From IMG/VR virus record IMGVR_UViG_3300032334_001128, positions 1-64,000 of that record: a stretch of 64,000 nucleotides of DNA; one strand, 5' to 3'. Shown piece after piece: positions 1 through 64,000 of this stretch; the stretch's first letter is position 1; each line of letters begins with the position of its first letter. A model generated the notes under the pieces. That model saw nothing but the letters and a program-made list of their open reading frames with translations. It did not search any database and was not told the origin of the DNA. Made by a program: the position numbers and the translations under genes. The DNA is from a virus.

Positions 1-2
1 GT

Positions 3-749
3 GAAAAGTTACAAGCATTCTTGACTGAAGCGGCGAGCCATCTGGGCTATAGGAGCCATGCTGGACGTGTATCGTTCTACGGCGAGCGTAACGGGTATAG
101 CGGCCAGCCTTGGTCCGGGTCTTTTATTGATTATGTAGCGAAGGTAACCGACGTCGATATTCCCAGCTGCGTGTATCCTCCAGCTGCTGCAGCAAACTTC
201 TTACGAACGGGTCGCCTCTACGTTAATCCTAAGCCAGGTGACATCGTCTTCTTTAACTTTTCAACGGGTGGTCACTTTGAGATGCCACACGTGGGGATTG
301 TGATCGACGTAACCGGTGTAACTTTTAACGGAAGCTTCAAAACGATTGAAGCTAACATCGACACTGGACTCGCGAAGGGACCTCAGGATCGAAACGGGAT
401 CTTCGAACGAACCAGGTATCTGACGGACGTGATCGCCTTCGGCCGCCCCAACTTCTCACGAAGCCGATTAAAAGAGGGAGATCCGGATCCGAGCTTGCCT
501 CCGGTAAACTTAGCACGAGTGCTTTCGTTAAAACCTTGCCTGGATGTCGAGCTCATCCAACTCGCCTTGGCCGAAGAAGTCGGACTCAGAAATGCGAAGC
601 GGGGAACGTATGACGCTCAGACAAAGTCCGCCTTCGCAAACTTCCAACGAAAGATTGGATACGTTGGTGATGACGCGACTGGCATTCCGGATCGAAAGAG
701 TTTGGAAGCTCTTGCAATAAAAACAAAAAAGTTTGCGGTTTTGACTTGA
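3..749 (+). CDS. CHAP-like lysin with C-terminal peptidoglycan-binding domain, 5' end missing
   Basis: The frame is open from the window edge, so the true start lies to the left; the TTG at 21 is only the first possible start inside the window. The N-terminal part matches the CHAP/NlpC amidase pattern (GQPWSGSFIDYVA, later MPHVGIVID). The C-terminal part, about 528-735, matches a PG_binding_1 repeat (VELIQLALAEEVG, TKSAFANFQRKIG). It probably cleaves cell-wall peptide at lysis or entry. Oddity: the CHAP catalytic Cys position is Ser (TCC at 114-116), while the His codon (288-290) is kept, so activity is uncertain. Its stop overlaps the -35 box of the next gene. Confidence 0.75.
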   Translation, partial: EKLQAFLTEAASHLGYRSHAGRVSFYGERNGYSGQPWSGSFIDYVAKVTDVDIPSCVYPPAAAANFLRTGRLYVNPKPGDIVFFNFSTGGHFEMPHVGIVIDVTGVTFNGSFKTIEANIDTGLAKGPQDRNGIFERTRYLTDVIAFGRPNFSRSRLKEGDPDPSLPPVNLARVLSLKPCLDVELIQLALAEEVGLRNAKRGTYDAQTKSAFANFQRKIGYVGDDATGIPDRKSLEALAIKTKKFAVLT

Positions 750-774
750 CAATGTAGACGTCAAGAGTTATTAT
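746..774 (+). promoter_or_regulatory. Consensus promoter for a leaderless transcript
   Basis: TTGACA at 746-751 and TATTAT at 769-774 are separated by 17 bp. The ATG at 781 lies 6 nt after the -10 box, so transcription should start at or next to the start codon. Confidence 0.75.
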
Positions 775-780
775 CGAACT

Positions 781-1041
781 ATGAATACACCACATGACCC
801 ATATGAAAACCTAACCTTCATCAACGCACTAGTTCAGCAAGACCCGAGCTGGGAGCCCGAAGAAGTCGTTCTCGTTATTGGAGATGGCATTGCTGTCTTT
901 GACGAGGAATTCCCGTATGACGAACGCGTCTACTTCCACTTTGACAACGCTGAGCAGTACGAGACAGCAAAGACCACATTGCTGGAAAACGTTGGCTTCG
1001 TTGTACTACGTGAGCTTGAGGAAGAGGAGGGCGAGGAATGA
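781..1041 (+). CDS. Small acidic phage protein, function unknown
   Basis: 86 residues with a strongly acidic tail (EEEEGEE). It has no Shine-Dalgarno sequence; the ATG sits directly behind a consensus promoter, which indicates leaderless translation. It ends in an ATGA overlap with the following zinc-ribbon gene, so the two form a unit. I recognise no family. Confidence 0.7.
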   Translation: MNTPHDPYENLTFINALVQQDPSWEPEEVVLVIGDGIAVFDEEFPYDERVYFHFDNAEQYETAKTTLLENVGFVVLRELEEEEGEE

Positions 1042-1196
1042 TCGAACCAAAAGATGAGTACGTATGTGATAACTGCTACGAGATGCAGGCAGACTATGGA
1101 GCTCCTGGAATTGATGGCACCATGGTTTGGATTTGCAGTGCGTGCAAAGAAGAAGGAACCTACGAGAACGTAGAGTTCGAAGGAGATGACGAATAA
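1038..1196 (+). CDS. 52-residue zinc-ribbon protein
   Basis: Two CxxC pairs (residues 10/13 and 33/36) make a compact zinc ribbon with an acidic C-terminus. The start overlaps the preceding stop (ATGA), implying translational coupling. GAGGAGGGCGAGG just upstream provides the ribosome-binding site. Probably a nucleic-acid or protein adaptor; no specific function can be given. Confidence 0.7.
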   Translation: MIEPKDEYVCDNCYEMQADYGAPGIDGTMVWICSACKEEGTYENVEFEGDDE

Positions 1197-1212
1197 ATGC
1201 TAGGATTAAAGA

Positions 1213-1479
1213 ATGAATGATGAAGAACTAACATTTGAAGATTGGATCAAGACCGGCCTGGAGAAGGGTTGGGTAGGACCGCCAGTCTGTGTACCACATG
1301 ACGGCGTGCCTATGTCCGCTGAAGAAGACGAAGCTTATGACAACGGCGAGGACCCTTGTTACCACGTAGTCCGGTTATATGATGATCTGGACGTCAAACG
1401 GAGCGTAGAAGAAAACCACTCACCATCTGTATGGCGTGCGACTTCGTACGGCGTGGATCTAGAAAGCAACGGCGAGTAG
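1213..1479 (+). CDS. Conserved small actinophage protein (EDWIKTGLEKGWVGPPVC type)
   Basis: 88 residues. The segment around WVGPPVCVPHDG and the later GEDPCYHVVRLYDD and NHSPSVWRAT recall a small hypothetical protein common in actinophages, which I recognise only as a pattern. The ribosome-binding site is weak (GGATTAAAG); an ATG at 1197 in another frame ends after seven codons and may aid reinitiation. Function unknown. Confidence 0.75.
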   Translation: MNDEELTFEDWIKTGLEKGWVGPPVCVPHDGVPMSAEEDEAYDNGEDPCYHVVRLYDDLDVKRSVEENHSPSVWRATSYGVDLESNGE

Positions 1480-1492
1480 CTCAGATCCGGTA

Positions 1493-1503
1493 AACTTCTA
1501 ACG
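1493..1503 (+). repeat. AACTTCTAACG 11-mer, copy 1
   Basis: One of eight exact copies in the window (both orientations), all outside or at the very end of genes: 1493, 1851, 6440, 6570, and reverse complement at 8350, 34031, 34188 and 34253. Candidate protein-binding site. Confidence 0.6.
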
Positions 1504-1616
1504 AAGCACGGCGTGCCTTTGTTAGATGCTGCAGCACACTGAACCGCGGCGAGCGTATACGTACGTCCAAATAACATAACGGTGATGTGTATTAGTATTT
1601 CTATTGGAGGTACTAT

Positions 1617-1859
1617 ATGCAACAAGTTGAGCTGCACATAATTAACGATGAGACCGATGCCGGCCTGGCAGAAGAGTCTGGTCTGATCATATTTGAAACC
1701 GATGAGTTCTGCGAGAACTGCAACGAAGCTGTAGCCTACGCGGGTAACGGTAGATTCATCCCATGTGTCCTTGTGCTGGGAGATGTTGACGGGGACGACG
1801 TCGAGTACTTCATATGTAGCGACTGTGCTACACCAATCCTGGATCCTGGAAACTTCTAA
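1617..1859 (+). CDS. Small zinc-ribbon protein
   Basis: 80 residues with CENC near residue 32-35 and CSDC near residue 67-70, spaced as a treble-clef/zinc-ribbon fold. ATTGGAGGT upstream of the ATG is the best canonical Shine-Dalgarno in this part. The stop codon is inside a copy of the AACTTCTAACG element. Function unknown. Confidence 0.7.
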   Translation: MQQVELHIINDETDAGLAEESGLIIFETDEFCENCNEAVAYAGNGRFIPCVLVLGDVDGDDVEYFICSDCATPILDPGNF

Positions 1860-2015
1860 CGAAGGAAGATCGCAGCTCAGCTGATGAGCGATCCGGATGT
1901 GTATAGAAACTTTTAACGAAAGCTCGTTCGAAGTTCCGGCCGGAGGAGATCACACTCAACGAAACTTGACATTCCACTGACTGGGACTGTAGACTTCTAT
2001 AAAAGAAGGAGTCAC

Positions 2016-2249
2016 ATGCCAAAGTACAAAATTTACTGGGAAGTCGAGATTGATGGGGAGCCTGCAACCTTGGAACTCAAGGGCTTGTGGGAATCAAAGG
2101 AGACAGACCCTGATGAGGTCTCGTTAGAAGTTGATGCAGATCCAGATCTGATTGGTGATGATTTCATTGGGTATCCAGACAACTATGACGAAGAGCATGA
2201 AGTGGTCTGGAATTCATTCCCGATTGCAATCAGAGTTGACGAAGACTAG
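2016..2249 (+). CDS. Small acidic protein, function unknown
   Basis: 77 residues, beta-rich start (KYKIYWEVEIDGEP) followed by an acidic stretch with many Asp. AAAGAAGGAG precedes the ATG. It converges on the minus-strand zinc protein, with a 4-bp overlap of the two 3' ends. No family recognised. Confidence 0.65.
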   Translation: MPKYKIYWEVEIDGEPATLELKGLWESKETDPDEVSLEVDADPDLIGDDFIGYPDNYDEEHEVVWNSFPIAIRVDED

Positions 2250-2560
2250 TCGTCACTATTCATACGATCAATTAGCCTAGGTGATCTAGAAACATACCCG
2301 TTGTTTACTGGGGCATCAGTGAAGTCCCCCGCATTCAGTAGACGCCCGAGTCGAAGCTCAAGGCAACCAATGCATAGCATTCCCTTATCACCCGGTACCA
2401 CTGGCAACCACACGTGATCGTGTACCATGTAGTACTCGTCTAGGTGCAAAGTATTTCCATTGCAATCCATGCAGCTAAATCCATAGCACTCACCTTGACA
2501 TCCCGGAAATTGATCAGGACAAGGGTCTTCATATACATAATCATCACACGCGTAACACAT
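2246..2560 (-). CDS. Conserved cysteine-rich phage protein (YMVHDHVW type)
   Basis: 104 residues. Cys pairs CYAC, CMDC and CIGC suggest zinc binding. The block EYYMVHDHVW followed by GMLCIGCLELRLGR and FTDAPVN matches a small protein family widespread in actinophages, which supports a real minus-strand gene. No ribosome-binding site is visible; TATACA on the minus strand (2569-2574) ends 8 nt before the ATG, so a leaderless mRNA is likely. Confidence 0.75.
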   Translation of the reverse strand: MCYACDDYVYEDPCPDQFPGCQGECYGFSCMDCNGNTLHLDEYYMVHDHVWLPVVPGDKGMLCIGCLELRLGRLLNAGDFTDAPVNNGYVSRSPRLIDRMNSDD

Positions 2561-2651
2561 GTATCTATTGTATAAGAAACACAGCTTTCGCGCTATAGCT
2601 AGCTCCGAAAAAAGGATCAGAAAAAAAATTAATTATTTATAGCATTTCGAT

Positions 2652-2678
2652 TTGACTTCCAACGAAACTTCCTATAAG
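2652..2678 (+). promoter_or_regulatory. Promoter of the MoxR/VWA unit
   Basis: TTGACT at 2652-2657 and TATAAG at 2673-2678, spacing 15 bp (17 bp if TAAGTT is the -10). It follows an AT-rich stretch and precedes the first gene of the unit by about 40 bp. Confidence 0.5.
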
Positions 2679-2718
2679 TTAGTCCTATCAACATCCAAAC
2701 TAACGAAAGGTAATTCTT

Positions 2719-3198
2719 ATGGATGCTCAACAAACGCTGGCTGGTCAGGCTCTCTACTTAGAGATGTCTAATGGTGCCAAAGGCGATACTGCTCAAATCT
2801 TGCTCGTTCCAATGGGCATCATTGATGGCAAAGTGTCGCAACCTGTAATGCTAAGAAGAACAGTAAATCAATGGTCGCCAAGAGCACAATGGCAACTCGA
2901 CAAAATCCAAACAAACCCTGTTCCAACAATCCCGAGTGGAACTACTGCTACTTTCGGAACAATGTCTGATGAAGAAGCACAGCAACTTTCATTAGAAGTT
3001 CTTTCACCAATCAGAAATCAACTTGCTTATCTGATGGAAAAGGGTTGGACACTTAGAAATAATAAGCCCCTTGTTGTAGAAGTTTCACAGCAAGACTTGA
3101 TTGATGTAAGCAAGTGGTCAAGTCCACAAGGTCTGCTTCGCCGAGTTCTTAGAACTCGTAAAGAAGCAGGTTTCCCCGAAGAACTATTTACCAAGTAA
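2719..3198 (+). CDS. Unknown protein linked to MoxR/VWA pair
   Basis: 159 residues, mixed alpha/beta, no Cys cluster or membrane segment. ACGAAAGGTA lies upstream of the ATG. It sits 25 bp before the AAA+ ATPase and shares its codon style, so I infer a partner or regulator of that pair. The C-terminal half (IDVSKWSSPQGLLRRVLRTR) looks helical and basic. No family recognised. Confidence 0.7.
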   Translation: MDAQQTLAGQALYLEMSNGAKGDTAQILLVPMGIIDGKVSQPVMLRRTVNQWSPRAQWQLDKIQTNPVPTIPSGTTATFGTMSDEEAQQLSLEVLSPIRNQLAYLMEKGWTLRNNKPLVVEVSQQDLIDVSKWSSPQGLLRRVLRTRKEAGFPEELFTK

Positions 3199-3223
3199 GC
3201 CCGAGAGATAGGACATAAATAAA

Positions 3224-4249
3224 ATGGCTACATACCCCCCTACAAAAACAACAGTAGAAGATTTGGATGCTCTAAAAGCAATCTCGATCGATTTACCAAC
3301 TGCTCTAATCGCATACGCCGAACAAGCAGTATCATCAAAGAGCAAGTCAGTTCTTGATGGTCTAACAAACAAGGCTAGTGCCTTGACCAAAAGGGCTTCG
3401 GCTGGAACTATCCCTACAATGAAAAAGGTTCGTATCGTGGATGCCCCGAGTATTGATGGACAAGAGAGTTATGCTCGCCCTAATGGTGAGTTGTATTACT
3501 CTCGTAAATGGTCAGAGATGCCTGATGTCGAAGTCTTGCGTAAAGGTCGTGCCAATGGACACTATGCGTTGCTGTATGGTGCCCCTGGGTGTGGAAAGAC
3601 AGCATTGGTCGAAGCAAGTTTCGGGGATGAACTTTATACAATTCTCGGTTCTGGCGATACCGAACTTTCAGACTTCATTGGTGGCTATGTCCAAACTCCG
3701 AGTGGTGGCTTCGAGTGGGTTGATGGTGCTCTAATCAAGTCTGCCGAGCAAGGTAAAGTTCTGCTCATTGACGAGATTGGATTGATTGACCCGAAAGTTC
3801 TTTCTGCTCTCTATGGATTGATGGATGGTCGTAAAGAAATCACCATCACTCAAAATCCCGAGCGTGGAACTGTAAAGGCGAAAGATGGGTTCTATGTCGT
3901 TGGTGCGACAAACCCTAATGCCCCTGGGGTTCGCCTTTCAGAAGCCTTGCTATCTCGTTGCTTGCTACAAGTCGAACTGACTACTGATTGGTCGCTTGCT
4001 AAGAAGTTGGGCGTTCCAATGTTGGCAATCACAGCAAGTCAGAACTTGGCGAAGAAACAACTTTCAGGTGAAGTATCTTGGTCGCCACAGTTCCGAGAGT
4101 TGCTTGCGTTCCGAGAAATCGAAAGTGTCTATGGAACTGATTGGGCGATTGCGAACTTGCTTGCTTGCTCACCTGAAATGGACAGACCTGTTGTGGCTGA
4201 TGTCTTTACCCGAGTATTCGGAAAAGATTGTCGCCCTGCCAAAATCTAG
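3224..4249 (+). CDS. MoxR-type AAA+ ATPase (CbbQ/NorQ/CobS-like)
   Basis: 341 residues. Walker A GAPGCGKT near residue 119, Walker B LLIDEI near 180 and sensor ATNPN near 229 define the ATPase; the GGYVQT and LSRC segments fit the MoxR clade. Such ATPases act as chaperones with a VWA protein to insert metal or remodel a target complex. The next gene is exactly that partner. The N-terminal 110 residues have no recognisable fold. In phage the substrate is unknown. Confidence 0.88.
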   Translation: MATYPPTKTTVEDLDALKAISIDLPTALIAYAEQAVSSKSKSVLDGLTNKASALTKRASAGTIPTMKKVRIVDAPSIDGQESYARPNGELYYSRKWSEMPDVEVLRKGRANGHYALLYGAPGCGKTALVEASFGDELYTILGSGDTELSDFIGGYVQTPSGGFEWVDGALIKSAEQGKVLLIDEIGLIDPKVLSALYGLMDGRKEITITQNPERGTVKAKDGFYVVGATNPNAPGVRLSEALLSRCLLQVELTTDWSLAKKLGVPMLAITASQNLAKKQLSGEVSWSPQFRELLAFREIESVYGTDWAIANLLACSPEMDRPVVADVFTRVFGKDCRPAKI

Positions 4250-4331
4250 GTAGTCCTATCCCTAGATCAGATTGGTAGTCGAGCTAGTGAAAATTAGCTC
4301 GGCTACTGATCCTGAAACTAGCTGATAGAAC

Positions 4332-4360
4332 TTGCTATAAAACTAAATCACCATTACAAT
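4332..4360 (+). promoter_or_regulatory. Promoter of the VWA gene
   Basis: TTGCTA at 4332-4337 and TACAAT at 4355-4360 with a 17-bp spacer, in the 138-bp gap between the ATPase and the VWA gene, so the VWA gene can be expressed on its own. Confidence 0.55.
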
Positions 4361-4387
4361 CGAAGTAAGTCAAACGAAAGGTAAAAA

Positions 4388-6232
4388 ATGGCTCACTATG
4401 GAAATGTAGAAATCACAGCAACAACTCCGAAAGAGTGGCTTGCTGTTGGTGCGAAACTCGGGCAGTTGGTCAATGAGTGGTCAGGTCGTAATGACCTTGC
4501 TGTTCTGATTGCTCACGAAATCGCTCACCCGAACCCTGCTCTATACAACCCGACAAGTTCGGAAATCGAAGTAAGTATTCCTATGGCATTTGGCATTGGA
4601 ACTACCCCTGCCAATCTTGGCGATTTATCAGACAAAGCAATTCAGTATGAGAACGCTAAGGCGATTGGCGTTATCTATCACGAGAGTTGCCACGCTAGGT
4701 TCTCTCGATACTCACTCGAAGATGCGAGCAAGGCTCTAACTGAAAACGAGTTCGGTGCTCTACACCTGCTCGAAGAAAGTCGTATCGAACATTGGGGCAT
4801 TACTGCTATTCCAAGTCATAGAGAGTTCCTAAGAAGTTCTGCTCTCGAAATTGTATTGGCAGAGATTGATACAGCAGTAGAGAAGATGTCTGCTATTCGT
4901 GCTGGTGCTTACCTATCAGGTCTGACCCTTGCTCGAATTGATGCTGGCGTTCTTGATGCTATGGATTTAGTTTCAGTATCAGAGTTCTTGGATGGATTAC
5001 TTGGTGCTGAAAATGTTGCTCGCTTGCGTGAAGTGTGGGTCGAGTTTCAGGCTCACGCTGACCACGCTAACGCCGAACCCCTTTACGCCTTAGCTCGAAA
5101 GTGGGAAAGTATCGTGAAAGAACTTTCCGAACAGGCAGGTCAAGAACCCGAAAATGGTCAGGATGGATGTAAGTTCCCTATTGGTGGCGAAGATGGTGAG
5201 AGTGGCGAAAAGGGCAAGGGTCGTGGAACAGGTCGATCGATTTCAGAGATGTTGGATGCTCTAACTGATGATGCTGATAACACTATGCTCTCGTCAAGAC
5301 AGAGTTTAGATAGACAGCAGACAGCCGAAGATTGGGATAAAGAAGTCAAGGCTCGTCAGAGTTCGGCAAAGAGAAATGCTGACCACCAAAAGGTAGCAAA
5401 GCAGATTATCGAACAGAACAAAAGGGGAAATGAACCTAGTTGCGATACCAACTCAAAGTTCTTGGGTGCGAGAAAACCAACTGCTATCGAAAGGTCGTCT
5501 GCTGTTCTCGTTGCGAAGTTGCTAGAAAAGGCAAAGTATCGTGAGAGAGATGTTGTCGTTCACAATCAAGTTCTTCCTGCTGGAAAACTTAGAACTCGAA
5601 CAATCGTTCAGGCACAGGCTCTCAAAGCAAAAGGTATTCACAATCCAATCGAGATGTGGAAGAACAAAACTCGCAAGCAAACTGACGAGCCAACTTTATC
5701 TATCGGCGTGATGGTGGACATTTCTGGCTCAATGGGTTCTGCTATGGAACCAATGGCAACGACAGCGTGGGTTCTATCCGAAGCAGGTCGGCGAGTTCAG
5801 GCGAGAACATCAATGGTCTATTTCGGCTCAGATGTATTCACCACACTCAAAGCAGGGCAACACTTGGAAGAAGTGCTGACCTACTCGGCTAATGACTACA
5901 CCGAGAAGTTCGACAAAGCGTTTCAGGCAACGGATGGGATGCTCAACTTACTAAACGGAAGTGGGGCGAGATTGCTCGTTGTTGTATCGGATGGACATTA
6001 CACTCCCGAAGAAACTAAAAAGGCGAGAGAGTGGATTGCCGAGTGTAAGCGTAGTGGCGTGGCTGTTCTATGGATTGGCTACGATAAATCCGTTGGTGGT
6101 GCCGAGTTCATTATCAAGGGAACGGATGCTGAATTAGTTTCTGTATCTAATGATGTTGCCGAAGCAAGTAGGGCTATCGGCGAGATGGCGAGTAGAGTTC
6201 TGTCCAAGATGGGCGAGCGCAACTCCTACTAG
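4388..6232 (+). CDS. VWA-domain protein with N-terminal HExxH metallopeptidase-like domain
   Basis: 614 residues. HESCH near residue 98 with a downstream EESRIEHW segment resembles a zincin-type domain found in front of VWA domains (CobT/CoxE-like). A charged linker around residues 255-330 (ESGEKGKGRGTGRS) separates it from the VWA domain, whose MIDAS motif is DISGS near residue 444 and SDGHY near 533. Together with the MoxR ATPase it forms a two-component remodelling or metal-insertion system. ACGAAAGGTA is the ribosome-binding site. Whether HESCH is catalytic is not known. Confidence 0.85.
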   Translation: MAHYGNVEITATTPKEWLAVGAKLGQLVNEWSGRNDLAVLIAHEIAHPNPALYNPTSSEIEVSIPMAFGIGTTPANLGDLSDKAIQYENAKAIGVIYHESCHARFSRYSLEDASKALTENEFGALHLLEESRIEHWGITAIPSHREFLRSSALEIVLAEIDTAVEKMSAIRAGAYLSGLTLARIDAGVLDAMDLVSVSEFLDGLLGAENVARLREVWVEFQAHADHANAEPLYALARKWESIVKELSEQAGQEPENGQDGCKFPIGGEDGESGEKGKGRGTGRSISEMLDALTDDADNTMLSSRQSLDRQQTAEDWDKEVKARQSSAKRNADHQKVAKQIIEQNKRGNEPSCDTNSKFLGARKPTAIERSSAVLVAKLLEKAKYRERDVVVHNQVLPAGKLRTRTIVQAQALKAKGIHNPIEMWKNKTRKQTDEPTLSIGVMVDISGSMGSAMEPMATTAWVLSEAGRRVQARTSMVYFGSDVFTTLKAGQHLEEVLTYSANDYTEKFDKAFQATDGMLNLLNGSGARLLVVVSDGHYTPEETKKAREWIAECKRSGVAVLWIGYDKSVGGAEFIIKGTDAELVSVSNDVAEASRAIGEMASRVLSKMGERNSY

Positions 6233-6248
6233 CCGACAACAAGAGCTT

Positions 6249-6310
6249 CCCTATCGGGTGTCTGACTTCCCTTTCCTTTCGTTCATCAGACACTCGGTAG
6301 GGATTTCTTT
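6249..6310 (+). terminator. Strong hairpin terminator with anti-RBS loop
   Basis: A 17-bp stem (6249-6265 with 6286-6302, two G-U pairs) followed by ATTTCTTTT. The 20-nt loop contains CTTTCCTTTCGTT (6271-6283), the exact reverse complement of the AACGAAAGGAAAG leader used by many small genes here. Confidence 0.8.
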
Positions 6311-6840
6311 TATCGGCGAGCCTATGATCTCGGCGAGACGTAGCTGTAATAACGGCGAGCCCTACCCGGGTACTAAATTTATAACCGCGTGACCTAGGTG
6401 ATCCTGGGATCATAGCTGCATCAGTGTAACGGGGAATCTAACTTCTAACGGAGTGATGTTTGCAGCTGGTGAGATCTGTCCTTACATGTGCTTCGCGACT
6501 TCTAATGAACCGCTCGTGAAAAGATCTGATGAGAGATGAGAGGATCAGAGGATCAGAGGAGAGGATGGGAACTTCTAACGGAGAGCTCATCAGAAGATAT
6601 GCTGCCAGGTAGTACGTGGGAACCGGTGTGATAAGAAGCTGCCCTGCTCAGGGTGCTCAGGGTGCTCAGGGTCCTCAGGGTCCAACCGGTGGAACCGAAG
6701 TCTGACGAAGCTCATCGGAAGTTTACCTGGATCAGAAGCTGCCTGGTCGAACCTGGATCTGATCAGCTTCGTTCGAAGATTGCGGCCGGTGTATGTGGAT
6801 CTAATGCTGGCTGAGCTCCGAAAAATTAATTAAAAAATTT
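6311..6840. other. Gene-free spacer with palindromic tetramers and a tandem repeat
   Basis: No convincing gene in about 530 bp. It contains repeated GATC, AGCT and CCGG tetramers, two AACTTCTAACG copies (6440, 6570), GATCAGAG repeats near 6540-6560 and a 9-bp tandem repeat at 6645-6680. Open frames on both strands near 6150-6413 only overrun the VWA gene and its terminator. Confidence 0.6.
6645..6680 (+). repeat. Four tandem copies of a 9-bp unit
   Basis: TGCTCAGGG three times, then TCCTCAGGG. It lies in the gene-free spacer and has no open reading frame over it. Confidence 0.8.
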
Positions 6841-6916
6841 CGTGAAATGTGCTTGCTAATGTCGTGTCGTGTGTAATAATAGATACACCAAGCACACTTC
6901 TACGAAAGGAAACCCT

Positions 6917-7264
6917 ATGTGCGACAACCCTGAACACGACCACGAGAACTTTGACCCTATTGAACTAATCAGGAATACTGACGATGGGCAAGAGATTCTG
7001 GCTATCCTAGTGGCGAGCAACCTTGCCCTACTTGCTGACCACGCTGAAAAAGAATTTGTATCTCCACCAATGTCGCAAATGGCAGAAATCCTTGTTGCTG
7101 TTGCTGAACGAATTGGAAATCAAGAAGGCATTGACCTTGCCAAGTTCATCAAGATTACCATTGACGATGCTGTTGCTAACAATTGGGAAGTAGCCGAAGA
7201 TGATGGCGACACTACAACTTGGGTTCATAAAGCAGATAAAGATGATTTAGGCGAGGGTGCGTAA
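6917..7264 (+). CDS. Small acidic protein, function unknown
   Basis: 115 residues from the ATG at 6917, chosen because ACGAAAGGAAAC lies just upstream; an upstream in-frame start at 6869 lacks a ribosome-binding site. The N-terminus MCDNPEHDHEN could bind metal. The middle is helical. It overlaps no promoter and is followed directly by another short gene, so both share one mRNA. Confidence 0.75.
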   Translation: MCDNPEHDHENFDPIELIRNTDDGQEILAILVASNLALLADHAEKEFVSPPMSQMAEILVAVAERIGNQEGIDLAKFIKITIDDAVANNWEVAEDDGDTTTWVHKADKDDLGEGA

Positions 7265-7420
7265 ATGACCCTTGCTGAATTCTGCGATGAGAAGATTACC
7301 GAGCTGGAAGAGATGGCAATTGTTGCTATGGAAGAAGGCGATGATGACTTGGCGAGCTACTTGGAAGGATCTATTGATGCCTACTCCATTATCAAAAACA
7401 AGTTGGGCGAGTTGGCGTAG
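7265..7420 (+). CDS. 51-residue acidic helical protein
   Basis: The ATG directly follows the stop of the previous gene (TAAATG), indicating coupling. The protein is helical and acidic (EEMAIVAMEEGDDD). No family recognised. The gene lies in a stretch without other candidates and has the same codon style as its neighbours. Confidence 0.65.
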   Translation: MTLAEFCDEKITELEEMAIVAMEEGDDDLASYLEGSIDAYSIIKNKLGELA

Positions 7421-7499
7421 CTCGGCGAGCACGATCTATGACTTGCGACAAATCTAAATAACCACTAAACTCTTACTATGGCTAACGAAAGGAAATCAA

Positions 7500-8159
7500 A
7501 TGCCAAACTGGGTCTATAACTATGTTACTGTTACTGGCAAGACCGAAGAACTAAAATCGTTCATCACCAAATCAACTGAACCACGCCCCTATGAGAACGG
7601 CTTGTCGGAAAACCGAGACTTCTCGTTCTGGAACTTTGTGGCTCCACCCGAAGACAGACTGGATGAGTATTTCGGTATTCACGGATGGGTTGACGGCAAG
7701 CAACAAGGCGATACTGCTGTGAACTGGTATAACTGGAACAACGAAAACTGGAATACCAAGTGGGATGCTTGCGACCAGTATGTAGCCGAGATGGATGAAC
7801 TTGGTGATGGAACGGCGAGAATTAGTATTTCATACAATACGGCGTGGAGTATTCCTGAACCTGTGATGCGTGCGATGGTTGAGCAACATCCTGAACTTCG
7901 CTTTGAGTTCTCTTGCGAAGAAGAACAAGGATGGGGTGCTGACTTTGTTGGCGAGAACGGCGAGTTGGAAGAAACTAAATCTTGGGACATCCCGAACTCT
8001 CACGCTGACTATGTTGAGAGAGATAATGAAGACGGATGCCTTTGTAGTCACTTTGACGATGAAGACGAATGGTATAGTGACTGTCCTAAAGACACCGACC
8101 CTAACCGAGTTATCTCTATTGCCGAGATGGACAAAGACTTTAGGAACTTCGCCGAATAA
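7500..8159 (+). CDS. Api92-like protein (ferredoxin-like fold, DUF1281-like)
   Basis: 219 residues beginning MPNWVYNYVTVTG, the typical opening of Api92-like/DUF1281 phage and plasmid proteins, followed by a tryptophan-rich segment (NWYNWNNENW) and an acidic tail with two Cys (GCLCSHFDDEDEW). Role in other phages is unknown. CGAAAGGAAA precedes the ATG; an anti-RBS hairpin terminator follows 27 bp after the stop. Confidence 0.75.
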   Translation: MPNWVYNYVTVTGKTEELKSFITKSTEPRPYENGLSENRDFSFWNFVAPPEDRLDEYFGIHGWVDGKQQGDTAVNWYNWNNENWNTKWDACDQYVAEMDELGDGTARISISYNTAWSIPEPVMRAMVEQHPELRFEFSCEEEQGWGADFVGENGELEETKSWDIPNSHADYVERDNEDGCLCSHFDDEDEWYSDCPKDTDPNRVISIAEMDKDFRNFAE

Positions 8160-8185
8160 ACTTGTGGTGAAAGCCACCTGACTAG

Positions 8186-8226
8186 AACCCCCCTACACTT
8201 CCTTCCTTTCCTGTAGGGGGGTTTAG
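8186..8226 (+). terminator. Hairpin terminator with anti-RBS loop
   Basis: A 12-bp perfect stem (8186-8197 with 8212-8223) encloses a 14-nt loop, CTTCCTTCCTTTCC, complementary to GGAAAGGAAGG, close to the shared ribosome-binding sequence. The terminator U run is short (GTTTAG). Confidence 0.75.
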
Positions 8227-8358
8227 TCTATCCATAGATCATTGACGGTTAGCCTGGGCGAGCTCAGCTCAGATTAGCTCCGGACGTGGCTTGCCGGTGA
8301 TCAGAATCTTAGCTGCGAAATTTGGATCTAAACACGCCATAAATAGTTTCGTTAGAAG

Positions 8359-8388
8359 TTGCGAAATGTCGTATCAAAGCATTATACT
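8359..8388 (+). promoter_or_regulatory. Cassette promoter
   Basis: TTGCGAAATGTC at 8359-8370 and TATACT at 8383-8388. An ACACGCC box lies upstream (8333), and a CGTTAGAAGTT element (8350-8360) overlaps the first two bases of the -35. Confidence 0.6.
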
Positions 8389-8416
8389 TTTAGTGTCTAA
8401 ACGAAAGGAAATCCAA

Positions 8417-8923
8417 ATGGGACTAGACATGTATCTATACGCTCGCAAGTATGTATCGGGCGTGGACTATTCACGAGCAAATGGTGAAGTAGTATCAACA
8501 CCAAATCCAATGTTCACTTCTGTAATCAACGCTATTGGACTTACTACTGACGAACTAAGTGAAGATTTTCCGTCTGCCACTATTTCGGTCAAAGTTGGTT
8601 ATTGGCGTAAGGATAATCAAATCCATAGTTGGTTTGTAAATAATGTTCAGGGTGGCGAAGATAACTGCGAAGAGTTTCATGTAAGCAGAGAGCAGTTGTT
8701 AGAGTTGCGAGATGTCTGCCGAAAGGTTGTTGCCGATAACTCACTTGCCGAAGAACTACTACCACCAGCCGAAGGATTTTTCTTCGGGTCATACGAGTAT
8801 GACGAGTGGTATTTTGAAGGTATCAAGGCGACTATCGCTATCTTGGATAGGATTTTGACTAACCCTAAGTTTGAAGATACGGGCATGTTCAGTTGGGACT
8901 TTTACTACCAGAGCAGTTGGTAG
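8417..8923 (+). CDS. Conserved phage protein (MGLDMYLYA type)
   Basis: 168 residues. The start MGLDMYLYA, the block VGYWRKDNQIHSWFV and the GFFFGSYEYDEWY segment match a hypothetical protein found in many phages and some bacteria. The ATG at 8417 follows ACGAAAGGAAA; an upstream start at 8291 would run through the promoter. No enzymatic motif is evident. Function unknown. Confidence 0.8.
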   Translation: MGLDMYLYARKYVSGVDYSRANGEVVSTPNPMFTSVINAIGLTTDELSEDFPSATISVKVGYWRKDNQIHSWFVNNVQGGEDNCEEFHVSREQLLELRDVCRKVVADNSLAEELLPPAEGFFFGSYEYDEWYFEGIKATIAILDRILTNPKFEDTGMFSWDFYYQSSW

Positions 8924-9058
8924 AAAGTTGGCGTGGTGCCGGTGGAGAAATCTGCCGGCTCACCGGCCAGCAATCAGATCGATCGAAGACACGCGGCGAG
9001 CTGTTGCAATGAAATAATAAATCTTGTAAGATGGAGCTACGTTCGAGAAAGGAACAAA

Positions 9059-9241
9059 ATGAAACTAACCAAAGCTGAACACGATTTCCTAATGAAGCTC
9101 ATGGCTCAGACATGGGCATACGCCGACAGACACGAAGATGCTGTCGAACGTCAGGAGCTAGCTATGTCTATTATGGACAAGCTCGAAGAGAACCTAATCA
9201 GTAACGGATACGCTGACCAAATCGGCGAGCTAGGGGACTAG
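9059..9241 (+). CDS. 60-residue helical protein
   Basis: Starts at the ATG after GAGAAAGGAA; a longer start at 8933 is unlikely because it would cross the promoter. Predicted to be all-helical (KAEHDFLMKLMAQTWAYAD). No family recognised. Similar small helical proteins occur further on, for example at 10375. Confidence 0.65.
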   Translation: MKLTKAEHDFLMKLMAQTWAYADRHEDAVERQELAMSIMDKLEENLISNGYADQIGELGD

Positions 9242-9328
9242 TGAAACGGATCGGGTTGTGGCGTGTTGTAGAAAATGTCACCCCGATTTGGTAGAGTTGT
9301 ATCATAACAACTAGTGAAAGGACTAGCC

Positions 9329-9550
9329 GTGAATAAAAAAGTTAGAAAGTTCTACTTAGAAAAAGTTGGTATGCCAAGAAGTTTGGTTTACCGACTAATG
9401 TTCTACAAAGTATTTCCAAAGGCAAGGGGCAAGGCTTTATTTGATGCCCTTGTAAACATCTTCCTTTACCGATACTACGAGAAGGTTGGCGAGCAACAAT
9501 TCTTACTAGAAACAAGTATTGTGAAGCACCCAGCAGGAAAGAGAAAGTAA
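9329..9550 (+). CDS. Basic 73-residue protein, GTG start
   Basis: The GTG at 9329 is chosen because GTGAAAGGAC (9314-9323) acts as its ribosome-binding site; the GTG at 9314 is inside that site. The protein is basic and aromatic (KKVRKFYLEKVG, LVYRLMFYKVFPKAR), perhaps nucleic-acid binding. It overlaps the next gene by TAATG, the first of three coupled genes. Confidence 0.7.
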   Translation: MNKKVRKFYLEKVGMPRSLVYRLMFYKVFPKARGKALFDALVNIFLYRYYEKVGEQQFLLETSIVKHPAGKRK

Positions 9551-9837
9551 TGAGTGGCGTGATTGACCCTTGCCACTATTGTGGCGAGAGCACGGCTTTC
9601 GGGTCTGGCAAGTTTGTGAACCGACTACCGGTAGAAGACGGCTGGGGTTGTGCCGAGTGTTCTGGCTTTGCTTGTGATAAGTGCTACAAGCAGATTTATT
9701 TAGACACCGATGTCCGTGATAAAGACGGATACTTTTATCACGCTACATGCTTACCGGTTGGCGAGCATGTTGGATTCAATGAAGACCTTTATGATGAGAG
9801 TTGTTGGTGCGAACTACATGAAACGGAGAGTGAGTAA
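9550..9837 (+). CDS. Zinc-finger protein
   Basis: 95 residues with CHYC (residues 8-11), CAEC, CDKC and CWC, enough for two zinc sites in a treble-clef or RING-like arrangement. Coupled by TAATG to both neighbours. No specific family recognised. Confidence 0.7.
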   Translation: MSGVIDPCHYCGESTAFGSGKFVNRLPVEDGWGCAECSGFACDKCYKQIYLDTDVRDKDGYFYHATCLPVGEHVGFNEDLYDESCWCELHETESE

Positions 9838-10031
9838 TGGCCGAGCTAATCCACTTTGTTCTTGCTGTTGATCTTGAAACCGGCGAGGTGATCCTAGATG
9901 ACGATACCCTGATCGCGCGATTCCATGATGGAGCTGTATGGGATACCGAAGCTAATGAGTGGCGAGCTGAGACGGAAGCTGAGTACGATAGATCAGTTGC
10001 GAAAATCAAACCGATACTTGACATTCGATAA
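9837..10031 (+). CDS. Small acidic protein
   Basis: 64 residues, beta-hairpin-like start (IHFVLAVDLETGEVILDDD) and helical end. Last gene of a three-gene TAATG-coupled group. No family recognised. Confidence 0.65.
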   Translation: MAELIHFVLAVDLETGEVILDDDTLIARFHDGAVWDTEANEWRAETEAEYDRSVAKIKPILDIR

Positions 10032-10072
10032 TAAATCACTAAACTGGTAATACGCTAACGAAAGGAAGAATC

Positions 10073-10261
10073 ATGGCGAGTTACACCGTAACACTAACAA
10101 CCAGCAACACCTCTTTTATCACGACCGTTGATTACGATGGCGAGATTGAAGCAGACGACTATCACCTTGCGATGATTGCTGTGTCCCGTATCTATGACAA
10201 TGAGGGACTAGACCTAACCCTTAGGCGTTGGGACTACACCGTGGAGCCTCTCGATGAGTGA
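10073..10261 (+). CDS. Small beta-rich protein
   Basis: 62 residues (YTVTLTTSNTSFITTVDYDGE) after ACGAAAGGAAG. It opens a second coupled group of three genes: the next ATG (10254) lies inside its last codons. Its form recalls small proteins at 11237 and 19292 with a beta strand followed by an acidic helix. Confidence 0.65.
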   Translation: MASYTVTLTTSNTSFITTVDYDGEIEADDYHLAMIAVSRIYDNEGLDLTLRRWDYTVEPLDE

Positions 10262-10382
10262 TTGGGAGTTTAGAGAAGACCAAGATATCTCTTGGTGGCA
10301 CTGTAACCAGCCTGGTTATTGGGAGGGCGAGGAAGTTTATTGCTCTAAGTGTCAAGCTAAATTGGAGGATACCGATGAGTAA
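10254..10382 (+). CDS. 42-residue zinc-ribbon-like protein
   Basis: Overlaps the previous gene by 8 bp and the next by 8 bp. It contains a HC pair (HCNQPGYW) and CSKC, a possible single zinc site. Tryptophan-rich N-terminus. Translational coupling is implied by the two overlaps. Confidence 0.6.
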   Translation: MSDWEFREDQDISWWHCNQPGYWEGEEVYCSKCQAKLEDTDE

Positions 10383-10515
10383 ATTTACAGAGGAAGAATT
10401 GGACTTTGTATTTGGCCTGTTGTATGACGCTAGCAAACGTGCCGATGATCCTGAATGGGTTACGGATATTATGACTAAGCTGCATGAAACGATCTCCGAT
10501 AATACGGCGAGCTAA
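10375..10515 (+). CDS. 46-residue helical acidic protein
   Basis: The ATG at 10375 is preceded by TTGGAGGAT, a good ribosome-binding site, within the previous gene. The sequence (EEELDFVFGLLYDASKRADD) is helical and similar in form to the protein at 9059. Function unknown. Confidence 0.6.
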   Translation: MSKFTEEELDFVFGLLYDASKRADDPEWVTDIMTKLHETISDNTAS

Positions 10516-10545
10516 ACGGATCTGAATTGCGACACGCTAATAGAG

Positions 10546-10573
10546 TTGCACGGAACCACTAAACCTGTATAAT
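10546..10573 (+). promoter_or_regulatory. Cassette promoter with perfect -10
   Basis: TTGCAC at 10546-10551 and TATAAT at 10568-10573, spacing 16 bp. GACACGC lies just upstream (10531) as a form of the ACACGCC box. Confidence 0.7.
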
Positions 10574-10603
10574 GGACTTACGACCAAACGAAAGGAAAAA
10601 ATT

Positions 10604-11047
10604 ATGGTCAAGACTGAAATTGAATTACTGGACTATTGCACTTGCACTAAGTGGGATGAAGAAACCGAAGCCGAAGTTCTGGATGAACACGGCGACCCTG
10701 TGCCAGCCGAATGGTGTTCGGGTTGCTTTGATGACGACAAGTCAAACCTAGAGTATGAAATTGTTATGCCGTTCTTGAAGTCTAAGGGAATTGACGGCGA
10801 GCAGTTGCTCTACATCGGAGCAAGTGGAATTGGATGGCAGAGTAGAAGTGGATACGCCGTTGCTAAGGCGAACACGGATGCGATTATCAAGGCTCTCTCT
10901 ATCAACGGCGACTTTAGACTTGTCTTCACTTACGAAGACGGCGAGATGACTGCCGTTCGCTATTCTCACGATGAACCGATGGGGACTGGCAAGTTTGAGT
11001 TTAGACTTGCGACCGATGAAGAAATTGAAGCGTGGGACTACCGATAG
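10604..11047 (+). CDS. Unknown protein with N-terminal zinc-site candidates
   Basis: 147 residues. CTCTKW near residue 12-17 and WCSGCF near 38-43 could form one zinc site; the rest is alpha/beta (LVFTYEDGEMTAVRY). Single gene between a strong promoter and a hairpin terminator. No family recognised. Confidence 0.7.
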   Translation: MVKTEIELLDYCTCTKWDEETEAEVLDEHGDPVPAEWCSGCFDDDKSNLEYEIVMPFLKSKGIDGEQLLYIGASGIGWQSRSGYAVAKANTDAIIKALSINGDFRLVFTYEDGEMTAVRYSHDEPMGTGKFEFRLATDEEIEAWDYR

Positions 11048-11065
11048 CCTGAAGTCAAACGGCGA

Positions 11066-11100
11066 GGGGATATTGCTTAGGTGATATCCCCTTTAGCTTT
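11066..11100 (+). terminator. Hairpin terminator
   Basis: GGGGATAT (11066-11073) pairs with ATATCCCC (11084-11091), followed by TTTAGCTTT. Confidence 0.6.
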
Positions 11101-11236
11101 ACCGGCCGGCGAGCTGATGGCGTGTAGAGATCTGTTGAACGGATCACTGAACGGCGAGCTAAGACTTACTGGCGTGTTGTTGCGTGAAGATACCTAAACC
11201 GATAGACTTTATACACGCCTAACGAAAGGAAACCTA

Positions 11237-11452
11237 ATGGCTAGTTATCAAGTTCTAACGGGCAAGAAGTATGATGTTGTTGCCGATACCCCCGAAGAAG
11301 CCGAGCAGAAGTATCACGCTTACCTTGCTGGTGAAGATTGCCCTTGTGGCTTTGCTCAATGGGGAGAAGAAGCAAGTGCCAATGGAGATGAACTTTGCTC
11401 TTGCGTAGAGTTTAGTGAGATTGATACTTGGGTGATTGGTGGTGATGAGTGA
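11237..11452 (+). CDS. Small acidic Cys-containing protein
   Basis: 71 residues after CGAAAGGAAAC. It has CPCGF and CSCVEF motifs and a DTPEEAEQKYHAY helix. The next gene starts one base after its stop, so the two share an mRNA. No family recognised. Confidence 0.65.
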   Translation: MASYQVLTGKKYDVVADTPEEAEQKYHAYLAGEDCPCGFAQWGEEASANGDELCSCVEFSEIDTWVIGGDE

Positions 11453-11674
11453 ATGACTAAATACTATTTTGCCGAAGATGGAAACTTTGGAGATGCTAAC
11501 GACATCTTGCTAGTTGATGATGAGAACCTTGACGTTCACTTTTGGGAAGGTCTTGATTGGTCTGCCGATAGTGACAGATTGACTTTTGCTAAGTGGTTTG
11601 CTGGTAACAACCATAAGACAGATAGCAAGGGAACTCAAACTAGTTGCTCTCTTTGCGATAGCAAGATTAGTTAG
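11453..11674 (+). CDS. Small protein with C-terminal CxxC
   Basis: 73 residues. N-terminus aromatic (TKYYFAEDGNFGD), C-terminus CSLCDSKIS. It follows the previous stop directly. A terminator hairpin follows at 11696. No family recognised. Confidence 0.65.
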   Translation: MTKYYFAEDGNFGDANDILLVDDENLDVHFWEGLDWSADSDRLTFAKWFAGNNHKTDSKGTQTSCSLCDSKIS

Positions 11675-11695
11675 CAAGTAATCTCTACAAGAAGC

Positions 11696-11728
11696 TCCGG
11701 TGCCGATTGGTGCCGGATTTTCTTTTTC
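11696..11728 (+). terminator. Hairpin terminator
   Basis: A 9-bp stem with two G-U pairs (TCCGGTGCC with GGTGCCGGA, loop GATT), then TTTTCTTTTTC. Confidence 0.7.
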
Positions 11729-11774
11729 TAGCTTCACGCGGATCCAAATATTATGGCCGGTGCAGCAACGTTAG

Positions 11775-11933
11775 TTACTCGCCGTCATCAATAGGGAACG
11801 CTTGTCTAAACGCTTCATCTACCTCGGGGTCAAACAACCAACCTAGAAAGCCCTTGATACCCTCGGGGGTGTTCAGGTCAAACTTAGGGTTTAGTAGTGG
11901 ATTCTGGTCTGGGTCTGGAATTTGATTAGTCAT
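11775..11933 (-). CDS. 52-residue protein MTNQIPDPDQNPLL, inverted paralogue of the gene at 25444
   Basis: Reads MTNQIPDPDQNPLL, then a variable part, then GWLFDPEVDEAFRQAFP. The plus-strand gene at 25444-25605 has the same start and the same WLFDPEVD-AF-QAFP end. The upstream sequences also match over GGAATAAATCCTAAACAAAT, so a whole promoter-gene unit was duplicated and inverted. This copy has no GAAAGG site before the ATG, so its expression may be weaker or leaderless. Function unknown. Confidence 0.75.
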   Translation of the reverse strand: MTNQIPDPDQNPLLNPKFDLNTPEGIKGFLGWLFDPEVDEAFRQAFPIDDGE

Positions 11934-12092
11934 ACTAAATAGAACTAAATTTGTTTAGGATTTATTCCCCGAATTAGAAATAAATTTTAATCGTGATCTG
12001 ATCTAGCTCCGGCCGGTGTCCGGTAATTTGGATCTAACTTGGATCTGATTCCGAGCTCTGCCGACACGCCGAAATTTATTTCCCGAATGGAC

Positions 12093-12120
12093 TTGCCAAA
12101 TGTCGTGGGGTTGCTATAAA
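12093..12120 (+). promoter_or_regulatory. Cassette promoter
   Basis: TTGCCAAATGTC starts at 12093 and TATAAACTGG at 12115; spacing 16 bp. ACACGCC lies at 12064-12070. Confidence 0.75.
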
Positions 12121-12159
12121 CTGGCAAGGTAAATGATTCCCGACTGAAAGGAAACTAAA

Positions 12160-12678
12160 ATGGGAATGGATGTCTATGGTAAGAACCCTGCTAACGAAGT
12201 AGGGTCATACTTTCGTAGGAATGTTTGGGGCTGGCGACCACTCTGGGATTACTGCCTAAATGTTCATAACGAAATTGCTGGTGCTGTTGAGTATGGACAC
12301 TCTAACGATGGCGATGGACTGGATGGAACTGCTAGCGTAGAACTTGCTAACGCTATTCTCTCTGCTATTGCCGATGGAACTGCTCAGGATTACATTACTC
12401 AGCGAAACACTTATCTCGCTAATCTGCCGAGATTAGACTGCGACCTTTGTGCTGGAACTGGAATCAGGGCTGACGAAGTTGGCGTTGAGAATGGAATGCC
12501 TGAAAGGGAACTTTCTGCCGAGATGGCAATTCTCTTAGGCAGAACTAAGGGCTGGTGTAATTCTTGTAATGGCGAAGGCAAGAAAGAATCTTGGGATACT
12601 AACTACGATTTGGAACTTGACGACCTGAAAGAGTTTGCCGAGTTCTTGCTAAATTGTGGTGGCTTTGAGATTTGCTAA
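12160..12678 (+). CDS. Conserved phage protein with DnaJ-like zinc motifs
   Basis: 172 residues. MGMDVYGKNP, FRRNVWGWRPLWDY and two CxxCxGxG motifs (CDLCAGTG, CNSCNGEG) match a hypothetical protein shared by many phages and bacteria; the two motifs resemble one zinc site of the DnaJ Cys-rich domain. CTGAAAGGAAAC precedes the ATG. The gene contains neither GATC nor AGCT. Function unknown. Confidence 0.8.
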   Translation: MGMDVYGKNPANEVGSYFRRNVWGWRPLWDYCLNVHNEIAGAVEYGHSNDGDGLDGTASVELANAILSAIADGTAQDYITQRNTYLANLPRLDCDLCAGTGIRADEVGVENGMPERELSAEMAILLGRTKGWCNSCNGEGKKESWDTNYDLELDDLKEFAEFLLNCGGFEIC

Positions 12679-12696
12679 TCTAATCGCCTAACGCTT

Positions 12697-12735
12697 ACAC
12701 GCCTGACCCGAAAGGGTTGGGCGTGTTTGCTTTTA
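12697..12735 (+). terminator. Hairpin terminator
   Basis: ACACGCC (12697-12703) pairs with GGCGTGT (12720-12726), with an inner ACCC-GAAA-GGGT hairpin, followed by TTGCTTTT. The stem arms are the same sequence as the ACACGCC box placed before promoters. Confidence 0.75.
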
Positions 12736-12863
12736 CATGATCTAAACTGCCGAGCTCCGAATGCCGGCCGGCCAGGTGAATAGTTCCCGCGGTAAATAAA
12801 TTGGATCACTGCGGCTGAGATCTAGCTTGTGCCGAGAGATCTCTGAACACGCTCTAAATAAAC

Positions 12864-12892
12864 TTGTGCGAATTATCTAATAGGACTAAACT
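12864..12892 (+). promoter_or_regulatory. Cassette promoter
   Basis: TTGTGC at 12864-12869 and TAAACT at 12887-12892, 17-bp spacing; AACACGC lies upstream. Confidence 0.6.
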
Positions 12893-12922
12893 GATTACAC
12901 GCCTAACGAAAGGAAATCAAAA

Positions 12923-13270
12923 ATGGCGATTACTAAAACTGAAACTACACTTATCGGCTGGTGTGCTGTTGATAGTGGACAAATCCTAATCACTGACCCT
13001 AGTTATCTTGCCGACTGGAGAGATAACGAAATGGGCGACACTGGCAAGGGCGACTATTCTTGGTCTGGTGCTTGTGCGACAACCTTGACTGACGAAAGGG
13101 CTGGGCAACTAAACTTTCTTGCTGGACACTCTGGGGCTGGTGTAGTTTCTAGCACGGGTCTTGGAGATGGTTTCTATCCTGTTATGGCTACTTATGTAGA
13201 TGACGACACTTGGGGTAAGCGTGTTTCTAAGTTGGAGATTATCTTTATTCAGGATGGAGAACTGGACTAA
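12923..13270 (+). CDS. DUF4241-like phage protein
   Basis: 115 residues. VDSGQILITDPSYL and GLGDGFYPVMATY resemble a phage and bacterial family I associate with DUF4241. CGAAAGGAAA precedes the start. The next gene starts on its stop codon (TAATG). No function can be given. Confidence 0.7.
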   Translation: MAITKTETTLIGWCAVDSGQILITDPSYLADWRDNEMGDTGKGDYSWSGACATTLTDERAGQLNFLAGHSGAGVVSSTGLGDGFYPVMATYVDDDTWGKRVSKLEIIFIQDGELD

Positions 13271-13452
13271 TGGCGAAAGAGACTTACACGGTTGAACTTA
13301 GACAAATCTACGAGGTTACGGTTGAGGAGGGCCAAGACTGGACCGAAGCCTTAGATGAGAGTCTGCGGACTTACTACAAAACCGGTGTTGAGACTGATGA
13401 CGTGACTATGCTCCATAGTGCGTTTGAAGTGCTGGAAGTAACTGGAAGTTAA
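13270..13452 (+). CDS. 60-residue acidic protein
   Basis: Coupled to the previous gene by TAATG. Beta strand at the start (ETYTVELRQIYEVTVEE), acidic throughout. A long hairpin follows at 13458. No family recognised. Confidence 0.65.
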   Translation: MAKETYTVELRQIYEVTVEEGQDWTEALDESLRTYYKTGVETDDVTMLHSAFEVLEVTGS

Positions 13453-13457
13453 TCGAT

Positions 13458-13497
13458 AGGGCTAGGTTATCGCGATGCGATTGCCTAGCTCTTTCGG
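13458..13497 (+). terminator. Bipartite hairpin, probable terminator
   Basis: Outer stem AGGGCTAGG with CCTAGCTCT and inner stem ATCGC-GAT-GCGAT. The U run is short (CTTTC), so termination may be partial. Confidence 0.5.
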
Positions 13498-13554
13498 ATC
13501 GATCTCTGAAACTTGCAGCTTATAAAAGTGGATCTAAACACGCCATAAATAAAG

Positions 13555-13582
13555 TTGCCAAATGTCTGCGGTGTCCTATAAA
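13555..13582 (+). promoter_or_regulatory. Cassette promoter
   Basis: TTGCCAAATGTC at 13555 and TATAAACTGG at 13577, spacing 16 bp, with AACACGCCATAAATAAA upstream. Confidence 0.75.
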
Positions 13583-13610
13583 CTGGACTTATCTATCCCG
13601 AAAGGAAACT

Positions 13611-14093
13611 ATGTCTATCTTAGATATTGTTATTGTTCTACCGCTTGCCTATCTTGCGGTTGTTGCCATTCCCCTAATCGTTACTGACGCTAGGGTTCAT
13701 CGCCTACCTAACAAGTATGTGTTGCCGTTCATTCTTGTTTCATTCCTAACTACTATTGCGGTTGCGATTATTAGTGCCGATTGGATTAGGTTTGTAATCA
13801 CCTTTGGTGTTGCGGTTGCTACTTTGCTTATTGGTATCTATCTCAATGGTAGGGATATCTTGGGTATGGGCGATGTGAAACTATTTGTCGGTATCGTTCT
13901 TGCTCTAGGTTCATTCTCTCTGTGGTTTGCTCTTATTGCTATTGCGGTTGGCTTTGTAGTTTCAGTTGCGGTTACTCTAGTTAGAATGTTTGTAGTCAAG
14001 TCTGTAAGTATGTATGGGACTACAACTATTCCACTTGGCGTATTCACTATCTCAGCAACTTTGGTTACTGGGTTAGTTGCGGTTGTAATCTAA
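13611..14093 (+). CDS. Type IV prepilin peptidase (A24 family), phage-encoded
   Basis: 160 residues, five to six hydrophobic segments, no N-terminal methylase domain, size as in TadV/CpaA-like peptidases. The two catalytic aspartates fit: D26 in TDARVHRLPNKY and D88 in GMGDVKLF. Such enzymes cut leader peptides of type IV or Tad pilins in the membrane. In a phage it could process or disturb host pili and so affect superinfection; that is inference. Single-gene cassette with its own promoter and terminator. Confidence 0.85.
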   Translation: MSILDIVIVLPLAYLAVVAIPLIVTDARVHRLPNKYVLPFILVSFLTTIAVAIISADWIRFVITFGVAVATLLIGIYLNGRDILGMGDVKLFVGIVLALGSFSLWFALIAIAVGFVVSVAVTLVRMFVVKSVSMYGTTTIPLGVFTISATLVTGLVAVVI

Positions 14094-14104
14094 CTCAGTA
14101 GAGT

Positions 14105-14140
14105 GTGACCCCTGAGCATAGCTCGGGGGTTTCACTTTAT
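14105..14140 (+). terminator. Hairpin terminator
   Basis: GTGACCCCTGAGC pairs with GCTCGGGGGTTTCAC across ATA, then TTTAT. Confidence 0.7.
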
Positions 14141-14254
14141 CCGGAGTGCCGGTTAGGATCAGCCACGTGAAAGATCTCTGGCGTGTTTGTAGCTTGGTAG
14201 TTGCGAACTCTGCCGATAAGTGCTAACTTTGTATTACCTAGAAAGGAAACTCAA

Positions 14255-14530
14255 ATGAAGTTTAGAGAAGCATTAGGTTCTGTTATTCAGGAATACCGAT
14301 ACAACAATAATCTAACCCTGCGTCAAATGTCGGGTGGTGGTTCTGGGCGTATCTCAACAACTTACCTTTGGGAGTTGGAGAACTCACGCAAGGAAGCAAG
14401 TAGCGAAATGCTTACGGAAGTTGCCGAGTGTATGAGCATTACAACTGCCGAATTGGTTATTCGTGTTGGGTTCTTTATGGGGGGTATCCCTGATTATGTG
14501 CCACAAGATTTGCTAGAACTCACCAGATAA
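14255..14530 (+). CDS. XRE-type HTH regulator
   Basis: 91 residues from the ATG behind AGAAAGGAAAC. HTH pattern LRQMSGGGSGRISTTYLWEL with the typical ENSRKEASSEML tail. Similar to the regulator at 15159. Candidate repressor of the cassette promoters, but no target is shown. Confidence 0.75.
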   Translation: MKFREALGSVIQEYRYNNNLTLRQMSGGGSGRISTTYLWELENSRKEASSEMLTEVAECMSITTAELVIRVGFFMGGIPDYVPQDLLELTR

Positions 14531-14686
14531 TTTGGGTGAGCTTCTAGATCTGTTCATGCCGGACTGATCTGGTTGCGGCCACCTGATTAATCCGGATCTA
14601 AAACACGCGGAAAATTATCTTGCCAATTGGGAATAATTTGTCGTAAGGTGCGGTTATAATTTATGTAGACACGGAAAGGAAAACTA

Positions 14687-14878
14687 ATGTCTAATAAATC
14701 ATTCGAAACTCTATCTGAAACTGAAGTGCTAGAACTTATCCCTAGAACATTCTCGGCACTTGACCACGCTAGTGAAATTGGAAGTGTTCGGGACATTGTG
14801 ATTATGAAAATGGGTTTGGAGAAACTCATTGATAGACTGATTGAGTTGCTACTCACCACCGATGGAAAGGAAAACTAA
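14687..14878 (+). CDS. 63-residue helical protein
   Basis: Helical, acidic (SETEVLELIPRTFSALDHASE). ACGGAAAGGAAAA precedes the ATG; the end overlaps the next gene as TAATG and carries that gene's GGAAAGGAAAAC ribosome-binding site inside its last codons. No family recognised. Confidence 0.65.
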   Translation: MSNKSFETLSETEVLELIPRTFSALDHASEIGSVRDIVIMKMGLEKLIDRLIELLLTTDGKEN

Positions 14879-15018
14879 TGAACTGCGAAAACTGCGAAAC
14901 TGCACGTGGAACTATTCATTACCAAATTCGTAAAGATAAGTATCTCTATCTCTGCCTAACTTGCTATGAAGTGTTGGAAGAATACATCGCTTTGCGAAGA
15001 GCTCTACGCGGTAAATAA
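14878..15018 (+). CDS. 46-residue zinc-binding protein
   Basis: CENC (residues 3-6) and CLTC (residues 26-29) form a zinc ribbon, followed by a basic helix ending in RRALRGK. Coupled by TAATG to the gene before it. Possibly nucleic-acid binding. Confidence 0.65.
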   Translation: MNCENCETARGTIHYQIRKDKYLYLCLTCYEVLEEYIALRRALRGK

Positions 15019-15158
15019 TTCTGACTGCGGCCACCCGGTGCAGCTGCATGGATCCGTCACCCGGTAACGATCAATGAAGCTAGGATCTGAAATCGGGGAA
15101 TAATTACGGTGAAATGTCGGTTCTATTTAGTATGATGGAAGTTATGGAAAGGACTGAA

Positions 15159-15404
15159 ATGATAACTGGTGAATTGTCTCAACTAATCGGGGAAGTTCTA
15201 CGGGAACTTAGATTAGAGAAGAATCTAAAACTTAGACAACTAAGTTCGGCTAGTGGTGTTGCTCTCGGCTACCTAAGTGAAGTGGAGCGTGCCGTCAAAG
15301 ACATCTCTTCTAAAATGCTGACCAAGATTCTAATCGCATTAGACATCTCTCTTTATGAATTTCTAATTCTTGTTGCCGAAAAAGAAAAAAATAAAACTCT
15401 CTAA
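15159..15404 (+). CDS. XRE-type HTH regulator
   Basis: 81 residues from the ATG behind GGAAAGGAC. LRQLSSASGVALGYLSEVER followed by KDISSKML is a standard XRE/ClgR-like HTH. It resembles the regulator at 14255, which suggests duplication. An in-frame upstream start at 15114 would use promoter sequence. Confidence 0.8.
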   Translation: MITGELSQLIGEVLRELRLEKNLKLRQLSSASGVALGYLSEVERAVKDISSKMLTKILIALDISLYEFLILVAEKEKNKTL

Positions 15405-15465
15405 ATGTTGCTATTTGGAAGTCATAAGTAGTAAGCTATCTATACGCCAATGAAAGGAAAATAAA

Positions 15466-15735
15466 ATGGCACTCACAAAAGCTCACAAGGTAAGTATCGA
15501 AAGACAAGTTCGAGCAGAATACACCGAACAAATCAGCAAGCTAAATGACCACTCTCTATTCCACATGGTCAAGGGCTTAGACGCTAAGGGCAACAGCGTA
15601 GAGGGCAGACTAAAGACCTCTGCCATGAAGTACGGGTTCGAAGTTGGAATCCAAATTGCTACTGAAGTTCTGGAATCTCGTGGCCATGAAATGGTAGAGT
15701 TCCAAGCTATGTTCTTTATGTGTGAGCACCTATAA
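15466..15735 (+). CDS. 89-residue helical protein
   Basis: All-helical, mixed charge (KVSIERQVRAEYTEQISKLN), no Cys cluster. AATGAAAGGAAAA is the ribosome-binding site. No family recognised. Confidence 0.65.
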   Translation: MALTKAHKVSIERQVRAEYTEQISKLNDHSLFHMVKGLDAKGNSVEGRLKTSAMKYGFEVGIQIATEVLESRGHEMVEFQAMFFMCEHL

Positions 15736-15849
15736 ACTAGGTACCACTGATCTATAGGCACACCGGAAATTATTTGCAAAACGCGGAATAAATGTTGCGG
15801 TTTGTCGGTTGTAAATAGTAGGATTTAGTTAGTCAAGGAAAGGACTAAA

Positions 15850-16071
15850 ATGCTCACTCAACTACCGCTAAACGAAGACAAGACTCTATTTGCTTCTGTC
15901 GAAATGCCTGAACTACTATCTCAGTTTGTATCTGCTAACTCAGGGCGTAAGGGTAAAGTAATCTCTCTATCAACTAAACTAACCAAGTCTGGTTATGGCG
16001 TATTGGTTATTGAGTTTATCCCTAAGGGTCAAACTAAAAGTCAATGGGCAACTATTAGCCCTGTTGCCTAA
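15850..16071 (+). CDS. Small beta-rich protein, paralogue of the gene at 17799
   Basis: 73 residues. LPLNEDKTLFASVEMP, KLTKSGYGVLVIEF and QWATISPVA line up with LPLNTERSKFAEVAMP, KMTKGGYGTLNICF and QWACVSPMA of the other gene. A short phage-specific family; function unknown. AAGGAAAGGAC precedes the ATG and a terminator follows. Confidence 0.7.
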   Translation: MLTQLPLNEDKTLFASVEMPELLSQFVSANSGRKGKVISLSTKLTKSGYGVLVIEFIPKGQTKSQWATISPVA

Positions 16072-16106
16072 TCCCTAATCCCCGCCGAGTGTCGGACACA
16101 CTCACA

Positions 16107-16147
16107 AAATCCCTCGGGCGCGCACACAGCTCGGGGGATTTTTTTAT
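16107..16147 (+). terminator. Hairpin terminator
   Basis: AATCCCTCGGGC pairs with GCTCGGGGGATT (two G-U pairs), followed by TTTTTATG. Confidence 0.75.
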
Positions 16148-16151
16148 GCGG

Positions 16152-16175
16152 AGAGATCTCTGCGGCCACGTTCCT
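16152..16175 (+). repeat. 24-bp direct repeat, left copy
   Basis: Starts with the palindrome AGAGATCTCT and continues TGCGGCCACGTTCCT. An identical copy is at 16912-16935. The two flank the membrane-protein and HicA-like genes. Confidence 0.8.
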
Positions 16176-16336
16176 GGAGCTGCACCGGATCTTGCTGCAC
16201 CTGGTGGATCCCGGAGCTTCGCCGGTGATGGATCTAAAACACGCCAAAAAATTATTTGCTATTTGGGAATAATTTAGGGTATTTTCGTGTAGTATTTATG
16301 TAGCAACATAAACCAACTAATAATGAAAGGTATCAA

Positions 16337-16555
16337 ATGAAGACATTTTTTCTTCGTGCTTTGGTTCTAGTCCCGATTACTGCTATTGCTTACCTATCTC
16401 AAAAAATCTCAGGTATGTATCTACAAAGTTGGGTTCTAAACAGCGTGGATGATGACCTAGTTATGTATTCCCGTTGGGAAGTAATTTCTTGGGTGTTCAT
16501 CGGGCTTACCCTAATTGGACTAATCTGGGCTATGGTTGCTCCCGATAAAGATTAG
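16337..16555 (+). CDS. Small membrane protein, related to 28713
   Basis: 72 residues with two hydrophobic segments (LVLVPITAIAYL and WVFIGLTLIGLIWAMVA). The N-terminus resembles the protein at 28713 (VVIVPLTAVAYVL), so the two may be paralogues. AATGAAAGGTA is the ribosome-binding site. Role unknown; candidate for membrane or superinfection functions. Confidence 0.65.
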   Translation: MKTFFLRALVLVPITAIAYLSQKISGMYLQSWVLNSVDDDLVMYSRWEVISWVFIGLTLIGLIWAMVAPDKD

Positions 16556-16570
16556 GTTTTCTCTCTAATG

Positions 16571-16602
16571 CTAAACCCCCGCGCTTGCGGGGGTTTAGTT
16601 TT
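16571..16602 (+). terminator. Strong hairpin terminator
   Basis: CTAAACCCCCGC-GCTT-GCGGGGGTTTAG followed by TTTTTAG. Confidence 0.85.
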
Positions 16603-16627
16603 TAGCTGAGAGATCTCTGGAATGAGT

Positions 16628-16831
16628 TTATAGTTTCATTCCATACTTACGGAGATACTGGCGAATGTATTTGATGGCACGGAAATCACTAGGCGAACTC
16701 GCTGAGTGAAAAAATCTGCCATCTGGCGAAGTCCAACGAATGTGACCTGACTTGGTTGCTTCTATTTGCCAACCTTGCTTAGTTGCTTTTTTGATTAGAG
16801 CCATAACATCTTTGTTTGTGGAGAGTGCCAT
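16628..16831 (-). CDS. HicA-like protein, no HicB partner seen
   Basis: 67 residues from the ATG behind AGAAAGGTTGCC on the minus strand. The order KQGWQIEATKSGHIRWTSPDGR and a C-terminal helix fits the dsRBD-like HicA fold, with the His of SGH at the catalytic position of HicA RNases. No HicB antitoxin gene lies beside it, so it may be an orphan or have another role. It is the minus-strand member of a cassette bounded by 24-bp direct repeats. Confidence 0.65.
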   Translation of the reverse strand: MALSTNKDVMALIKKATKQGWQIEATKSGHIRWTSPDGRFFHSASSPSDFRAIKYIRQYLRKYGMKL

Positions 16832-16861
16832 TTGGCAACCTTTCTTTTGTGGTAATACCAC

Positions 16862-16890
16862 TTTACACCTCACCCGTGACATTTTGCCAA
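16862..16890 (-). promoter_or_regulatory. Minus-strand cassette promoter of the HicA-like gene
   Basis: TTGGCA (16890-16885) and TGTAAA (16867-16862) with AAATGTC after the -35, the same design as on the plus strand. Confidence 0.65.
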
Positions 16891-16911
16891 ATTAGACACG
16901 CTGAAGCTTCT

Positions 16912-16935
16912 AGAGATCTCTGCGGCCACGTTCCT
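16912..16935 (+). repeat. 24-bp direct repeat, right copy
   Basis: Identical to 16152-16175. Further shared sequence (GATCTAAAACACGCCAAAAA and TTATTTGC) follows each copy at 16233 and 16971. Confidence 0.8.
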
Positions 16936-17076
16936 CCGGATCTTCGAGCTCCGGTCACGTGATTAATTTGGATCTAAAACACGCCAAAAAATTATTTGCA
17001 AATCGGGAATAATTTGTCGTAAGTTCGTGTTATCTTATTTGTAGCAACAAAAAACAATCTCTAGGAAAGGTTCTAA

Positions 17077-17196
17077 ATGAGTGTTCACATCTGCGAAATC
17101 TGCGATAACCCTGTTGAGTTCCAATGGTGCGTTGAGTGTGGTGAAACTGTTTGCGTAATCTGCCACAACGCTTACGGCTGTCCAGAAAACTATTAG
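17077..17196 (+). CDS. 39-residue double zinc-knuckle protein
   Basis: CEIC, CVEC, CVIC and a final CPENY give enough Cys/His for two zinc sites, like a minimal B-box or treble clef. TAGGAAAGG precedes the ATG. First of three genes on one mRNA. Confidence 0.65.
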   Translation: MSVHICEICDNPVEFQWCVECGETVCVICHNAYGCPENY

Positions 17197-17205
17197 GAGA
17201 AAATA

Positions 17206-17445
17206 ATGTCCAACACCACTAACTTTGCGTTTGAAGAAGTAATGCGTATGGCAGGGGGGCGAGATGTGTATTCATCTTCTACCCTTGCCATGATCTATGA
17301 AGAATGCGAGACCAACCGGCAAATCCAAGAACTTGCCGGTTGTCATCTTGTCGTAGCTTCTCCGGAGAAATCTCAGGAATACCTGACACGCTTGCGTTCT
17401 ACTCTGAAACTGGTATTCTTTACTCGTAGTGATTATACAAATTAG
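17206..17445 (+). CDS. 79-residue protein, function unknown
   Basis: Helical N-terminus (FAFEEVMRMAGG), no clear motif. ATTAGGAGAAA precedes the ATG and the gene lies 9 bp behind the zinc-knuckle gene. No family recognised. Confidence 0.6.
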   Translation: MSNTTNFAFEEVMRMAGGRDVYSSSTLAMIYEECETNRQIQELAGCHLVVASPEKSQEYLTRLRSTLKLVFFTRSDYTN

Positions 17446-17458
17446 GAAAGGAACTAAA

Positions 17459-17587
17459 ATGTGCGAATGCGAAGATAGACCTTGCTGCGGTTGTCTTGCT
17501 GAGAGCGACATCTACGGAAGATACGAGCCAGACCCAATTGACGCTGAGCGTGCGCGTTTGGAAATGGATTACGACTACGAAGATTAG
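17459..17587 (+). CDS. 42-residue Cys-rich protein (MCE..PCCG start)
   Basis: Begins MCECEDRPCCGC and ends in an acidic tail. The start resembles the 18-residue protein at 18653 (MCEDYPCCG). AGGAAAGGAAC is the ribosome-binding site. Probably metal binding. Confidence 0.65.
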   Translation: MCECEDRPCCGCLAESDIYGRYEPDPIDAERARLEMDYDYED

Positions 17588-17604
17588 GCTGCCGGCCGGT
17601 CTAC

Positions 17605-17637
17605 CTAAACCCCTCGCATCGCGGGGGGTTTAGTTTT
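17605..17637 (+). terminator. Hairpin terminator
   Basis: CTAAACCCCTCGC-ATC-GCGGGGGGTTTAG then TTTTACC. Confidence 0.8.
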
Positions 17638-17798
17638 ACCTGGTGCAGCTTCTCCGGTGATCTTAAATTACTTACCTAGGTAAATAAATAGAAGCTCGGA
17701 GATCTATGCGACACGCTGAAATAAATGTCGGGAATAAATGTTGCCAAATGTCGGTTCTATACTATAGACTGATAATGTCCAAACGAAAGGAAACCAAA

Positions 17799-18038
17799 AT
17801 GGCAGGACAAACCACACTACTACCACTAAACACCGAACGCTCTAAGTTTGCCGAAGTTGCTATGCCAACACTAGGCGACACTTACATTACCCCTAATGGT
17901 AGAACTGGCATCGTTGTTGAAATGGTGGTCAAGATGACTAAGGGTGGCTACGGAACTTTGAACATCTGCTTTGAAACCATTGATGCCGAAACTGGCGACA
18001 TTGATGTTCAATGGGCTTGCGTAAGTCCAATGGCTTAG
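17799..18038 (+). CDS. Small beta-rich protein, paralogue of the gene at 15850
   Basis: 79 residues from the ATG behind ACGAAAGGAAAC; an upstream in-frame start at 17706 would include the promoter. Shares LPLN, K(M/L)TK-GYG and QWA-SP(M/V)A with its paralogue, plus a six-residue insertion. Function unknown. Confidence 0.7.
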   Translation: MAGQTTLLPLNTERSKFAEVAMPTLGDTYITPNGRTGIVVEMVVKMTKGGYGTLNICFETIDAETGDIDVQWACVSPMA

Positions 18039-18073
18039 GCTTCGCCTAGCCTACTCCAAGGGGCTAGCCGAAC

Positions 18074-18108
18074 GAACCCCCTAGCAGTTGGGCTAGGGGG
18101 TTCACCTT
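18074..18108 (+). terminator. Hairpin terminator
   Basis: GAACCCCCTAGC with GCTAGGGGGTTC, then ACCTTTA. Confidence 0.75.
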
Positions 18109-18250
18109 TACCCGAAATGGATCACCGGAGCTTTAGAGATCTCTAGAGCTTCTCCCGGTATTATAGCTGCAGCTTTGGATCATACACCATCCATCGATAA
18201 TAGCTAATAGATTCCAATAACAATATCTTTATAATAAATTTGCCCTAGAT

Positions 18251-18281
18251 TTGACAAATATGCCGAACCTGTGCTTAGATA
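18251..18281 (+). promoter_or_regulatory. Promoter of a probable non-coding RNA
   Basis: TTGACA at 18251-18256 and TTAGAT/TAGATA at 18275-18281. No ribosome-binding site follows. Confidence 0.5.
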
Positions 18282-18286
18282 GTACT

Positions 18287-18456
18287 AACAACTTCATACG
18301 GGTAAATGTAAACGGCTTATGGATTTCGATTCCCTGCTCATACTAGTTAAGCTGGAGAATCGAAAATACGAGTGTCAGGACTTCCCTGCCGTCTCTGTAG
18401 TTGGTACTTGCAAGTACAAAGGATTTCCCTCGGGTTCGCGACTCGGGGGATTTTCT
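18287..18456 (+). ncRNA. Structured non-coding RNA candidate 1
   Basis: About 170 nt between a promoter and a terminator, with no GAAAGG ribosome-binding site. It contains the long-range pair CGATTCCC/GAGAATCG, the perfect palindrome GTACTTGCAAGTAC (18404-18417) and the terminator stem TCCCTCGGGT/ACTCGGGGGA with TTTTCTTTT. An ATG at 18319 opens 54 codons that run through the terminator; I judge this chance. Confidence 0.5.
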
Positions 18457-18652
18457 TTTATCGGGGGGCAAACTGATCCATAGACTGAGCTGGCCGGTGA
18501 GCTGAGCTAGCTGATCAGTTGCAGCTAAGATCACCAGGGATCTGATCAGGATCTATGAGCTGCCGGATGTTACAGACACTCCGGAATAGATTTGACTTTT
18601 CCGGTGTGTAGTGTATTCTTATAGTATTCCCGGAAAGGAAAGGAGGGGGCTT

Positions 18653-18709
18653 ATGTGTGAAGATTATCCATGTTGCGGACATGACAATGGCAACTGCCCT
18701 CGCAAGTAG
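18653..18709 (+). CDS. 18-residue Cys-rich microprotein
   Basis: MCEDYPCCGHDNGNCPRK. The gene has its own promoter region (TTGACT at 18593, TATAGTAT near 18620), the strongest ribosome-binding site of the window (AAAGGAAAGGAGG) and a terminator 7 nt after the stop, so a dedicated transcription unit serves this tiny protein. Similar MC-D-PCCGH peptides occur in actinophages as I recall. Four Cys plus His could bind one zinc. Confidence 0.7.
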   Translation: MCEDYPCCGHDNGNCPRK

Positions 18710-18713
18710 TTCT

Positions 18714-18741
18714 AGCCCCCGGTGCAAGCCGGGGGTTTTTA
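18714..18741 (+). terminator. Strong hairpin terminator
   Basis: CCCCCGG (18716-18722) with CCGGGGG (18729-18735), followed by TTTTTACTT. Confidence 0.85.
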
Positions 18742-18860
18742 CTTACCGGCCGGAGCTTCACAGATCTCTAGAAAATATTTTTATATTTCGGGAATAAATG
18801 GATTAGGCTAATGGTTATTATTACTGTAAGGTAAATACAAATAACTCGAAAGGTTAGCCA

Positions 18861-19127
18861 ATGAACATCACGCCAGAGAAGTATGCCGAAATGGTAATCG
18901 CAAAGTTTTACAAGGTTGAGAACATCTACAACTTGACTAGGGCTATTGCCAGAGTTGCCGACAAGTATGCCAAGTGGGTTATGGAAGCCAGTAACAGACT
19001 TACTTGGGCAACTGACGGAACTGACGAACACGCTAAACAAAATGAACTTGCTCAAAAAGAAGCACTGGTCAAGTGTGAAGCGTATCGCCTAGCGTTATTT
19101 ATGCTCACCGATAAACTCCCTAAGTGA
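18861..19127 (+). CDS. 88-residue helical protein
   Basis: Long helices (YNLTRAIARVADKYAKWVMEAS). CTCGAAAGG precedes the start. The stop lies in the loop of a 12-bp perfect hairpin (19112-19139). No family recognised. Confidence 0.65.
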   Translation: MNITPEKYAEMVIAKFYKVENIYNLTRAIARVADKYAKWVMEASNRLTWATDGTDEHAKQNELAQKEALVKCEAYRLALFMLTDKLPK

Positions 19128-19139
19128 TTAGGGAGTTTA
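19112..19139 (+). terminator. Hairpin over the stop codon
   Basis: TAAACTCCCTAA-GTGA-TTAGGGAGTTTA; no U run follows, so it may protect the mRNA end rather than stop transcription. Confidence 0.5.
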
Positions 19140-19291
19140 GGGGAGCTCACCGGAGATCCTAAATCAGTTACCGCGGTAACTAAAAGAAGCTCACAGATCT
19201 CTAGAAGACACGCCAAAAAAAGTTTCAAATAAACTTGCACAAAAAACAAAAACTACGCTAAACTGAAATCACTCAGGAAAGGAGTTGCCAA

Positions 19292-19486
19292 ATGGCAATG
19301 TTCGATGTAAAAATCCAAGTCAATTACTCAGGTCAAATCGAAGCAAGTTCGGCAGAAGAAGCCGAGCAACTTGCTTGGTCTGCTTACTACGGAGATGACG
19401 CAACGCTAGAATACGATGGCGTTGAAAGTATCGAAGTTGAAGAAGCCGAAGAAGAAGAAGAAGAAGAAGAAGAAGAAGAAGAATAA
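19292..19486 (+). CDS. Small protein with polyglutamate tail
   Basis: 64 residues: a beta strand, an EEAEQLAW helix, then a run of Glu encoded by GAA repeats, a slippage-prone tract. AGGAAAGGAG precedes the ATG. Fold resembles the protein at 11237. Function unknown. Confidence 0.65.
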   Translation: MAMFDVKIQVNYSGQIEASSAEEAEQLAWSAYYGDDATLEYDGVESIEVEEAEEEEEEEEEEEE

Positions 19487-19505
19487 AAATCTTCTGAAGC
19501 GTGAA

Positions 19506-19540
19506 GCCCGTCAGGAATCTCTGGCGGGCATTCTTCTTCT
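19506..19540 (+). terminator. Hairpin terminator
   Basis: GCCCGTCAG with CTGGCGGGC, then ATTCTTCTTCT. Confidence 0.7.
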
Positions 19541-19644
19541 ATAGATCTGTTATTTACCTAGGTAACTATAACTAGATCTCTGCAGCTGAAATGTTGCGAA
19601 ATGCCGGCCGGCCCTGGTAGACTGGAATCAACGAAAGGAATCTT

Positions 19645-19869
19645 ATGACTCACGCTAAATCTCAAAAAACTTTATTCCTAACACCGGAGCAACTTGACGC
19701 CGGCGGTTATGAAAAGTGGGAGCTCGAAACTATTTATTGCTTGCCAGGTTGCGGCGTTCACTTTTACAGTCCGGACGGAATCGGCCGAATCTTTACCGGA
19801 GATGATTACGACCTGGCCGAAATGATTGGCGACCAGGGAGACCGGTTTGTGAGAATCCTGGAAGCGTGA
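19645..19869 (+). CDS. 74-residue protein, function unknown
   Basis: Mixed alpha/beta (TPEQLDAGGYEKWELETIYCLPGC, then GRIFTGDDYDLAEMI). ACGAAAGGAA precedes the ATG. No family recognised. Confidence 0.65.
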   Translation: MTHAKSQKTLFLTPEQLDAGGYEKWELETIYCLPGCGVHFYSPDGIGRIFTGDDYDLAEMIGDQGDRFVRILEA

Positions 19870-19974
19870 GCTTCGAAAAGGATCTAAAAATAATTATTTA
19901 TTTCGGGAATAAATAACTTGTAATGTCAGTTGTTATTAGTAAGATGAACTTACCACTAGACAAAGGAAACTGAA

Positions 19975-20226
19975 ATGGAAGAACGCCTAAATAACTTACT
20001 TGCTAAGTTCGAAATTGCTCGCCTAGACCAAGTTGGTATTCTTGCTCGCATGGAAGGACTTGCTGTTGAAATCCGTAATGCCGAAGCAGATGAAGAATAC
20101 CTAACTAAGTTAGTAGCAGACTTGGACAACATGTTGACAAGATTGAAGAGCAACAAAAAACTTATGCTCGAAGTGATTGAAGGTATGGATTCAATCCAAA
20201 GAGAACTAAATCAGGAGGAAGAATAA
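19975..20226 (+). CDS. Coiled-coil protein
   Basis: 83 residues, almost fully helical with heptad-like spacing (LNNLLAKFEIARLDQVGILARM, LTRLKSNKKLMLEVIE). It ends AGGAGGAAG, which is the ribosome-binding site of the next gene. Function unknown. Confidence 0.65.
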   Translation: MEERLNNLLAKFEIARLDQVGILARMEGLAVEIRNAEADEEYLTKLVADLDNMLTRLKSNKKLMLEVIEGMDSIQRELNQEEE

Positions 20227-20403
20227 ATGGCTACTTATGAAGAAGCTCCGATTAGTAAATGTACCGAGTGTAATGACTTGCCACTGATCTGTCGAATGAA
20301 ACTACACTCACTAGATCGATGGTATTACGCTTGGTCATGGCCGGGTGTGTACTGGGTATTCAAGAAGCTTCACCGATCGGTGTGTAAAAACACGCCAAAA
20401 TAA
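20227..20403 (+). CDS. 58-residue protein running into the next cassette's spacer
   Basis: ATG directly follows the previous stop with AGGAGG upstream. The first 25 residues (SKCTECNDLPLICR) look real; the rest contains GATC and AAGCTT typical of spacer DNA, and the frame crosses the ACACGCC box of the next cassette and ends at 20403. It may be a small gene extended by loss of its stop. Confidence 0.5.
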   Translation: MATYEEAPISKCTECNDLPLICRMKLHSLDRWYYAWSWPGVYWVFKKLHRSVCKNTPK

Positions 20404-20406
20404 ATG

Positions 20407-20434
20407 TTGCCAAATGTCGCAACTGGGGTATAAA
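20407..20434 (+). promoter_or_regulatory. Cassette promoter
   Basis: TTGCCAAATGTC at 20407 and TATAAACTGG at 20429, 16-bp spacing; AACACGCC at 20389-20396. Confidence 0.75.
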
Positions 20435-20462
20435 CTGGACTTACTCGGGAAAGGAGTAAAAA

Positions 20463-20828
20463 ATGAGAGCAGTATTTACAGATGCCAAAAAGTGTGGTGC
20501 TAGTGAACTGGTGCTAACTGAAAACTGGTACGAGCAAATGAAGGAAGCAGTTGGGGGTTATGTCGAGATGGTTCGACTAACTGATTTCCTAACTATGTGG
20601 GTCAATGAAGAAGGTCTACTTCACGACTTGCCGATAAACGCAGTTGGCTCACTTGCTTACGGAGTTGCGTTTGATGCTATTGGAACACCAATCGCAGGGG
20701 ACATCGTATTCACTGGTGGACTAAACGGCGAAGGTGAGCCAACTGGAATTACTCAGGATGGTCTTGATTGGCTAGCGATGGTTGGTCAGTACGGGATTAT
20801 TATGAACGCCAACAAGCGCAAAGACTAA
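20463..20828 (+). CDS. DUF3846-like protein
   Basis: 121 residues. GGYVEMVRLTDFLTMWVNEEGLLHDLPIN, then a GD-IVFTGG turn, follow the DUF3846 pattern found in phages and mobile elements. Function of the family is unknown. GGGAAAGGAG precedes the start; terminator after the stop. Confidence 0.8.
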   Translation: MRAVFTDAKKCGASELVLTENWYEQMKEAVGGYVEMVRLTDFLTMWVNEEGLLHDLPINAVGSLAYGVAFDAIGTPIAGDIVFTGGLNGEGEPTGITQDGLDWLAMVGQYGIIMNANKRKD

Positions 20829-20846
20829 GTAATCTTTAGAGAGAAG

Positions 20847-20880
20847 CCAGACATCCGACAGGGTGTCTGGTTTTTCTTTT
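20847..20880 (+). terminator. Hairpin terminator
   Basis: CCAGACATCC-GACA-GGGTGTCTGG then TTTTTCTTTTA. Confidence 0.85.
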
Positions 20881-21023
20881 ACGAGCTAGAGCAATTACGA
20901 TCCTAAACTAGCTGCAGATCATCCAGGGAGATCCTGGCCGGATCCTGGTTGCAGCTCAGCTCCGGATCTAGCTCAGCTCGCGATCCGGATCTAAAAAAAG
21001 TTTTAAAAATAGTGTGTTTGGAC

Positions 21024-21050
21024 TTGCGGAATAGTTTGGTTTCCTATACC
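21024..21050 (+). promoter_or_regulatory. Promoter of non-coding RNA candidate 2
   Basis: TTGCGG at 21024-21029, TATACC at 21045-21050. Confidence 0.5.
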
Positions 21051-21056
21051 ATAGAG

Positions 21057-21284
21057 ATAACAAGGTTCCGACGGGAACTTTGGAGTGTGGCTGAATAGTT
21101 CTGAAAGTCAAATAGGCAGAACAAAGCAACGCCTGAACTTAGCGGTTCACCTTAGCGGGTAAAGGGCGGGTGTGCTCAAAGCGGTACTTAGAGACCACAT
21201 TGACTAGGCACTTCTGGTAAAAGCAATCCAGACACTCACTATGAACACCACGAAGCCCCTTGCGGAAACGCAGGGGGTTTCGTG
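21057..21284 (+). ncRNA. Structured non-coding RNA candidate 2
   Basis: About 230 nt between a promoter and a strong terminator, without a ribosome-binding site or credible frame. Visible stems: AAGGTTCC-GACG-GGAACTTT, GTTCTG with CAGAAC, CTGG with CCAG, and the terminator CACGAAGCCCC/GGGGTTTCGTG (21249-21284). Base composition differs from the flanking spacers, which carry GATC and AGCT. Confidence 0.55.
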
Positions 21285-21460
21285 CTTCTGGCCAGCTTCA
21301 CGGATCCATGGCCGGCCGGATCAGATCAAGCTAAGATCAATGCTAGGATCTTAGTTAGACACGCCAAAAAATTATTTCCAAAATACTTGACAAAATGTCA
21401 TTCCCGTATGGTACTATTTAGGTATGGCAAAAAGCCACAGACAATTAGGAAAGGAACCAA

Positions 21461-21730
21461 ATGTCTCAATTAGTTAGCACAGTAGTTAGATTTGTCGCAC
21501 AGGAAAGAAATGTCAAGGAAGATTCTGTTACTGGAGTTCCTAGACTTATGGAAATTATCGGCTTCCTATGCGAAGATAAAATGGCAGACCTATCGGCTTC
21601 ATACGAAATGGCTGTTCTAGCCTTGCGTATGTATGACGCCGAACTTGCCGTAGTCAAGCAAGTTGAAAAGGAAAAGCAGGCTGAAATCAAAAAGTACTGG
21701 GACACAAAACTTGCTGAGTTCCCTGCCTAA
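21461..21730 (+). CDS. 89-residue helical protein
   Basis: Helical, with a C-terminal charged helix (VVKQVEKEKQAEIKKYWDTK). AGGAAAGGAAC precedes the ATG; terminator follows. No family recognised. Confidence 0.65.
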   Translation: MSQLVSTVVRFVAQERNVKEDSVTGVPRLMEIIGFLCEDKMADLSASYEMAVLALRMYDAELAVVKQVEKEKQAEIKKYWDTKLAEFPA

Positions 21731-21740
21731 TAAGTTCTAA

Positions 21741-21777
21741 ACTTACCCCCGAACGAAAGTTCGGGGGTTTAGTTTTA
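21741..21777 (+). terminator. Hairpin terminator
   Basis: CCCCCGAAC-GAAA-GTTCGGGGG, then TTTAGTTTTATTC. Confidence 0.85.
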
Positions 21778-21893
21778 TTCAAGGATCTCTAAGCTCACGC
21801 CGGCCGCCACGATCTAAACTCGCCAAACTAAATGTTGTAAAAATATTTGAAATGCGAGTAGAATGTAACTACGAACTACGAAAGGAAAACTAA

Positions 21894-21989
21894 ATGTTCG
21901 AAGACGCAATCAATGAAGAAGCCATCGAAGCACTTACCGAAGAGCAGGTGGATGAGGTTTTGGCAATTCTAATCAAGGCAGGTTACTAA
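21894..21989 (+). CDS. 31-residue acidic microprotein
   Basis: MFEDAINEEAIEALTEEQVD and a short hydrophobic end; one or two helices. ACGAAAGGAAAAC precedes the ATG and TAATG couples it to the next gene, supporting translation. Confidence 0.6.
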   Translation: MFEDAINEEAIEALTEEQVDEVLAILIKAGY

Positions 21990-22213
21990 TGGGCTACTGG
22001 AAGATGAGAGGCTCATTCTCGGACTTGTTCGGACACGCAGAGCCAGAAGAGGTTACCGGTGTTTGGGGAGATTCACCGGCAGACATTATGGGCAACGCCA
22101 TTGACCAAATTGTAAATACATTCCAAGAAGACATTGGAAGAATGCCAACCAAAACAGAGTTGAAGAACGGGTTGCTATTCACAATTCAAGTTATGGATGA
22201 GTTGCCAGAATAG
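21989..22213 (+). CDS. 74-residue protein, function unknown
   Basis: GHAEPEEVTGVWGDSPADIMGNAIDQIV pattern, alpha/beta, no Cys cluster. Coupled to the microprotein before it. A hairpin terminator follows. Confidence 0.65.
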   Translation: MGYWKMRGSFSDLFGHAEPEEVTGVWGDSPADIMGNAIDQIVNTFQEDIGRMPTKTELKNGLLFTIQVMDELPE

Positions 22214-22228
22214 GTGATGACTCACCGA

Positions 22229-22260
22229 AAGCCCTAGCTTATGCTAGGGCTTTTACTTTA
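22229..22260 (+). terminator. Hairpin terminator
   Basis: AAGCCCTAGC-TTAT-GCTAGGGCTT then TTACTTTA. Confidence 0.8.
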
Positions 22261-22316
22261 TAGATCTGTTTCCGGATCACCGGATAGAAGCTCCGGAAAC
22301 ACGCGAAAAGAATAAG

Positions 22317-22344
22317 TTGCGAAATGTCAGGGCTAGGGTGTAAT
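22317..22344 (+). promoter_or_regulatory. Cassette promoter
   Basis: TTGCGAAATGTC at 22317 and TGTAATCTAG at 22339, 16-bp spacing. The block from AATGTC to the -10 is nearly identical to the promoter at 22774. Confidence 0.75.
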
Positions 22345-22374
22345 CTAGTTATACCCTAACGAAAGGAAATCAAA

Positions 22375-22713
22375 ATGGGCGACAGGTCAAGAATTATTGT
22401 AAAGAGTGAGAGTTTCCCTAACGCTATTCACCTTTACGGACATTGGGCAGGGACAGACAACCTAACTGCCGTAGTAAATGTTTTAGCCAAGACAGACAGA
22501 ATTGGCGACCCTAGTTATCTAACGGCTCAACTTTTTTATGAGTTCGCTAGTGATTACGATGGCAATTTAGGTTTTGGTATCAGCGTAGATGATGATGGAG
22601 TTTTTGACGACAACTCACCAATTACTATTTTTGCCGATAATGGTGATGTTGCTTATCAAGATTACTTTTATACCAAGCAAGAGTTTTTGGAAAAGTTTGG
22701 AGTTAGTGTCTAG
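22375..22713 (+). CDS. Conserved phage protein (MGDRSRI start)
   Basis: 112 residues. MGDRSRIIVKSE, LYGHWAG and the acidic DDDGVFDDNSPI segment resemble a hypothetical protein seen in several phages. ACGAAAGGAAA precedes the ATG. The stop lies in an 11-bp hairpin (22705-22730, loop GAAA). Confidence 0.7.
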   Translation: MGDRSRIIVKSESFPNAIHLYGHWAGTDNLTAVVNVLAKTDRIGDPSYLTAQLFYEFASDYDGNLGFGISVDDDGVFDDNSPITIFADNGDVAYQDYFYTKQEFLEKFGVSV

Positions 22714-22773
22714 GCGAAAGCCTAGGCACTACCAAGCTTCACTAAAACAGATCTAAACTCACCGGCCGGAATG

Positions 22774-22801
22774 TTGACATATGTCAGGGCTAGGGTGTAA
22801 T
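22774..22801 (+). promoter_or_regulatory. Cassette promoter
   Basis: TTGACATATGTC at 22774 and TGTAATCTAG at 22796, spacing 16 bp. Confidence 0.75.
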
Positions 22802-22831
22802 CTAGACTTATCAAGACGAAGGGAGTTCACT

Positions 22832-23047
22832 ATGGCAAAGCCAAGCGTGAAACTTGTAAAGGAATGGACAATCGCTTACGACAGCGACCTAGTTACAGTT
22901 AGTTACGGAACAGCAGTGTTTGAGCAGGACTATTGGAAATTAGTGAACAAGGTAACTAAAAAGACAACCTATTTTTACGGGGAGTCTGCGTGGTCAAACG
23001 CTAGGCGTATTGCTAGCGACACAGACTTTGGTGCGTGGAGTATCTAA
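22832..23047 (+). CDS. 71-residue beta-rich protein
   Basis: Start at 22832 behind ACGAAGGGAG. Strands KLVKEWTIAYDSD, TVSYGTAVF and TYFYGESAW. First of three linked genes (TAATG overlap). No family recognised. Confidence 0.65.
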   Translation: MAKPSVKLVKEWTIAYDSDLVTVSYGTAVFEQDYWKLVNKVTKKTTYFYGESAWSNARRIASDTDFGAWSI

Positions 23048-23238
23048 TGGAAACTTGCGTATTGTGTGTTGAGAAAAGACACAAAATCTATTGGGGCGAA
23101 ATGTCTGAAAAAGATATGGAACTATCCGGAGTCACTTATCACAAGTGTTCATTCTGTTCATACGAACCTCTAATTTGGAATACCGGTATTGGAGATGCTA
23201 GTTGCGAGAGTTGTGGCAAATGGCAGAACGAGAGTTAG
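23047..23238 (+). CDS. 63-residue zinc-ribbon protein
   Basis: Starts METCVLC at 23047 on the previous stop; a GTG at 23035 is less likely. CVLC, CSFC and CESC give up to two zinc sites. Part of a three-gene group. Confidence 0.7.
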   Translation: METCVLCVEKRHKIYWGEMSEKDMELSGVTYHKCSFCSYEPLIWNTGIGDASCESCGKWQNES

Positions 23239-23251
23239 GGGAGAGACTCTA

Positions 23252-23368
23252 ATGGCCGATCAATGTGAACACGAGAACCTAAAACACGCTGATAGTTCGG
23301 CTCACTTAGCTTTCTGCCCGGACTGCGACCTAGAGTTTTTTTGTGAATGTGAAAATCCGGATTCGTAA
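23252..23368 (+). CDS. 38-residue zinc-binding protein
   Basis: CEHEN, CPDC and CEC motifs with His, consistent with one or two zinc sites. GGGGAGAG precedes the ATG, 13 bp after the previous stop. Confidence 0.6.
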   Translation: MADQCEHENLKHADSSAHLAFCPDCDLEFFCECENPDS

Positions 23369-23453
23369 ACGGATCTAGTTTTATTCCAATATGTGCTTGC
23401 GTTTTTTGTTTTATGGTGTAGTCTAGTTATGTAGTTAGACGGAAGGAAATCAA

Positions 23454-23666
23454 ATGAACTTACTACAAGCTGAAATCCTAGTTATCAACCTTGAGCACGA
23501 AATCAAAGCAGACGGAAAAATGTCTTTCGGCGAACCGGCTATGAAATCTATTAGCCGGCTTTTAGGAATTGACGCCTACAAGACTTTCGGGCGTGGCGTA
23601 AAGGGCCGCCAAGCTGCGCTCGATTGGCTGCGAGAACAAATCGCCGAGAACACGCCGGCAGAGTAA
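23454..23666 (+). CDS. 70-residue helical protein
   Basis: Helical with a basic patch (KTFGRGVKGRQAALDWLREQ), possibly nucleic-acid binding. ACGGAAGGAAA precedes the start. Terminator after the stop. Confidence 0.65.
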   Translation: MNLLQAEILVINLEHEIKADGKMSFGEPAMKSISRLLGIDAYKTFGRGVKGRQAALDWLREQIAENTPAE

Positions 23667-23684
23667 AAAAGCTCTATCAATGTG

Positions 23685-23720
23685 AAAACCCCTGGGAAAC
23701 CAGGGGTTTTTGCTATTTTT
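23685..23720 (+). terminator. Hairpin terminator
   Basis: AAAACCCCTGG-GAAA-CCAGGGGTTTT, then TGCTATTTTT. Confidence 0.85.
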
Positions 23721-23780
23721 GCCGGAAAATAGATCTAAATTGTTGCTTATGATCATGATCACCCTTTATAATTTAGGAAT

Positions 23781-23798
23781 ACTGATCTTCGGATCAGT
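23781..23798 (+). promoter_or_regulatory. UUCG-tetraloop hairpin in the NlpC leader
   Basis: ACTGATC-TTCG-GATCAGT, a perfect 7-bp stem with the very stable cUUCGg loop, 58 bp before the lipoprotein start. Candidate 5' UTR stability or regulatory element. Confidence 0.55.
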
Positions 23799-23855
23799 AG
23801 TTGGGAGACCCGACAATAAACGACCTGTACTAACGCAAGGAAAGGTGGTCGCTAA

Positions 23856-24416
23856 ATGAAGAGGTTCATCACAATAGCTAGTGTGCTCCTACTACTAGCT
23901 GGATGTTCATCAGCTGCAGCTGGATATGATCGAAAGCCGGTCGATCCTGTGCAGAAATTGAGTATTGTAAAAGCTAAGACTTTTACCCAAAAGGTAAAGT
24001 CTCAGCGTAATGCAATACGGATGAAGCAGGTTCTAAAGTACCTACGGACTAGAGTGGATCGGACATCGTATGTCTTTTCCGGATCTAGCCCTAGGGGATG
24101 GGACTGCTCGGGATTGGTACGCTGGACCTATGAACGGTTTGGCCTAGAAATCCCTCACTCTGCCAATAAGCAAGCGCATATTGGTAAGCGTGTATCTCAC
24201 CCCGTCCCTGGGGATATAGTTGTGTTCGCTTATAACGGCAGCACTAACTTTTATCACGCTGCGATCTATCTAGGGAACGGAAAGATCATTAACGCTCACT
24301 ACGGAGCTGGTACCACGATCATTCAACCATTGAGTGATTACAAAAGTGGCCAGATCCGGTTTGTTAGGGTTATTGATCAATTTGTCCCTAAAAAAGTTGG
24401 ATCGTATTTCAACTAA
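23856..24416 (+). CDS. NlpC/P60 peptidase lipoprotein
   Basis: 186 residues. Signal peptide with lipobox LLAGC (lipid-anchor Cys17), then an NlpC/P60 domain with Cys84 (WDCSGLVRW), His134 (FYHAAIYLG) and His148 (INAHYG) as the expected triad. The product should sit on the outer face of the membrane and cleave peptidoglycan peptides. A lipid anchor is unusual for a lysin and suggests a role in superinfection exclusion or wall remodelling; that is inference. Own promoter region, leader hairpin, GGAAAGGTGG site and terminator. Confidence 0.88.
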   Translation: MKRFITIASVLLLLAGCSSAAAGYDRKPVDPVQKLSIVKAKTFTQKVKSQRNAIRMKQVLKYLRTRVDRTSYVFSGSSPRGWDCSGLVRWTYERFGLEIPHSANKQAHIGKRVSHPVPGDIVVFAYNGSTNFYHAAIYLGNGKIINAHYGAGTTIIQPLSDYKSGQIRFVRVIDQFVPKKVGSYFN

Positions 24417-24421
24417 ATACG

Positions 24422-24456
24422 GAAAGAGCTACAGCTTACGCTGTAGCTCTTTTTCC
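24422..24456 (+). terminator. Strong hairpin terminator
   Basis: GAAAGAGCTACAGC with GCTGTAGCTCTTTTTC, ending in a U run. Confidence 0.85.
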
Positions 24457-24465
24457 GTTTTAGAG

Positions 24466-24494
24466 TTGCTTTTTGTTTTGTAATCTGCTACCAT
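24466..24494 (+). promoter_or_regulatory. Promoter of non-coding RNA candidate 3
   Basis: TTGCTT at 24466-24471 and TACCAT at 24489-24494, 17-bp spacing. Transcription would begin at the first hairpin (24501). Confidence 0.5.
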
Positions 24495-24500
24495 CATAAA

Positions 24501-24640
24501 GAGCCAATCAATAACGGTTTGTCATATTGTTTGGTTGGCTCGGCTTAGTAGTTTTTTGATTGTATTTCCCTACTAAGTCAGTTGTTTCCTTTCCATAAAG
24601 GCTCCCCGATAGTTTGTATTCCTATCGGGGAGTTTTATTT
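24501..24640 (+). ncRNA. Three-hairpin small RNA with anti-RBS segment, candidate 3
   Basis: Stem 1: GAGCCAATCAA with TTGGTTGGCTC (24501-24541). Stem 2: CTTAGTAG with CTACTAAG (24544-24577). Stem 3 and terminator: CTCCCCGATAG with CTATCGGGGAG (24602-24632), then TTTTATTTTT. The linker between stems 2 and 3 contains GTTTCCTTTCC, complementary to the GGAAAGGAAAC site of the small genes. No coding frame or ribosome-binding site. Confidence 0.65.
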
Positions 24641-24668
24641 TTACGGAGGATCTAATTCTGGCGTGTTG

Positions 24669-24695
24669 TTGCGAATGTCGGTAGTAAGGTGTAAT
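24669..24695 (+). promoter_or_regulatory. Cassette promoter
   Basis: TTGCGAATGTCGG from 24669 and TGTAATCTGG from 24690; GGCGTGTT, the reverse complement of AACACGCC, lies directly upstream. Confidence 0.65.
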
Positions 24696-24720
24696 CTGGT
24701 TATGACGAAAGGAAGTCATA

Positions 24721-24903
24721 ATGATTGGTGAAATTATCGCTATCAAAGTTATTGCTAAAATCGCAACCAAGGTATTAGCCCCGATTGCTAACGAACACAA
24801 ATCTCTAGACATTGCTCACAAGGTAGTGTCTGGTCTTGATAGTGTTGGAATTGACGATGTAAAGGAACTTGTATCTCTTAGGCGTAAAAAGAGAGTAAGG
24901 TGA
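24721..24903 (+). CDS. 60-residue helical basic protein
   Basis: Amphipathic N-terminus (IGEIIAIKVIAKIATKVLAPIA) and a basic end (LRRKKRVR). Could be membrane-active or nucleic-acid binding. ACGAAAGGAAG precedes the start. Confidence 0.6.
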   Translation: MIGEIIAIKVIAKIATKVLAPIANEHKSLDIAHKVVSGLDSVGIDDVKELVSLRRKKRVR

Positions 24904-24907
24904 GACT

Positions 24908-25114
24908 ATGGAAAAGTGTTCGAGATGCGATAGAGATGTTGAGTTAGAACTTACTAGTTCGGAGTTCGGGGAGTGTCCGGAATGTAATGAAATCACGGAG
25001 CAAGAGATCTCTAAGAATGAAGCAATTATGGAGCAGGTATTCACTAGGCACGAAGCTGAGAGTGAAGCTGTAATCAAGGGGATCCAGGAAAGAATGGGAA
25101 GGTTCTACGACTAG
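24908..25114 (+). CDS. 68-residue zinc-ribbon/helix protein
   Basis: CSRC and CPEC form a zinc ribbon followed by a long acidic helix. It starts 5 bp after the previous stop. No family recognised. Confidence 0.65.
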   Translation: MEKCSRCDRDVELELTSSEFGECPECNEITEQEISKNEAIMEQVFTRHEAESEAVIKGIQERMGRFYD

Positions 25115-25205
25115 CTGCTCCGGCCGGTAAAGGATCTAAAAATAATTATTTATTTCGGGAATAAATCTAAGAAGTAATCAGTTCTTATTCTTGGAAAGGA
25201 TACTT

Positions 25206-25409
25206 ATGTTTATAGAGCAACCCAGAGATGCCGAAATGGCAGAACTATTTGCGTTAGGTCTAATCAAAGAGCCTAAGGAAGAACCAAGACTAATCCTTGT
25301 TCCTTGTAAGCACCCGAAGTGGTGTAAGACACACGGGACTACACGGATTAGGTTTAGAATCCTGAAAAATAGAATCAAAAGAATTCTAAAATTTGGGAAT
25401 AAATCCTAA
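25206..25409 (+). CDS. 67-residue protein with basic C-terminus
   Basis: Start at 25206 behind TGGAAAGGAT. CKHPKWCKTHGTTRIRF could bind zinc. The last codons (KRILKFGNKS) are formed by the promoter sequence AATTTGGGAATAAATCC of the next cassette. Confidence 0.6.
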   Translation: MFIEQPRDAEMAELFALGLIKEPKEEPRLILVPCKHPKWCKTHGTTRIRFRILKNRIKRILKFGNKS

Positions 25410-25443
25410 ACAAATCTAGTTCTATTTACTGAAAGGAAAATAA

Positions 25444-25605
25444 ATGACTAATCAAATCCCAGACCCAGACCAGAACCCGTTACTGAAATCACCACGCCTA
25501 AACCTAGAAACAGGTGAAGGGCGTAGAAGTTTCTTAGAGTGGTTATTTGACCCCGAAGTTGATAAAGCCTTTGAGCAGGCTTTCCCGTTAGAAGAAGGAG
25601 AGTGA
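25444..25605 (+). CDS. 53-residue protein MTNQIPDPDQNPLL, paralogue of 11775
   Basis: Same start and same WLFDPEVD-AF-QAFP end as the minus-strand gene at 11775-11933; the middle differs. This copy has a normal GAAAGGAAAA site. Coupled to the next gene through AAGGAG in its last codons. Function unknown. Confidence 0.75.
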   Translation: MTNQIPDPDQNPLLKSPRLNLETGEGRRSFLEWLFDPEVDKAFEQAFPLEEGE

Positions 25606-25607
25606 GA

Positions 25608-25772
25608 GTGAGAGCAAGAGTGAAGCTAACACCTGAACAGATCACTGAGTTGGATAAGTTCCAGACACGGAAGCTCTATGAGTTTGTCTATCTAGGGATG
25701 GCCGCCGGTATTATCCCCTTTGTCCCTAACCTAAGACTTAGCCGGATGGTGAGGAAGCTAAAACAGATCTAA
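25608..25772 (+). CDS. 54-residue basic protein, GTG start
   Basis: GTG at 25608 lies 7 nt after AAGGAG; a GTG at 25602 is an alternative. KLTPEQITELDKFQ followed by a hydrophobic patch (MAAGIIPFVPNL) and a basic tail. The stop is inside an AGATCT spacer palindrome. Confidence 0.55.
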   Translation: MRARVKLTPEQITELDKFQTRKLYEFVYLGMAAGIIPFVPNLRLSRMVRKLKQI

Positions 25773-25789
25773 ACTCGCCTAAGTAAATG

Positions 25790-25817
25790 TTGCGAAATGT
25801 CTGTTGCTCAGTGTAAA
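25790..25817 (+). promoter_or_regulatory. Cassette promoter
   Basis: TTGCGAAATGTC at 25790 and TGTAAACTG at 25812, 16-bp spacing. Confidence 0.75.
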
Positions 25818-25848
25818 CTGAAACACCAACTAGGAAAAGGAGTGTCTT

Positions 25849-26085
25849 ATGACTCACGCTGTTTATCTAAGAGACGATGTATTTGGAGATGTAATCGAAG
25901 CTTTATGGTTCTGTTCGGATCCTTGTGCTAGAACTCACCCTGAGTATCAGGGCTGGAACGGTTGCCAAGAAAACTACTCGCAACCAAACTGCCAGAACGA
26001 AATGTGTAAAGAAGCCTTGAGTTGGTATTGCGAAGATGAGCAAATCTGGTATATTGGAGATACACCACAAGAGAAAGCGAACTAA
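25849..26085 (+). CDS. 78-residue Cys-rich protein
   Basis: CSDPC, CQEN, CQNEMC and WYCEDEQIWYIGD; probable zinc site and tryptophan-rich surface. GGAAAAGGAG precedes the ATG. First of four overlapping genes (25849-26574). Confidence 0.65.
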   Translation: MTHAVYLRDDVFGDVIEALWFCSDPCARTHPEYQGWNGCQENYSQPNCQNEMCKEALSWYCEDEQIWYIGDTPQEKAN

Positions 26086-26246
26086 TGGAAATCATTGACC
26101 AAATCCTAAAAAACTTAGTCAAGTCTGGCAGAGTTGATAAAGAAGATAACGCTTATGCGTATCTTGCTGGAATGGCTTTCGCTGTTCTTACAGAAGAACA
26201 GCAACAAGAAATCTTAGCGATTACTGAAAAGGAGTATGAGCATTGA
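26085..26246 (+). CDS. 53-residue helical protein
   Basis: Starts on the previous stop (TAATG). Helical (IIDQILKNLVKSGRV, LTEEQQQEILAI). The next gene's TTG lies inside its last codons. Confidence 0.65.
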   Translation: MEIIDQILKNLVKSGRVDKEDNAYAYLAGMAFAVLTEEQQQEILAITEKEYEH

Positions 26247-26428
26247 GCAAGTATGTAAAACACCTAACTAATGACGAACTGCTAGAACGCTTGGCAGATG
26301 AGTTAGCAACTATGCACAAGGAAACCTACATTGAGTTAGGTTCTTGGGAAACTGCCAGAGAGTTAGTAGAGCGTTTCTACGAAGTAAATACCGAAGTGAC
26401 TGTTGGCAGAAAAAAGGAACAGAGATGA
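26243..26428 (+). CDS. 61-residue helical protein, TTG start
   Basis: TTG at 26243 overlaps the previous stop, with AAAAGGAG about 10 nt upstream. Helical (LTNDELLERLADELATMHKET). Overlaps the next gene by 4 bp. Confidence 0.6.
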   Translation: MSKYVKHLTNDELLERLADELATMHKETYIELGSWETARELVERFYEVNTEVTVGRKKEQR

Positions 26429-26574
26429 ATAAACTAAACCACATTCTATCTATGCTCTCCGGTGAAAGTCAGATCGATGTGTTTCTTCTTGCCGAAGATG
26501 AAGCTTTGGTTGAGATGATTACGAGTGGAACTGATTACGCTGAACTGCTAGACTATCTAAACGATAATTACTAG
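26425..26574 (+). CDS. 49-residue acidic helical protein
   Basis: ATG at 26425 behind AAAAAAGGAAC and overlapping the previous stop (ATGA). No family recognised. Confidence 0.6.
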   Translation: MNKLNHILSMLSGESQIDVFLLAEDEALVEMITSGTDYAELLDYLNDNY

Positions 26575-26585
26575 GAAAGGAAATT

Positions 26586-26792
26586 ATGTTTAGGAAATAC
26601 TATGTCTATATTTTTGATTGCGTTCATTGTGCCAAGTTCTACGGAGAGCAATCTCTAACTAGAACTGGTGAATTGCTTTGTCCGTCTTGTGGAGCAGAGC
26701 AGTGGAAAGAAAGCGATTATGTTGAGAAGATGAGAGTGAAGCGTAAGCCTAAACCCTTTGACCCCTTGATTGCTTTTGCCGATTACATCTAA
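26586..26792 (+). CDS. 68-residue zinc-ribbon protein
   Basis: CVHC and CPSC define a zinc ribbon between aromatic strands, with a basic segment MRVKRKPKP. AGGAAAGGAAA precedes the ATG, just 11 bp behind the previous gene. Confidence 0.7.
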   Translation: MFRKYYVYIFDCVHCAKFYGEQSLTRTGELLCPSCGAEQWKESDYVEKMRVKRKPKPFDPLIAFADYI

Positions 26793-26962
26793 TCATTCTT
26801 CACAAAGCTTCCCCGGTGATCACTAGATCGCCGGGGATCTTTATACCTGGATCAGATCAGATCCGGATCAGTTGATCAAGCCGGATCGGATCTTGCCTGG
26901 CCGGTGCAGCTAGATCCGGAATGATCTCTCCGGAAGGATCTCCCGAAACACCTTACGAAATC

Positions 26963-26990
26963 TTGACAAGACACGCCTAACTGATAAACT
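26963..26990 (+). promoter_or_regulatory. Cassette promoter
   Basis: TTGACA at 26963-26968 and TAAACT at 26985-26990, 16-bp spacing; here the ACACGCC box (26971) lies within the spacer. Confidence 0.65.
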
Positions 26991-27017
26991 GGAACTACCA
27001 TTCGGGAAAGGAATGAA

Positions 27018-27185
27018 ATGAACAAGGCGAATAAGGCAAGGCGTAATGCCGAAGCGTTAGCGTTAGAGATTATCTTGCGTGAGCGTTCACGCTCTAACGC
27101 TTCTGGCGTTCACGCCAACAAGGCAGACAAGCGAGCAAGAACTCGCAAGGCTAGACTAAACAAGGCGATAAGAGAGTGGAACTAA
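27018..27185 (+). CDS. 55-residue highly basic protein
   Basis: Very rich in Arg, Lys and Ala (NKANKARRNAEALA, RARTRKARLNKAI), likely nucleic-acid binding. GGGAAAGGAA precedes the ATG; TAATG couples it to the next gene. The DNA contains the repeated words CGTTAGCGTTAG and GAGCGTTCACGCTC. Confidence 0.6.
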   Translation: MNKANKARRNAEALALEIILRERSRSNASGVHANKADKRARTRKARLNKAIREWN

Positions 27186-27304
27186 TGACTAAAAGAGAAC
27201 TAACACCTGAGCAAGCTAAGGCCAAGCGTGCTGATGAGATTGCTTGCCGAGTATCTCTAAGCTTGTTTGTAATCTTTATGCTTATCCAAGTATTTACTAG
27301 ATAA
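27185..27304 (+). CDS. 39-residue membrane protein
   Basis: Charged N-terminus (KRELTPEQAKAKRADEI) and one C-terminal hydrophobic segment (VSLSLFVIFMLIQVF). Coupled to the basic protein gene. Confidence 0.6.
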   Translation: MTKRELTPEQAKAKRADEIACRVSLSLFVIFMLIQVFTR

Positions 27305-27381
27305 AAACGGATCCAAATTTATTTCTAATTTCGGGAATAAATCTGTTAGAGTTTGAGTTGTTATTACTGAAAGGAATAAAA

Positions 27382-27906
27382 ATGACCAACTATGAAAAGT
27401 CTTATGACGAAGCCAAAACTAAGAAGTTCACCAAGCCTGAACTTTGGAGTGAAATCTTACCTAACCTATGGCTAGGTGGAACTGACGATAATGACCGAGT
27501 TGGTGATAAGCATTGCGAGTTTGATAGACAAGACATCTCTATCAAGCCACGACACTTTGATAGTGTCTATACCTTTTATGCTCACGCTAATCCTGTTGAT
27601 TGGCTAGTGAAAGAGTTTAGATACGGCTACTTTGATAGTGCTGATACTGACTTTGATAAGTCAGCGTTTATGCGTATCGCTTACAACATCTTTACTGATT
27701 GGAAGTCTGGCGATAAAGTGTTGGTGCGTTGCCAAGCAGGTCTAAATAGGTCTGGCTTACTTATGGCGATAGTGCTAATGCTTGACGGCTACGAAATCCA
27801 AGAAGCGATTGACCTTATGCGTGAGAAGCGACACGAACTAGTGCTGTTCAACCCTAACTTTGTTGAGTGGTTGAGAAACCTAGACATTACCAACCCTAGT
27901 TGGTAG
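27382..27906 (+). CDS. Dual-specificity/tyrosine phosphatase-like protein
   Basis: 174 residues from the ATG behind ACTGAAAGGAA. ILPNLWLGG is the usual entry of the DSP fold and Cys117-QAGLN-Arg123-S is a CX5R phosphate loop. The His normally before the Cys is Arg (VRCQAG), seen in some atypical phosphatases. It may dephosphorylate host proteins or RNA caps/nucleotides; the substrate is unknown. The stop codon lies in a 15-bp hairpin (27879-27914). Confidence 0.8.
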   Translation: MTNYEKSYDEAKTKKFTKPELWSEILPNLWLGGTDDNDRVGDKHCEFDRQDISIKPRHFDSVYTFYAHANPVDWLVKEFRYGYFDSADTDFDKSAFMRIAYNIFTDWKSGDKVLVRCQAGLNRSGLLMAIVLMLDGYEIQEAIDLMREKRHELVLFNPNFVEWLRNLDITNPSW

Positions 27907-27914
27907 TGTCTAGG
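27879..27914 (+). terminator. Long hairpin over the stop codon
   Basis: CCTAGACATTACCAA pairs with TTGGTAGTGTCTAGG (one G-U) around a 6-nt loop; no U run follows. Confidence 0.5.
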
Positions 27915-28067
27915 GTTGAGGCCGAAGCTTGGAGATCACTAGATAAGATCACACCGGGCCGGCCGGGGGATCCAATTGGATCTACAAACACGCTAATAAA
28001 TAGAGTTGCGAATTATTTGTTTGTGTGGTTAGATTGACTTATTCCCGATTAGAAAAGGAGAAATAAA

Positions 28068-28298
28068 ATGGGAAAGAAGAAACTAGATACTTGGGCGTGG
28101 TTTGTTGCTCAGTATGAAAGTCAGGGCTACAAGTCTCTAAATCAGTTCGCAATCGCAACGGGCTTACAGAAGTCTAGCCTGAGTAGGTATTTCCACAATC
28201 AGCGACACATTCCGTCAAACACACTTGCTACGCTCTGCCGAGAGTTGCGTGTCTCACCTTACGAGTTGCTAACTGCTATTGGTGAGAAAGTTTCATAA
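28068..28298 (+). CDS. XRE-type HTH regulator
   Basis: 76 residues. LNQFAIATGLQKSSLSRYFHNQRHIPSNTLATLCRELRVSP is a clear HTH_3 pattern. AAAAGGAG precedes the ATG. Third small XRE regulator of the window; targets unknown. Confidence 0.8.
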   Translation: MGKKKLDTWAWFVAQYESQGYKSLNQFAIATGLQKSSLSRYFHNQRHIPSNTLATLCRELRVSPYELLTAIGEKVS

Positions 28299-28382
28299 GC
28301 CAATCTCATAGAAAGAGATAACACCTGAGCAAGTGTTCTAAACTGCTCACTTACCGATAGACTTACAACATAAGGAGTTCTA

Positions 28383-28487
28383 ATGAAAAAGAAGCTTGCT
28401 AAAAGTTTGCTAAGTCTTAGTGGTGCTCTAATGGGTATTGCTCATAGATTATCTTGGACTGCTCATAACCTAAACACTAAAAAATAA
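28383..28487 (+). CDS. 34-residue amphipathic peptide
   Basis: MKKKLAKSLLSLSGALMGIA, a short basic amphipathic helix. AAGGAG precedes the ATG. Followed by another small gene after 13 bp. Confidence 0.55.
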   Translation: MKKKLAKSLLSLSGALMGIAHRLSWTAHNLNTKK

Positions 28488-28500
28488 AGGAACAGATCTA

Positions 28501-28629
28501 ATGACTGATAAAAATAAATCTAAGCTAGCTAAAAAAGAAAGCTGGTCTTGTATGCTGTGTGGAGCTACTACAACGGATCCAACACAAGCTCTAATCACTT
28601 ATTTCCACTGGCCTTGCCCTAAAAGGTAA
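28501..28629 (+). CDS. 42-residue zinc-ribbon-like protein
   Basis: CMLC, FHWPCPKR and a Lys-rich start. AAAGGAAC lies upstream of the ATG. Possibly one zinc site from CxxC, His and Cys. Confidence 0.6.
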   Translation: MTDKNKSKLAKKESWSCMLCGATTTDPTQALITYFHWPCPKR

Positions 28630-28652
28630 TAAAAGAAACACCGAATAAATAC

Positions 28653-28680
28653 TTGTGTATTTGTTCCCTTGTGGTATAAA
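28653..28680 (+). promoter_or_regulatory. Cassette promoter
   Basis: TTGTGT at 28653 and TATAAACTGG at 28675, 16-bp spacing. Confidence 0.7.
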
Positions 28681-28712
28681 CTGGACTTATCTCTCGGAAA
28701 GGAGATTAGGAA

Positions 28713-28916
28713 ATGAAGTTCTTTGTTCGTAGATTACTTGCTGGTGTTGTTATCGTTCCACTTACGGCAGTTGCTTATGTTCTTGTCTGTGCTTTGCTTA
28801 TCGGTCTTGGTGCTGGGCAGAATGAATCGGTTGCTGGGTATTTCGGTATTGGTCTATGGTTTGGTGTAGGCTTGACCTTAGTGTTTGCTTTTGACGCTCT
28901 TAGGAAGGTGAAGTAA
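28713..28916 (+). CDS. Small membrane protein, related to 16337
   Basis: 67 residues, two hydrophobic helices (VVIVPLTAVAYVLVCALLIGLG and GIGLWFGVGLTLVFAF) separated by a short loop. Coupled by TAATG to another membrane protein. Holin-like in size but so are many phage membrane proteins. Confidence 0.65.
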   Translation: MKFFVRRLLAGVVIVPLTAVAYVLVCALLIGLGAGQNESVAGYFGIGLWFGVGLTLVFAFDALRKVK

Positions 28917-29101
28917 TGAAGTTCTTGTTGATGTTCTTGGCTGTCTGGTCTATTGTTGCTGGTATTTATTATGGTGAAGTAGAAGGACACTTTGTATCCT
29001 TGATGATTGGTCTATCTCTTGGTGCTTTACTGATGTTTGGTGCTTTGGTTCTTGCGATTAGTGAGTTGCCACGATTCATTAGGCGTAGGAATAGACGCTA
29101 A
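28916..29101 (+). CDS. Small membrane protein
   Basis: 61 residues, two hydrophobic segments and a strongly basic end (RFIRRRNRR). Coupled to the gene before it; strong terminator follows. Possible holin or antiholin, low certainty. Confidence 0.65.
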   Translation: MKFLLMFLAVWSIVAGIYYGEVEGHFVSLMIGLSLGALLMFGALVLAISELPRFIRRRNRR

Positions 29102-29112
29102 CCTGTTTTACT

Positions 29113-29145
29113 AAACACCCCTAGGAAACTAGGGGTGTTTTTTAT
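29113..29145 (+). terminator. Strong hairpin terminator
   Basis: AAACACCCCTAG-GAAA-CTAGGGGTGTTTTTT. Confidence 0.9.
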
Positions 29146-29162
29146 AGTGGTATCCTTGACTT

Positions 29163-29315
29163 ATGATCGAAATAATTATTTATATTCTTTTAGCTATAAC
29201 TGGGCTGTTTATTTTTTACATAGCTGCCCTGCTACCTATAGCTAAGCTCATCTACACATACGGAGAGTCTAAAGACGATTGGTATTCGCATTATGAGGAA
29301 GAAGCATTAGATTGA
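29163..29315 (+). CDS. 50-residue membrane protein
   Basis: One long N-terminal hydrophobic helix (IIIYILLAITGLFIFYIAAL) and an acidic tail. No clear ribosome-binding site; TATAGT lies 14 nt upstream, so the leader is very short. First of three overlapping membrane-protein genes. Confidence 0.6.
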   Translation: MIEIIIYILLAITGLFIFYIAALLPIAKLIYTYGESKDDWYSHYEEEALD

Positions 29316-29476
29316 TGGAGATTGCTGGTTTAGTATTGATCCTTGTATTCCTGGCCGGATTGACTGCCGGGATCTCATATTTGATCTTGTTCGTGTATGC
29401 TAATCGAGTGATCCGGAATAATGATCCGGATCCACAAACTCTACTCGGAGTAGTATCTCCGAAGAAAGAAGACTAA
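29315..29476 (+). CDS. 53-residue membrane protein
   Basis: One or two hydrophobic segments at the start, charged end. The ATG overlaps the previous stop (TGATG) and its own stop overlaps the next ATG. GATC-rich DNA, unlike the upstream cassettes. Possible holin component given the cell-wall-binding protein that follows. Confidence 0.6.
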   Translation: MEIAGLVLILVFLAGLTAGISYLILFVYANRVIRNNDPDPQTLLGVVSPKKED

Positions 29477-29637
29477 TGTCTAGTTGGCTTATTCGTTTGC
29501 GTGATCTAGTTTGGCCGGCGATCATCTCTGTGATCCTGGTATCTGCTTCTGTGATCGTTGCGTTCTTTGCTCCACCTATCGCCGTAGTTCTAGGACTCGG
29601 TGGTATCTCATTCGCTCTATTAGCTCAGCGTGCTTAG
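29476..29637 (+). CDS. 53-residue membrane protein, holin candidate
   Basis: Two hydrophobic segments (AIISVILVSASVIVAFFAPP and IAVVLGLGGISFALLA). Coupled by TAATG. It precedes a peptidoglycan-binding protein, the position expected of a holin, but the lysin seen in this window lies at its left edge, so the role is inferred. Confidence 0.6.
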   Translation: MSSWLIRLRDLVWPAIISVILVSASVIVAFFAPPIAVVLGLGGISFALLAQRA

Positions 29638-29658
29638 CTGAGAGATTGGTAATAAATT

Positions 29659-30225
29659 ATGTCAAGTAAGAAATCAAATGGATCTGATGATCTAGATCCG
29701 ATCGTAGATCAAGATCAGGATCTAGAAGTTGATCAGATTGTAGATCCGGAGCCGATCGTTGATCAGGATCCGATCGTAGATCCGGTTGTTGATCAGGATC
29801 CGGTTGTTGATCAGGTTGTAGATCCGATCGTAGATCCGGAGCCGATCGTTGTAGCCCCGATCATTGAGATCACTGATGGTGGAATGATCCCGATCCCTTC
29901 TCGCCCGATCGTTCCTCAGGAAGTAACTCCGGCTGGCCCGGCTGTTGTTGGGTTTGGAGTCTTTGATGAAGTGTTCCTGGACAAGTGTATCTACAAGAAT
30001 GTATACAATCGTAAGTCGCTAACGATCCACCACTTACAACGGAGATTGTATGAGCTAGGGTACATCGTAGCTCTAAAGGACAAGGATGGGTATTACGGGG
30101 ATCTAACTAGATCAGCTGTAGCTCAGTTCCAGGCAGATCGTAATCTAGCTGGGGATGGCCTTATGACTGCTGAAGCCTTTGAGCTCATCTTTGCTAACGA
30201 TCCGAATGTGAAAGTCGTTCTATAG
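29659..30225 (+). CDS. Asp-repeat protein with C-terminal peptidoglycan-binding domain
   Basis: 188 residues. Residues 10-75 are an acidic repeat built from IVD, QDP and VVD units; the DNA there holds about 26 GATC words in 230 bp. Residues about 110-180 form a PG_binding_1 domain (LQRRLYELGY, YGDLTRSAVAQFQADRNLAGDG), similar in type to the end of the lysin at the window's left edge. No catalytic domain is present, so it is a wall-binding protein, not a complete lysin. The ribosome-binding site is weak. Confidence 0.75.
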   Translation: MSSKKSNGSDDLDPIVDQDQDLEVDQIVDPEPIVDQDPIVDPVVDQDPVVDQVVDPIVDPEPIVVAPIIEITDGGMIPIPSRPIVPQEVTPAGPAVVGFGVFDEVFLDKCIYKNVYNRKSLTIHHLQRRLYELGYIVALKDKDGYYGDLTRSAVAQFQADRNLAGDGLMTAEAFELIFANDPNVKVVL

Positions 30226-30241
30226 ATCGTTGTTCGCTGTT

Positions 30242-30280
30242 GAGAGATGCCAATCTGTTATACGGGTTGGCATTTCTCGT
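30242..30280 (+). terminator. Hairpin terminator
   Basis: GAGAGATGCCAA pairs with TTGGCATTTCTC, 17 bp after the stop. Confidence 0.65.
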
Positions 30281-30324
30281 TATTATCCTGTAATGTTGGG
30301 AAAAGACAAGACAAAGGAGAAATT

Positions 30325-30903
30325 ATGTCTAATTATGTAAAGCAGAACCACGAACTACCTAGTGAAGTGCTAGATAGTGCCAAATCTATTCCATCTCGGG
30401 ATAAGCAGACTAGAAACGCTTATGTAAAGGCTCTAAGAGAGCAAGGGTGGACATTTGAGAGCATTAGCGTAGCATTTGGTATGACTAGGGAGAGAGTTCG
30501 TCAAATTGCCATTATGGAGAGCAATACGGACATTGTGAAGGACTATCCACTACCTTTACCACCATTGGCTCCCGAAGTAGTGAAAGTGAAGCGTGAGCTC
30601 ATCTTGCCTAGCGACAAGGTGCTTAGTCGCTTACTAGAACTACAACCACTAGCACAACAGGTGCGTTCCAATAGCAAGAAGTATCGTAGTGAAGCAGAAG
30701 AATACTCACACTTACTAAATCACGCTATCGAAGTAGAAGGTGTATCAACTTATCGGTTAGCCAAACTACTAGGTATCACTCACGGGGCTATTCGTTTCCG
30801 TCTTGCTAGATACGGCTATAAGCCTGAAACGGCAGGTAAGAGTTCTGTTTACTCTGCTATTCTGGATAAGAATAGAGTGGGTATCACTACCACCATTGAG
30901 TAA
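30325..30903 (+). CDS. Two-HTH protein, small-terminase candidate
   Basis: 192 residues from the ATG behind CAAAGGAG; the upstream start at 30247 would cross the terminator. An N-terminal sigma-70-r4-like HTH (ALREQGWTFESISVAFGMTRERVRQI) and a C-terminal HTH (VSTYRLAKLLGITHGAIRFRLARYG) flank a Pro-rich linker. It lies 12 bp before the large terminase, the usual place of the small subunit. It is a paralogue of the protein at 34473. Confidence 0.7.
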   Translation: MSNYVKQNHELPSEVLDSAKSIPSRDKQTRNAYVKALREQGWTFESISVAFGMTRERVRQIAIMESNTDIVKDYPLPLPPLAPEVVKVKRELILPSDKVLSRLLELQPLAQQVRSNSKKYRSEAEEYSHLLNHAIEVEGVSTYRLAKLLGITHGAIRFRLARYGYKPETAGKSSVYSAILDKNRVGITTTIE

Positions 30904-30915
30904 TTAGGAGTGTAA

Positions 30916-32325
30916 GTGGCTAAATCACTTATGGAACAGATCGCTTTACTACCACCTGAAGAACAAGCAAGAGTATTAGCTGGAATGGATCCGGAGACTC
31001 TTATGTGGGACTGGTCTGCTTGGGGTAGACCTGAGCAACAAGCTCCCGTAGGTGATTGGAACATCTGGGCTTACATCGCTGGTCGTGGTGCTGGTAAGAC
31101 TAGGACTGCTGCTGAGTGGGTTCGTGAAGAAGCGAAATACACTACAACAGGACAACGACGCTTTGCTTTGGTAGCAAGAACAGCAGCCGATGTACGAGAT
31201 GTGATCGTAGAAGGTGAGTCAGGAATTATGAATGTGACTCCCCCTAGTGAAAGGCCACTATACGAACCATCTAAGCGTAGGTTGACCTGGCCTAACGGAA
31301 ATGTCGCTACTTGCTTTACAGCAGACGAACCAGACTCTCTCCGTGGACCTCAGTTCACTCACGCCTGGGGAGATGAGATTGCTGCCTGGCGACAGACACC
31401 AGACGCAGCTGGTATGACTGCTTTTGATAACTTGCGTGTTGGAACTCGTCTTGGTGCTACTCCTAAGATTATGGTCACTACCACACCGAAGCGTGTTCCA
31501 CTTTTGTATAAGTTGATCGAAGAAGCGAAGACAGGTCGAGTAGTGATCACTCGTGGATCTACTATGGATAACTCGGGGAACCTATCTGTTGCTTATCTAG
31601 ACGCTATTACTGGTGTTTATGCTGGAACTCGCCTAGCTCAGCAAGAAATCTATGGTGAGATGCTAGACAGCGTAGAAGGTGCTTTGTGGACAGAAGAACT
31701 GATTGAGCAACATAGACAAGGTGCTATGCCATTAGGGACTCCACTAAGAGTGATCGGTGTTGACCCTAGCGTTGCTGAGAACCCTAGAGATGAATGTGGG
31801 ATCGTTGTATGTGCTTCTACCTCTGAGCGTGATCTGTATAAGCGACACGCTTGGGTATTAGAAGACGCTAGCGTTCACGGATCTCCGGATGTTTGGGCTA
31901 ACAAGGTTGTTGAGATGGCTCGTAAGTGGGGATGTCCTGTAGTAGCTGAAGTAAACCAAGGTGGAGCATTGGTAAAGAATGCGATCCACACTATCGATCC
32001 AAACATTACTGTATTAGAAGTTCATTCTAAGTATGGTAAAGCTCTTAGAGCTGAACCTGTTACATTGGCTTATGAGCAGGGTAGAGTTCACCATTTAGGT
32101 TATCTCGGATCCTTAGAGAGCCAGATGTATTCCTGGATCCCTGGAGAAGGTAAATCTCCCGATCGTGTTGACGCATTAGTTCACGCTCTCACTGCTCTAA
32201 TGATCAAGCCTCCGTCTGGCTTTACTGGGGGAAAGATTACAGCTCGATCCGTGGCCGGAAGAAAGATCCCTAATGTTCGTGGTAATGACGCAACTGGATC
32301 TAGGGGAATCTTTAGAGTTAGATAA
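30916..32325 (+). CDS. Terminase large subunit
   Basis: 469 residues. The start is GTG with AGGAGTG upstream. Walker A GRGAGKT near residue 56, Walker B and motif WGDEIAAW near 151, coupling motif VTTTPKRVPL, and the RNase H-like nuclease start VIGVDPSVAENPRDECG near 279 with a late PDRVDALVHALT. It packages DNA into the prohead through the portal. The head genes begin only after a 2-kb interval holding three small genes and a gene-free region. Confidence 0.93.
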   Translation: MAKSLMEQIALLPPEEQARVLAGMDPETLMWDWSAWGRPEQQAPVGDWNIWAYIAGRGAGKTRTAAEWVREEAKYTTTGQRRFALVARTAADVRDVIVEGESGIMNVTPPSERPLYEPSKRRLTWPNGNVATCFTADEPDSLRGPQFTHAWGDEIAAWRQTPDAAGMTAFDNLRVGTRLGATPKIMVTTTPKRVPLLYKLIEEAKTGRVVITRGSTMDNSGNLSVAYLDAITGVYAGTRLAQQEIYGEMLDSVEGALWTEELIEQHRQGAMPLGTPLRVIGVDPSVAENPRDECGIVVCASTSERDLYKRHAWVLEDASVHGSPDVWANKVVEMARKWGCPVVAEVNQGGALVKNAIHTIDPNITVLEVHSKYGKALRAEPVTLAYEQGRVHHLGYLGSLESQMYSWIPGEGKSPDRVDALVHALTALMIKPPSGFTGGKITARSVAGRKIPNVRGNDATGSRGIFRVR

Positions 32326-32401
32326 TTATTTGGGAATAAATCCCTTGCTTTGTCGGTTGTATGTAGTAGAGTGTAATCAACTACTACGAAAGGCTCTAAC
32401 T

Positions 32402-32527
32402 ATGGACGCTTCTAACCTTTACTATGGCGACGAAACCCTAGACGATTGTACCCGTGAAGAATACGACGCTTGGGTAAATCGTCCTGAAGTTTGGGACGAC
32501 AACTGGGACAAGAAGGAAACTGACTAA
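32402..32527 (+). CDS. 41-residue acidic protein
   Basis: ATG behind CTACGAAAGGC. Acidic and tryptophan-rich (YDAWVNRPEVWDDNWDK). Coupled to the next gene by TAATG. It marks a return of the cassette design after the terminase (GGGAATAAAT, TGTCGGTTGTATGTAG). Confidence 0.6.
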   Translation: MDASNLYYGDETLDDCTREEYDAWVNRPEVWDDNWDKKETD

Positions 32528-32751
32528 TGGCAACTACTAACCCTTACACCAACTACTCGGCCGAAGCTTTGGGCTATGCTCTGGAAGCAGCAAATCGCAA
32601 GGTATCACTTGGCGACACTAGCGAAGACTTGCTCACTATGATTGAGCAGATGGGCGAAGCTTTAGAACAGAAGCAGGGGACGGATAGGTGCCAACACGGC
32701 GTCTATCTTTATGGTGATGTGTCCCCGTCTTGTTGGGAATGTGAAGCCTAG
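32527..32751 (+). CDS. 74-residue protein with CQHG/CWEC motif
   Basis: Helical middle, end CQHGVYLYGDVSPSCWEC, a pattern common in small actinophage proteins and probably zinc binding. Strong terminator follows. Confidence 0.7.
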   Translation: MATTNPYTNYSAEALGYALEAANRKVSLGDTSEDLLTMIEQMGEALEQKQGTDRCQHGVYLYGDVSPSCWECEA

Positions 32752-32760
32752 TAATCTCTT

Positions 32761-32803
32761 AATAAATAATCCCTTATCAAGCTGGTAAGGGATTATTTAT
32801 TAT
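32761..32803 (+). terminator. Very strong, symmetric hairpin
   Basis: A 16-bp perfect stem (AATAAATAATCCCTTA with its complement at 32786-32801). Because of the flanking A and T runs it can terminate from both sides. Confidence 0.85.
32775..32790. other. Note on cassette-like spacers
   Basis: The hairpin here and those at 33304 share AATCCCTT and GGGATTATTTATT, so the two small genes upstream of each were probably placed by duplication of the same terminator. Confidence 0.4.
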
Positions 32804-32936
32804 GCTGATCGGTTGCTTCTATGATCATTACCAGGCTAAAAATAGATCCAAAATAAATAAAAAATCTGGGAATAAATACCTTGCCTGATTGGTTATTTAT
32901 AGTAAGATGAAATCACCACTCCGGAAAGGAACCCTA

Positions 32937-33284
32937 ATGAACCTAGAACACGCACAACTTTTTGAGTTTATTTGTGATGACGCTAGTTATGGTGGCATTG
33001 GCTACTGGGCTAGTTTGGCTGATAATAACCCTGAGAAGCAGACCTACTCTGTGGAAGTAAGACCTGAATACAGAGATGATGAAATCAAGGACAAGGTGCT
33101 AACTTACCAAGACCTTTATGACGCTTGCGAGAAGTTAGCCACTGGTAAGGTGTCTGTAAATAGCAACACCAAGAAAGTCTGCCAACAGATTATTCTTGAC
33201 CCTACTGATGATGTAGATTATGACGCAGAAGACGCAGACTGTATTGTCCAAGTTGCTATGTTCGGTGAAATCCTATTTGGCTAA
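32937..33284 (+). CDS. 115-residue acidic protein
   Basis: Start at 32937 behind CGGAAAGGAAC. The segment DDASYGGIGYWASLADNN and the middle LTYQDLYDACEKLATGK resemble small phage hypothetical proteins. No function known. Last of the small genes before the gene-free region. Confidence 0.7.
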   Translation: MNLEHAQLFEFICDDASYGGIGYWASLADNNPEKQTYSVEVRPEYRDDEIKDKVLTYQDLYDACEKLATGKVSVNSNTKKVCQQIILDPTDDVDYDAEDADCIVQVAMFGEILFG

Positions 33285-33303
33285 TCACTAATCTCTAATA
33301 AGT

Positions 33304-33338
33304 AATCCCTTGCTGAGCTAGCAGGGGATTATTTATTT
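33304..33338 (+). terminator. Hairpin terminator
   Basis: AATCCCTTGCT-GAGCT-AGCAGGGGATT, then ATTTATTTAT. Confidence 0.8.
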
Positions 33339-33349
33339 ATACGGATGAT

Positions 33350-33806
33350 CATTGCTACTGATCATTGATCATTGATCATACGGATCCGATCATTTGATCT
33401 GATCATTTGATCTGATCATTGATCATAGGCAGATCCGATCATATACGGTGATCCTGATCCATAGATCATTGCTGCTTAGATCCATTTGTGATCATTGATC
33501 TTGATCTGATCTTATACGGTGATCTGATCTGATCTGATCATAAGTTTTGATCTAGATCTGATCTGCCGATCTATTACGGCTATACGGTTGATCATTTGTC
33601 CCTGATCGTTGCTTTGATCATTGATCTTGATCTGATCATTATTAGATCAGCTGATCTAATTATTTTTTATTCGTTAGATCATTTGATCATTGCTTTTTTA
33701 TTTTTATTTGATCGTGATCAATAAGACGGAGCCTCTATCTAATGATCATTGCCTATCACTAATGATCAATACCCCCCTGTCCTTTATCAAGTGGAATACG
33801 GTGATC
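33350..33806. repeat. GATC array
   Basis: About 44 GATC words in about 457 bp by hand count, mostly as TGATCATTGATC, GATCTGATC and GATCC, with irregular spacing and AT-rich fill. No open frame of interest. About two would be expected by chance. Confidence 0.9.
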
Positions 33807-33807
33807 A

Positions 33808-34190
33808 TTTATAGCTCATAGCTCAGCTGGGTAGCTCAGCTCATAGCTCAGCTGGGTAGCTATCTAAGCTCATAGCTCAGCTCATAGCTCAGCTGGGTAG
33901 CTCAGCTCATAGCTCAGCTGGGTAGCTCATAGCTCAGCTCATAGCTCAGCTCGTATCTGGTAGCTCAGCTCATAGCTCGTAGCTCAGCTCATTAGCTAGC
34001 TCATAGCTCAGCTCAGCTCATAGCTCAGCTCGTTAGAAGTTTGTAGCTCAGCTCATAGCTCGTAGCTCAGCTCATCAGCTAGGTAGCTCAGCTCGTAGCT
34101 CAGCTCAGCTCGTAGCTCAGCTCATAGCTCATCAGCTAGGTAGCTCAGCTCGTAGCTCAGCTCATCAGCTAGGTCATCAGCTCAGCTCGT
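33808..34190. repeat. AGCT array (TAGCTCAGCTCA)
   Basis: About 55 AGCT words in about 380 bp, mostly TAGCTC and CAGCTC alternating. Four copies read TAGCTCAGCTGGGTAGC (33819, 33843, 33884, 33910), the same as a tRNA D-arm. Two CGTTAGAAGTT elements interrupt the array at 34031 and 34188. No gene. Confidence 0.9.
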
Positions 34191-34212
34191 TAGAAGTTTG
34201 TGTGTTATTTGG

Positions 34213-34231
34213 TTAGGTTAGGCTTGCCTAA
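34213..34231 (+). promoter_or_regulatory. DtxR/IdeR-type iron box 1
   Basis: TTAGGTTAGGCTTGCCTAA, one or two mismatches from the consensus TTAGGTTAGGCTAACCTAA as I recall it. Confidence 0.7.
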
Positions 34232-34294
34232 CTTACTAGGTCTGGTCTGGTTCGTTAGAAGTTGGAGCGTTTGTCTGTCCAAATAGTTATGTAA

Positions 34295-34317
34295 AGTTAG
34301 GTAAGCCTTACCTAACT
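34295..34317 (+). promoter_or_regulatory. DtxR/IdeR-type iron box 2
   Basis: The core TTAGGTAAGCCTTACCTAA (34297-34315) is a perfect 9-1-9 palindrome and extends by two more pairs on each side. It lies 84 bp after box 1 (start to start) and about 160 bp before the first head-operon gene. Confidence 0.72.
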
Positions 34318-34422
34318 GACGGCATCTCAGGAAAAATTCAGGAAACGATTTAGAGTGCTCCGAAAAACATGCGTTGCCGTCTCGCAGGCCAAAGTCAAAA
34401 AACGTTAAGGTATCACTTTTAC

Positions 34423-34470
34423 GTACAGTACAGTCTTTCAATCAATGTCTCATCTTCTGCTAAACTGTAC
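34423..34470 (+). promoter_or_regulatory. Head-operon promoter region, leaderless, with inverted repeat
   Basis: TAAACT (34461-34466) ends 6 nt before the ATG at 34473, so the mRNA is probably leaderless. GTACAGT (34423-34429) and ACTGTAC (34464-34470) form an inverted repeat around the promoter, a possible operator. The -35 is not clear. Confidence 0.5.
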
Positions 34471-34472
34471 AC

Positions 34473-34973
34473 ATGTCTAGACGTCCAGCTCGTAATCAAA
34501 AACTTCCGCCATCGGAGATCCAACTCTTCAAAACTCTCGACTACAATCACACCGTAGTCCGAGTCAAGGCTCTATTTGCAGCCGGTTGGACCCTGGCTTC
34601 CATTGGGGCGGCTTTCTACCCGTCTAAAGGACGTTCGTCTATCAAAGCTTGGGTGGATCGTCCTACGCCCCCGAACGTTGTCGTCGACGTCCCTATTCCC
34701 GATCCAAACTATAAAACCCCCAAAAACGGCTACGTCCGTAAGACTCCAGTTTCCCCGGGAATATCTACAGTCACAGAAGGTACTCTCAGACGTCTGGCAC
34801 CCATAGCTAAACGCTACAGATCGGGTATGGCATCGACGTCCCCAGAAGCTATCGCAAACGCTGAGATGGACAAACTCGTGAAGGGACTTAGAGAAGTCGA
34901 CGTCACTATTGCCGAGATTGCTCGTGCAGCCGGCGTAACACATCGAGCAATTTCCCGTAGACTGAGTAAATAA
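34473..34973 (+). CDS. Two-HTH protein, paralogue of 30325
   Basis: 166 residues. N-terminal HTH (VKALFAAGWTLASIGAAFYPSKGRSS), Pro-rich linker, C-terminal HTH (VTIAEIARAAGVTHRAISRRL). The same order as the protein before the terminase, so one may be the small terminase and the other a late regulator. Leaderless start; its end overlaps the next ATG (TAATG). Confidence 0.75.
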   Translation: MSRRPARNQKLPPSEIQLFKTLDYNHTVVRVKALFAAGWTLASIGAAFYPSKGRSSIKAWVDRPTPPNVVVDVPIPDPNYKTPKNGYVRKTPVSPGISTVTEGTLRRLAPIAKRYRSGMASTSPEAIANAEMDKLVKGLREVDVTIAEIARAAGVTHRAISRRLSK

Positions 34974-35341
34974 TGCAGATATTAGCCGACGTTTTTCCAG
35001 CACACTTTTCCGCTGCTTCAGCAGGCGTTCTTACGGACGTCTTTCAACTCAACCCGATCTCTCAAAGTTCAGGAACGTTCTACGTCGCCACGACAAGAGT
35101 TATCGTCTCGGAGACTCACATCACAGTAGCTTCAGACTCCCCTGAGGGACCCCAGATAGTCTTTCACGAGCCGTATCTCTCTTTCTTTAAGGCAGAGTCT
35201 CAGACAGGCGTATATCGCGTTTTAACGACGTCTGGGAAGATGCTTGCATTTCAAAAAGACACATCCTGCGGTTGTGGCTCACGTCTACGTGCGTGGAATC
35301 CATATCGCACCCTACAATCGATCATGGACCCAACGGAATGA
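34973..35341 (+). CDS. Conserved small protein of the head operon
   Basis: 122 residues. The end DTSCGCGSRLRAWNPYRTL recalls a small protein near portal genes in actinophages. Beta-rich N-terminal part. Coupled on both sides (TAATG and ATGA). Function unknown. Confidence 0.75.
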   Translation: MQILADVFPAHFSAASAGVLTDVFQLNPISQSSGTFYVATTRVIVSETHITVASDSPEGPQIVFHEPYLSFFKAESQTGVYRVLTTSGKMLAFQKDTSCGCGSRLRAWNPYRTLQSIMDPTE

Positions 35342-35631
35342 CAGATATTCCCCTAATTCATTTCCTAGTTCTATCTCTCGCAACGTTTAGACTTGCACGT
35401 CTGTTTACCACCGACGTTATTTTTGACTGGCTACGTCAACGAGTTTGGAAGCGATTCCCACCGTCCACAACCCTAGGCTATTTCTTCACTTGCAACTGGT
35501 GCATGTCCATTTGGTTCGGATCACTAGTAACTATTTCCTATACAATATATCCATCAGTAACGTTTGTCTGCTTGCTGCCGCTAGCTCTTTCTGCAATTGC
35601 AGGGCTGGTATCTAACAAGCTTGATAACTAA
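35338..35631 (+). CDS. DUF1360-like membrane protein
   Basis: 97 residues from the ATG at 35338, which overlaps the previous stop. LVLSLATFRLARLFTTDVI, FTCNWCMSIWFG and a C-terminal membrane helix match the DUF1360 pattern of phages and Bacillus. Two or three membrane segments. Function unknown. Confidence 0.8.
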   Translation: MTDIPLIHFLVLSLATFRLARLFTTDVIFDWLRQRVWKRFPPSTTLGYFFTCNWCMSIWFGSLVTISYTIYPSVTFVCLLPLALSAIAGLVSNKLDN

Positions 35632-35657
35632 CTAGATAACTACAGGAGCCTCCCTCA

Positions 35658-37424
35658 ATGGCAGTTTTCAGACGTGAACAGAATCCAATTCGTGGATCAG
35701 TTCCACCTACCCGAACTCAGGTAACATCAACACCTACTCCGTTCGGCTACACCCAGCTATCCCCGGCTACATACAACGTTATGCGTCCTCTAACTGCTGC
35801 CGCTGCACAAATCAAACTTAATGATCGCAGCGAAGCAGACCAGTTCAGAAACCGACGTCTATCATCTTCTTCTGCATGGCAGTCAGAAGCTTGGGAGTAC
35901 TACGACGCAATTGGTGAAATCAAGTACGCATTCTCACTTGTTGCATCCGTTGTCTCACGTATCCGTCTTTACGCTGCAATCATTCTTGACCCAGCTGAAG
36001 CTCCGACTCCAATTCGTAATGCAGCTAGCATTGAAGAACGTCTAGCATCTGCCGCTGAGCGTGCTATCCAACGTCTAGACTCAGCCTACGGAGGCCAAGC
36101 AGGTCTCTTGCGTGACGCTGCTCTAAACCTCGCTGTTACCGGTGAATGTTACCTCGTACAGATTCCTGAACGTCAAGGATCAGGAATTCCTGAGTCCTGG
36201 GACATTCGCTCAGTTGATGAACTTCAGATTGACCAGAAAGGTCAGTACTCTGTTATCGCTAGACGAGAAATGCTTCAGGGAACTGCTAACGGAAAAGGCA
36301 TGGGAATCAAACTTCCTGCGAACGCTTTTGTTGGACGTATTTGGAGAGCCCACCCACGTTTCTCAGAAGAGGCAGACTCCTCTTTACGCGGTCTGCTAGA
36401 CCTCTGTGCTGAACTACTACTTCTAAACCGTACATTCCGTGCAACTGCACGTTCACGCCTAAACGCTGGTGCTCTCTATCTACCGGACGGCTTGAGCGTA
36501 GCTTCTAGTGCTGACCCTAACTATCCTTACGATGACGCTGACGGTCTATCTGCAGAACCTACTCCAGAAGAAATCGCAGACGAGTTCGAAGACCAGTTGA
36601 TCGACGCGATGACAACCCCGATTCGCGACGAAGACTCTGCCAGCGCAGTTGTTCCACTTATTATTCGTGGTCCTGCCGAACTTGGTGACAAGATTAAGCA
36701 GTTCAAGTTCGAGCGTTCATTCGATGCAACTCTTGTTCAGCGTGCTGACCGTGTGCTAGAGCGTATTCTGCAAGGTCTCGACGTCCCTAAGGACATCGTT
36801 ACCGGTCTTGCAAACGTAAAGTACTCAAACGCTGTTCAGATTGACGAGTCACTTTACAAGGCTCACATTGAACCGTTGATGCTTCTTATTGCTGACGCAA
36901 TCACAGTTGTTTATCTACGTCCTTATCTACTTGCCAACGGTTTCTCACAGACCGACGTTGACAGAGTTGTTGCTTGGTATGACCCATCTGCTGTTGCAAC
37001 TCGTAACGACCGTGCAATGGATGCTGACTCAGGTTTCGACAAGATGGCTGTCTCATACGACACATGGAGACGTGCTCACGGATTCTCAGACCAAGATGCA
37101 CCTAGCCCATCTGAAGTAGCTCTACGTATGATTATGGACAAGGGTATGATCACTCCAGAACTTACTGAAGCAATGCTTAATGCTGTTGCTCCAGAGGTCA
37201 TGGAAGCCACTCGTAAGGCCTCACAGGCTAGCTCAGTGGCTCCAATTCCACCAGGCTTAGAGCAGATGCTACAGGGTGCCCAACCAGGCGCTCCTGCCCC
37301 TGCTCCCGCTGCTCCGGCAGCTCCAACTCCAGAGGCAATTCCGCCTTCTGGAGCTCCAACACAAGAAGCTCCGGCTCAGGAAAACCCGGCAGCTCCCCCA
37401 ATTCCGCTAGCGGAACCACAGTAA
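35658..37424 (+). CDS. Portal protein
   Basis: 588 residues, the usual size. Recognised by position after the terminase, the alternating acidic/helical core (EYYDAIGEIKYAFSLVASVVSRI, NLAVTGECYLVQ) and a Pro/Ala-rich tail (APAPAAPAAPTPEA). It forms the dodecameric DNA channel of the head. ACAGGAG precedes the ATG. Confidence 0.85.
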   Translation: MAVFRREQNPIRGSVPPTRTQVTSTPTPFGYTQLSPATYNVMRPLTAAAAQIKLNDRSEADQFRNRRLSSSSAWQSEAWEYYDAIGEIKYAFSLVASVVSRIRLYAAIILDPAEAPTPIRNAASIEERLASAAERAIQRLDSAYGGQAGLLRDAALNLAVTGECYLVQIPERQGSGIPESWDIRSVDELQIDQKGQYSVIARREMLQGTANGKGMGIKLPANAFVGRIWRAHPRFSEEADSSLRGLLDLCAELLLLNRTFRATARSRLNAGALYLPDGLSVASSADPNYPYDDADGLSAEPTPEEIADEFEDQLIDAMTTPIRDEDSASAVVPLIIRGPAELGDKIKQFKFERSFDATLVQRADRVLERILQGLDVPKDIVTGLANVKYSNAVQIDESLYKAHIEPLMLLIADAITVVYLRPYLLANGFSQTDVDRVVAWYDPSAVATRNDRAMDADSGFDKMAVSYDTWRRAHGFSDQDAPSPSEVALRMIMDKGMITPELTEAMLNAVAPEVMEATRKASQASSVAPIPPGLEQMLQGAQPGAPAPAPAAPAAPTPEAIPPSGAPTQEAPAQENPAAPPIPLAEPQ

Positions 37425-37435
37425 GGTAAACCAAG

Positions 37436-38551
37436 ATGACTCACTCAAAAACTACTCTAAAAGATCACTTAGCAGTGTCTCTAGCTAACGCTGTGGTTAT
37501 GTATCACACTAGCCACGGTTACCACTGGAACGTCAAGGGACTTGACTTCAGAGAGTTCCACGAATTCTTTGGCGAAATATATGAAGACGTCTTTGGTTCT
37601 ATAGACGAGTACGCCGAGAACATTCGTAAGATCGGATTTGACGCTCCTTTCACAATGCAGGAGTTCTTGGAGCTAGCTACCTGCGTTCCAGAGAAGGTCA
37701 CCGTTAGCGATCCGACTCGCTTGACCGCTTCTCTGCTAGACGTCAACCTAAAGCTTATTAGCAGCCTAAAGGCAACCTTTGACTGTGCTAACTCTCTAAA
37801 CGAGCAGGGCGTTGCTAACTTCCTAGCTGAGCGCATTGATGCACACCAGAAGTGGGATTGGCAGCTTGCTGCAACCCTTGGTAACCAGACTTACTCAACG
37901 TCATTCATTGTTGTAGAAGCTGATATGCAGCCACTACCTCAGACTCAGGAAGGCTGGGATGACGAACTTGCATTCCTAGATGGCTACGACAACGAAGGTA
38001 CTGCATTCTTTGCATCTGGCCGATCACGTGAACTAGTTCTTCCACAGAACGTTGAAGCAGAGCTAAAGTCTTTGGTTGACGCTCACAACGCTTCAGCAGG
38101 AGAAGGTCTGAAGACCACTTTTGCTAAGTGTAAGACCGTCTACCGCCGTGGAGCTCGTAAGTATGCTGGCGAACTAGCTGAAGGTACTACACGCCACCGC
38201 TTTGCAGTTGCTCGTGTTGAACAGTTCCTATCTCAGATTGGCAGCGAAAAGCTACTAGCTACATTTAGCACTGACGATGCAGATCTTCTACCAAACTCAC
38301 ACCCTAAGGCTCTAAGCATTGATCCTCTAGTAGCTTCTGCTGCTGTTAAGAAGGGTCTAACTGTGACTGTTAAGAAGCCTGGAGAATACAAGCGTAACGA
38401 GGACGCAGTCCTAGATATCGCTGAGTTCTCTGGTAAAGGCTACGACGCAGTGAGCCAGATCAAGGATGCTTGGATCTATGGACAGTCTAAAGGCAAGTCA
38501 GGCTACAATACAGCTCTGGCATTTGCACTAGGCTATTTCGTACACGGATAA
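37436..38551 (+). CDS. Dps-like ferroxidase domain fused to an unknown domain
   Basis: 371 residues. Residues 1-150 follow Dps/ferritin: HGYHWNVKGLDF, FHEFF and SIDEYAENIRKIG. His30, His42, Asp57 and Glu61 have the spacing of the Dps ferroxidase ligands (12, 15, 4); the additional Asp of typical Dps is Gly46. Residues 170-371 are a separate domain with YRRGARKYAGEL and a C-terminal KDAWIYGQSKGKSGYNTALAFALGYF segment. A gene between portal and capsid genes points to a virion protein or head cargo that binds iron or DNA. The ribosome-binding site is weak (AAGGTAAACC). Confidence 0.78.
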   Translation: MTHSKTTLKDHLAVSLANAVVMYHTSHGYHWNVKGLDFREFHEFFGEIYEDVFGSIDEYAENIRKIGFDAPFTMQEFLELATCVPEKVTVSDPTRLTASLLDVNLKLISSLKATFDCANSLNEQGVANFLAERIDAHQKWDWQLAATLGNQTYSTSFIVVEADMQPLPQTQEGWDDELAFLDGYDNEGTAFFASGRSRELVLPQNVEAELKSLVDAHNASAGEGLKTTFAKCKTVYRRGARKYAGELAEGTTRHRFAVARVEQFLSQIGSEKLLATFSTDDADLLPNSHPKALSIDPLVASAAVKKGLTVTVKKPGEYKRNEDAVLDIAEFSGKGYDAVSQIKDAWIYGQSKGKSGYNTALAFALGYFVHG

Positions 38552-38656
38552 TTAAATCCGATACTAATCAAAGTTTAGATAATAGGATAAACTTTTTCTA
38601 AGCTTGTTACAATATAAACAGTTAAGCCATACCTGTAAGTAGGAAGGTACTCTTCA

Positions 38657-41600
38657 GTGAGTCAAAATCTTAGTGCCCTTGTTGCCGCGTTAGAAACTAT
38701 CAACCAGAAAGATCTGGAGCTCAGCGTTGTTGAGACCGAACAGATATTCAAGAAGGGCGTTGTAACTCACGTTCTCCAGCAGAATGCTCTAGTTGCATCA
38801 ATCCGACAGGTGGCAATTAAAGACGTTCTAAAGTTCACCGACCGCTACATCGCTAGCAAGCTAGATAACGAAGACCCTCGTGATGTTTTCTTCAACGCTG
38901 CACGCGAGGTCACAAGTTTTGTTGAGTACGCTGTCAACGGTCCAGCTCTAGAAAGAGTGATGGCAGTTGAGCACAGGGACCTACTCCCAGCGGCTCACCC
39001 GTTCTCAACAAAAACCATTAGCCCAATTACCGCATCAGCACTTCGCGTACGCAATGCTGCCTGGGTAGCCTGGGACCCACGTATTACTGATGATGCAGCA
39101 CGTAAGGCTGTATTTGACGCATACGTACAGCAACCAAACACAACCAAGGGTTTGTATGCAGTTGCACGCCTTGAATCACTAACTGCTTCTGTTGTTCCAG
39201 CAGACATCAAGCTTGGTGCAGTTACAGCTGCATTTGGCGTTGGTAACCCATTTGCTGGTAACAACTCTTCAGCTGCTCGTTCTGCTCGTGCTAAGTTGCA
39301 GCGTCGTGACCGTAAGGGTCGATTTGCCGAGATGGGTGGAGGATCTCGTATCCTTGCAATGATCGGCAACATGATTAAGTCATTCACCGGTAAATTTGCT
39401 GGTATCCCTCAAGACAGCAACAACATTGAAGTTGAAATTGCTGGCAACTCAGATCTTCCTGGCGGTATTTACTCTGTACCAGCATCAAAGGTTGAAGGTC
39501 TTAAGGCTATTCTTCGTGGCAACATGGTATCTCCTGCAGTACCAGCCAACTCACGTAACTCACGTGCAGCTATCGACCTACAAGATCTACTTGCAAGCCG
39601 TAAGAGTGCTCCTACTGGTTGGACAGATAACGGTGATGGTAAATTCACATCTGCAGACGGTTATTCAGTTTCACAAATTGATATCCCTCAGGATGCAACT
39701 GGAATGAATGATAAAAATGGTAACTTTTTACCATTTGAACTTCAAGGCAAATTTATCGGTGCTGGTCCAAACGGATCATACGACCGATCTAAGCCTGTGT
39801 TCGAACTTAAAGATGCTAACGGCAACGTAGTTGGTCGCGCTCAGGAATGGGCAAACCTTCAGAAGCTTGCAGCAGACTCAGACGAGTCTAAGGGTGCAGC
39901 TCCTAAGACAAAGGCACGTCTAAGAACCCCACAGCCTGCTGGCTTCCGTCAAGAACCTGGCGACAACACAGAGCCTATTGACGTAGTTGGCGATTCTGAA
40001 GTAGAGCCGCTACCGGCACCTCCACGTAAAGAAGATGATAATTTTGAAGCTAACTACATAAACTATTTAGCCACTAAGGATTACAAAGCTAAGGACGTTA
40101 CAGATACCGATGGCAAGTACTTCCTATCTGAGCAAGAGCTAGCCGATGGCGGTAAACTTTGGCAAGTAGGCGACGATATGGACGACAACGGTCCTCAGTA
40201 TGTAGCCCAAAAAGCAGACGGTACTTTTGAAGTTAATGGTAAGACTTTCTACCCAAAGAACTACGGCGGGGATGTTATTTCTGCTGCAGATGATGCCTTT
40301 AGTACTGCTGATAAGAATAGATCTGCTGGCAAACGGGGCTTTGCACAGGAGGCTGGTAGCGAAGAAAAAGTTAACAGCGAAACACTGGACGGCTGGGCAA
40401 AAAAGTACGGTGCAGTAGAAACTACTACTCCAGATGACACTGCTAAAAACATGAGAAGATGGGCATTAGATGGCCATGATATTGTTATGGAGAACGCTAA
40501 TACTGATTCTATTAAGCCTTACAATTTTAAAATAAAGATTACTGAGGGCCCAGACGCTGGTAAGTTCTACTGGGGATCAAGCGTTGCAGATATCCCATCT
40601 AACTATCAGTACGGTCTATCTAGGGAAGAGGATTTAGAACAACTCTTTTCATTCCCTAAAAATATAAAACGTAAAAAAGATGGCTTAGAGCCACTAAAAA
40701 CAGATAAAAATCAGCAACGCGATAGCAAGATTGAAAGAATTAAAAACAATCGTGCTCAAAGAGCTAAAGTAACTAATGCTATAGCTACTGCAGACCCAAA
40801 AAAGATTCAAGAAGCCTTAGATGATGCAGCAATTCCAGAAAAATACCAGGATGTTCTAAAAGCTCAGCTCAAAAAAGCTCAGGATTTTGAAAATGGATTG
40901 AGCGAAGATCCGCACTGGACTAAAGACGAAATTGCTGCTATCGAACAGATGGCAAAAGATTACGGCTATGAAGGCGATATAGTTCCTAATGAAGAAGGCG
41001 TGTACTCATTTACGCTAGGAAGCGAGGATGACTATAGTTGGGCCGAGCTAACTATATTCCCTGGCAATAGAGCTGACTTAACTCAGTATACTACTGGTGC
41101 ATATAGTCCTGGTGGATGGGATGAGCCTCCTAGCCAGGATGTAGATTCAGAAACTAGATCAATCCCTGTAGGGTCTTCTATGGACGATCTCGAGAATATA
41201 TTTGCTGGTGGAGATAATAGCTCCGATGCGCCAGAACCACCAGAGCGTGACGAAGACGAGGGCTTCTACCAAAAGCCGGGCGAAGAACCAGAAATTAAAA
41301 CCGTTGATGACTACGTAAACTCAAAGTACGGTAGAGGTTTCAAGGAAACAACTACTGAAGCTGATAAAGCAGCTGGAAGACGCGTTTGGTTCTATGAAGA
41401 CACAGACACTGGCGGTGGCGGTGAGGTCACTCAGAATGCTGACGGCACTGTTGATATTTCAGGTACCACTTTCTCTCAGGGTATGTTTGGCGAGAGACAA
41501 TCAGAATTTGATGACAGCTTTGACCCTAACTTCTATGGCGAGGGTGAAGACGGTAGAGTCGGTGCAATTGACGACGCCTTTGGTACTATTAAGTACAAAA

Positions 41601-44600
41601 CAGGTGATCCTGGCGTACCTGACTCTGACGGCTTCGAGCAGGCTCCTGGCCTCCCTGGATTCAGACAGAAGTCCGGTAAGGGTAAATTTGAACTACCTGA
41701 AGACTTTGACAGTGTTAAGAACTGGAAAGATCTTGGCAATGGTAAGTACGAGTACACCTCTAAAGACGGACGTCTAAAGGTAAGGTACAACGAAGAATTT
41801 GACGCCGAGCCTGACGGTGAAGGCGGTATGCGTGGCTACGAAAACTCATACGCTGAGATTGAACTAGACGGTGAAGTAATTGAAGACAGTCTAGATGCTA
41901 ACGGTGCTTCTTTCCTTTTTGGTGAGGGTGAGAGAGAATTCGAACCAGCTGAGCTAGCTGACAGAGTAGTTAAGTCTCTTAAGGATGCCCAGAGCAAGGG
42001 CTTCAAGCAAGAAGCTGGGAAAGACTCAGAGGCCCAGGCCGAGTCATACTTAAATGAACTAGAGCAAGATGCTTCAGAGATTCTCGATAGAAACCCGATG
42101 GGCACCACTGAATGGACATCTAAAGATGGAAGAGTTAAGGCAGTTCACGGTGATGACGGCAGTGCTGGTGAATACGTCGAGGTATTCCTAGATGGTAAAT
42201 CCATTGGAGGTGTTGGTAAGTATTCCCCTGTGGAAGATCCAAAAACTGGAAATTATAGTGAACCATGGGATAGCCCTGATAAAGAGCCAGGTTGGGTAGC
42301 TGATGGGATCTACGAGCTTCTAAAGGAGAACCTAGCTACTGAAGGCTTCAAGCAAGAAGCTGGTAAAGAAAAATTTGAACTTTCAAAAGAGTTTTACAAC
42401 GACAAGAACTGGTCTAAGGAACCATTTAAAAATCCTGAATGGACTTCTGCAGACGGTAAGGTAAAAGTCAAGTACGTCTCTGATGGCGACGTAAATGATG
42501 AAGGACGTCCAGTTGACACTTCTTACCTAGAAGTATCCGTTGATGGCGAAGTCATTGGAGATATTTCCGCACCTAATGCCCTTCAGTACAACGCAGGTGA
42601 TCCTAACGACCCTGAATACATGAGGACCGGAATTCCAAGTTCTAAACTAGAACTAGACGAGTACGGCGACGATGTCCAGGCTATGGTTGACAATCACCTA
42701 AAGTCTAAGGGTGGCTTCAAGCAGTCTGCTGGTGAAGCAGGTGGAGTTCGCAAGTCTCACATTTCTGACCTAGACAACTGGTCTAGTGACCCATCAGATG
42801 GTGGAGAAGGTACATACACCTCTCCAGATGGACGTCTAACTCTCGAGGCTATGGCTGACGCTGACACCGACGGTGAAGGCGGAATGAAGGATCTATCTCG
42901 CATTGCTGTTTCTTATGACGGTGAAGAGATTGGAACTCTACCTAAACTTGGCGTAATGTACAACGAGGCAGATCTTGCTGACGACGTCGACAATCTAGTT
43001 AGCAAGTACCTAGAAAAGCAAACTGGTGGTTTCAACCAGCAGCCTGGTTCTGGCAGACGAAAAGTTGGAAACTTTAGAGTAATTCCTAGAGAAGAATTCA
43101 CCGACATTGTTGGTGCAGCTGATACTTCTGATGGCGGAATTGTACGTCTTGAGAAAACTAAGAACGGTACAATTACCCCTACCGCTTATAACAGATTTGG
43201 TCAGGTGATGGCTCAGAGCGAGCCTACAACTGATCTAGACGCTGCTCTAAAAGAGGGTGAGCGACTGCTATCTGGTCTTGAAGGCAAGGCCCAGGACAGC
43301 CCTGAAGTTTCTGGATTCTCTCAGAAGCCAGGCGAAGAGCCACCAGCCTGGACTAAGGATCCAGCTACTCCTTTGCAGTACAACAAGCTTCAGGGTATTC
43401 TTGACAACCAGGCTGACAGGCTTCCAACTGATGTCCGTGACATGGTTGAAGAAGCCGTTGCTAACAAGGCTCTAACCAAGGGCGAGATGGGCAAGCTCCT
43501 TGCTGAGGTTGGTAAGAGTGCTGATCTTTCAATTAGCTACACTCCTAAGGTTGATAAGGCTCATGCTTCTGATAGAGCTAACTGGAAGTATGATAAAAAA
43601 TCTAAGAGTTACTCATACACCTCTGCTGACGGAAGACTGTCTATTAATGCTGTGTCTCCAGAAGACGGTGCAACTACAGTAACTTATGACGGTAAGCCAG
43701 TTCAGATATCTAGACCTTACGGCAGTGAGATCTGGCAATCAGTCGATAACGGTGGAGTTCCTATTGGAGATTCTGTCGATACTGCTATCAAAGATCGACT
43801 AGATTTTGAAAATAAAACAGGCATCTATTCAGATAAGTCAGGCTTCGCTCAAGCTCCTGGATCTACTTCAAAAGCAATCCGTACTCCTCAGCCACAGGTT
43901 GACGAGGGTCGTGCGGCATCAGCTAAATTTGCCAAGGACGGTTTCCTAGAACAAACAACCAACTACGGCAGTGGTGACTCTGACTTGTCATGGGAAATTG
44001 ATGTTGATGACATGGAAAGTGCTGCAATAGTTGTTAAGTACTCTCCTAACCGTGGAACATGGTACGCATACGCTCAGTACAGAGATAAGAGAGGTAATCT
44101 CAGTACTGCTGAAAATGGCGACTTAGGAGACTTTAAGACTGCAGAAGAAGCTATGGCTGCAGCTAGTGCTTTTAATAACGATGAAGATCGTATGGATGAG
44201 TACAATGAAATCATTCGCGATGCTAGAAAAGCTCGTATGCAGGCAGTTGCAACTAAGTTTGAAGAGGCAGTTGCAAACAAAGACTACGATGCTCTAAAAG
44301 AGCTTTTAAATGATGAAGATGTTCTAACTTCAGAAGACTCCGATTTCTTAGAGAATGACATTCTAGAAGAGATGAACTCTATATCTCTTGAAGAAGAGCG
44401 CCAAAGCGATGTTGAGGATGCTCTCGCTTCGAATGATAAAGATAGATTAGAAGAGCTACTGGGTGATGACGACTACGAGGAGTATCACTCTAGGCTGGAA
44501 GACGCTATCAATGACTTCAAACATGGAGAAGAAGATCCAGACGGCTTCGAGCAAGCTCCAGGTAAAAAACTAACTCCTCGAAACAACCAAACTCTCAAAC

Positions 44601-47600
44601 CAAACAGTATTGGTGGCTACGATACAGGAACCGACGGGGATGGCTATATAGAAGTAAATCCTAACAAGGACGGAACATGGGAAGTAAGTCACGCATATAA
44701 CTACCTGATCGATGAAAATGGTCCTGAAGGTGTTATGGATGAGGGCTCACAGACTTTCAAGACTAAAGAAGAAGCTATGGCGTATGCTAACGATAAGCTT
44801 GAATATTACAATAGTCAGGAAGTCTATGATGATGCCTCTGATCACGCTATGGAAGCTGCATACCGTGGTGGAATGTACGATGAGGGCTTTGAGCAACGTC
44901 CTGGAAGACAAGTCAACATTGGTGATTTTGAGGTCTTTAAGGGTAACTATTCTCTAAGTGATAAATTTGAGGACTTCAATGTCAGAATTGAAAAGACTCC
45001 AGAAGGTAAATGGAAAGTAACTCCATCAGTCTTTGGATTCCCTGGAAACGATGTAAACCGCCGCGAGGACTGGTTTGATCAAACTCCTCAAACATTTGAC
45101 AACTTAGAAGATGCTAAGAAGTCAGCTGTTAAAGAAGCAAACTATCTAAGTAATGACACCAATAGATCCGGTGCCCTCGATGAGAGGGGACCAGGTTATG
45201 GTTTCGCTCAGAAGCCTGGAAAGAAAGTAAGTCCAGAAGTTTCTGCTAAGAACAAGGAACTAGCTAAGAGACTTATGGAAAAGGGTGCTTTTGATCCTGA
45301 TGGTGGTTTAGATGAAGATGACCCAGACTATGAAGCTCTTCAAGATATTAAGGATCGTAACGAGGCTTACCTAGATAACCTTGCTGCTACAGATCCAGCA
45401 GAGTATTTCTATACTATTGCTAAAGCTGGAGAGTTTATGGGCGCTGAACCATCTGACTTCAGACGTATGATTGAAAAGCCATACAACTACCATGCTGAAG
45501 TTCTTGAATCAGAGATGAACAGCTGGGTCGGAGACAACAACAGCGGCTACTGGTTAGATGAAATCGGTCACGGCTCTGAGGGCGAAGGCTTCGCTCAAAA
45601 AGCTGGAACTAAGAAAGTAAATCCAAAGGCAGCAATTCAAAAGATTATTGATGCAGCTCCTAAAGATCAGGGCTTTGCTCAGCGTGCTGGTAAAGAAGAC
45701 GGTTTAAAGAGCAACGGTACAATTGCTGGAGATATCTATGATCCAGAGACCTACGGCATGATGGACTGGGCATCTAAATGGACAGATTTCTCGGTTTCTG
45801 AAGGAGAAAATAGGCTTGGCGAGTGGTGGAAGTGGCAAGAAGAGTTTGGTCAGTGGGCAGTTAGCGAAGATCCAAAAGAAGCTGCGGGTCAGGGTCTAGT
45901 TGACGTCTACACTCTTCGTGATATTTTAGATGGAAACGTTGGCACGTTTAATCCTCTAAGCAAGAGAGATTCCGGTTGGCGTGATCGAGGAGATGGTAGT
46001 CACGAGTTTAAATCTGAGACTATAAATATATTCCCTACTAAAAATGATGACGGAACATTTGATTACACCATTACTAATGCGGCTACCGATGAGTTGATTG
46101 ACACAATCGAAAACGTAGGTGCGGCTGATAGTGTTGAAAATCTTATTTCTGGTGAATTTAGATCAGATTTGGAAGATATTGGCTATGAAGTCAGTGGTAG
46201 ATCTAGTAATGCTGTTAATCTATTCTCAGATCCATATGACAGAAGTAGAGGGTTTGCTCAAAAGTCTGGATCTGACTCCGGGCTATTAGAAGAAAATCCT
46301 GCAGCTATTAAACTCAGCGGTAAATTTAGTGATACCGGATCTGGTGGAATAAACTATCAGGATTCTGAAGGTAGATCCAAGGGTAGCGTACAAATGTTCT
46401 TTACTAAAGATAAGAATGGTAAAGAAAGCTACGGTTGGATGGTCGAGTACCTACCATCTAATGGAGAAGGTATTGTACGTAAGAGTTTTATGCAAAAATA
46501 TGACGGTGCCTACGAAGGAAAACCGTGGATTGCAGCTGAAAAACATCTAAGAAATCTAATTGCTAAAGACAATGCTAGCCAGAACAAACAAAAAACTGGT
46601 GGATTCTCTGCTAAGCAGATGGAACCTGCAACTCCTGCCCAGTATGCTCTTCTACAAGAGTACGCTGACGAGAGAGTACCAGCTGATGATCTAACTGCAC
46701 AGGCAATTCAAGACGCACTTGCTAACAGGAACCTAACTAAGGCACAGATGAGTGCTCTTATTGGTCCTATGAACGATGCTGAATTCAAGCCGGGCGTTGA
46801 CCCTAACAAGCCAAGCGACCGTGCTCTTAAGTCATTAAACAGCAAGCTTGTCACTAAAGATCTAACTCCAGAAGAAGTCAAGGACATCCTAGACAACCTA
46901 CCGAACATGAACCGTGCAGAAGTTGATGCTCTAAACGACAGGCTTCGCAGGAAGAAGGATCGTCCAGAGACCATTGGTTTCGCTCAAGAGCCAGGTGGTT
47001 CTGATGACGAGAACATGGAGCAGCTAATGGGCGACGACCTAGGCAACGACAGAAACGTTGAAACCCAGGGCGAAATGTCTGACTACTACAACTCTCTCAA
47101 AGGTGACCGTATTGCAGAACTTCAAAAGAAACTCGATGCTGCAAATGAAGAAATCAATATCTTCGGTCTAGATGACTTGCAAGAAATGCTAGACGAGGCT
47201 GACCCAGATAGCGAAGCTAACCTAAAGAGATATGGTAAAACTTGGCCTGCAGAGCAGTCTTACATTGCAGCTCAGGATCTTAGAGACGCTGCAGAGCAAA
47301 TTAGAAACAGCAATAACCCTAACGTTGACAAGAGTCTAGCTGATGATCTAGACAATGCCGCCAATCAGGTTATGAAGCGTATGGAAGATAGGATCAATCC
47401 ACTACTGTTCGCTTCAGTTGAAGATCCATATGGTACCAATTTTGATCTAGGTGATGTAGACACAGATCTAGACCAGATGCGTGAACTCTACTTTGAGACT
47501 GACACAGATGAGATCAAGAAATATCTAGATCAAACTGGAGTCTACGGTGACGTTAGATCTGGTGGAGCAGAAGCAGTAGTTTCTGATAAACCAGAAGAAG

Positions 47601-50600
47601 ATGGCGAAAACAAAGGCAAATACAGAGCTTCTGTAAGTTACGGTGGCGGAACTGCTGCTGATGATCAGGTAGAGTACTTTGATGACCCAGAAGATGCTAA
47701 AGACTGGGCAGCTAATGAAGTTTCTAACTTAAGTAGCTATCACCAAGTAGGTCTTACTCACCCAGACAAATCTTTCTCAGATCTTGATGCAGAAAGAGAT
47801 GCTGCAATTGCAAATGGCACTGAGCAGGAGTTCCTAAGTAGACTATCTGACGTAGCAAAAATAATGAGAGATCAGAGAGGCGATGAAAAGCTATCTCGTG
47901 AACTTGATGACTACGTTGAACGTGCCCAGGCAGCTCTTGACAAGAAGAAGGGCAACGCAGGAGGTCAAGGCTTCGCTCAAAGACCAGGATCTGATGAGAA
48001 CGAGCAAGATATAATCGACGACATCAAGTCTCGTGGACAAGATATCATTGATGGTCTTAGAGACAATGGCAAAATCGATGTTGAAACTGATGAAGAGTTC
48101 GAAGCTAGAATTGCTGACTATCAAAGGAACTTGGATGGTCTACTATTCCAACTAAACTTTGGCAATAGCGATACTTTAGAGCGTTTTGGGATGGATTTCG
48201 ATTCCACAGCATGGACAAGTTCTGGTAATGACGAACTTCTTGCTCAGCTAGAAGATCTAGTTCCAGAAGCTAGAAGACGTCGTAGTAGTGCTATTTATGG
48301 ATCCCGTGGCTTTGCTCAGGAACCAGGCTCCGGAACCCCTGTCAGAAATGACAAACTAAACCCAACCAGTGATGGTGGATTTGGTACTAATCCTTACTCT
48401 GATAGTCAAATTGAAGTCAATCCTACCAAAGATGGTAAGTGGGAAGTAAATCATGCTTATAACTACATGATTGACGAGAATGGTCCTACAGGTACCATTG
48501 ACGAGGGTTCTAAACTCTTTGATTCCAAAGAAGAGGCTCTTGCATTTGCTAATGAAAAACTTGACTACTACAACAGTTCTGATGTAGACAGAGATGCAGA
48601 AGATCACAATGCTGATCGTTATACTGGGTTTGATCAAAAGCCAGGCAACGCAGTTGTCTCTCCTAAGATGGGTGAACCAGCTTCAGATGCTCAGTACGAC
48701 TACCTCAAAGAACTTGGCGATACTCAGGATGGAATCAGTCCGGATCTAGCTACTGCAATCCAGGATGCTCTATCAAGTAAAAACTTGACAAAGGCTCAGG
48801 TGGGTGCATTGCTAGGACAACTTAGAGCTCTAAAGCCTAAGGCTGGTATTGATACAAGTAAGCCGACTCCTCGTCAAATTCAGAGAGTCAAAGATCTTGC
48901 GAACTCACTTGGCCTAAGCCCTGCTGAAAAGCGTAAGCTTGGTCTTAGCAAGGTGAGCAGCATGTCTTCTGATGAAGTTCAGAAGCTCATTGACAACCTA
49001 AAGCGTAGAGGCGGGGGAGACGAGGGGTCAGGTGGTGTCCGCCCAAAAGGTAGACCCGGCGATAAGCCGGGTGGTGGCGGATCAGTAGGTCAAGTACCCG
49101 GAAAATTAATTTCTTATACTCCTAGAAGTAAATTCTTAGAAAAAGATAGATCTGACGCTAAAGAAATTTATGACAGAGTAAATAAGAATCTTGACAAATA
49201 TGCTAGTCAGGATTCTGAATTTGCAAAAAAATTAGAAGAGTCTAAGAAGAAGTACCCTGAAGGCATCTACAGCATGATTGACATTGCTGCAGATCCTAAC
49301 TCTACTCAGCAGCAAATTGACGATGTTATAAAAGACGTCAATGATCTTAATAAAGCTCTGCAGAGTAGTAAAGCGGATGTATTTGCTGGAGACACTAATG
49401 TATTAGATGGTCTTGCTAAATATAAATTTGCCGAGCTAACCCCAGAAGTTAATAAACAAAAACTATCTGGAGGAAGCAAGAAGCACTCTGAAGGTGACAC
49501 TGTAGATTCTAGATTTAGTGCTATGTATAACCCTAACCTAGTTGAATACAAGAGCTCAGAAAATGGTAGGGGCTCCACTAATACAGCAATTGGTTATGTA
49601 ACTACCGATGCTTTAGAAGGCATGGCTGGAAATGAAATTCGTAATGCAAGTGTAGTTAACGATATTGCAAAAGATCTTAAAAATGGAGTTGGATTTAAAG
49701 AACCGATAATCATGATTTACGATCCAAAAACCGGTAAAGCATTTATTACTGAAGGTAACCATAGACTTGCTGCAGCAAAAAAGGCTGGAGTTAAATACGT
49801 TCCAGTAAGAATTGTAAATCTAGATGTAGCTCCAGGTGACCAGATTAAGATGGAGCGAGTTGGTAAGCCTCTAGGACGTAGAGCTGCCCCTATTGGCGGA
49901 GGTGAGTGGTCTTCAACAATTCAGCCTAGTCAAATATTTGATGACTCTCAGCTTCTCCAAGAAGATGCCGGAGGTTTTGCTCAAGCAGCCGGATCACCTA
50001 GAGCCAAGAGATTCAACGAAATGGCGGCTGACCGTAAGTTTGTAGACGCTACAACTGAAAAAGATGCTAAGAAAGATATTAGCCGTTGGAGTAGAGAAGA
50101 AAACGGTCTAAAAACTGAAATTACTGAACGTAATGGAAGATTCACTGCCAAGTTCAGCGATAAGCCTAAAGAAGAAGTAGACCTTGGTATCAATGAATCT
50201 GCAGCGTTTAAAGAGGCAGAACGCCAGATTATGCTCAGAACCGCTGAGTTTGACACTGTTGACCTAGATGGCTTTGCTCAAAAAGAAGGCGACAAGGGTC
50301 CTAAGCGTCAACGCGTTCTAGAAGCCATCGCTTCAGTAAGCAACGCCCTCGGTCTATTCGACGAGTGGAAGGGTAAGACTACCAAGGTTCGTGAAGATGT
50401 AAACAACGTTGGCGAATTTGTCAACAACATGCGTTACGTCAAGGCGGATCTTGAAAAAGCAATCAATAACCTAAAGAACTCTAAGGGTGTTGAAGAGAAG
50501 ATGGCTGCCATCTCTGAGCTGACTGCTGCAATCAAGAAAGCAAAACTTGCTGCAAGAATTGCTAAGGATCGTTGGAAGAGAAATCACCCTGAAGACCTGA

Positions 50601-53044
50601 AGCCTAAGGCTCCAAAGACTCCTAAAGCTATTGAAGCTCCTACAGTTGAAAAAGTTAGCAAGAAGTTTGAAGACGATTTAACTGCAGCTGAAGAAGCAAT
50701 CAGTCCTACCCCTGGACGACTTCCTAATCCTGAGCCTTACAACATTCCACGTGGTGGAGTGTACATGTATGACGAAAACGGTAACCGCCTACGTCAAGAT
50801 GGCACACCTTTTAGACCGATTGGTCCTTCAGATCTGGATGGCTTCGCTCAGTCCCTACCGACCGAGACAGTATCTCCTAAAGATTTCAAGGCTAGACAAG
50901 CTAAAGCTATAGCAGATAACAAGGCTGCTGCGGCTTCTATGATGGATATTTTCCGTAAGCGTATAAAGAACCCAGCTTGGCACAAATGGCAAGCTCCTTA
51001 CTCAGATTATCCTGCCGACGATCCAATGACTGCTCCGGTTAATCCGAGCAACATGCCATTTAACCCTTCATCTAATCATCAATATAGTGCGATAAACCAC
51101 CACGCTCTAGCTACTGCAGCTGCTGAACGTGGCTATACAGACCCTCGCTGGATGACTTCAGCACAGGCTAAAAAACTTGGTGCTACTGTTCGTGATGGCG
51201 AGCAGGGTGTGAAGATCATGACATTTATGACTATTGAAGATGAAGAATCTGGAGAGCGCTCAATAGTCCAAGTACCTAGATTTGTTTTTAACGCTCAGCA
51301 AATGGATGGTCTAGAGCCTTATAGTCCTAGCCAACAACCAAAGATGGATGCTGCACAGGCTATTGATTTCGTTCTTGGTAGATTTAGTGAAGCCGAGAAA
51401 AAGCGTGGCAAGAGTGGAAATATAAAGATCTGGGAGGATCTGTACGGTAGTGACACCCCTATGTGGAGTCCTGCAGGAGCTCGTAGGCCTGAAAATATTA
51501 GAATGCCTGATCGTAGCAAATACGACAGCCCTGAAGATTACCTATATAGTTTATTCCACGAACTAGCCCATGCAACTGGAACTCAGGATAGACAGGGTAG
51601 AGAAGCCCACCTAGCTCAAGCGCGTGGGGACATGACTATGGGTCAGCTAGCGGTTGAAGAAGCCACTGCCGAGATTGCTTCTCAGCTATTACTACAGCGT
51701 CTAGGTCTAAACTATAATCCAGACAGAACAGCCGAATACCTAAGATCTCACGATCTTAATGATGCTCAGCTAAATGAAGCAATGGCAAAAGCAGAGCTAG
51801 CAGTTGATTATGTACTAGGTAACGATGTTCTCCCTCCATGGCATAACAGCTCTAGCGACATGATGGAAGCTGCAGAAGTCCCTGGATATACTCCACCTGC
51901 TTCACGTAGCTGGAACCCTAATACTAACCTAGGTCCTCAGGACGCTCCTTCAGCATTCCCTGCTGGAACTCCAGGATCTGATGAAAACCCAGAAGTAACT
52001 GGTTTTGCTCAGAAGCCTGGAAAGTTTGACAGAACTGGTAAAAAGTCTGTAACTGATAGCAAGACTGCAACAGAAAAAGTTATGGCCGGTCTTCTTGAGA
52101 AGATCAAGCAGGGAGAGACTCCTTGGCGTAAGCCTTACAAAGAGGGCGAAAAGTACGCAGGTATAGCTCTACCTAGAAACCCATCGTCTAAGCACATCTA
52201 CTCGGGTGTAAACGCTATGGCTCTAAGATTTGCTCAAGAAGAGAATGGCTATAGCGATCCTCGATGGATGACCTATAACCAAGCTTCGGCAATGGGTGGT
52301 CAGGTACGTAAGGGTGAGAAGGGTACATTCATTCTTGTTCCTATGCGTATCACTCAGCAGGATGAGAAAGACCCAAACAAGAAGCGTTCATTCACCATGT
52401 TCAAAGCTACTGCAGTATTTAACGCTGAGCAGATTGATGGTCTGAATCTACCTGAACTATCTACAGAGAGCCTCCCTAAGATGACTCCTCTAGATGCACA
52501 GGAATTCATTGTTGAGCGTTACAAGAAGGCAATGGCAGCTCGTACCGGCAAGGCTCCAAACATCAAACATACTTATGTTGGAAGTGGTGGAGCACACCAG
52601 GCTCCAAACTGGGGAACCTTATCGGATGAAGTTACTCTACCTAACCTAGAGCAATTTAATTCTCCTGAAGATCTGTTTGACACAATCGCTCACGAACTTG
52701 TACACAGTACAGGCCACCCAGATCGTCTAGACAGATCGGATCTAACCAAGGACTATGCCAATGATTTAGAGTCTAGAGCTAGAGAAGAACTTATTGCTGA
52801 AATTGGAGGTGCTCTACTAGCTAATATGTTTGGTGTAGATGCAACATTTGATAACAGTGCAGCATATGTTCAAAGCTGGCTAAAGCACCTACAATCCAAC
52901 CCAGACGAGATTATCAATGCAACTAGCCAGGCCCAAAAAGCTGTAGACTATATTCTTGGTACAGATCTTGGAGACTGGAGCCCGATTGACGGATATAGCA
53001 TTGGAAATGCTGTCCAAAAACCTACAGAAGAAGAGGAGTCATAA
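38657..53044 (+). CDS. Giant 4,795-residue modular protein, candidate capsid cargo polyprotein
   Basis: GTG start behind AGGAAGG. Residues 1-290 include RRDRKGRFAEMGG (near 215), a head-polyprotein motif. From residue 429 about 25 copies of G-F-x-Q-x-x-G divide the chain into modules of 9 to over 500 residues, with different codons each time. Modules repeat: TS(A/K/P)DGR beta units near 331, 1034, 1150, 1260, 1385 and 1652; helical LTK(A/G)(Q/E)M units near 1570, 2659 and 3342; EVNP-KDG units near 1995 and 3251. A ParB/Srx-like domain lies near 3655-3768 (GNHRLAAAKKAG). Two ArdC-like units end the chain, HELAH (4301) and HELVH (4679). Probably packaged with the DNA; cleavage is inferred. Confidence 0.85.
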   Translation: MSQNLSALVAALETINQKDLELSVVETEQIFKKGVVTHVLQQNALVASIRQVAIKDVLKFTDRYIASKLDNEDPRDVFFNAAREVTSFVEYAVNGPALERVMAVEHRDLLPAAHPFSTKTISPITASALRVRNAAWVAWDPRITDDAARKAVFDAYVQQPNTTKGLYAVARLESLTASVVPADIKLGAVTAAFGVGNPFAGNNSSAARSARAKLQRRDRKGRFAEMGGGSRILAMIGNMIKSFTGKFAGIPQDSNNIEVEIAGNSDLPGGIYSVPASKVEGLKAILRGNMVSPAVPANSRNSRAAIDLQDLLASRKSAPTGWTDNGDGKFTSADGYSVSQIDIPQDATGMNDKNGNFLPFELQGKFIGAGPNGSYDRSKPVFELKDANGNVVGRAQEWANLQKLAADSDESKGAAPKTKARLRTPQPAGFRQEPGDNTEPIDVVGDSEVEPLPAPPRKEDDNFEANYINYLATKDYKAKDVTDTDGKYFLSEQELADGGKLWQVGDDMDDNGPQYVAQKADGTFEVNGKTFYPKNYGGDVISAADDAFSTADKNRSAGKRGFAQEAGSEEKVNSETLDGWAKKYGAVETTTPDDTAKNMRRWALDGHDIVMENANTDSIKPYNFKIKITEGPDAGKFYWGSSVADIPSNYQYGLSREEDLEQLFSFPKNIKRKKDGLEPLKTDKNQQRDSKIERIKNNRAQRAKVTNAIATADPKKIQEALDDAAIPEKYQDVLKAQLKKAQDFENGLSEDPHWTKDEIAAIEQMAKDYGYEGDIVPNEEGVYSFTLGSEDDYSWAELTIFPGNRADLTQYTTGAYSPGGWDEPPSQDVDSETRSIPVGSSMDDLENIFAGGDNSSDAPEPPERDEDEGFYQKPGEEPEIKTVDDYVNSKYGRGFKETTTEADKAAGRRVWFYEDTDTGGGGEVTQNADGTVDISGTTFSQGMFGERQSEFDDSFDPNFYGEGEDGRVGAIDDAFGTIKYKTGDPGVPDSDGFEQAPGLPGFRQKSGKGKFELPEDFDSVKNWKDLGNGKYEYTSKDGRLKVRYNEEFDAEPDGEGGMRGYENSYAEIELDGEVIEDSLDANGASFLFGEGEREFEPAELADRVVKSLKDAQSKGFKQEAGKDSEAQAESYLNELEQDASEILDRNPMGTTEWTSKDGRVKAVHGDDGSAGEYVEVFLDGKSIGGVGKYSPVEDPKTGNYSEPWDSPDKEPGWVADGIYELLKENLATEGFKQEAGKEKFELSKEFYNDKNWSKEPFKNPEWTSADGKVKVKYVSDGDVNDEGRPVDTSYLEVSVDGEVIGDISAPNALQYNAGDPNDPEYMRTGIPSSKLELDEYGDDVQAMVDNHLKSKGGFKQSAGEAGGVRKSHISDLDNWSSDPSDGGEGTYTSPDGRLTLEAMADADTDGEGGMKDLSRIAVSYDGEEIGTLPKLGVMYNEADLADDVDNLVSKYLEKQTGGFNQQPGSGRRKVGNFRVIPREEFTDIVGAADTSDGGIVRLEKTKNGTITPTAYNRFGQVMAQSEPTTDLDAALKEGERLLSGLEGKAQDSPEVSGFSQKPGEEPPAWTKDPATPLQYNKLQGILDNQADRLPTDVRDMVEEAVANKALTKGEMGKLLAEVGKSADLSISYTPKVDKAHASDRANWKYDKKSKSYSYTSADGRLSINAVSPEDGATTVTYDGKPVQISRPYGSEIWQSVDNGGVPIGDSVDTAIKDRLDFENKTGIYSDKSGFAQAPGSTSKAIRTPQPQVDEGRAASAKFAKDGFLEQTTNYGSGDSDLSWEIDVDDMESAAIVVKYSPNRGTWYAYAQYRDKRGNLSTAENGDLGDFKTAEEAMAAASAFNNDEDRMDEYNEIIRDARKARMQAVATKFEEAVANKDYDALKELLNDEDVLTSEDSDFLENDILEEMNSISLEEERQSDVEDALASNDKDRLEELLGDDDYEEYHSRLEDAINDFKHGEEDPDGFEQAPGKKLTPRNNQTLKPNSIGGYDTGTDGDGYIEVNPNKDGTWEVSHAYNYLIDENGPEGVMDEGSQTFKTKEEAMAYANDKLEYYNSQEVYDDASDHAMEAAYRGGMYDEGFEQRPGRQVNIGDFEVFKGNYSLSDKFEDFNVRIEKTPEGKWKVTPSVFGFPGNDVNRREDWFDQTPQTFDNLEDAKKSAVKEANYLSNDTNRSGALDERGPGYGFAQKPGKKVSPEVSAKNKELAKRLMEKGAFDPDGGLDEDDPDYEALQDIKDRNEAYLDNLAATDPAEYFYTIAKAGEFMGAEPSDFRRMIEKPYNYHAEVLESEMNSWVGDNNSGYWLDEIGHGSEGEGFAQKAGTKKVNPKAAIQKIIDAAPKDQGFAQRAGKEDGLKSNGTIAGDIYDPETYGMMDWASKWTDFSVSEGENRLGEWWKWQEEFGQWAVSEDPKEAAGQGLVDVYTLRDILDGNVGTFNPLSKRDSGWRDRGDGSHEFKSETINIFPTKNDDGTFDYTITNAATDELIDTIENVGAADSVENLISGEFRSDLEDIGYEVSGRSSNAVNLFSDPYDRSRGFAQKSGSDSGLLEENPAAIKLSGKFSDTGSGGINYQDSEGRSKGSVQMFFTKDKNGKESYGWMVEYLPSNGEGIVRKSFMQKYDGAYEGKPWIAAEKHLRNLIAKDNASQNKQKTGGFSAKQMEPATPAQYALLQEYADERVPADDLTAQAIQDALANRNLTKAQMSALIGPMNDAEFKPGVDPNKPSDRALKSLNSKLVTKDLTPEEVKDILDNLPNMNRAEVDALNDRLRRKKDRPETIGFAQEPGGSDDENMEQLMGDDLGNDRNVETQGEMSDYYNSLKGDRIAELQKKLDAANEEINIFGLDDLQEMLDEADPDSEANLKRYGKTWPAEQSYIAAQDLRDAAEQIRNSNNPNVDKSLADDLDNAANQVMKRMEDRINPLLFASVEDPYGTNFDLGDVDTDLDQMRELYFETDTDEIKKYLDQTGVYGDVRSGGAEAVVSDKPEEDGENKGKYRASVSYGGGTAADDQVEYFDDPEDAKDWAANEVSNLSSYHQVGLTHPDKSFSDLDAERDAAIANGTEQEFLSRLSDVAKIMRDQRGDEKLSRELDDYVERAQAALDKKKGNAGGQGFAQRPGSDENEQDIIDDIKSRGQDIIDGLRDNGKIDVETDEEFEARIADYQRNLDGLLFQLNFGNSDTLERFGMDFDSTAWTSSGNDELLAQLEDLVPEARRRRSSAIYGSRGFAQEPGSGTPVRNDKLNPTSDGGFGTNPYSDSQIEVNPTKDGKWEVNHAYNYMIDENGPTGTIDEGSKLFDSKEEALAFANEKLDYYNSSDVDRDAEDHNADRYTGFDQKPGNAVVSPKMGEPASDAQYDYLKELGDTQDGISPDLATAIQDALSSKNLTKAQVGALLGQLRALKPKAGIDTSKPTPRQIQRVKDLANSLGLSPAEKRKLGLSKVSSMSSDEVQKLIDNLKRRGGGDEGSGGVRPKGRPGDKPGGGGSVGQVPGKLISYTPRSKFLEKDRSDAKEIYDRVNKNLDKYASQDSEFAKKLEESKKKYPEGIYSMIDIAADPNSTQQQIDDVIKDVNDLNKALQSSKADVFAGDTNVLDGLAKYKFAELTPEVNKQKLSGGSKKHSEGDTVDSRFSAMYNPNLVEYKSSENGRGSTNTAIGYVTTDALEGMAGNEIRNASVVNDIAKDLKNGVGFKEPIIMIYDPKTGKAFITEGNHRLAAAKKAGVKYVPVRIVNLDVAPGDQIKMERVGKPLGRRAAPIGGGEWSSTIQPSQIFDDSQLLQEDAGGFAQAAGSPRAKRFNEMAADRKFVDATTEKDAKKDISRWSREENGLKTEITERNGRFTAKFSDKPKEEVDLGINESAAFKEAERQIMLRTAEFDTVDLDGFAQKEGDKGPKRQRVLEAIASVSNALGLFDEWKGKTTKVREDVNNVGEFVNNMRYVKADLEKAINNLKNSKGVEEKMAAISELTAAIKKAKLAARIAKDRWKRNHPEDLKPKAPKTPKAIEAPTVEKVSKKFEDDLTAAEEAISPTPGRLPNPEPYNIPRGGVYMYDENGNRLRQDGTPFRPIGPSDLDGFAQSLPTETVSPKDFKARQAKAIADNKAAAASMMDIFRKRIKNPAWHKWQAPYSDYPADDPMTAPVNPSNMPFNPSSNHQYSAINHHALATAAAERGYTDPRWMTSAQAKKLGATVRDGEQGVKIMTFMTIEDEESGERSIVQVPRFVFNAQQMDGLEPYSPSQQPKMDAAQAIDFVLGRFSEAEKKRGKSGNIKIWEDLYGSDTPMWSPAGARRPENIRMPDRSKYDSPEDYLYSLFHELAHATGTQDRQGREAHLAQARGDMTMGQLAVEEATAEIASQLLLQRLGLNYNPDRTAEYLRSHDLNDAQLNEAMAKAELAVDYVLGNDVLPPWHNSSSDMMEAAEVPGYTPPASRSWNPNTNLGPQDAPSAFPAGTPGSDENPEVTGFAQKPGKFDRTGKKSVTDSKTATEKVMAGLLEKIKQGETPWRKPYKEGEKYAGIALPRNPSSKHIYSGVNAMALRFAQEENGYSDPRWMTYNQASAMGGQVRKGEKGTFILVPMRITQQDEKDPNKKRSFTMFKATAVFNAEQIDGLNLPELSTESLPKMTPLDAQEFIVERYKKAMAARTGKAPNIKHTYVGSGGAHQAPNWGTLSDEVTLPNLEQFNSPEDLFDTIAHELVHSTGHPDRLDRSDLTKDYANDLESRAREELIAEIGGALLANMFGVDATFDNSAAYVQSWLKHLQSNPDEIINATSQAQKAVDYILGTDLGDWSPIDGYSIGNAVQKPTEEEES

Positions 53045-53214
53045 TGGCTAAAAAAGAAATGCCAGAAGATCCAATGGAGCCTAAACGTTACACAGAAGAT
53101 GACCCAGAGTACTGGGCTCTGATGGCAAGAATTATTGGCAACCCTGTTCCAGACTTTGAAGATGATTCTGATGAAGTCGATGAAAATGGCGTCTACCGCG
53201 GAAAATCGAAATAG
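53044..53214 (+). CDS. 56-residue acidic protein
   Basis: Starts on the stop of the giant gene (TAATG) with GAAGAGGAG upstream. Acidic, with YTEDDPEYWALMARIIGNP. Could be a chaperone or scaffold-like factor for the giant protein; no family recognised. Confidence 0.65.
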   Translation: MAKKEMPEDPMEPKRYTEDDPEYWALMARIIGNPVPDFEDDSDEVDENGVYRGKSK

Positions 53215-53275
53215 TCACTTTTACAATAGAAGTGTACAATAAATATAAATACTACTCAACAACAGGACTTTTTAG

Positions 53276-56200
53276 ATGATCACATTTATCGGCCAATCTG
53301 GGTCGTTGCTCTTGTTTACAAGTGAGCACCATGGTGTAGTTGTCGACACCGATTTTAATATGGTTGTTGAGTCAGGCGTTCCTGAGACTCTATTTTCTAG
53401 CCGTAGCTGGGAAAAATCTGATACAGAGCCTGGTCAAGATCTAACTGCTTTAGCCTCCATCTCTTTACAGACTATGGATGCAAAAACTATTATTGCGTCT
53501 GCTGGACGTATGTATACCATTCCAAAATCTGCTCAAGCAGAAGCCAAGAAAGCTCTTGAATGGCACAAGGAGCACCACCGTGGCGGCACTCCTGTCGGCA
53601 TGAATACAGCAAGAATTCTTGCTAAGGGTGGGCAAATAAGCCTACAAAAAGTACGCCACATCGCAAAGTACTTCCCTCGTCACGAAGTTGACAAAAAGGG
53701 TAAAGGCTGGAAGCCAGGCCAAGATAACTTCCCAAGCAACGGCAGAATTGCGTGGGCCTTGTGGGGTGGTGATTCAGCTTGGCGTTGGGCTGTTGATATT
53801 GTAAAACACGCAGATCCAAAACCAATTAAAGCTGGTGGCGGTTATCTGGCTCAGCAACAGCCTCAAGACCCTTTCCACAATGCGTTCACTCTTGAAGAAA
53901 ACTATGGTCCAGAGTTTATGGCTCGTGTATGCCTTGATGGATCTGGACTAGATCGCCTATACAAAGTTGACATCGATGGTCAAGTTTACGTGTGGGATAA
54001 CGACTGCTGGGACGACATGGGAAATGTCGACAGCGATGTCTGGGACTATGACCAGGGGTTAGATTATGAAGATGATGGCATAGAAAAAAGTCACATTCTT
54101 ATTGATGCATCGTCTGCTGTAATGATTGCAGCTCGTTTGGCAAACAATCCTTTCGGCAAAGTTTCTGTTTTTGATCTTGATGAGGACGAAGCTAGACTAG
54201 CTGCCCGATCAATTCCTGAAGAAGACTGGGAGATGATTGACCTAGGTATGGTAGCTGCTGGTGAAGGTGGTATTGGCCCAGCGTCATATACTCCAAAGGA
54301 ACGTGCAGCAAACGTAGCTAAGCAACCTCGCTCTGCGGGTGGAAGATTTGGATCAAAGGGTAGTAAGGCTCAAGTTGGCCAGAAGACTACACCTGGAGCT
54401 AGCAACCCTGGTTCAGCTCCAAGTGCTGGAAAACCTGGGGGCATAAGCCTGGAAGATCAGAGAAAGAATGCTAACTCCGGTCTTCCTCCTCAAGAAATAC
54501 TTGAAGGTCCTCTAGATACTTCTGGAATCCTTGGAGAACCTCGTACTCCAATCGATAGACCTAACGCTCGAATATCTGGCACTCTTCCTGCAATGACAAA
54601 GGAAGATCTCCACCAGGTTCTTTATGACTTCCCTGCTTGGGTTCAGAGCCAGCGTGCTTCTTATAGTCCTGGTGATTACCACACTCCTATGACTAGTGCT
54701 GGTGATGAGAAAAAAGAATCAGAAGACCCAGAATCTTACGACCACCCTTTACTTAAAAAGTGGCGTGCCACTAAACTCCGCGAAGAGATCAAACCTTCTA
54801 CAGACACTAGCTGGGCAGCCCCGGTTGTTGCTGCTGCAGGAGTGGCTGAGGCTCAGAAGCCAGCCGTAGATCCTGAGAAGGAAGTTCAAAAAGATGAAGC
54901 CAAACCAGAAGGTGCTCCAAAGAGCAATCCAAAACCTAGCGATCCTGGTAAGCCGGTACAGCTTACTCCTGAAACTTCTGACGTACAGCCTCTGTATTTT
55001 GCTATTGTTGCTCCAGATGACCCTCAAGCAGTAACCGATCTAATTAGCATGGTCCCAGCCAGCTCAACGTCAACTGCTCCTATGATCTACAAGCGCTTAG
55101 ATAAGAAGTGGGTTCGTGATGAGAAGACACTTGCTGATCTAAAGTCTGCAACTCCTCCACCTGTTGTCCCTCTTGACTCTGCAACTCTGAACGATGTTCT
55201 AAAGCAGGTTGACGGTCTAGTTGCATCTGCTGGTTACCTACAACACCAGATGATAGTTCTATGGGGACCTAGAGAAGATATTCTTGTTGCTGCTGGTGGC
55301 CTTGATAAAAACAGAGGTAACGCAGAAGAACTTCGCCGTTACTGGACTGTTGGCAAGGGTGCAGCCAAGATTCGTTGGAACACTAAGGGTGACTGGACTC
55401 GTTGTGTTCGTCATTTAGAAAAGTATCTAGGCCCACGTGCTAAGGGATATTGTGCTCTACGCCACAAGGAAGTTACTGGTCTGTGGACTGGTGATAAGCG
55501 CCATCGTGAGCTATATGGACGTAAGGGTGTAAATAGTAACAAGGCATTCTTCAGTGATGAAGTCCTTAAGTCTTCAGAAATGGTCATCGACTCAGTAACC
55601 TTAGTTGCTCGTGCTAATGATGCTAAGCACCGTCTAGGTCTATTGGCAAGTGCACCTATTGCCACATCTACTAATGGAGGAATGTTCCGTATTCCTTTAG
55701 TAATCCCTGAGGGTAAGCAAACCGGAGATGGTCGTACTTTCCGCAAGGGATCAATCACAATGCGTGAACTACCACTGCCATTGCTATGGCAAGTTAGAAC
55801 TTCAGACGGACACAATGGGTCCGTTGTAATCGGTCGAATTGACCGAATGGAGCGTACTGAAGAAGGTATTGGAAATGCTGTTGGCATTTTTGATACTGGA
55901 GAGTATGGGCGTGAAGCCGAACGTTTGGTTCGCAACGGATTTATTCGTGGCGTATCAGCCGATATGGATCAGTTCGAGGCTGAAGAAGAAAAAGAAAAGA
56001 AAACTTCTAAGTCAAAGACTGAGAACGACATCGACATCGATGACGATAAAAAAGTTGGTGGGGACAAACTCACTATAAATAAAGCTCGGGTAATGGCAGT
56101 CACTATGGTGCCAAAGCCCGCGTTCCAAGAATGCAAAATCTTCCTCGTAGAGGAAGGTGAACCCCAGGAGGATAATATGATTCCACAAGATGGAATATAT

Positions 56201-57988
56201 GCCGAAGACGTGGATTCACCTGACAATGCTGCACTTGTTGCATGTGCAATTGTTGCTGGTGTAATTCCTGTCGTGCCACCTGCTGAATGGTTCAACAATC
56301 CTAAGCTAAGTAAGCCTACTCCTATCACCGTTACTGACGATGGTAAAGTATTCGGCCACATTGCAGCTTGGAACGTTGATCATATCGGTTTGGTAGCAGG
56401 CACCAAACCTCCTCGCAGCAAGAGTAACTACTCTTACTTCCACACTGGCGTGATTCGTACTGCCAATGGTAAGGATGTACCTGTAGGTCAACTTACGCTA
56501 GCGGGAGGACATGCTTCACTAGAGGCTAGTGCCCTAGACGCTGTAAAGCACTACGACGACACTGCATCAGCAATTGCTGACGTACATGCCGGCGAAGATG
56601 CTCACGGTATCTGGGTATCAGGAGGTCTACGCCCATCCGCAACCCCTGAGCAGATCCGTTCGCTTCGTGCATCGGCTCCATCAGGTGACTGGCGTCCAAT
56701 CCGTGGCTCACTTGAGCTAGTAGCTGTATGCCAGGTAAATGTTCCTGGTTTCCCGATCGCTCGTGCTCGTGTTGCTTCAGGTGCTGTTATGGCTCTTGTA
56801 GCGGCTGGTGCTCGTCCACTTGCTGAGCTAAAAGCTTCGCAGTTGTACGGCCCAGAAGCATTGGCTGCTGCTGCTAAGGCTAAGTTCGACCAGCTTCGTG
56901 CTGAGCGTGCTGCTGTTTTTGCAGTTAAGTCAGCTGAGCTATCAAACAAGATCCATGGTTACGTTGATGCTCTAGCAATTACTAAAGCAGAACGCGATAC
57001 CGCTGCCAAGAAGCGTCAGGCTCTACCGGACGGTTCATATCCGATTCGTAATGAAGACGATTTGAAGAATGCTATCCAGTCATTCGGCCGTGCTAAGGAA
57101 GAAGACCGTGGAAAGGTACGTCGCCACATTATGCGTCGTGCTAAGGCCCTTGGCAAAATAGATCTAATCCCAGAGAAGTGGAATAAGCAACATGTTGCAT
57201 CTACTTCAGAGTCAATCACAGCTTCAACTCAGCCGAATGAACTTCGTGCTCGTGTTGCAGCAGCTGCGGCGGCTCTGGGAAAATCTGATGCGGTTGAGCC
57301 TGTAAATCCTCTCCCTACAGTACCTGTTAAGGCTGAAGCACCTCTTGGTGTAGAACCTAAAGACAAGCCTGTAATGGAGAAGCAACCAGTCGATGAACGA
57401 CTTACTCAGGAACAAATTGAGCAGAAGGTTATCCAAGAAGTTAAAAAGGATGCCGACCCATATGCTCAAGCTGGAGGTAAGTACATCCCTGGTAAGACTC
57501 AACCGCGTGATGAGTATGGCAAGTTCCGTAAGGTTCTAGCCAGACTTAAGCTCAACCTAGGTGTTGCAGGTCTTGAAGATGTAGCCAGAAAAGTCTCAGC
57601 GGCAGAGGGGTACACCGAAATCGGTGACTACGGAACTGCTGCTAAGGCTGCTGGTGATCTGATTGACACTGTAGATCGTTTGGACACTGGTGCTTTGAAT
57701 GCAAAGTCACTAGAGAACATCCGTACTACAACGCAAGAACTAGGTAAAACTATTGCCAACCTACCACTGCCATTTAAGGATCCAAACGCGAAACTTAGAT
57801 ACAGTGACCTCCCACCTGTTCTGAAAGAGTTGCTTGACAACATGACAGATCGAGTGGAGCAGAAAATTGGTTCTAAGGATGCGGCCGTCGCTACCCAAGA
57901 CGTACGTTCCTTTAAGTCAGGATCTAAGCTTTATAGCCAGTCGGATATTTCGACTCAGTTTAATAAGCTTCTAAGACTCCTAACCTAA
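53276..57988 (+). CDS. Prohead protease polyprotein
   Basis: 1,570 residues. Near 95-175 a module with EWHKEHHRGGTPVG and YFPRHEVDKKGKG, a phage head-protein module. RSAGGRFGSKG near 360. Near 685-750 a YWTVGKGAAKIRW / GYCALRHKEVTG module. The HK97-type (S78) prohead protease lies about 765-905, with His846 (DGHNGSVVIG) and Ser894 (RGVSADMD) as likely catalytic residues. Then the actinophage C-terminal region (ADVHAGEDAHGIWVSGG) and a DUF6582-like module (ALPDGSYPIRNEDDLKNAI). It should cleave scaffold and head proteins. Long Pro/Ala linkers suggest self-processing. Confidence 0.87.
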   Translation: MITFIGQSGSLLLFTSEHHGVVVDTDFNMVVESGVPETLFSSRSWEKSDTEPGQDLTALASISLQTMDAKTIIASAGRMYTIPKSAQAEAKKALEWHKEHHRGGTPVGMNTARILAKGGQISLQKVRHIAKYFPRHEVDKKGKGWKPGQDNFPSNGRIAWALWGGDSAWRWAVDIVKHADPKPIKAGGGYLAQQQPQDPFHNAFTLEENYGPEFMARVCLDGSGLDRLYKVDIDGQVYVWDNDCWDDMGNVDSDVWDYDQGLDYEDDGIEKSHILIDASSAVMIAARLANNPFGKVSVFDLDEDEARLAARSIPEEDWEMIDLGMVAAGEGGIGPASYTPKERAANVAKQPRSAGGRFGSKGSKAQVGQKTTPGASNPGSAPSAGKPGGISLEDQRKNANSGLPPQEILEGPLDTSGILGEPRTPIDRPNARISGTLPAMTKEDLHQVLYDFPAWVQSQRASYSPGDYHTPMTSAGDEKKESEDPESYDHPLLKKWRATKLREEIKPSTDTSWAAPVVAAAGVAEAQKPAVDPEKEVQKDEAKPEGAPKSNPKPSDPGKPVQLTPETSDVQPLYFAIVAPDDPQAVTDLISMVPASSTSTAPMIYKRLDKKWVRDEKTLADLKSATPPPVVPLDSATLNDVLKQVDGLVASAGYLQHQMIVLWGPREDILVAAGGLDKNRGNAEELRRYWTVGKGAAKIRWNTKGDWTRCVRHLEKYLGPRAKGYCALRHKEVTGLWTGDKRHRELYGRKGVNSNKAFFSDEVLKSSEMVIDSVTLVARANDAKHRLGLLASAPIATSTNGGMFRIPLVIPEGKQTGDGRTFRKGSITMRELPLPLLWQVRTSDGHNGSVVIGRIDRMERTEEGIGNAVGIFDTGEYGREAERLVRNGFIRGVSADMDQFEAEEEKEKKTSKSKTENDIDIDDDKKVGGDKLTINKARVMAVTMVPKPAFQECKIFLVEEGEPQEDNMIPQDGIYAEDVDSPDNAALVACAIVAGVIPVVPPAEWFNNPKLSKPTPITVTDDGKVFGHIAAWNVDHIGLVAGTKPPRSKSNYSYFHTGVIRTANGKDVPVGQLTLAGGHASLEASALDAVKHYDDTASAIADVHAGEDAHGIWVSGGLRPSATPEQIRSLRASAPSGDWRPIRGSLELVAVCQVNVPGFPIARARVASGAVMALVAAGARPLAELKASQLYGPEALAAAAKAKFDQLRAERAAVFAVKSAELSNKIHGYVDALAITKAERDTAAKKRQALPDGSYPIRNEDDLKNAIQSFGRAKEEDRGKVRRHIMRRAKALGKIDLIPEKWNKQHVASTSESITASTQPNELRARVAAAAAALGKSDAVEPVNPLPTVPVKAEAPLGVEPKDKPVMEKQPVDERLTQEQIEQKVIQEVKKDADPYAQAGGKYIPGKTQPRDEYGKFRKVLARLKLNLGVAGLEDVARKVSAAEGYTEIGDYGTAAKAAGDLIDTVDRLDTGALNAKSLENIRTTTQELGKTIANLPLPFKDPNAKLRYSDLPPVLKELLDNMTDRVEQKIGSKDAAVATQDVRSFKSGSKLYSQSDISTQFNKLLRLLT

Positions 57989-58039
57989 ATAATAAACAAC
58001 TCAAAAACAGGGTAAAATAAAGTCTGGGTAGAGTGCCTG

Positions 58040-58121
58040 CCGCATGGTGCGGTAAGTCCCTTTGCTTTGGACCGAACAGCAAGGTATGTGAAATACGCAT
58101 ATCTCTAACTATCCTAGGAGG
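58040..58121 (+). promoter_or_regulatory. Structured leader of the capsid gene
   Basis: Hairpins CCGCA-TGG-TGCGG (58040-58052), TTGCT with AGCAA (58062-58082) and TATGTG-AAATA-CGCATA in the 137-bp gap, then TAGGAGG (58115-58121) five bases before GTG. Likely tunes translation or mRNA stability of the capsid message. Confidence 0.5.
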
Positions 58122-58125
58122 ATAA

Positions 58126-59958
58126 GTGGATCACATTAAATCGCAGGTAGATGGCCTAGCAGAACTAAGCGACGAGCAAGTCGCCGCTCTGCAAGAGTCA
58201 ATCGTACGTGAATTTGAATTGGTCGAGGGTAAAGACCCATCTCCTGAGGTTGTTGACGCTATGACGTCACTTGCCGACATGTTGGACACCGTACGCGGTG
58301 AAACCAGTCGTCGCGAGGCCGCTAAAGAAGAGCTTGCTGCTCGTGCTGCCGAAGCGACTATGCGTGTTACAGGTGAGGACGGGGAGAACCCAGTTGGCGA
58401 CATGCCAGTTGAGGAAGCTCCAGCTGAAGGTACTCCTGAAGAAGAGGCTACAGAAACCCCTGAAGAAGAGGCTGTAGAAACTCCTGAAGAAGAGGCCAAA
58501 GAAACTCCAGCTCAAGAGGACGAGGAAAAAAAGAAGGCTTACTCAGCTGAAACCTCTGACGCATCAATGACTCAGGTTGAAGGATCTGAACTATCAACCG
58601 AAGAAACCCAAACAACTACAACCGCTGACGCAGTTCAGCAGGAAGAGCAGGCCCCAGTGACCGCAGCAGCAGAAGAGAGCTTCCAGGCTCCAGCTGACCG
58701 TCAGCCTGTTATTCAGGTTTCAGAGCCAGCAAAGGTAGCAATTACCGCTGGTGCTGACATCCCTGGCTACAGTGCTGGATCATCCATCTCTGACATGACC
58801 GAAGTTGCATTAGCAATGGAGAAGAGAATTCATTCTCTACGTCGTGTTAACGGTGGAGATGGAGAGCAGCACATCGTTGCATCCATCACAACCGAATACC
58901 CAGAGGCTCGTACTCTAACAACTGACGCAGAGTCAAACGCTCTGAAGATTGCAGCCGTCGCAGGCCCAGAAGCACTTGTTGCTGCTGGTGGTCACGCAGC
59001 TCCATTCGAAGTCAAGTACGACATCTACTCAATCGGCTCAAGCAACGTTCGTCCTCTACGCGATGCATTGCCTCGCTTCCAGGCTGACCGTGGCGGTATC
59101 CGTTTCGTAACTCCTCCATCATTCGCAGCTGGTACTTATGACACAGCTGTTGGTGTATGGACTGCAGCTAACGACTCAGCTACCACTCCTAGCCCAGCAA
59201 GCAAGACTAGCTACACTGTTACAGCTGCTGCTGAAAACACAAAGGCTACTGACGCTGTAACCCTACAGCTACAGTTCGGTAACTTGATGACTCGTGCTTA
59301 CCCAGAGTTGATTGCTCGTCACAACGAGCTAGCTCTAGTTCAGCACGCTCGTGAAGCTGAGCAGAACCTACTAAGCGCACTAAGCAGCGGTTCAACTGCT
59401 GTTACAACTACTAACCTAATCGGTTTTGGTCGTGACTTCCTAGTTCAGATCCGTCGTGCAGCTGTTGCTTACCGTAACCGTCACCGTATCGCTCATGACA
59501 CTCAGCTTCAGGCTTTCATCCCTGAGTGGGTATACGACGCTATGGCAGCAGACCTAACCTTGGCAATGCCAGGTGACGGTACTCTGTCTGTATCTAAGTC
59601 AGAGATCGATGGTTACCTAGCACACAGCAACGTAACTCTAGTTGCTTCTCCAGACATGACTGTATTTGGTTCACAGAGTGCTGCTGCACTTCTTGAGTTC
59701 CCGGACAGCTTTGACTGGTACCTATTCGCTGAGGGAACATTCTTGTTCCTTGACGGTGGAACTTTGGACCTTGGAATTATTCGTGACTCCACCTTGGTTG
59801 GCACAAACGATTACAAGATGTTCATTGAAACATTCGAAGCTGTTGCAAAGGTTGGTATTGAGTCTCTCAAGGTCACCTCAACCATCAGCATCAACGGTGT
59901 TGCTGCTGCATTGCGCGACACCACAGGCGGTACTGCTGCCGCTACTATCGAGCTTTAA
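58126..59958 (+). CDS. Major capsid protein with fused N-terminal scaffold
   Basis: 610 residues, GTG start with AGGAGG. Residues 1-205 are helical and then an acidic Glu/Pro/Thr repeat (ETPEEEA), as expected for a delta/scaffold domain removed by the prohead protease. Residues 210-610 fit an HK97-fold capsid protein (AAPFEVKYDIYSIGSSNVRP, ARHNELALVQHAREAEQNLL). It builds the icosahedral shell. Confidence 0.9.
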   Translation: MDHIKSQVDGLAELSDEQVAALQESIVREFELVEGKDPSPEVVDAMTSLADMLDTVRGETSRREAAKEELAARAAEATMRVTGEDGENPVGDMPVEEAPAEGTPEEEATETPEEEAVETPEEEAKETPAQEDEEKKKAYSAETSDASMTQVEGSELSTEETQTTTTADAVQQEEQAPVTAAAEESFQAPADRQPVIQVSEPAKVAITAGADIPGYSAGSSISDMTEVALAMEKRIHSLRRVNGGDGEQHIVASITTEYPEARTLTTDAESNALKIAAVAGPEALVAAGGHAAPFEVKYDIYSIGSSNVRPLRDALPRFQADRGGIRFVTPPSFAAGTYDTAVGVWTAANDSATTPSPASKTSYTVTAAAENTKATDAVTLQLQFGNLMTRAYPELIARHNELALVQHAREAEQNLLSALSSGSTAVTTTNLIGFGRDFLVQIRRAAVAYRNRHRIAHDTQLQAFIPEWVYDAMAADLTLAMPGDGTLSVSKSEIDGYLAHSNVTLVASPDMTVFGSQSAAALLEFPDSFDWYLFAEGTFLFLDGGTLDLGIIRDSTLVGTNDYKMFIETFEAVAKVGIESLKVTSTISINGVAAALRDTTGGTAAATIEL

Positions 59959-59985
59959 GCCTTAGTAGTAAATCAGTAATCGTTG

Positions 59986-60009
59986 AGGGGGGCCCGGAAA
60001 CGGGTCCCC
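59986..60009 (+). terminator. GC-rich hairpin after the capsid gene
   Basis: GGGGGGCCCG-GAAA-CGGGTCCCCC. A U run does not follow directly, so it may be partial and serve to lower expression of downstream genes. Confidence 0.6.
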
Positions 60010-60050
60010 CAATACGAAAAAACTTTAAACTTTTTTATTAAGGAATATAA

Positions 60051-61190
60051 ATGGCCACTTTTGACGGAGCGTTTCCAGCCCCGAAGATCGTACCTTCCGC
60101 ATTTGGATTGTTTTCTGTAGTTAAGCCGGAAAATCCAAATTCTGAAGATAAGTGGGTTCGTGGTTTTAACCAATGGTGGGAGACCAGACCTAACTATGTA
60201 CGTAACTGGGATGAAACTAGCACTACTTCTTATGTAGTTGATACTAATCCAGCTGCTCCTCGTTACAGCTACCACATTCCATTTTTTATCGAATCTGAAG
60301 ATTTTGCTTCGACTTTTGGTCTTAATGGTGAAGACAGATTTGCAAAAGTTCTTCGTCAACTTGAAGGTGTCTCTCAGAAAGCCTGTGAAGTAGAACTTTG
60401 GGATGGTGCAGTAGCACTCCAAGGAACTGGCACTGACTTAGTAAACCCATACCTATCTAAGGGATCTAGCGTCACGGTTCTTTCGGGACGTAAGTCTGAT
60501 GGCTCAATTGCAGATCCTACTTCTGATGGTGCAGCAATTTCTGTTAAGCATGGTGTAGCTGTGCTTGAGTATCAAATTGGTCAGTACTCTTCTGGTGGTG
60601 AGCAGGGCTGGATCCACATGACTCGTGATGCAGCTGCAGTTCTTAGTTCTTATAATCAAATGGTATTCCACCAACCCGGAGCTTTAAATACACAGCACCT
60701 ACAGACTTTTGGTGGTACCCCTCTAATAGTCGGATCTGGCTACTCAGGTAACGGTCCAGTAGTTAACGTAACTAATAAGGCTGCTGACGGAACTAACGCA
60801 ACTTTAACTACAGCTAACAACCACGGCCTTGCTGTTGGTGACACTGTAGTTGTTACTGGTGTTGACTCTACTTTCAATGGTACTTATGTGACTACCACTG
60901 GTACTACCGCAACTACGATTAAGTATGCTAAAGCATCTACTGTATCTTCTACTGCCGCTACTGGCACTGCTCAAATGCAGGCTAATAGCCGCTACAAATG
61001 GATTTACGCATCAGGTGAAGTACGAGTTTATCTCGGAAAAGCTGAAGTGGTAAATGACAGCTTAGCTCAAGGCTATGGTGTTACATCAAATCAAAATGAC
61101 ATGAAAATTAAAGCTACTCGTGCAGCCGCCGTGTACTTTGATACATCCATCCACCTAGGTGTCAAGGTTGACTTGACTCTAACAAACTAA
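60051..61190 (+). CDS. Structural protein with FCCH-like beta insertion
   Basis: 379 residues. Main domain (WVRGFNQWWETRPNYV, YHIPFFIESEDF) is interrupted near 237-310 by a beta unit with the HGL-VGD-VVVTG and FNGTY motifs, as in FCCH-like domains of phage proteins. Directly follows the capsid gene; candidates are a capsid vertex/decoration protein or a second capsid-like protein. TAAGGA precedes the ATG. Confidence 0.7.
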   Translation: MATFDGAFPAPKIVPSAFGLFSVVKPENPNSEDKWVRGFNQWWETRPNYVRNWDETSTTSYVVDTNPAAPRYSYHIPFFIESEDFASTFGLNGEDRFAKVLRQLEGVSQKACEVELWDGAVALQGTGTDLVNPYLSKGSSVTVLSGRKSDGSIADPTSDGAAISVKHGVAVLEYQIGQYSSGGEQGWIHMTRDAAAVLSSYNQMVFHQPGALNTQHLQTFGGTPLIVGSGYSGNGPVVNVTNKAADGTNATLTTANNHGLAVGDTVVVTGVDSTFNGTYVTTTGTTATTIKYAKASTVSSTAATGTAQMQANSRYKWIYASGEVRVYLGKAEVVNDSLAQGYGVTSNQNDMKIKATRAAAVYFDTSIHLGVKVDLTLTN

Positions 61191-61209
61191 CAATTAAGGA
61201 GAATAGGTA

Positions 61210-62754
61210 ATGCCTACTCAAGACTATGCAGCCAGCATCCAAGGTGTGTCGATCCGTGTCACCCGCTTGGACGCATCTGGCAACTTGATGACAGGTCCCG
61301 GTGACAGCTACGCAACATCAGCTTTCATGCGCTTGTCATTCACCCCTGAATACGAAGAAGGTGACGAGATCACTGAGAAGTCAGCAAACGGTACAGTTTG
61401 TGTAACTTACAAGTCTCCAGACACTCTGAAGCGTATCACTATGGAACTAGCTATTTGTGAGCCAGATCCAGAACTAACTGCTCTATTATCTGGTGGTCTC
61501 TTGCTTCGCAAGAACCTAGGTACTTTTGCTTCAGCTAACAACCAGTCAATTGGTTGGGCAGCTCCAGGTGTTGGCGATGACCCAGCAGGTAACGGTGTTG
61601 CTATTGAAGCTTGGTCATGGGCTATTAAGAACGGTAAGAAGGCAGGAACTCTTCCTTACTTCCACTGGGTATTCCCATACGTTAAGGTTCGTCAGTCAGG
61701 TGACCGCGTTATTGAAAACGGTCTATTGGCTAACACATTCGAAGGCTACGGTCTAGGAAACCCTAACTTTGCATCTGGTATTGATGGTCGCTGGGAGTTC
61801 CCAACTGCAGCTGAGCGTCCTTACTCATACGCACGTTCTGCTTGGGCTCCAGTAGGTCTATCTGGTTTCTACACTTGGAACTACGCTGGTGAAGGTACTA
61901 CCGAACTTGGTACTCCTAACTACACAGCTGTTACTTCACTTGATGGTCTTAACTACAGCCTATCTACTGAAGCAATCACAACTGCTGGTGCGATCACTCT
62001 AGTTACTTCAGCTAGCCACACTTACAGCGTTGGCGACAGCATTACAGTCGGTAACGCAGATACTACTTACCTAGTAACTAACAAGGCTGCTACTACTTCT
62101 ACTGTAACTTTGACACTTGCGTCTGGTCACGGTGTTGTAGTTGGTGACAAGATCATTGTTTCAATTGGTGACAGTGCATTTGACGGTACTTATGGTGTAG
62201 CTACAGTGTCGACTAACGACATTACCTACGCTAAGACCAATGCGGTTGCTGTGACTAGCGTTGCTGTAAACAGTTCATCTGCTGTTGTTACTCGCAGCAT
62301 CTTCAATGGTACATTCACTGCTCTTGCAGGTACAACTGGAACTAGCGTTGCTGTTGCTCGTCGTGTTGCAATTTCAGCATGTACAGGCGCTACAACTACT
62401 GGTACATACACTGCTACAGCTCACGGTCTAGTTACTGGTCAGCTAGTGACAGTGACTGGTTTCTCGACTAACGCAGCATTCAACGTTACCGCTGCTGCTA
62501 TTACAGTAACTGGTGTAAACACCTTCACTGCAACTATCTCAAGCACAACCGCTACAGAAACTATTGCGGCCGTTGCTCAGGTAACTCGTGGTACTGCAAT
62601 CACTGCAACTGCGGTTCCTTACGGTGCTTCTGTTTCATCAGCTGTGGCTGGTACTGCAGGTACAACTGGATACAACGTTCCTGGTAACATCAACTACAAC
62701 CCTGATGTTGCAATTGACCGCGTTATCAAGTCTAACGAGGACCCAACCTCTTAA
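61210..62754 (+). CDS. Probable major tail (tube) protein with beta insertions
   Basis: 514 residues. The first 240 residues (FTPEYEEGDEITEKSANGTVCVTYKSPDTLKR, ending in WNYAGEGT) fit a tail-tube protein. The C-terminal half contains two or more FCCH-like units (HGVVVGDKIIVS, HGLVTGQLVTVTG) rich in Thr and Ala, probably surface-exposed. Its position before the head-tail adaptor gene is unusual for a tube protein, so this is moderate. Confidence 0.6.
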   Translation: MPTQDYAASIQGVSIRVTRLDASGNLMTGPGDSYATSAFMRLSFTPEYEEGDEITEKSANGTVCVTYKSPDTLKRITMELAICEPDPELTALLSGGLLLRKNLGTFASANNQSIGWAAPGVGDDPAGNGVAIEAWSWAIKNGKKAGTLPYFHWVFPYVKVRQSGDRVIENGLLANTFEGYGLGNPNFASGIDGRWEFPTAAERPYSYARSAWAPVGLSGFYTWNYAGEGTTELGTPNYTAVTSLDGLNYSLSTEAITTAGAITLVTSASHTYSVGDSITVGNADTTYLVTNKAATTSTVTLTLASGHGVVVGDKIIVSIGDSAFDGTYGVATVSTNDITYAKTNAVAVTSVAVNSSSAVVTRSIFNGTFTALAGTTGTSVAVARRVAISACTGATTTGTYTATAHGLVTGQLVTVTGFSTNAAFNVTAAAITVTGVNTFTATISSTTATETIAAVAQVTRGTAITATAVPYGASVSSAVAGTAGTTGYNVPGNINYNPDVAIDRVIKSNEDPTS

Positions 62755-62769
62755 TAGACAAGTAAGAAC

Positions 62770-62815
62770 GGGCGGCGCGTTAGAGTGTTTATCACAAAAC
62801 GCGTCGCCCGCTTCA
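62770..62815 (+). terminator. GC-rich hairpin
   Basis: GGGCGGCGCGTT pairs with AACGCGTCGCCC (one G-U), loop of 16 nt, before the adaptor gene. Confidence 0.65.
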
Positions 62816-62831
62816 CTAAGGAGAAGATTAA

Positions 62832-63941
62832 ATGACAGCTCTATGGGTTACACCATCAGATCTAGGATCTTACGAAAACACAGAGTTTGCTCAGGAGGCC
62901 TGCGAAATGGCATCCTATCTAATGTGGACTATGTCTGGTAGAAAGTTCACTGGAGAAGTAACTGTAACTGAACGTTACGTTTGTGCTAAGCGTGCATACC
63001 GTATGGGCCCTTCTTCTAAAAACTACTATGCCACACTAATTTCTGGTGAGGTATACAATATTCCGATCACTGATTTCCAAGAATATGCTGAATTGGTATC
63101 GGACGGTCTCTCCCCTGAGTCACGTATTAAGTTACGTGGTAGACCGATAACAAAGATCCATTCAGTTCGTATTAGGACCGGAGCTATCCTTAGTGAGGAT
63201 AGTTATTACCTAGTGGATCACTCTACGTTACAGGCAGCAGCAGGTGTTCCATGGACTCCTTGTAACGTTGAAGTAACCTACACTTATGGCTCTCCTATTC
63301 CAACAGCTGGAAAAATGGCTGCTCGTACTCTTGCCATTGAGTTTGCAAAGCTCTGGGCTGGAGATGATGACTGTATGCTTCCACAGCGTATTACATCTAT
63401 TTCTCGCCAGGGTGTTTCATACACACTTCTAGACTCACAAGACTTTATTGAGGACGTTAGAACCGGTCTATATATAGTAGATCTATTTCTGAAGTCAATC
63501 AACCCAGACAAGGCTAGAGCTAGAGCTAAGGTGTTCTCTCCTGATGCTCCTAGAGGACGTCGCTATACTCGTAAGGAATTACCACTTGCAGTTAATGCTG
63601 CTACTGACATTACCTTAAACAGGGATACTACTGCAACTTGGACATCTGCTGGCAAAGCCGGTGTTGATGTAAGTCTATTTTTTGATGAACCTGGATGGAC
63701 CCCTAGCGTGACTCTAAGAAGTTATTCTGGATCTAAAACAGTAGAAATTACTGCAGCTGACATCACCCTTAACAGCGGTGCTGAGACTGTAACTTTTCCG
63801 GTCACATACAAGAATGCCTGGGGTGCTCTTGGAATGGTAGATCCTGGAACATGGACTCTATACGCAACTAAGACTGTTGCTGGTGTTACGACCGTATCAG
63901 AGATTGAGACTGGAAACCTCCAGATCAAGTTATATAACTAG
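62832..63941 (+). CDS. Head-to-tail adaptor
   Basis: 369 residues. The N-terminal 230 residues (VTPSDLGSY, EMASYLMWTMSGRKF, GRPITKIHSVRI, NVEVTYTYGSPIP) follow the pattern of gp6/gp15-type connector proteins. The last 110 residues form an added beta domain (TWTSAGKAGVDVSLFF). AAGGAG precedes the ATG. Confidence 0.78.
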   Translation: MTALWVTPSDLGSYENTEFAQEACEMASYLMWTMSGRKFTGEVTVTERYVCAKRAYRMGPSSKNYYATLISGEVYNIPITDFQEYAELVSDGLSPESRIKLRGRPITKIHSVRIRTGAILSEDSYYLVDHSTLQAAAGVPWTPCNVEVTYTYGSPIPTAGKMAARTLAIEFAKLWAGDDDCMLPQRITSISRQGVSYTLLDSQDFIEDVRTGLYIVDLFLKSINPDKARARAKVFSPDAPRGRRYTRKELPLAVNAATDITLNRDTTATWTSAGKAGVDVSLFFDEPGWTPSVTLRSYSGSKTVEITAADITLNSGAETVTFPVTYKNAWGALGMVDPGTWTLYATKTVAGVTTVSEIETGNLQIKLYN

Positions 63942-63954
63942 AAAAGAGTAGAGA

Positions 63955-64000
63955 ATGTCAGTTCAGACAAACTTCCGTGCCGTCGACATGCTCGGTGGCG
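63955..64000 (+). CDS. Head-tail or tail-completion gene, 3' part outside the window
   Basis: ATG at 63955, 13 bp after the adaptor gene, reading MSVQTNFRAVDMLGG to the window edge. AAAGAGTAGAGA is a modest ribosome-binding site. By gene order a further connector or tail-completion protein is expected. Confidence 0.6.
   Translation, partial: MSVQTNFRAVDMLGG

Follow-up and report, generated by a model that had tools for sequence, protein, structure and literature searches.

The window analysed here is a stretch of 64,000 nucleotides that forms part of a 126,293-bp virus record (IMGVR_UViG_3300032334_001128, positions 1 to 64,000). The large terminase gene, beginning at 30916, is followed by the portal (35658–37424; phrog_776, E 4e-103), a Dps/ferritin-like protein with a C-terminal extension (37436–38551; PF00210, E 6e-17), a giant protein of 4,795 amino acids (38657–53044), a 1570-aa open reading frame (ORF) with a head-maturation-protease domain (53276–57988; phrog_18402, E 4e-57), and the major capsid protein (MCP; 58126–59958; phrog_777, E 4e-81), with the genes from portal to MCP all on the + strand. 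A tail protein and a head-tail adaptor follow, and the giant gene is positioned between the portal and Dps-like genes on one side and the head-protease and capsid genes on the other. The initial annotation had named the next large gene a prohead protease, which the PHROGs match supports; the Pfam Peptidase_S78 match of this ORF has an E of 0.05, below Pfam cut-off strength, and an NCBIfam search gave no match for either the giant or the protease ORF. By eye, the C-terminal extension of the Dps/ferritin-like protein, in the window (37436–38551) and in the sister L030 (L030:3945–6017), echoes a DLLPxxHPxS stretch of the giant N-terminal domain, and DUF5824 was found in this extension in 3 of 4 sisters scanned. 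Elsewhere in the window are a type IV leader peptidase-like protein (13611–14093; PF01478, E 9e-9) and a dual-specificity phosphatase-like protein (27358–27906; PF00782, E 3e-11).

As the initial annotation had it, the giant gene is read in one uninterrupted frame of 4,795 codons; its start codon is GTG, and the protein contains 24 exact copies of the motif GFxQxxG together with one degenerate copy. The exact copies, all found by pattern match on the + strand, are GFRQEPG at residue 429 (39941–39961), GFAQEAG at 561 (40337–40357), GFYQKPG at 869 (41261–41281), GFEQAPG at 992 (41630–41650), GFRQKSG at 1001 (41657–41677), GFKQEAG at 1115 (41999–42019) and again at 1230 (42344–42364), GFKQSAG at 1353 (42713–42733), GFNQQPG at 1458 (43028–43048), GFSQKPG at 1553 (43313–43333), GFAQAPG at 1729 (43841–43861), GFEQAPG at 1963 (44543–44563), GFEQRPG at 2077 (44885–44905), GFAQKPG at 2182 (45200–45220), GFAQKAG at 2311 (45587–45607), GFAQRAG at 2339 (45671–45691), GFAQKSG at 2532 (46250–46270), GFAQEPG at 2774 (46976–46996), GFAQRPG at 3105 (47969–47989), GFAQEPG at 3218 (48308–48328), GFDQKPG at 3324 (48626–48646), GFAQAAG at 3773 (49973–49993), GFAQKEG at 3872 (50270–50290) and GFAQKPG at 4449 (52001–52021). 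The degenerate copy, GFAQSLP, lies at residue 4062 (50840–50860, + strand) and was recognized by similarity to the pattern. These positions agree within one residue with those of the annotation, which had counted about 25 motifs.

Shuffling of the giant protein (n = 1,000) gave a mean of 0.05 GFxQxxG matches and a maximum of 2, compared with the 24 observed. In the rest of the 126,293-bp record the rate is one match per 35,292 residues (six-frame ORFs of at least 100 aa), and this sole match lies in a minus-strand frame with LQGTQGTQGTT after it. The codons of the motif are varied, with GGC used 15 times, GGT 5, GGA 2 and GGG 2 for the first glycine, TTC 15 and TTT 9 for the phenylalanine, and CAA 14 and CAG 10 for the glutamine, and the 60 nt flanking the copies show a mean identity of 29%. 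The codon variety and the dissimilar flanks indicate that the motif is not a DNA repeat and rule out a DNA-level repeat or recombination site, and the earlier proposal of selection at the protein level is borne out by the same figures. As a punctuation signal GFxQxxG is genuine and under selection, and it belongs to a set of such signals that are each specific to a lineage.

Cutting the giant in silico at the motifs results in 25 pieces, comprising an N-terminal piece of 428 residues, two tiny pieces of 2 and 21 residues, and others of 88–570 residues. The N-terminal piece corresponds to a family domain (residues 1–428; 38657–39940, +) with the signature QRRDxxGxFAxMGGG. Further along the + strand are a ParB-like domain (residues 3643–3723; 49583–49825; phrog_8071, E 5e-5), a first copy of an ArdC-N domain with a zincin, containing HELAHATG, whose approximate bounds were set by eye (50954–51826), and a second ArdC-N (4471–4588) with an MPTase-PolyVal domain (4654–4758; together 52067–52930; Pfam, whole-protein E 3e-48 and 3e-40). 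The giant has two stretches each of ArdcN and MPTase-PolyVal, of which Pfam located only the best one. The annotation placed the motifs always between modules; 0 of the 24 lie within a recognized domain (with the first ArdC-zincin bounds set by eye), and since recognized domains make up only 14% of the giant, the statement is unproved for most of the units.

A scan of viral contigs with the N-terminal domain gave 142 matching stretches, in giant head-region proteins, of which the best 80, representing 79 loci, were analysed. In 50 of 50 N-terminal domain rows the Q, RRD and G of the signature are invariant; the F and MG served to pick the rows and are hence not counted as invariant. In seven sisters this domain is 33–38% identical to that of the window. 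The annotation suggested a search for the motif in other phage giant proteins, and GFxQxxG was found in the giant ORF of 4 of the 79 loci (L009–L012), many loci being partial, with other motifs elsewhere. All four are close to the window: L012 is 100% identical to it over the N-terminal domain, and lineage B (L009–L011) is 70% identical. A second scan of viral contigs, with a codon subset of GFAQ[KE]PG, gave 8 stretches, of which L014 and L018–L021 are lineage-B contigs and L015–L017 are single matches in unrelated frames, which were rejected. Searching from the ParB part for another lineage returned only contigs already in the set. When the N-terminal domain (A1) was searched against PDB sequences, nothing matched at E 1; a region of about 700 residues of the sisters (A2) gave 3 matches with E of 0.14 or more, taken as chance. 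The phage collection contained one related record, DSL-LC01 (OQ999401), which has a 3,289-aa giant in the same gene place, with an N-terminal domain 38.7% identical over 269 residues. Unlike the window, it contains no GFxQxxG, and no other motif recurs in it clearly more often than in shuffles. DSL-LC01 was assembled from a metagenome, and its predicted host belongs to the Actinomycetia (PMC10611076), so that the host of the window phage may be actinobacterial. A tmRNA gene with the tag peptide ANTSAYALAA is present in the phage record (L024:7567–7910, record 110567–110910). Stretches of the form QxR[DNG]..G[RK]F occur in 6 of 6 sister protease ORFs (L140, L143, L142, L144, L146 and L147) and, read by eye, also in the window protease ORF (53276–57988); they resemble the signature of the giant N-terminal domain and may represent a shared head-targeting signal.

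Comparison of the window with lineage B shows 18 of 24 motifs in the same alignment column and 2 more within 3 columns; the remaining 4 are partnerless, and lineage B has three motifs without a window counterpart. In 17 window/B pairs, where the retention of G, F, Q and G follows from the selection, because both members had to match the pattern, the x positions are 55% identical, compared with 56% for the 12-residue flanks (100 gapped columns) and 60% for the rest of the protein, so the flanks are no more variable than the rest of the protein. In B an ADP-ribosyltransferase (ART) domain (PF03496, E 1e-11) sits between GFAQKEG and GFAQTPG. The chain is split in B into ORF1, of 3,341 aa, and an ORF2 that is open in the -1 frame and overlaps ORF1. 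The stop of ORF1 comes one codon past the heptamer C_CCA_AAA, of the kind described by the -1 frameshift heptamer rule, and six bases separate the heptamer from a CCCCC/GGGGG hairpin (L011:20002–20269). ORF2 has no start codon in codons 1–89, the first (GTG) being codon 90, and it contains motifs and lacks the N-terminal domain. The stem at this site has a z of -0.96, and 34 of 200 shuffles fold equally well, so that folding by itself does not count as evidence. No difference was seen between the three B contigs in the parts compared, and they represent one population. The B junction is a probable programmed -1 frameshift, which would attach the distal units to the N-terminal domain.

In sister giants, motifs were sought by gapped-pattern counts, isolated recurrent 8-mers in 35 representative giants, and inspection. 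A motif was assigned in 14 of the 35, and none in 21. The motifs are [IL]D[KR]M[AS] in L048/L042, [IV]EE[MSF][AS] in L030/L029, IE[DE]M[AS] in L032, P[IL]xK[KR] in L028, P[IV]VD in L045, IMDPP in L095/L098, EELP in L040 and QLMxF in L033/L036/L037. The weaker of these are QLMxF, IMDPP, PIVD and EELP, with few copies or copies partly in repeated units. At the 8-mer discovery step several lineages were barely or not above one shuffle (6 vs 5 for L030 and 5 vs 5 for L032, at a looser threshold), and the weight rests on the tests that came after it. A motif-by-lineage table of 24 giant proteins and 9 patterns gave 136 matches on the expected lineage and 13 elsewhere; at least 4 of the 13 fit two patterns, namely QIEEMAA (L030, L029), DIEEMAT (L032) and PIVDRMAA (L045). 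L035 has 0 matches to the PIVD pattern; it was placed in that group on account of the sites PVDRMID and AIDRMID. In six sister records the remaining sequence gave 0 matches to the lineage pattern. The linker before the exonuclease in sisters reads AVEESSS, AIEDMSI, PILKKAK, PIVDRKI, AIDRMID, EIDKMVS or QLMxF, and an alignment of nine giants shows differing motifs at this linker and, where rows have sequence, also near residue 560 and before the helicase. In a tree of the N-terminal domain a 12-row clade with support of 100/100 holds six motif types; only the inside of this clade is used, as its join with L031 may be false. No motif was assigned for 37 of the 52 rows of the tree, many of them fragments, and L038, the row of the 12-row clade that is labelled as having none, has a likely DRMAD site. 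The window giant consists of 25 pieces joined by a lineage-specific seven-residue motif, and its sisters have other motifs at the corresponding linkers.

A second giant gene (giant 2; 3,540–5,861 aa) precedes the protease gene in seven phages, and an eighth contains a portion of such a gene. The patterns, which were written from giant 1 (a single giant-2 site had already been noted in L028 and another in L029), match giant 2 four times in G008 and five in G009 (both VEEM type) and eight in G011 (IDKM type), with lower counts of 2 in G013, 3 in G017 and 1 in G010. The giant 2 proteins of G015 and G016 have 0 strict matches and 1 each with a looser pattern. Shuffle means are 0.01–0.06 for G008, G009, G011 and G013 and 0.16 for G017, and the counts of G013 and G017 only equal the largest shuffle count. 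By these patterns the same motif clearly appears in the second giant gene in two lineages, with weaker evidence in others. By a loose pattern, 4 of 8 giant 2 proteins have a stretch resembling the N-terminal signature close to their start, and in one of these the form is different.

The sister giants contain a range of enzymes. L030 has an exonuclease, a UvrD helicase and a DnaG-type primase, L028 an exonuclease and UvrD, and L048 an exonuclease, UvrD, ArdC-zincin and a primase. Giant 2 of G009 has an exonuclease and a PIF1-like helicase, that of G011 has PIF1, and that of G015 has ART, an exonuclease and PIF1; G017 has acetyltransferases in giant 1 (Pfam) and a zeta-toxin-like domain in giant 2. 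Repeated GNAT acetyltransferase units were observed in the giants of L135 and L043 (giant 1 of G017 by Pfam; L043 as repeated stretches only). In six proteins, 0 of 58 motifs lie within recognized domains (ParB taken from PHROGs, the first ArdC copy by eye), for which uniform placement gives P ~1.5e-6, a rough value since the proteins are related. The distance from a motif to the start of the exonuclease, UvrD, PIF1, primase or ArdC domain that follows is 22–53 residues, except in three cases: a giant-2 exonuclease (1282), ParB (319) and the first ArdC copy (198). An AlphaFold model of residues 1200–1860 of the L030 giant, built with eight sequences, has a mean pLDDT of 72.4, and its best PDB matches are mostly DnaQ/ExoI-type exonucleases. 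Both motifs lie in segments below pLDDT 50 (62–81 and 596–628), the latter partly drawn as a low-confidence helix, and a third long segment below pLDDT 50 (379–399) has no motif. In a model of window residues 1940–2352, 5 of 5 motifs are in coil, which is weak given the mean pLDDT of 44.6.

The giant is a polyvalent-type protein and probably a cargo polyprotein. In the sections of Iyer et al. 2017 (PMC5512222) drawn upon here, polyvalent proteins combine ArdC-N, zincin MPTase, ParB-like, ART, GNAT and primase domains next to virion genes and are predicted to be processed proteolytically by the built-in zincin; the word "linker" has 0 occurrences in the paper, and these sections describe no repeated linker motif. 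The window giant likewise joins unrelated activities in one chain (two ArdcN, two MPTase-PolyVal and a ParB-like domain), to which ART is added in B and RNase_T, UvrD and primase in sisters, and its gene has the portal and Dps-like genes on one side and the protease and MCP genes on the other. In contrast to the cutter predicted in that work, a zincin was not found in every motif-bearing giant: MPTase (Pfam, E 0.01) is absent from giant 1 of L028 and of L030 and from giant 2 of G009, all three with motifs, which argues against the built-in zincin as a universal cutter, the comparison covering the giants themselves.

With a probability of roughly 0.56, we consider the giant to be a cargo polyprotein whose loading depends on its N-terminal domain and whose division takes place at a motif changing together with its recogniser, probably a protease. 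The N-terminal domain (QRRDxxGxF) would bring the whole chain into the prohead, or attach it to scaffold or protease. The linkers would then be recognized in trans, most likely by a protease co-evolving with the motif, and the chain would be divided there into separate proteins. The units released would be antirestriction and zincin proteins in the window phage, and exonuclease, helicases, primase, acetyltransferases or ADP-ribosyltransferase in relatives. The separated units would be packaged and delivered with the DNA, where they could protect the genome and start replication. No protease varying with the motif was found among the genes examined, and two small ORFs between the giants and the Dps-like upstream ORFs, checked as the recogniser, gave ferritin, DUF5824 or no match.

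The motif could instead be a docking site, each copy binding a partner inside the head, such as the scaffold, a Dps-like protein or a further cargo chain. The chain would then stay uncut along the inner core, and the motif would shift with the pocket of the partner. The multivalency of 24 copies, the same motif in two genes of one genome, the lack of a site common to the window MCP, and a fast-evolving cluster, as indicated by the low identity of the giant N-terminal domain, are in keeping with such binding. The location of the motifs between enzyme units is, however, more natural for separation, and the second half of the B chain, which has motifs and neither an N-terminal domain nor an early start, is seemingly fused by frameshift rather than made alone, so the motif seems insufficient for loading. 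The latter point also disfavours the annotation's suggestion that the chain is loaded by the motif, and we regard docking as unlikely, though it is the main rival.

On gene order, the neighbouring head-maturation protease could be the enzyme that cuts the motif, as in T4 and SPN3US, with an MCP site that simply has another sequence. Internal head proteins of T4 and phiKZ are processed by the prohead protease. For SPN3US gp245, MCP, portal and cargo have a single type of site in common, and apart from the protease's own, the cleavages identified remove N-terminal propeptides (PMC10052503). Its substrates are head proteins cut at a short site, as the giants would be, and the VEE-S form resembles AXE, the SPN3US site, with V at P4 and S at P1' (PMC10052503). 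Unlike in SPN3US, the MCP here is without the motif and the motif separates whole enzymes. GFxQxxG is found neither in the window MCP nor in the window protease ORF, and the lineage motifs are absent from the sister MCPs scanned and from six protease ORFs of five sister lineages. A prohead-protease site common to MCP and giant was rejected on this absence from the MCP, a comparison that covers the motif only. In 15 of 15 MCPs compared, ITAGADIPGY follows a long N-terminal region, and in 7 of these (the window, two VEEM, PIVD, two QLMxF and EELP rows) VSEPA stands just before it; MCP cleavage may occur near VSEPA/ITAGADIPGY. MCPs were available for 7 motif types, and 5 of these keep VSEPA at this presumed propeptide junction while their giant motifs differ; the junction departs from VSEPA in the IDKM (VNYAP) and IMDPP (ASVAA) types, a point for the neighbouring protease, and differs in six rows without an assigned motif too. 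The MCP is 66–82% identical to that of the window over aligned parts in seven sisters. The protease region could be picked out by pattern in 5 of 7 sister ORFs, and its identity to the window region there is 68–75%, which leaves its specificity without an obvious reason to switch. With protease and MCP conserved and VSEPA kept, it is unlikely that the conserved maturation protease, acting in its conserved mode, is the recogniser, although the two MCP exceptions leave some room. The initial view of the motif as the neighbouring protease's own site finds no support in its simple form, and cutting by that enzyme appears rather improbable; of the proposed cargo polyprotein, what stands is a modular, polyprotein-like protein of the head cluster with a selected motif at the unit joints.

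The motif might also be a linker left over from duplication or shuffling of modules, with no recogniser at all. Some units are homologous, such as those at 1963 and 3218 (61.5% identical), but only 11 pairs among the 25 units match at E 1e-3, the codons and the flanking DNA (29% identical) are dissimilar, and the motifs recur in both giant genes of a genome and are exchanged for others at orthologous linkers, making this origin very improbable. Least credible is a host protease or chaperone that recognizes the motif after injection, the motif following the host: it would fit the lineage differences and the lack, among the phage proteins examined, of one known to recognize the motif, but sharp switches such as GFxQxxG/VEES/IDKM would call for hosts that differ greatly in specificity, and scanning bacterial genomes by pattern (one per species, 84,980 species) gave 122 matches with no relative confirmed.

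The cargo polyprotein recalls the Gag-Pol type polyproteins of RNA viruses, in which one chain holds many units with cleavage sites between them. The giants have cleavage-like sites between many units of one chain, and lineage B has a -1 frameshift-like site; they differ in belonging to DNA phages and to a head-gene setting, and their cleavage is putative. The literature matches listed, judged by title and the start of the abstract and mostly outside subscription journals, contained no phage polyprotein with linker motifs. More tentatively, and at somewhat less than even odds, tailed DNA phages may follow an RNA-virus-like strategy in which one or two giant chains of early-infection enzymes enter the head by an invariant N-terminal tag and are diced at the signal, the many signal copies of two genes and the protease or partner that recognizes them have switched together several times in a single clade, and one lineage doses its distal units by -1 frameshifting. 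Polyvalent proteins have been known for years, with the question of how their units separate, if at all, left open, and here the sequence marks the joints. The mark differs between lineages while the joints stay, which makes the question testable by lineage comparison, as the recogniser must change with the motif. If the recogniser is a protease, these phages would provide a set of proteases with different short sites, together with a natural phage-head cargo system.
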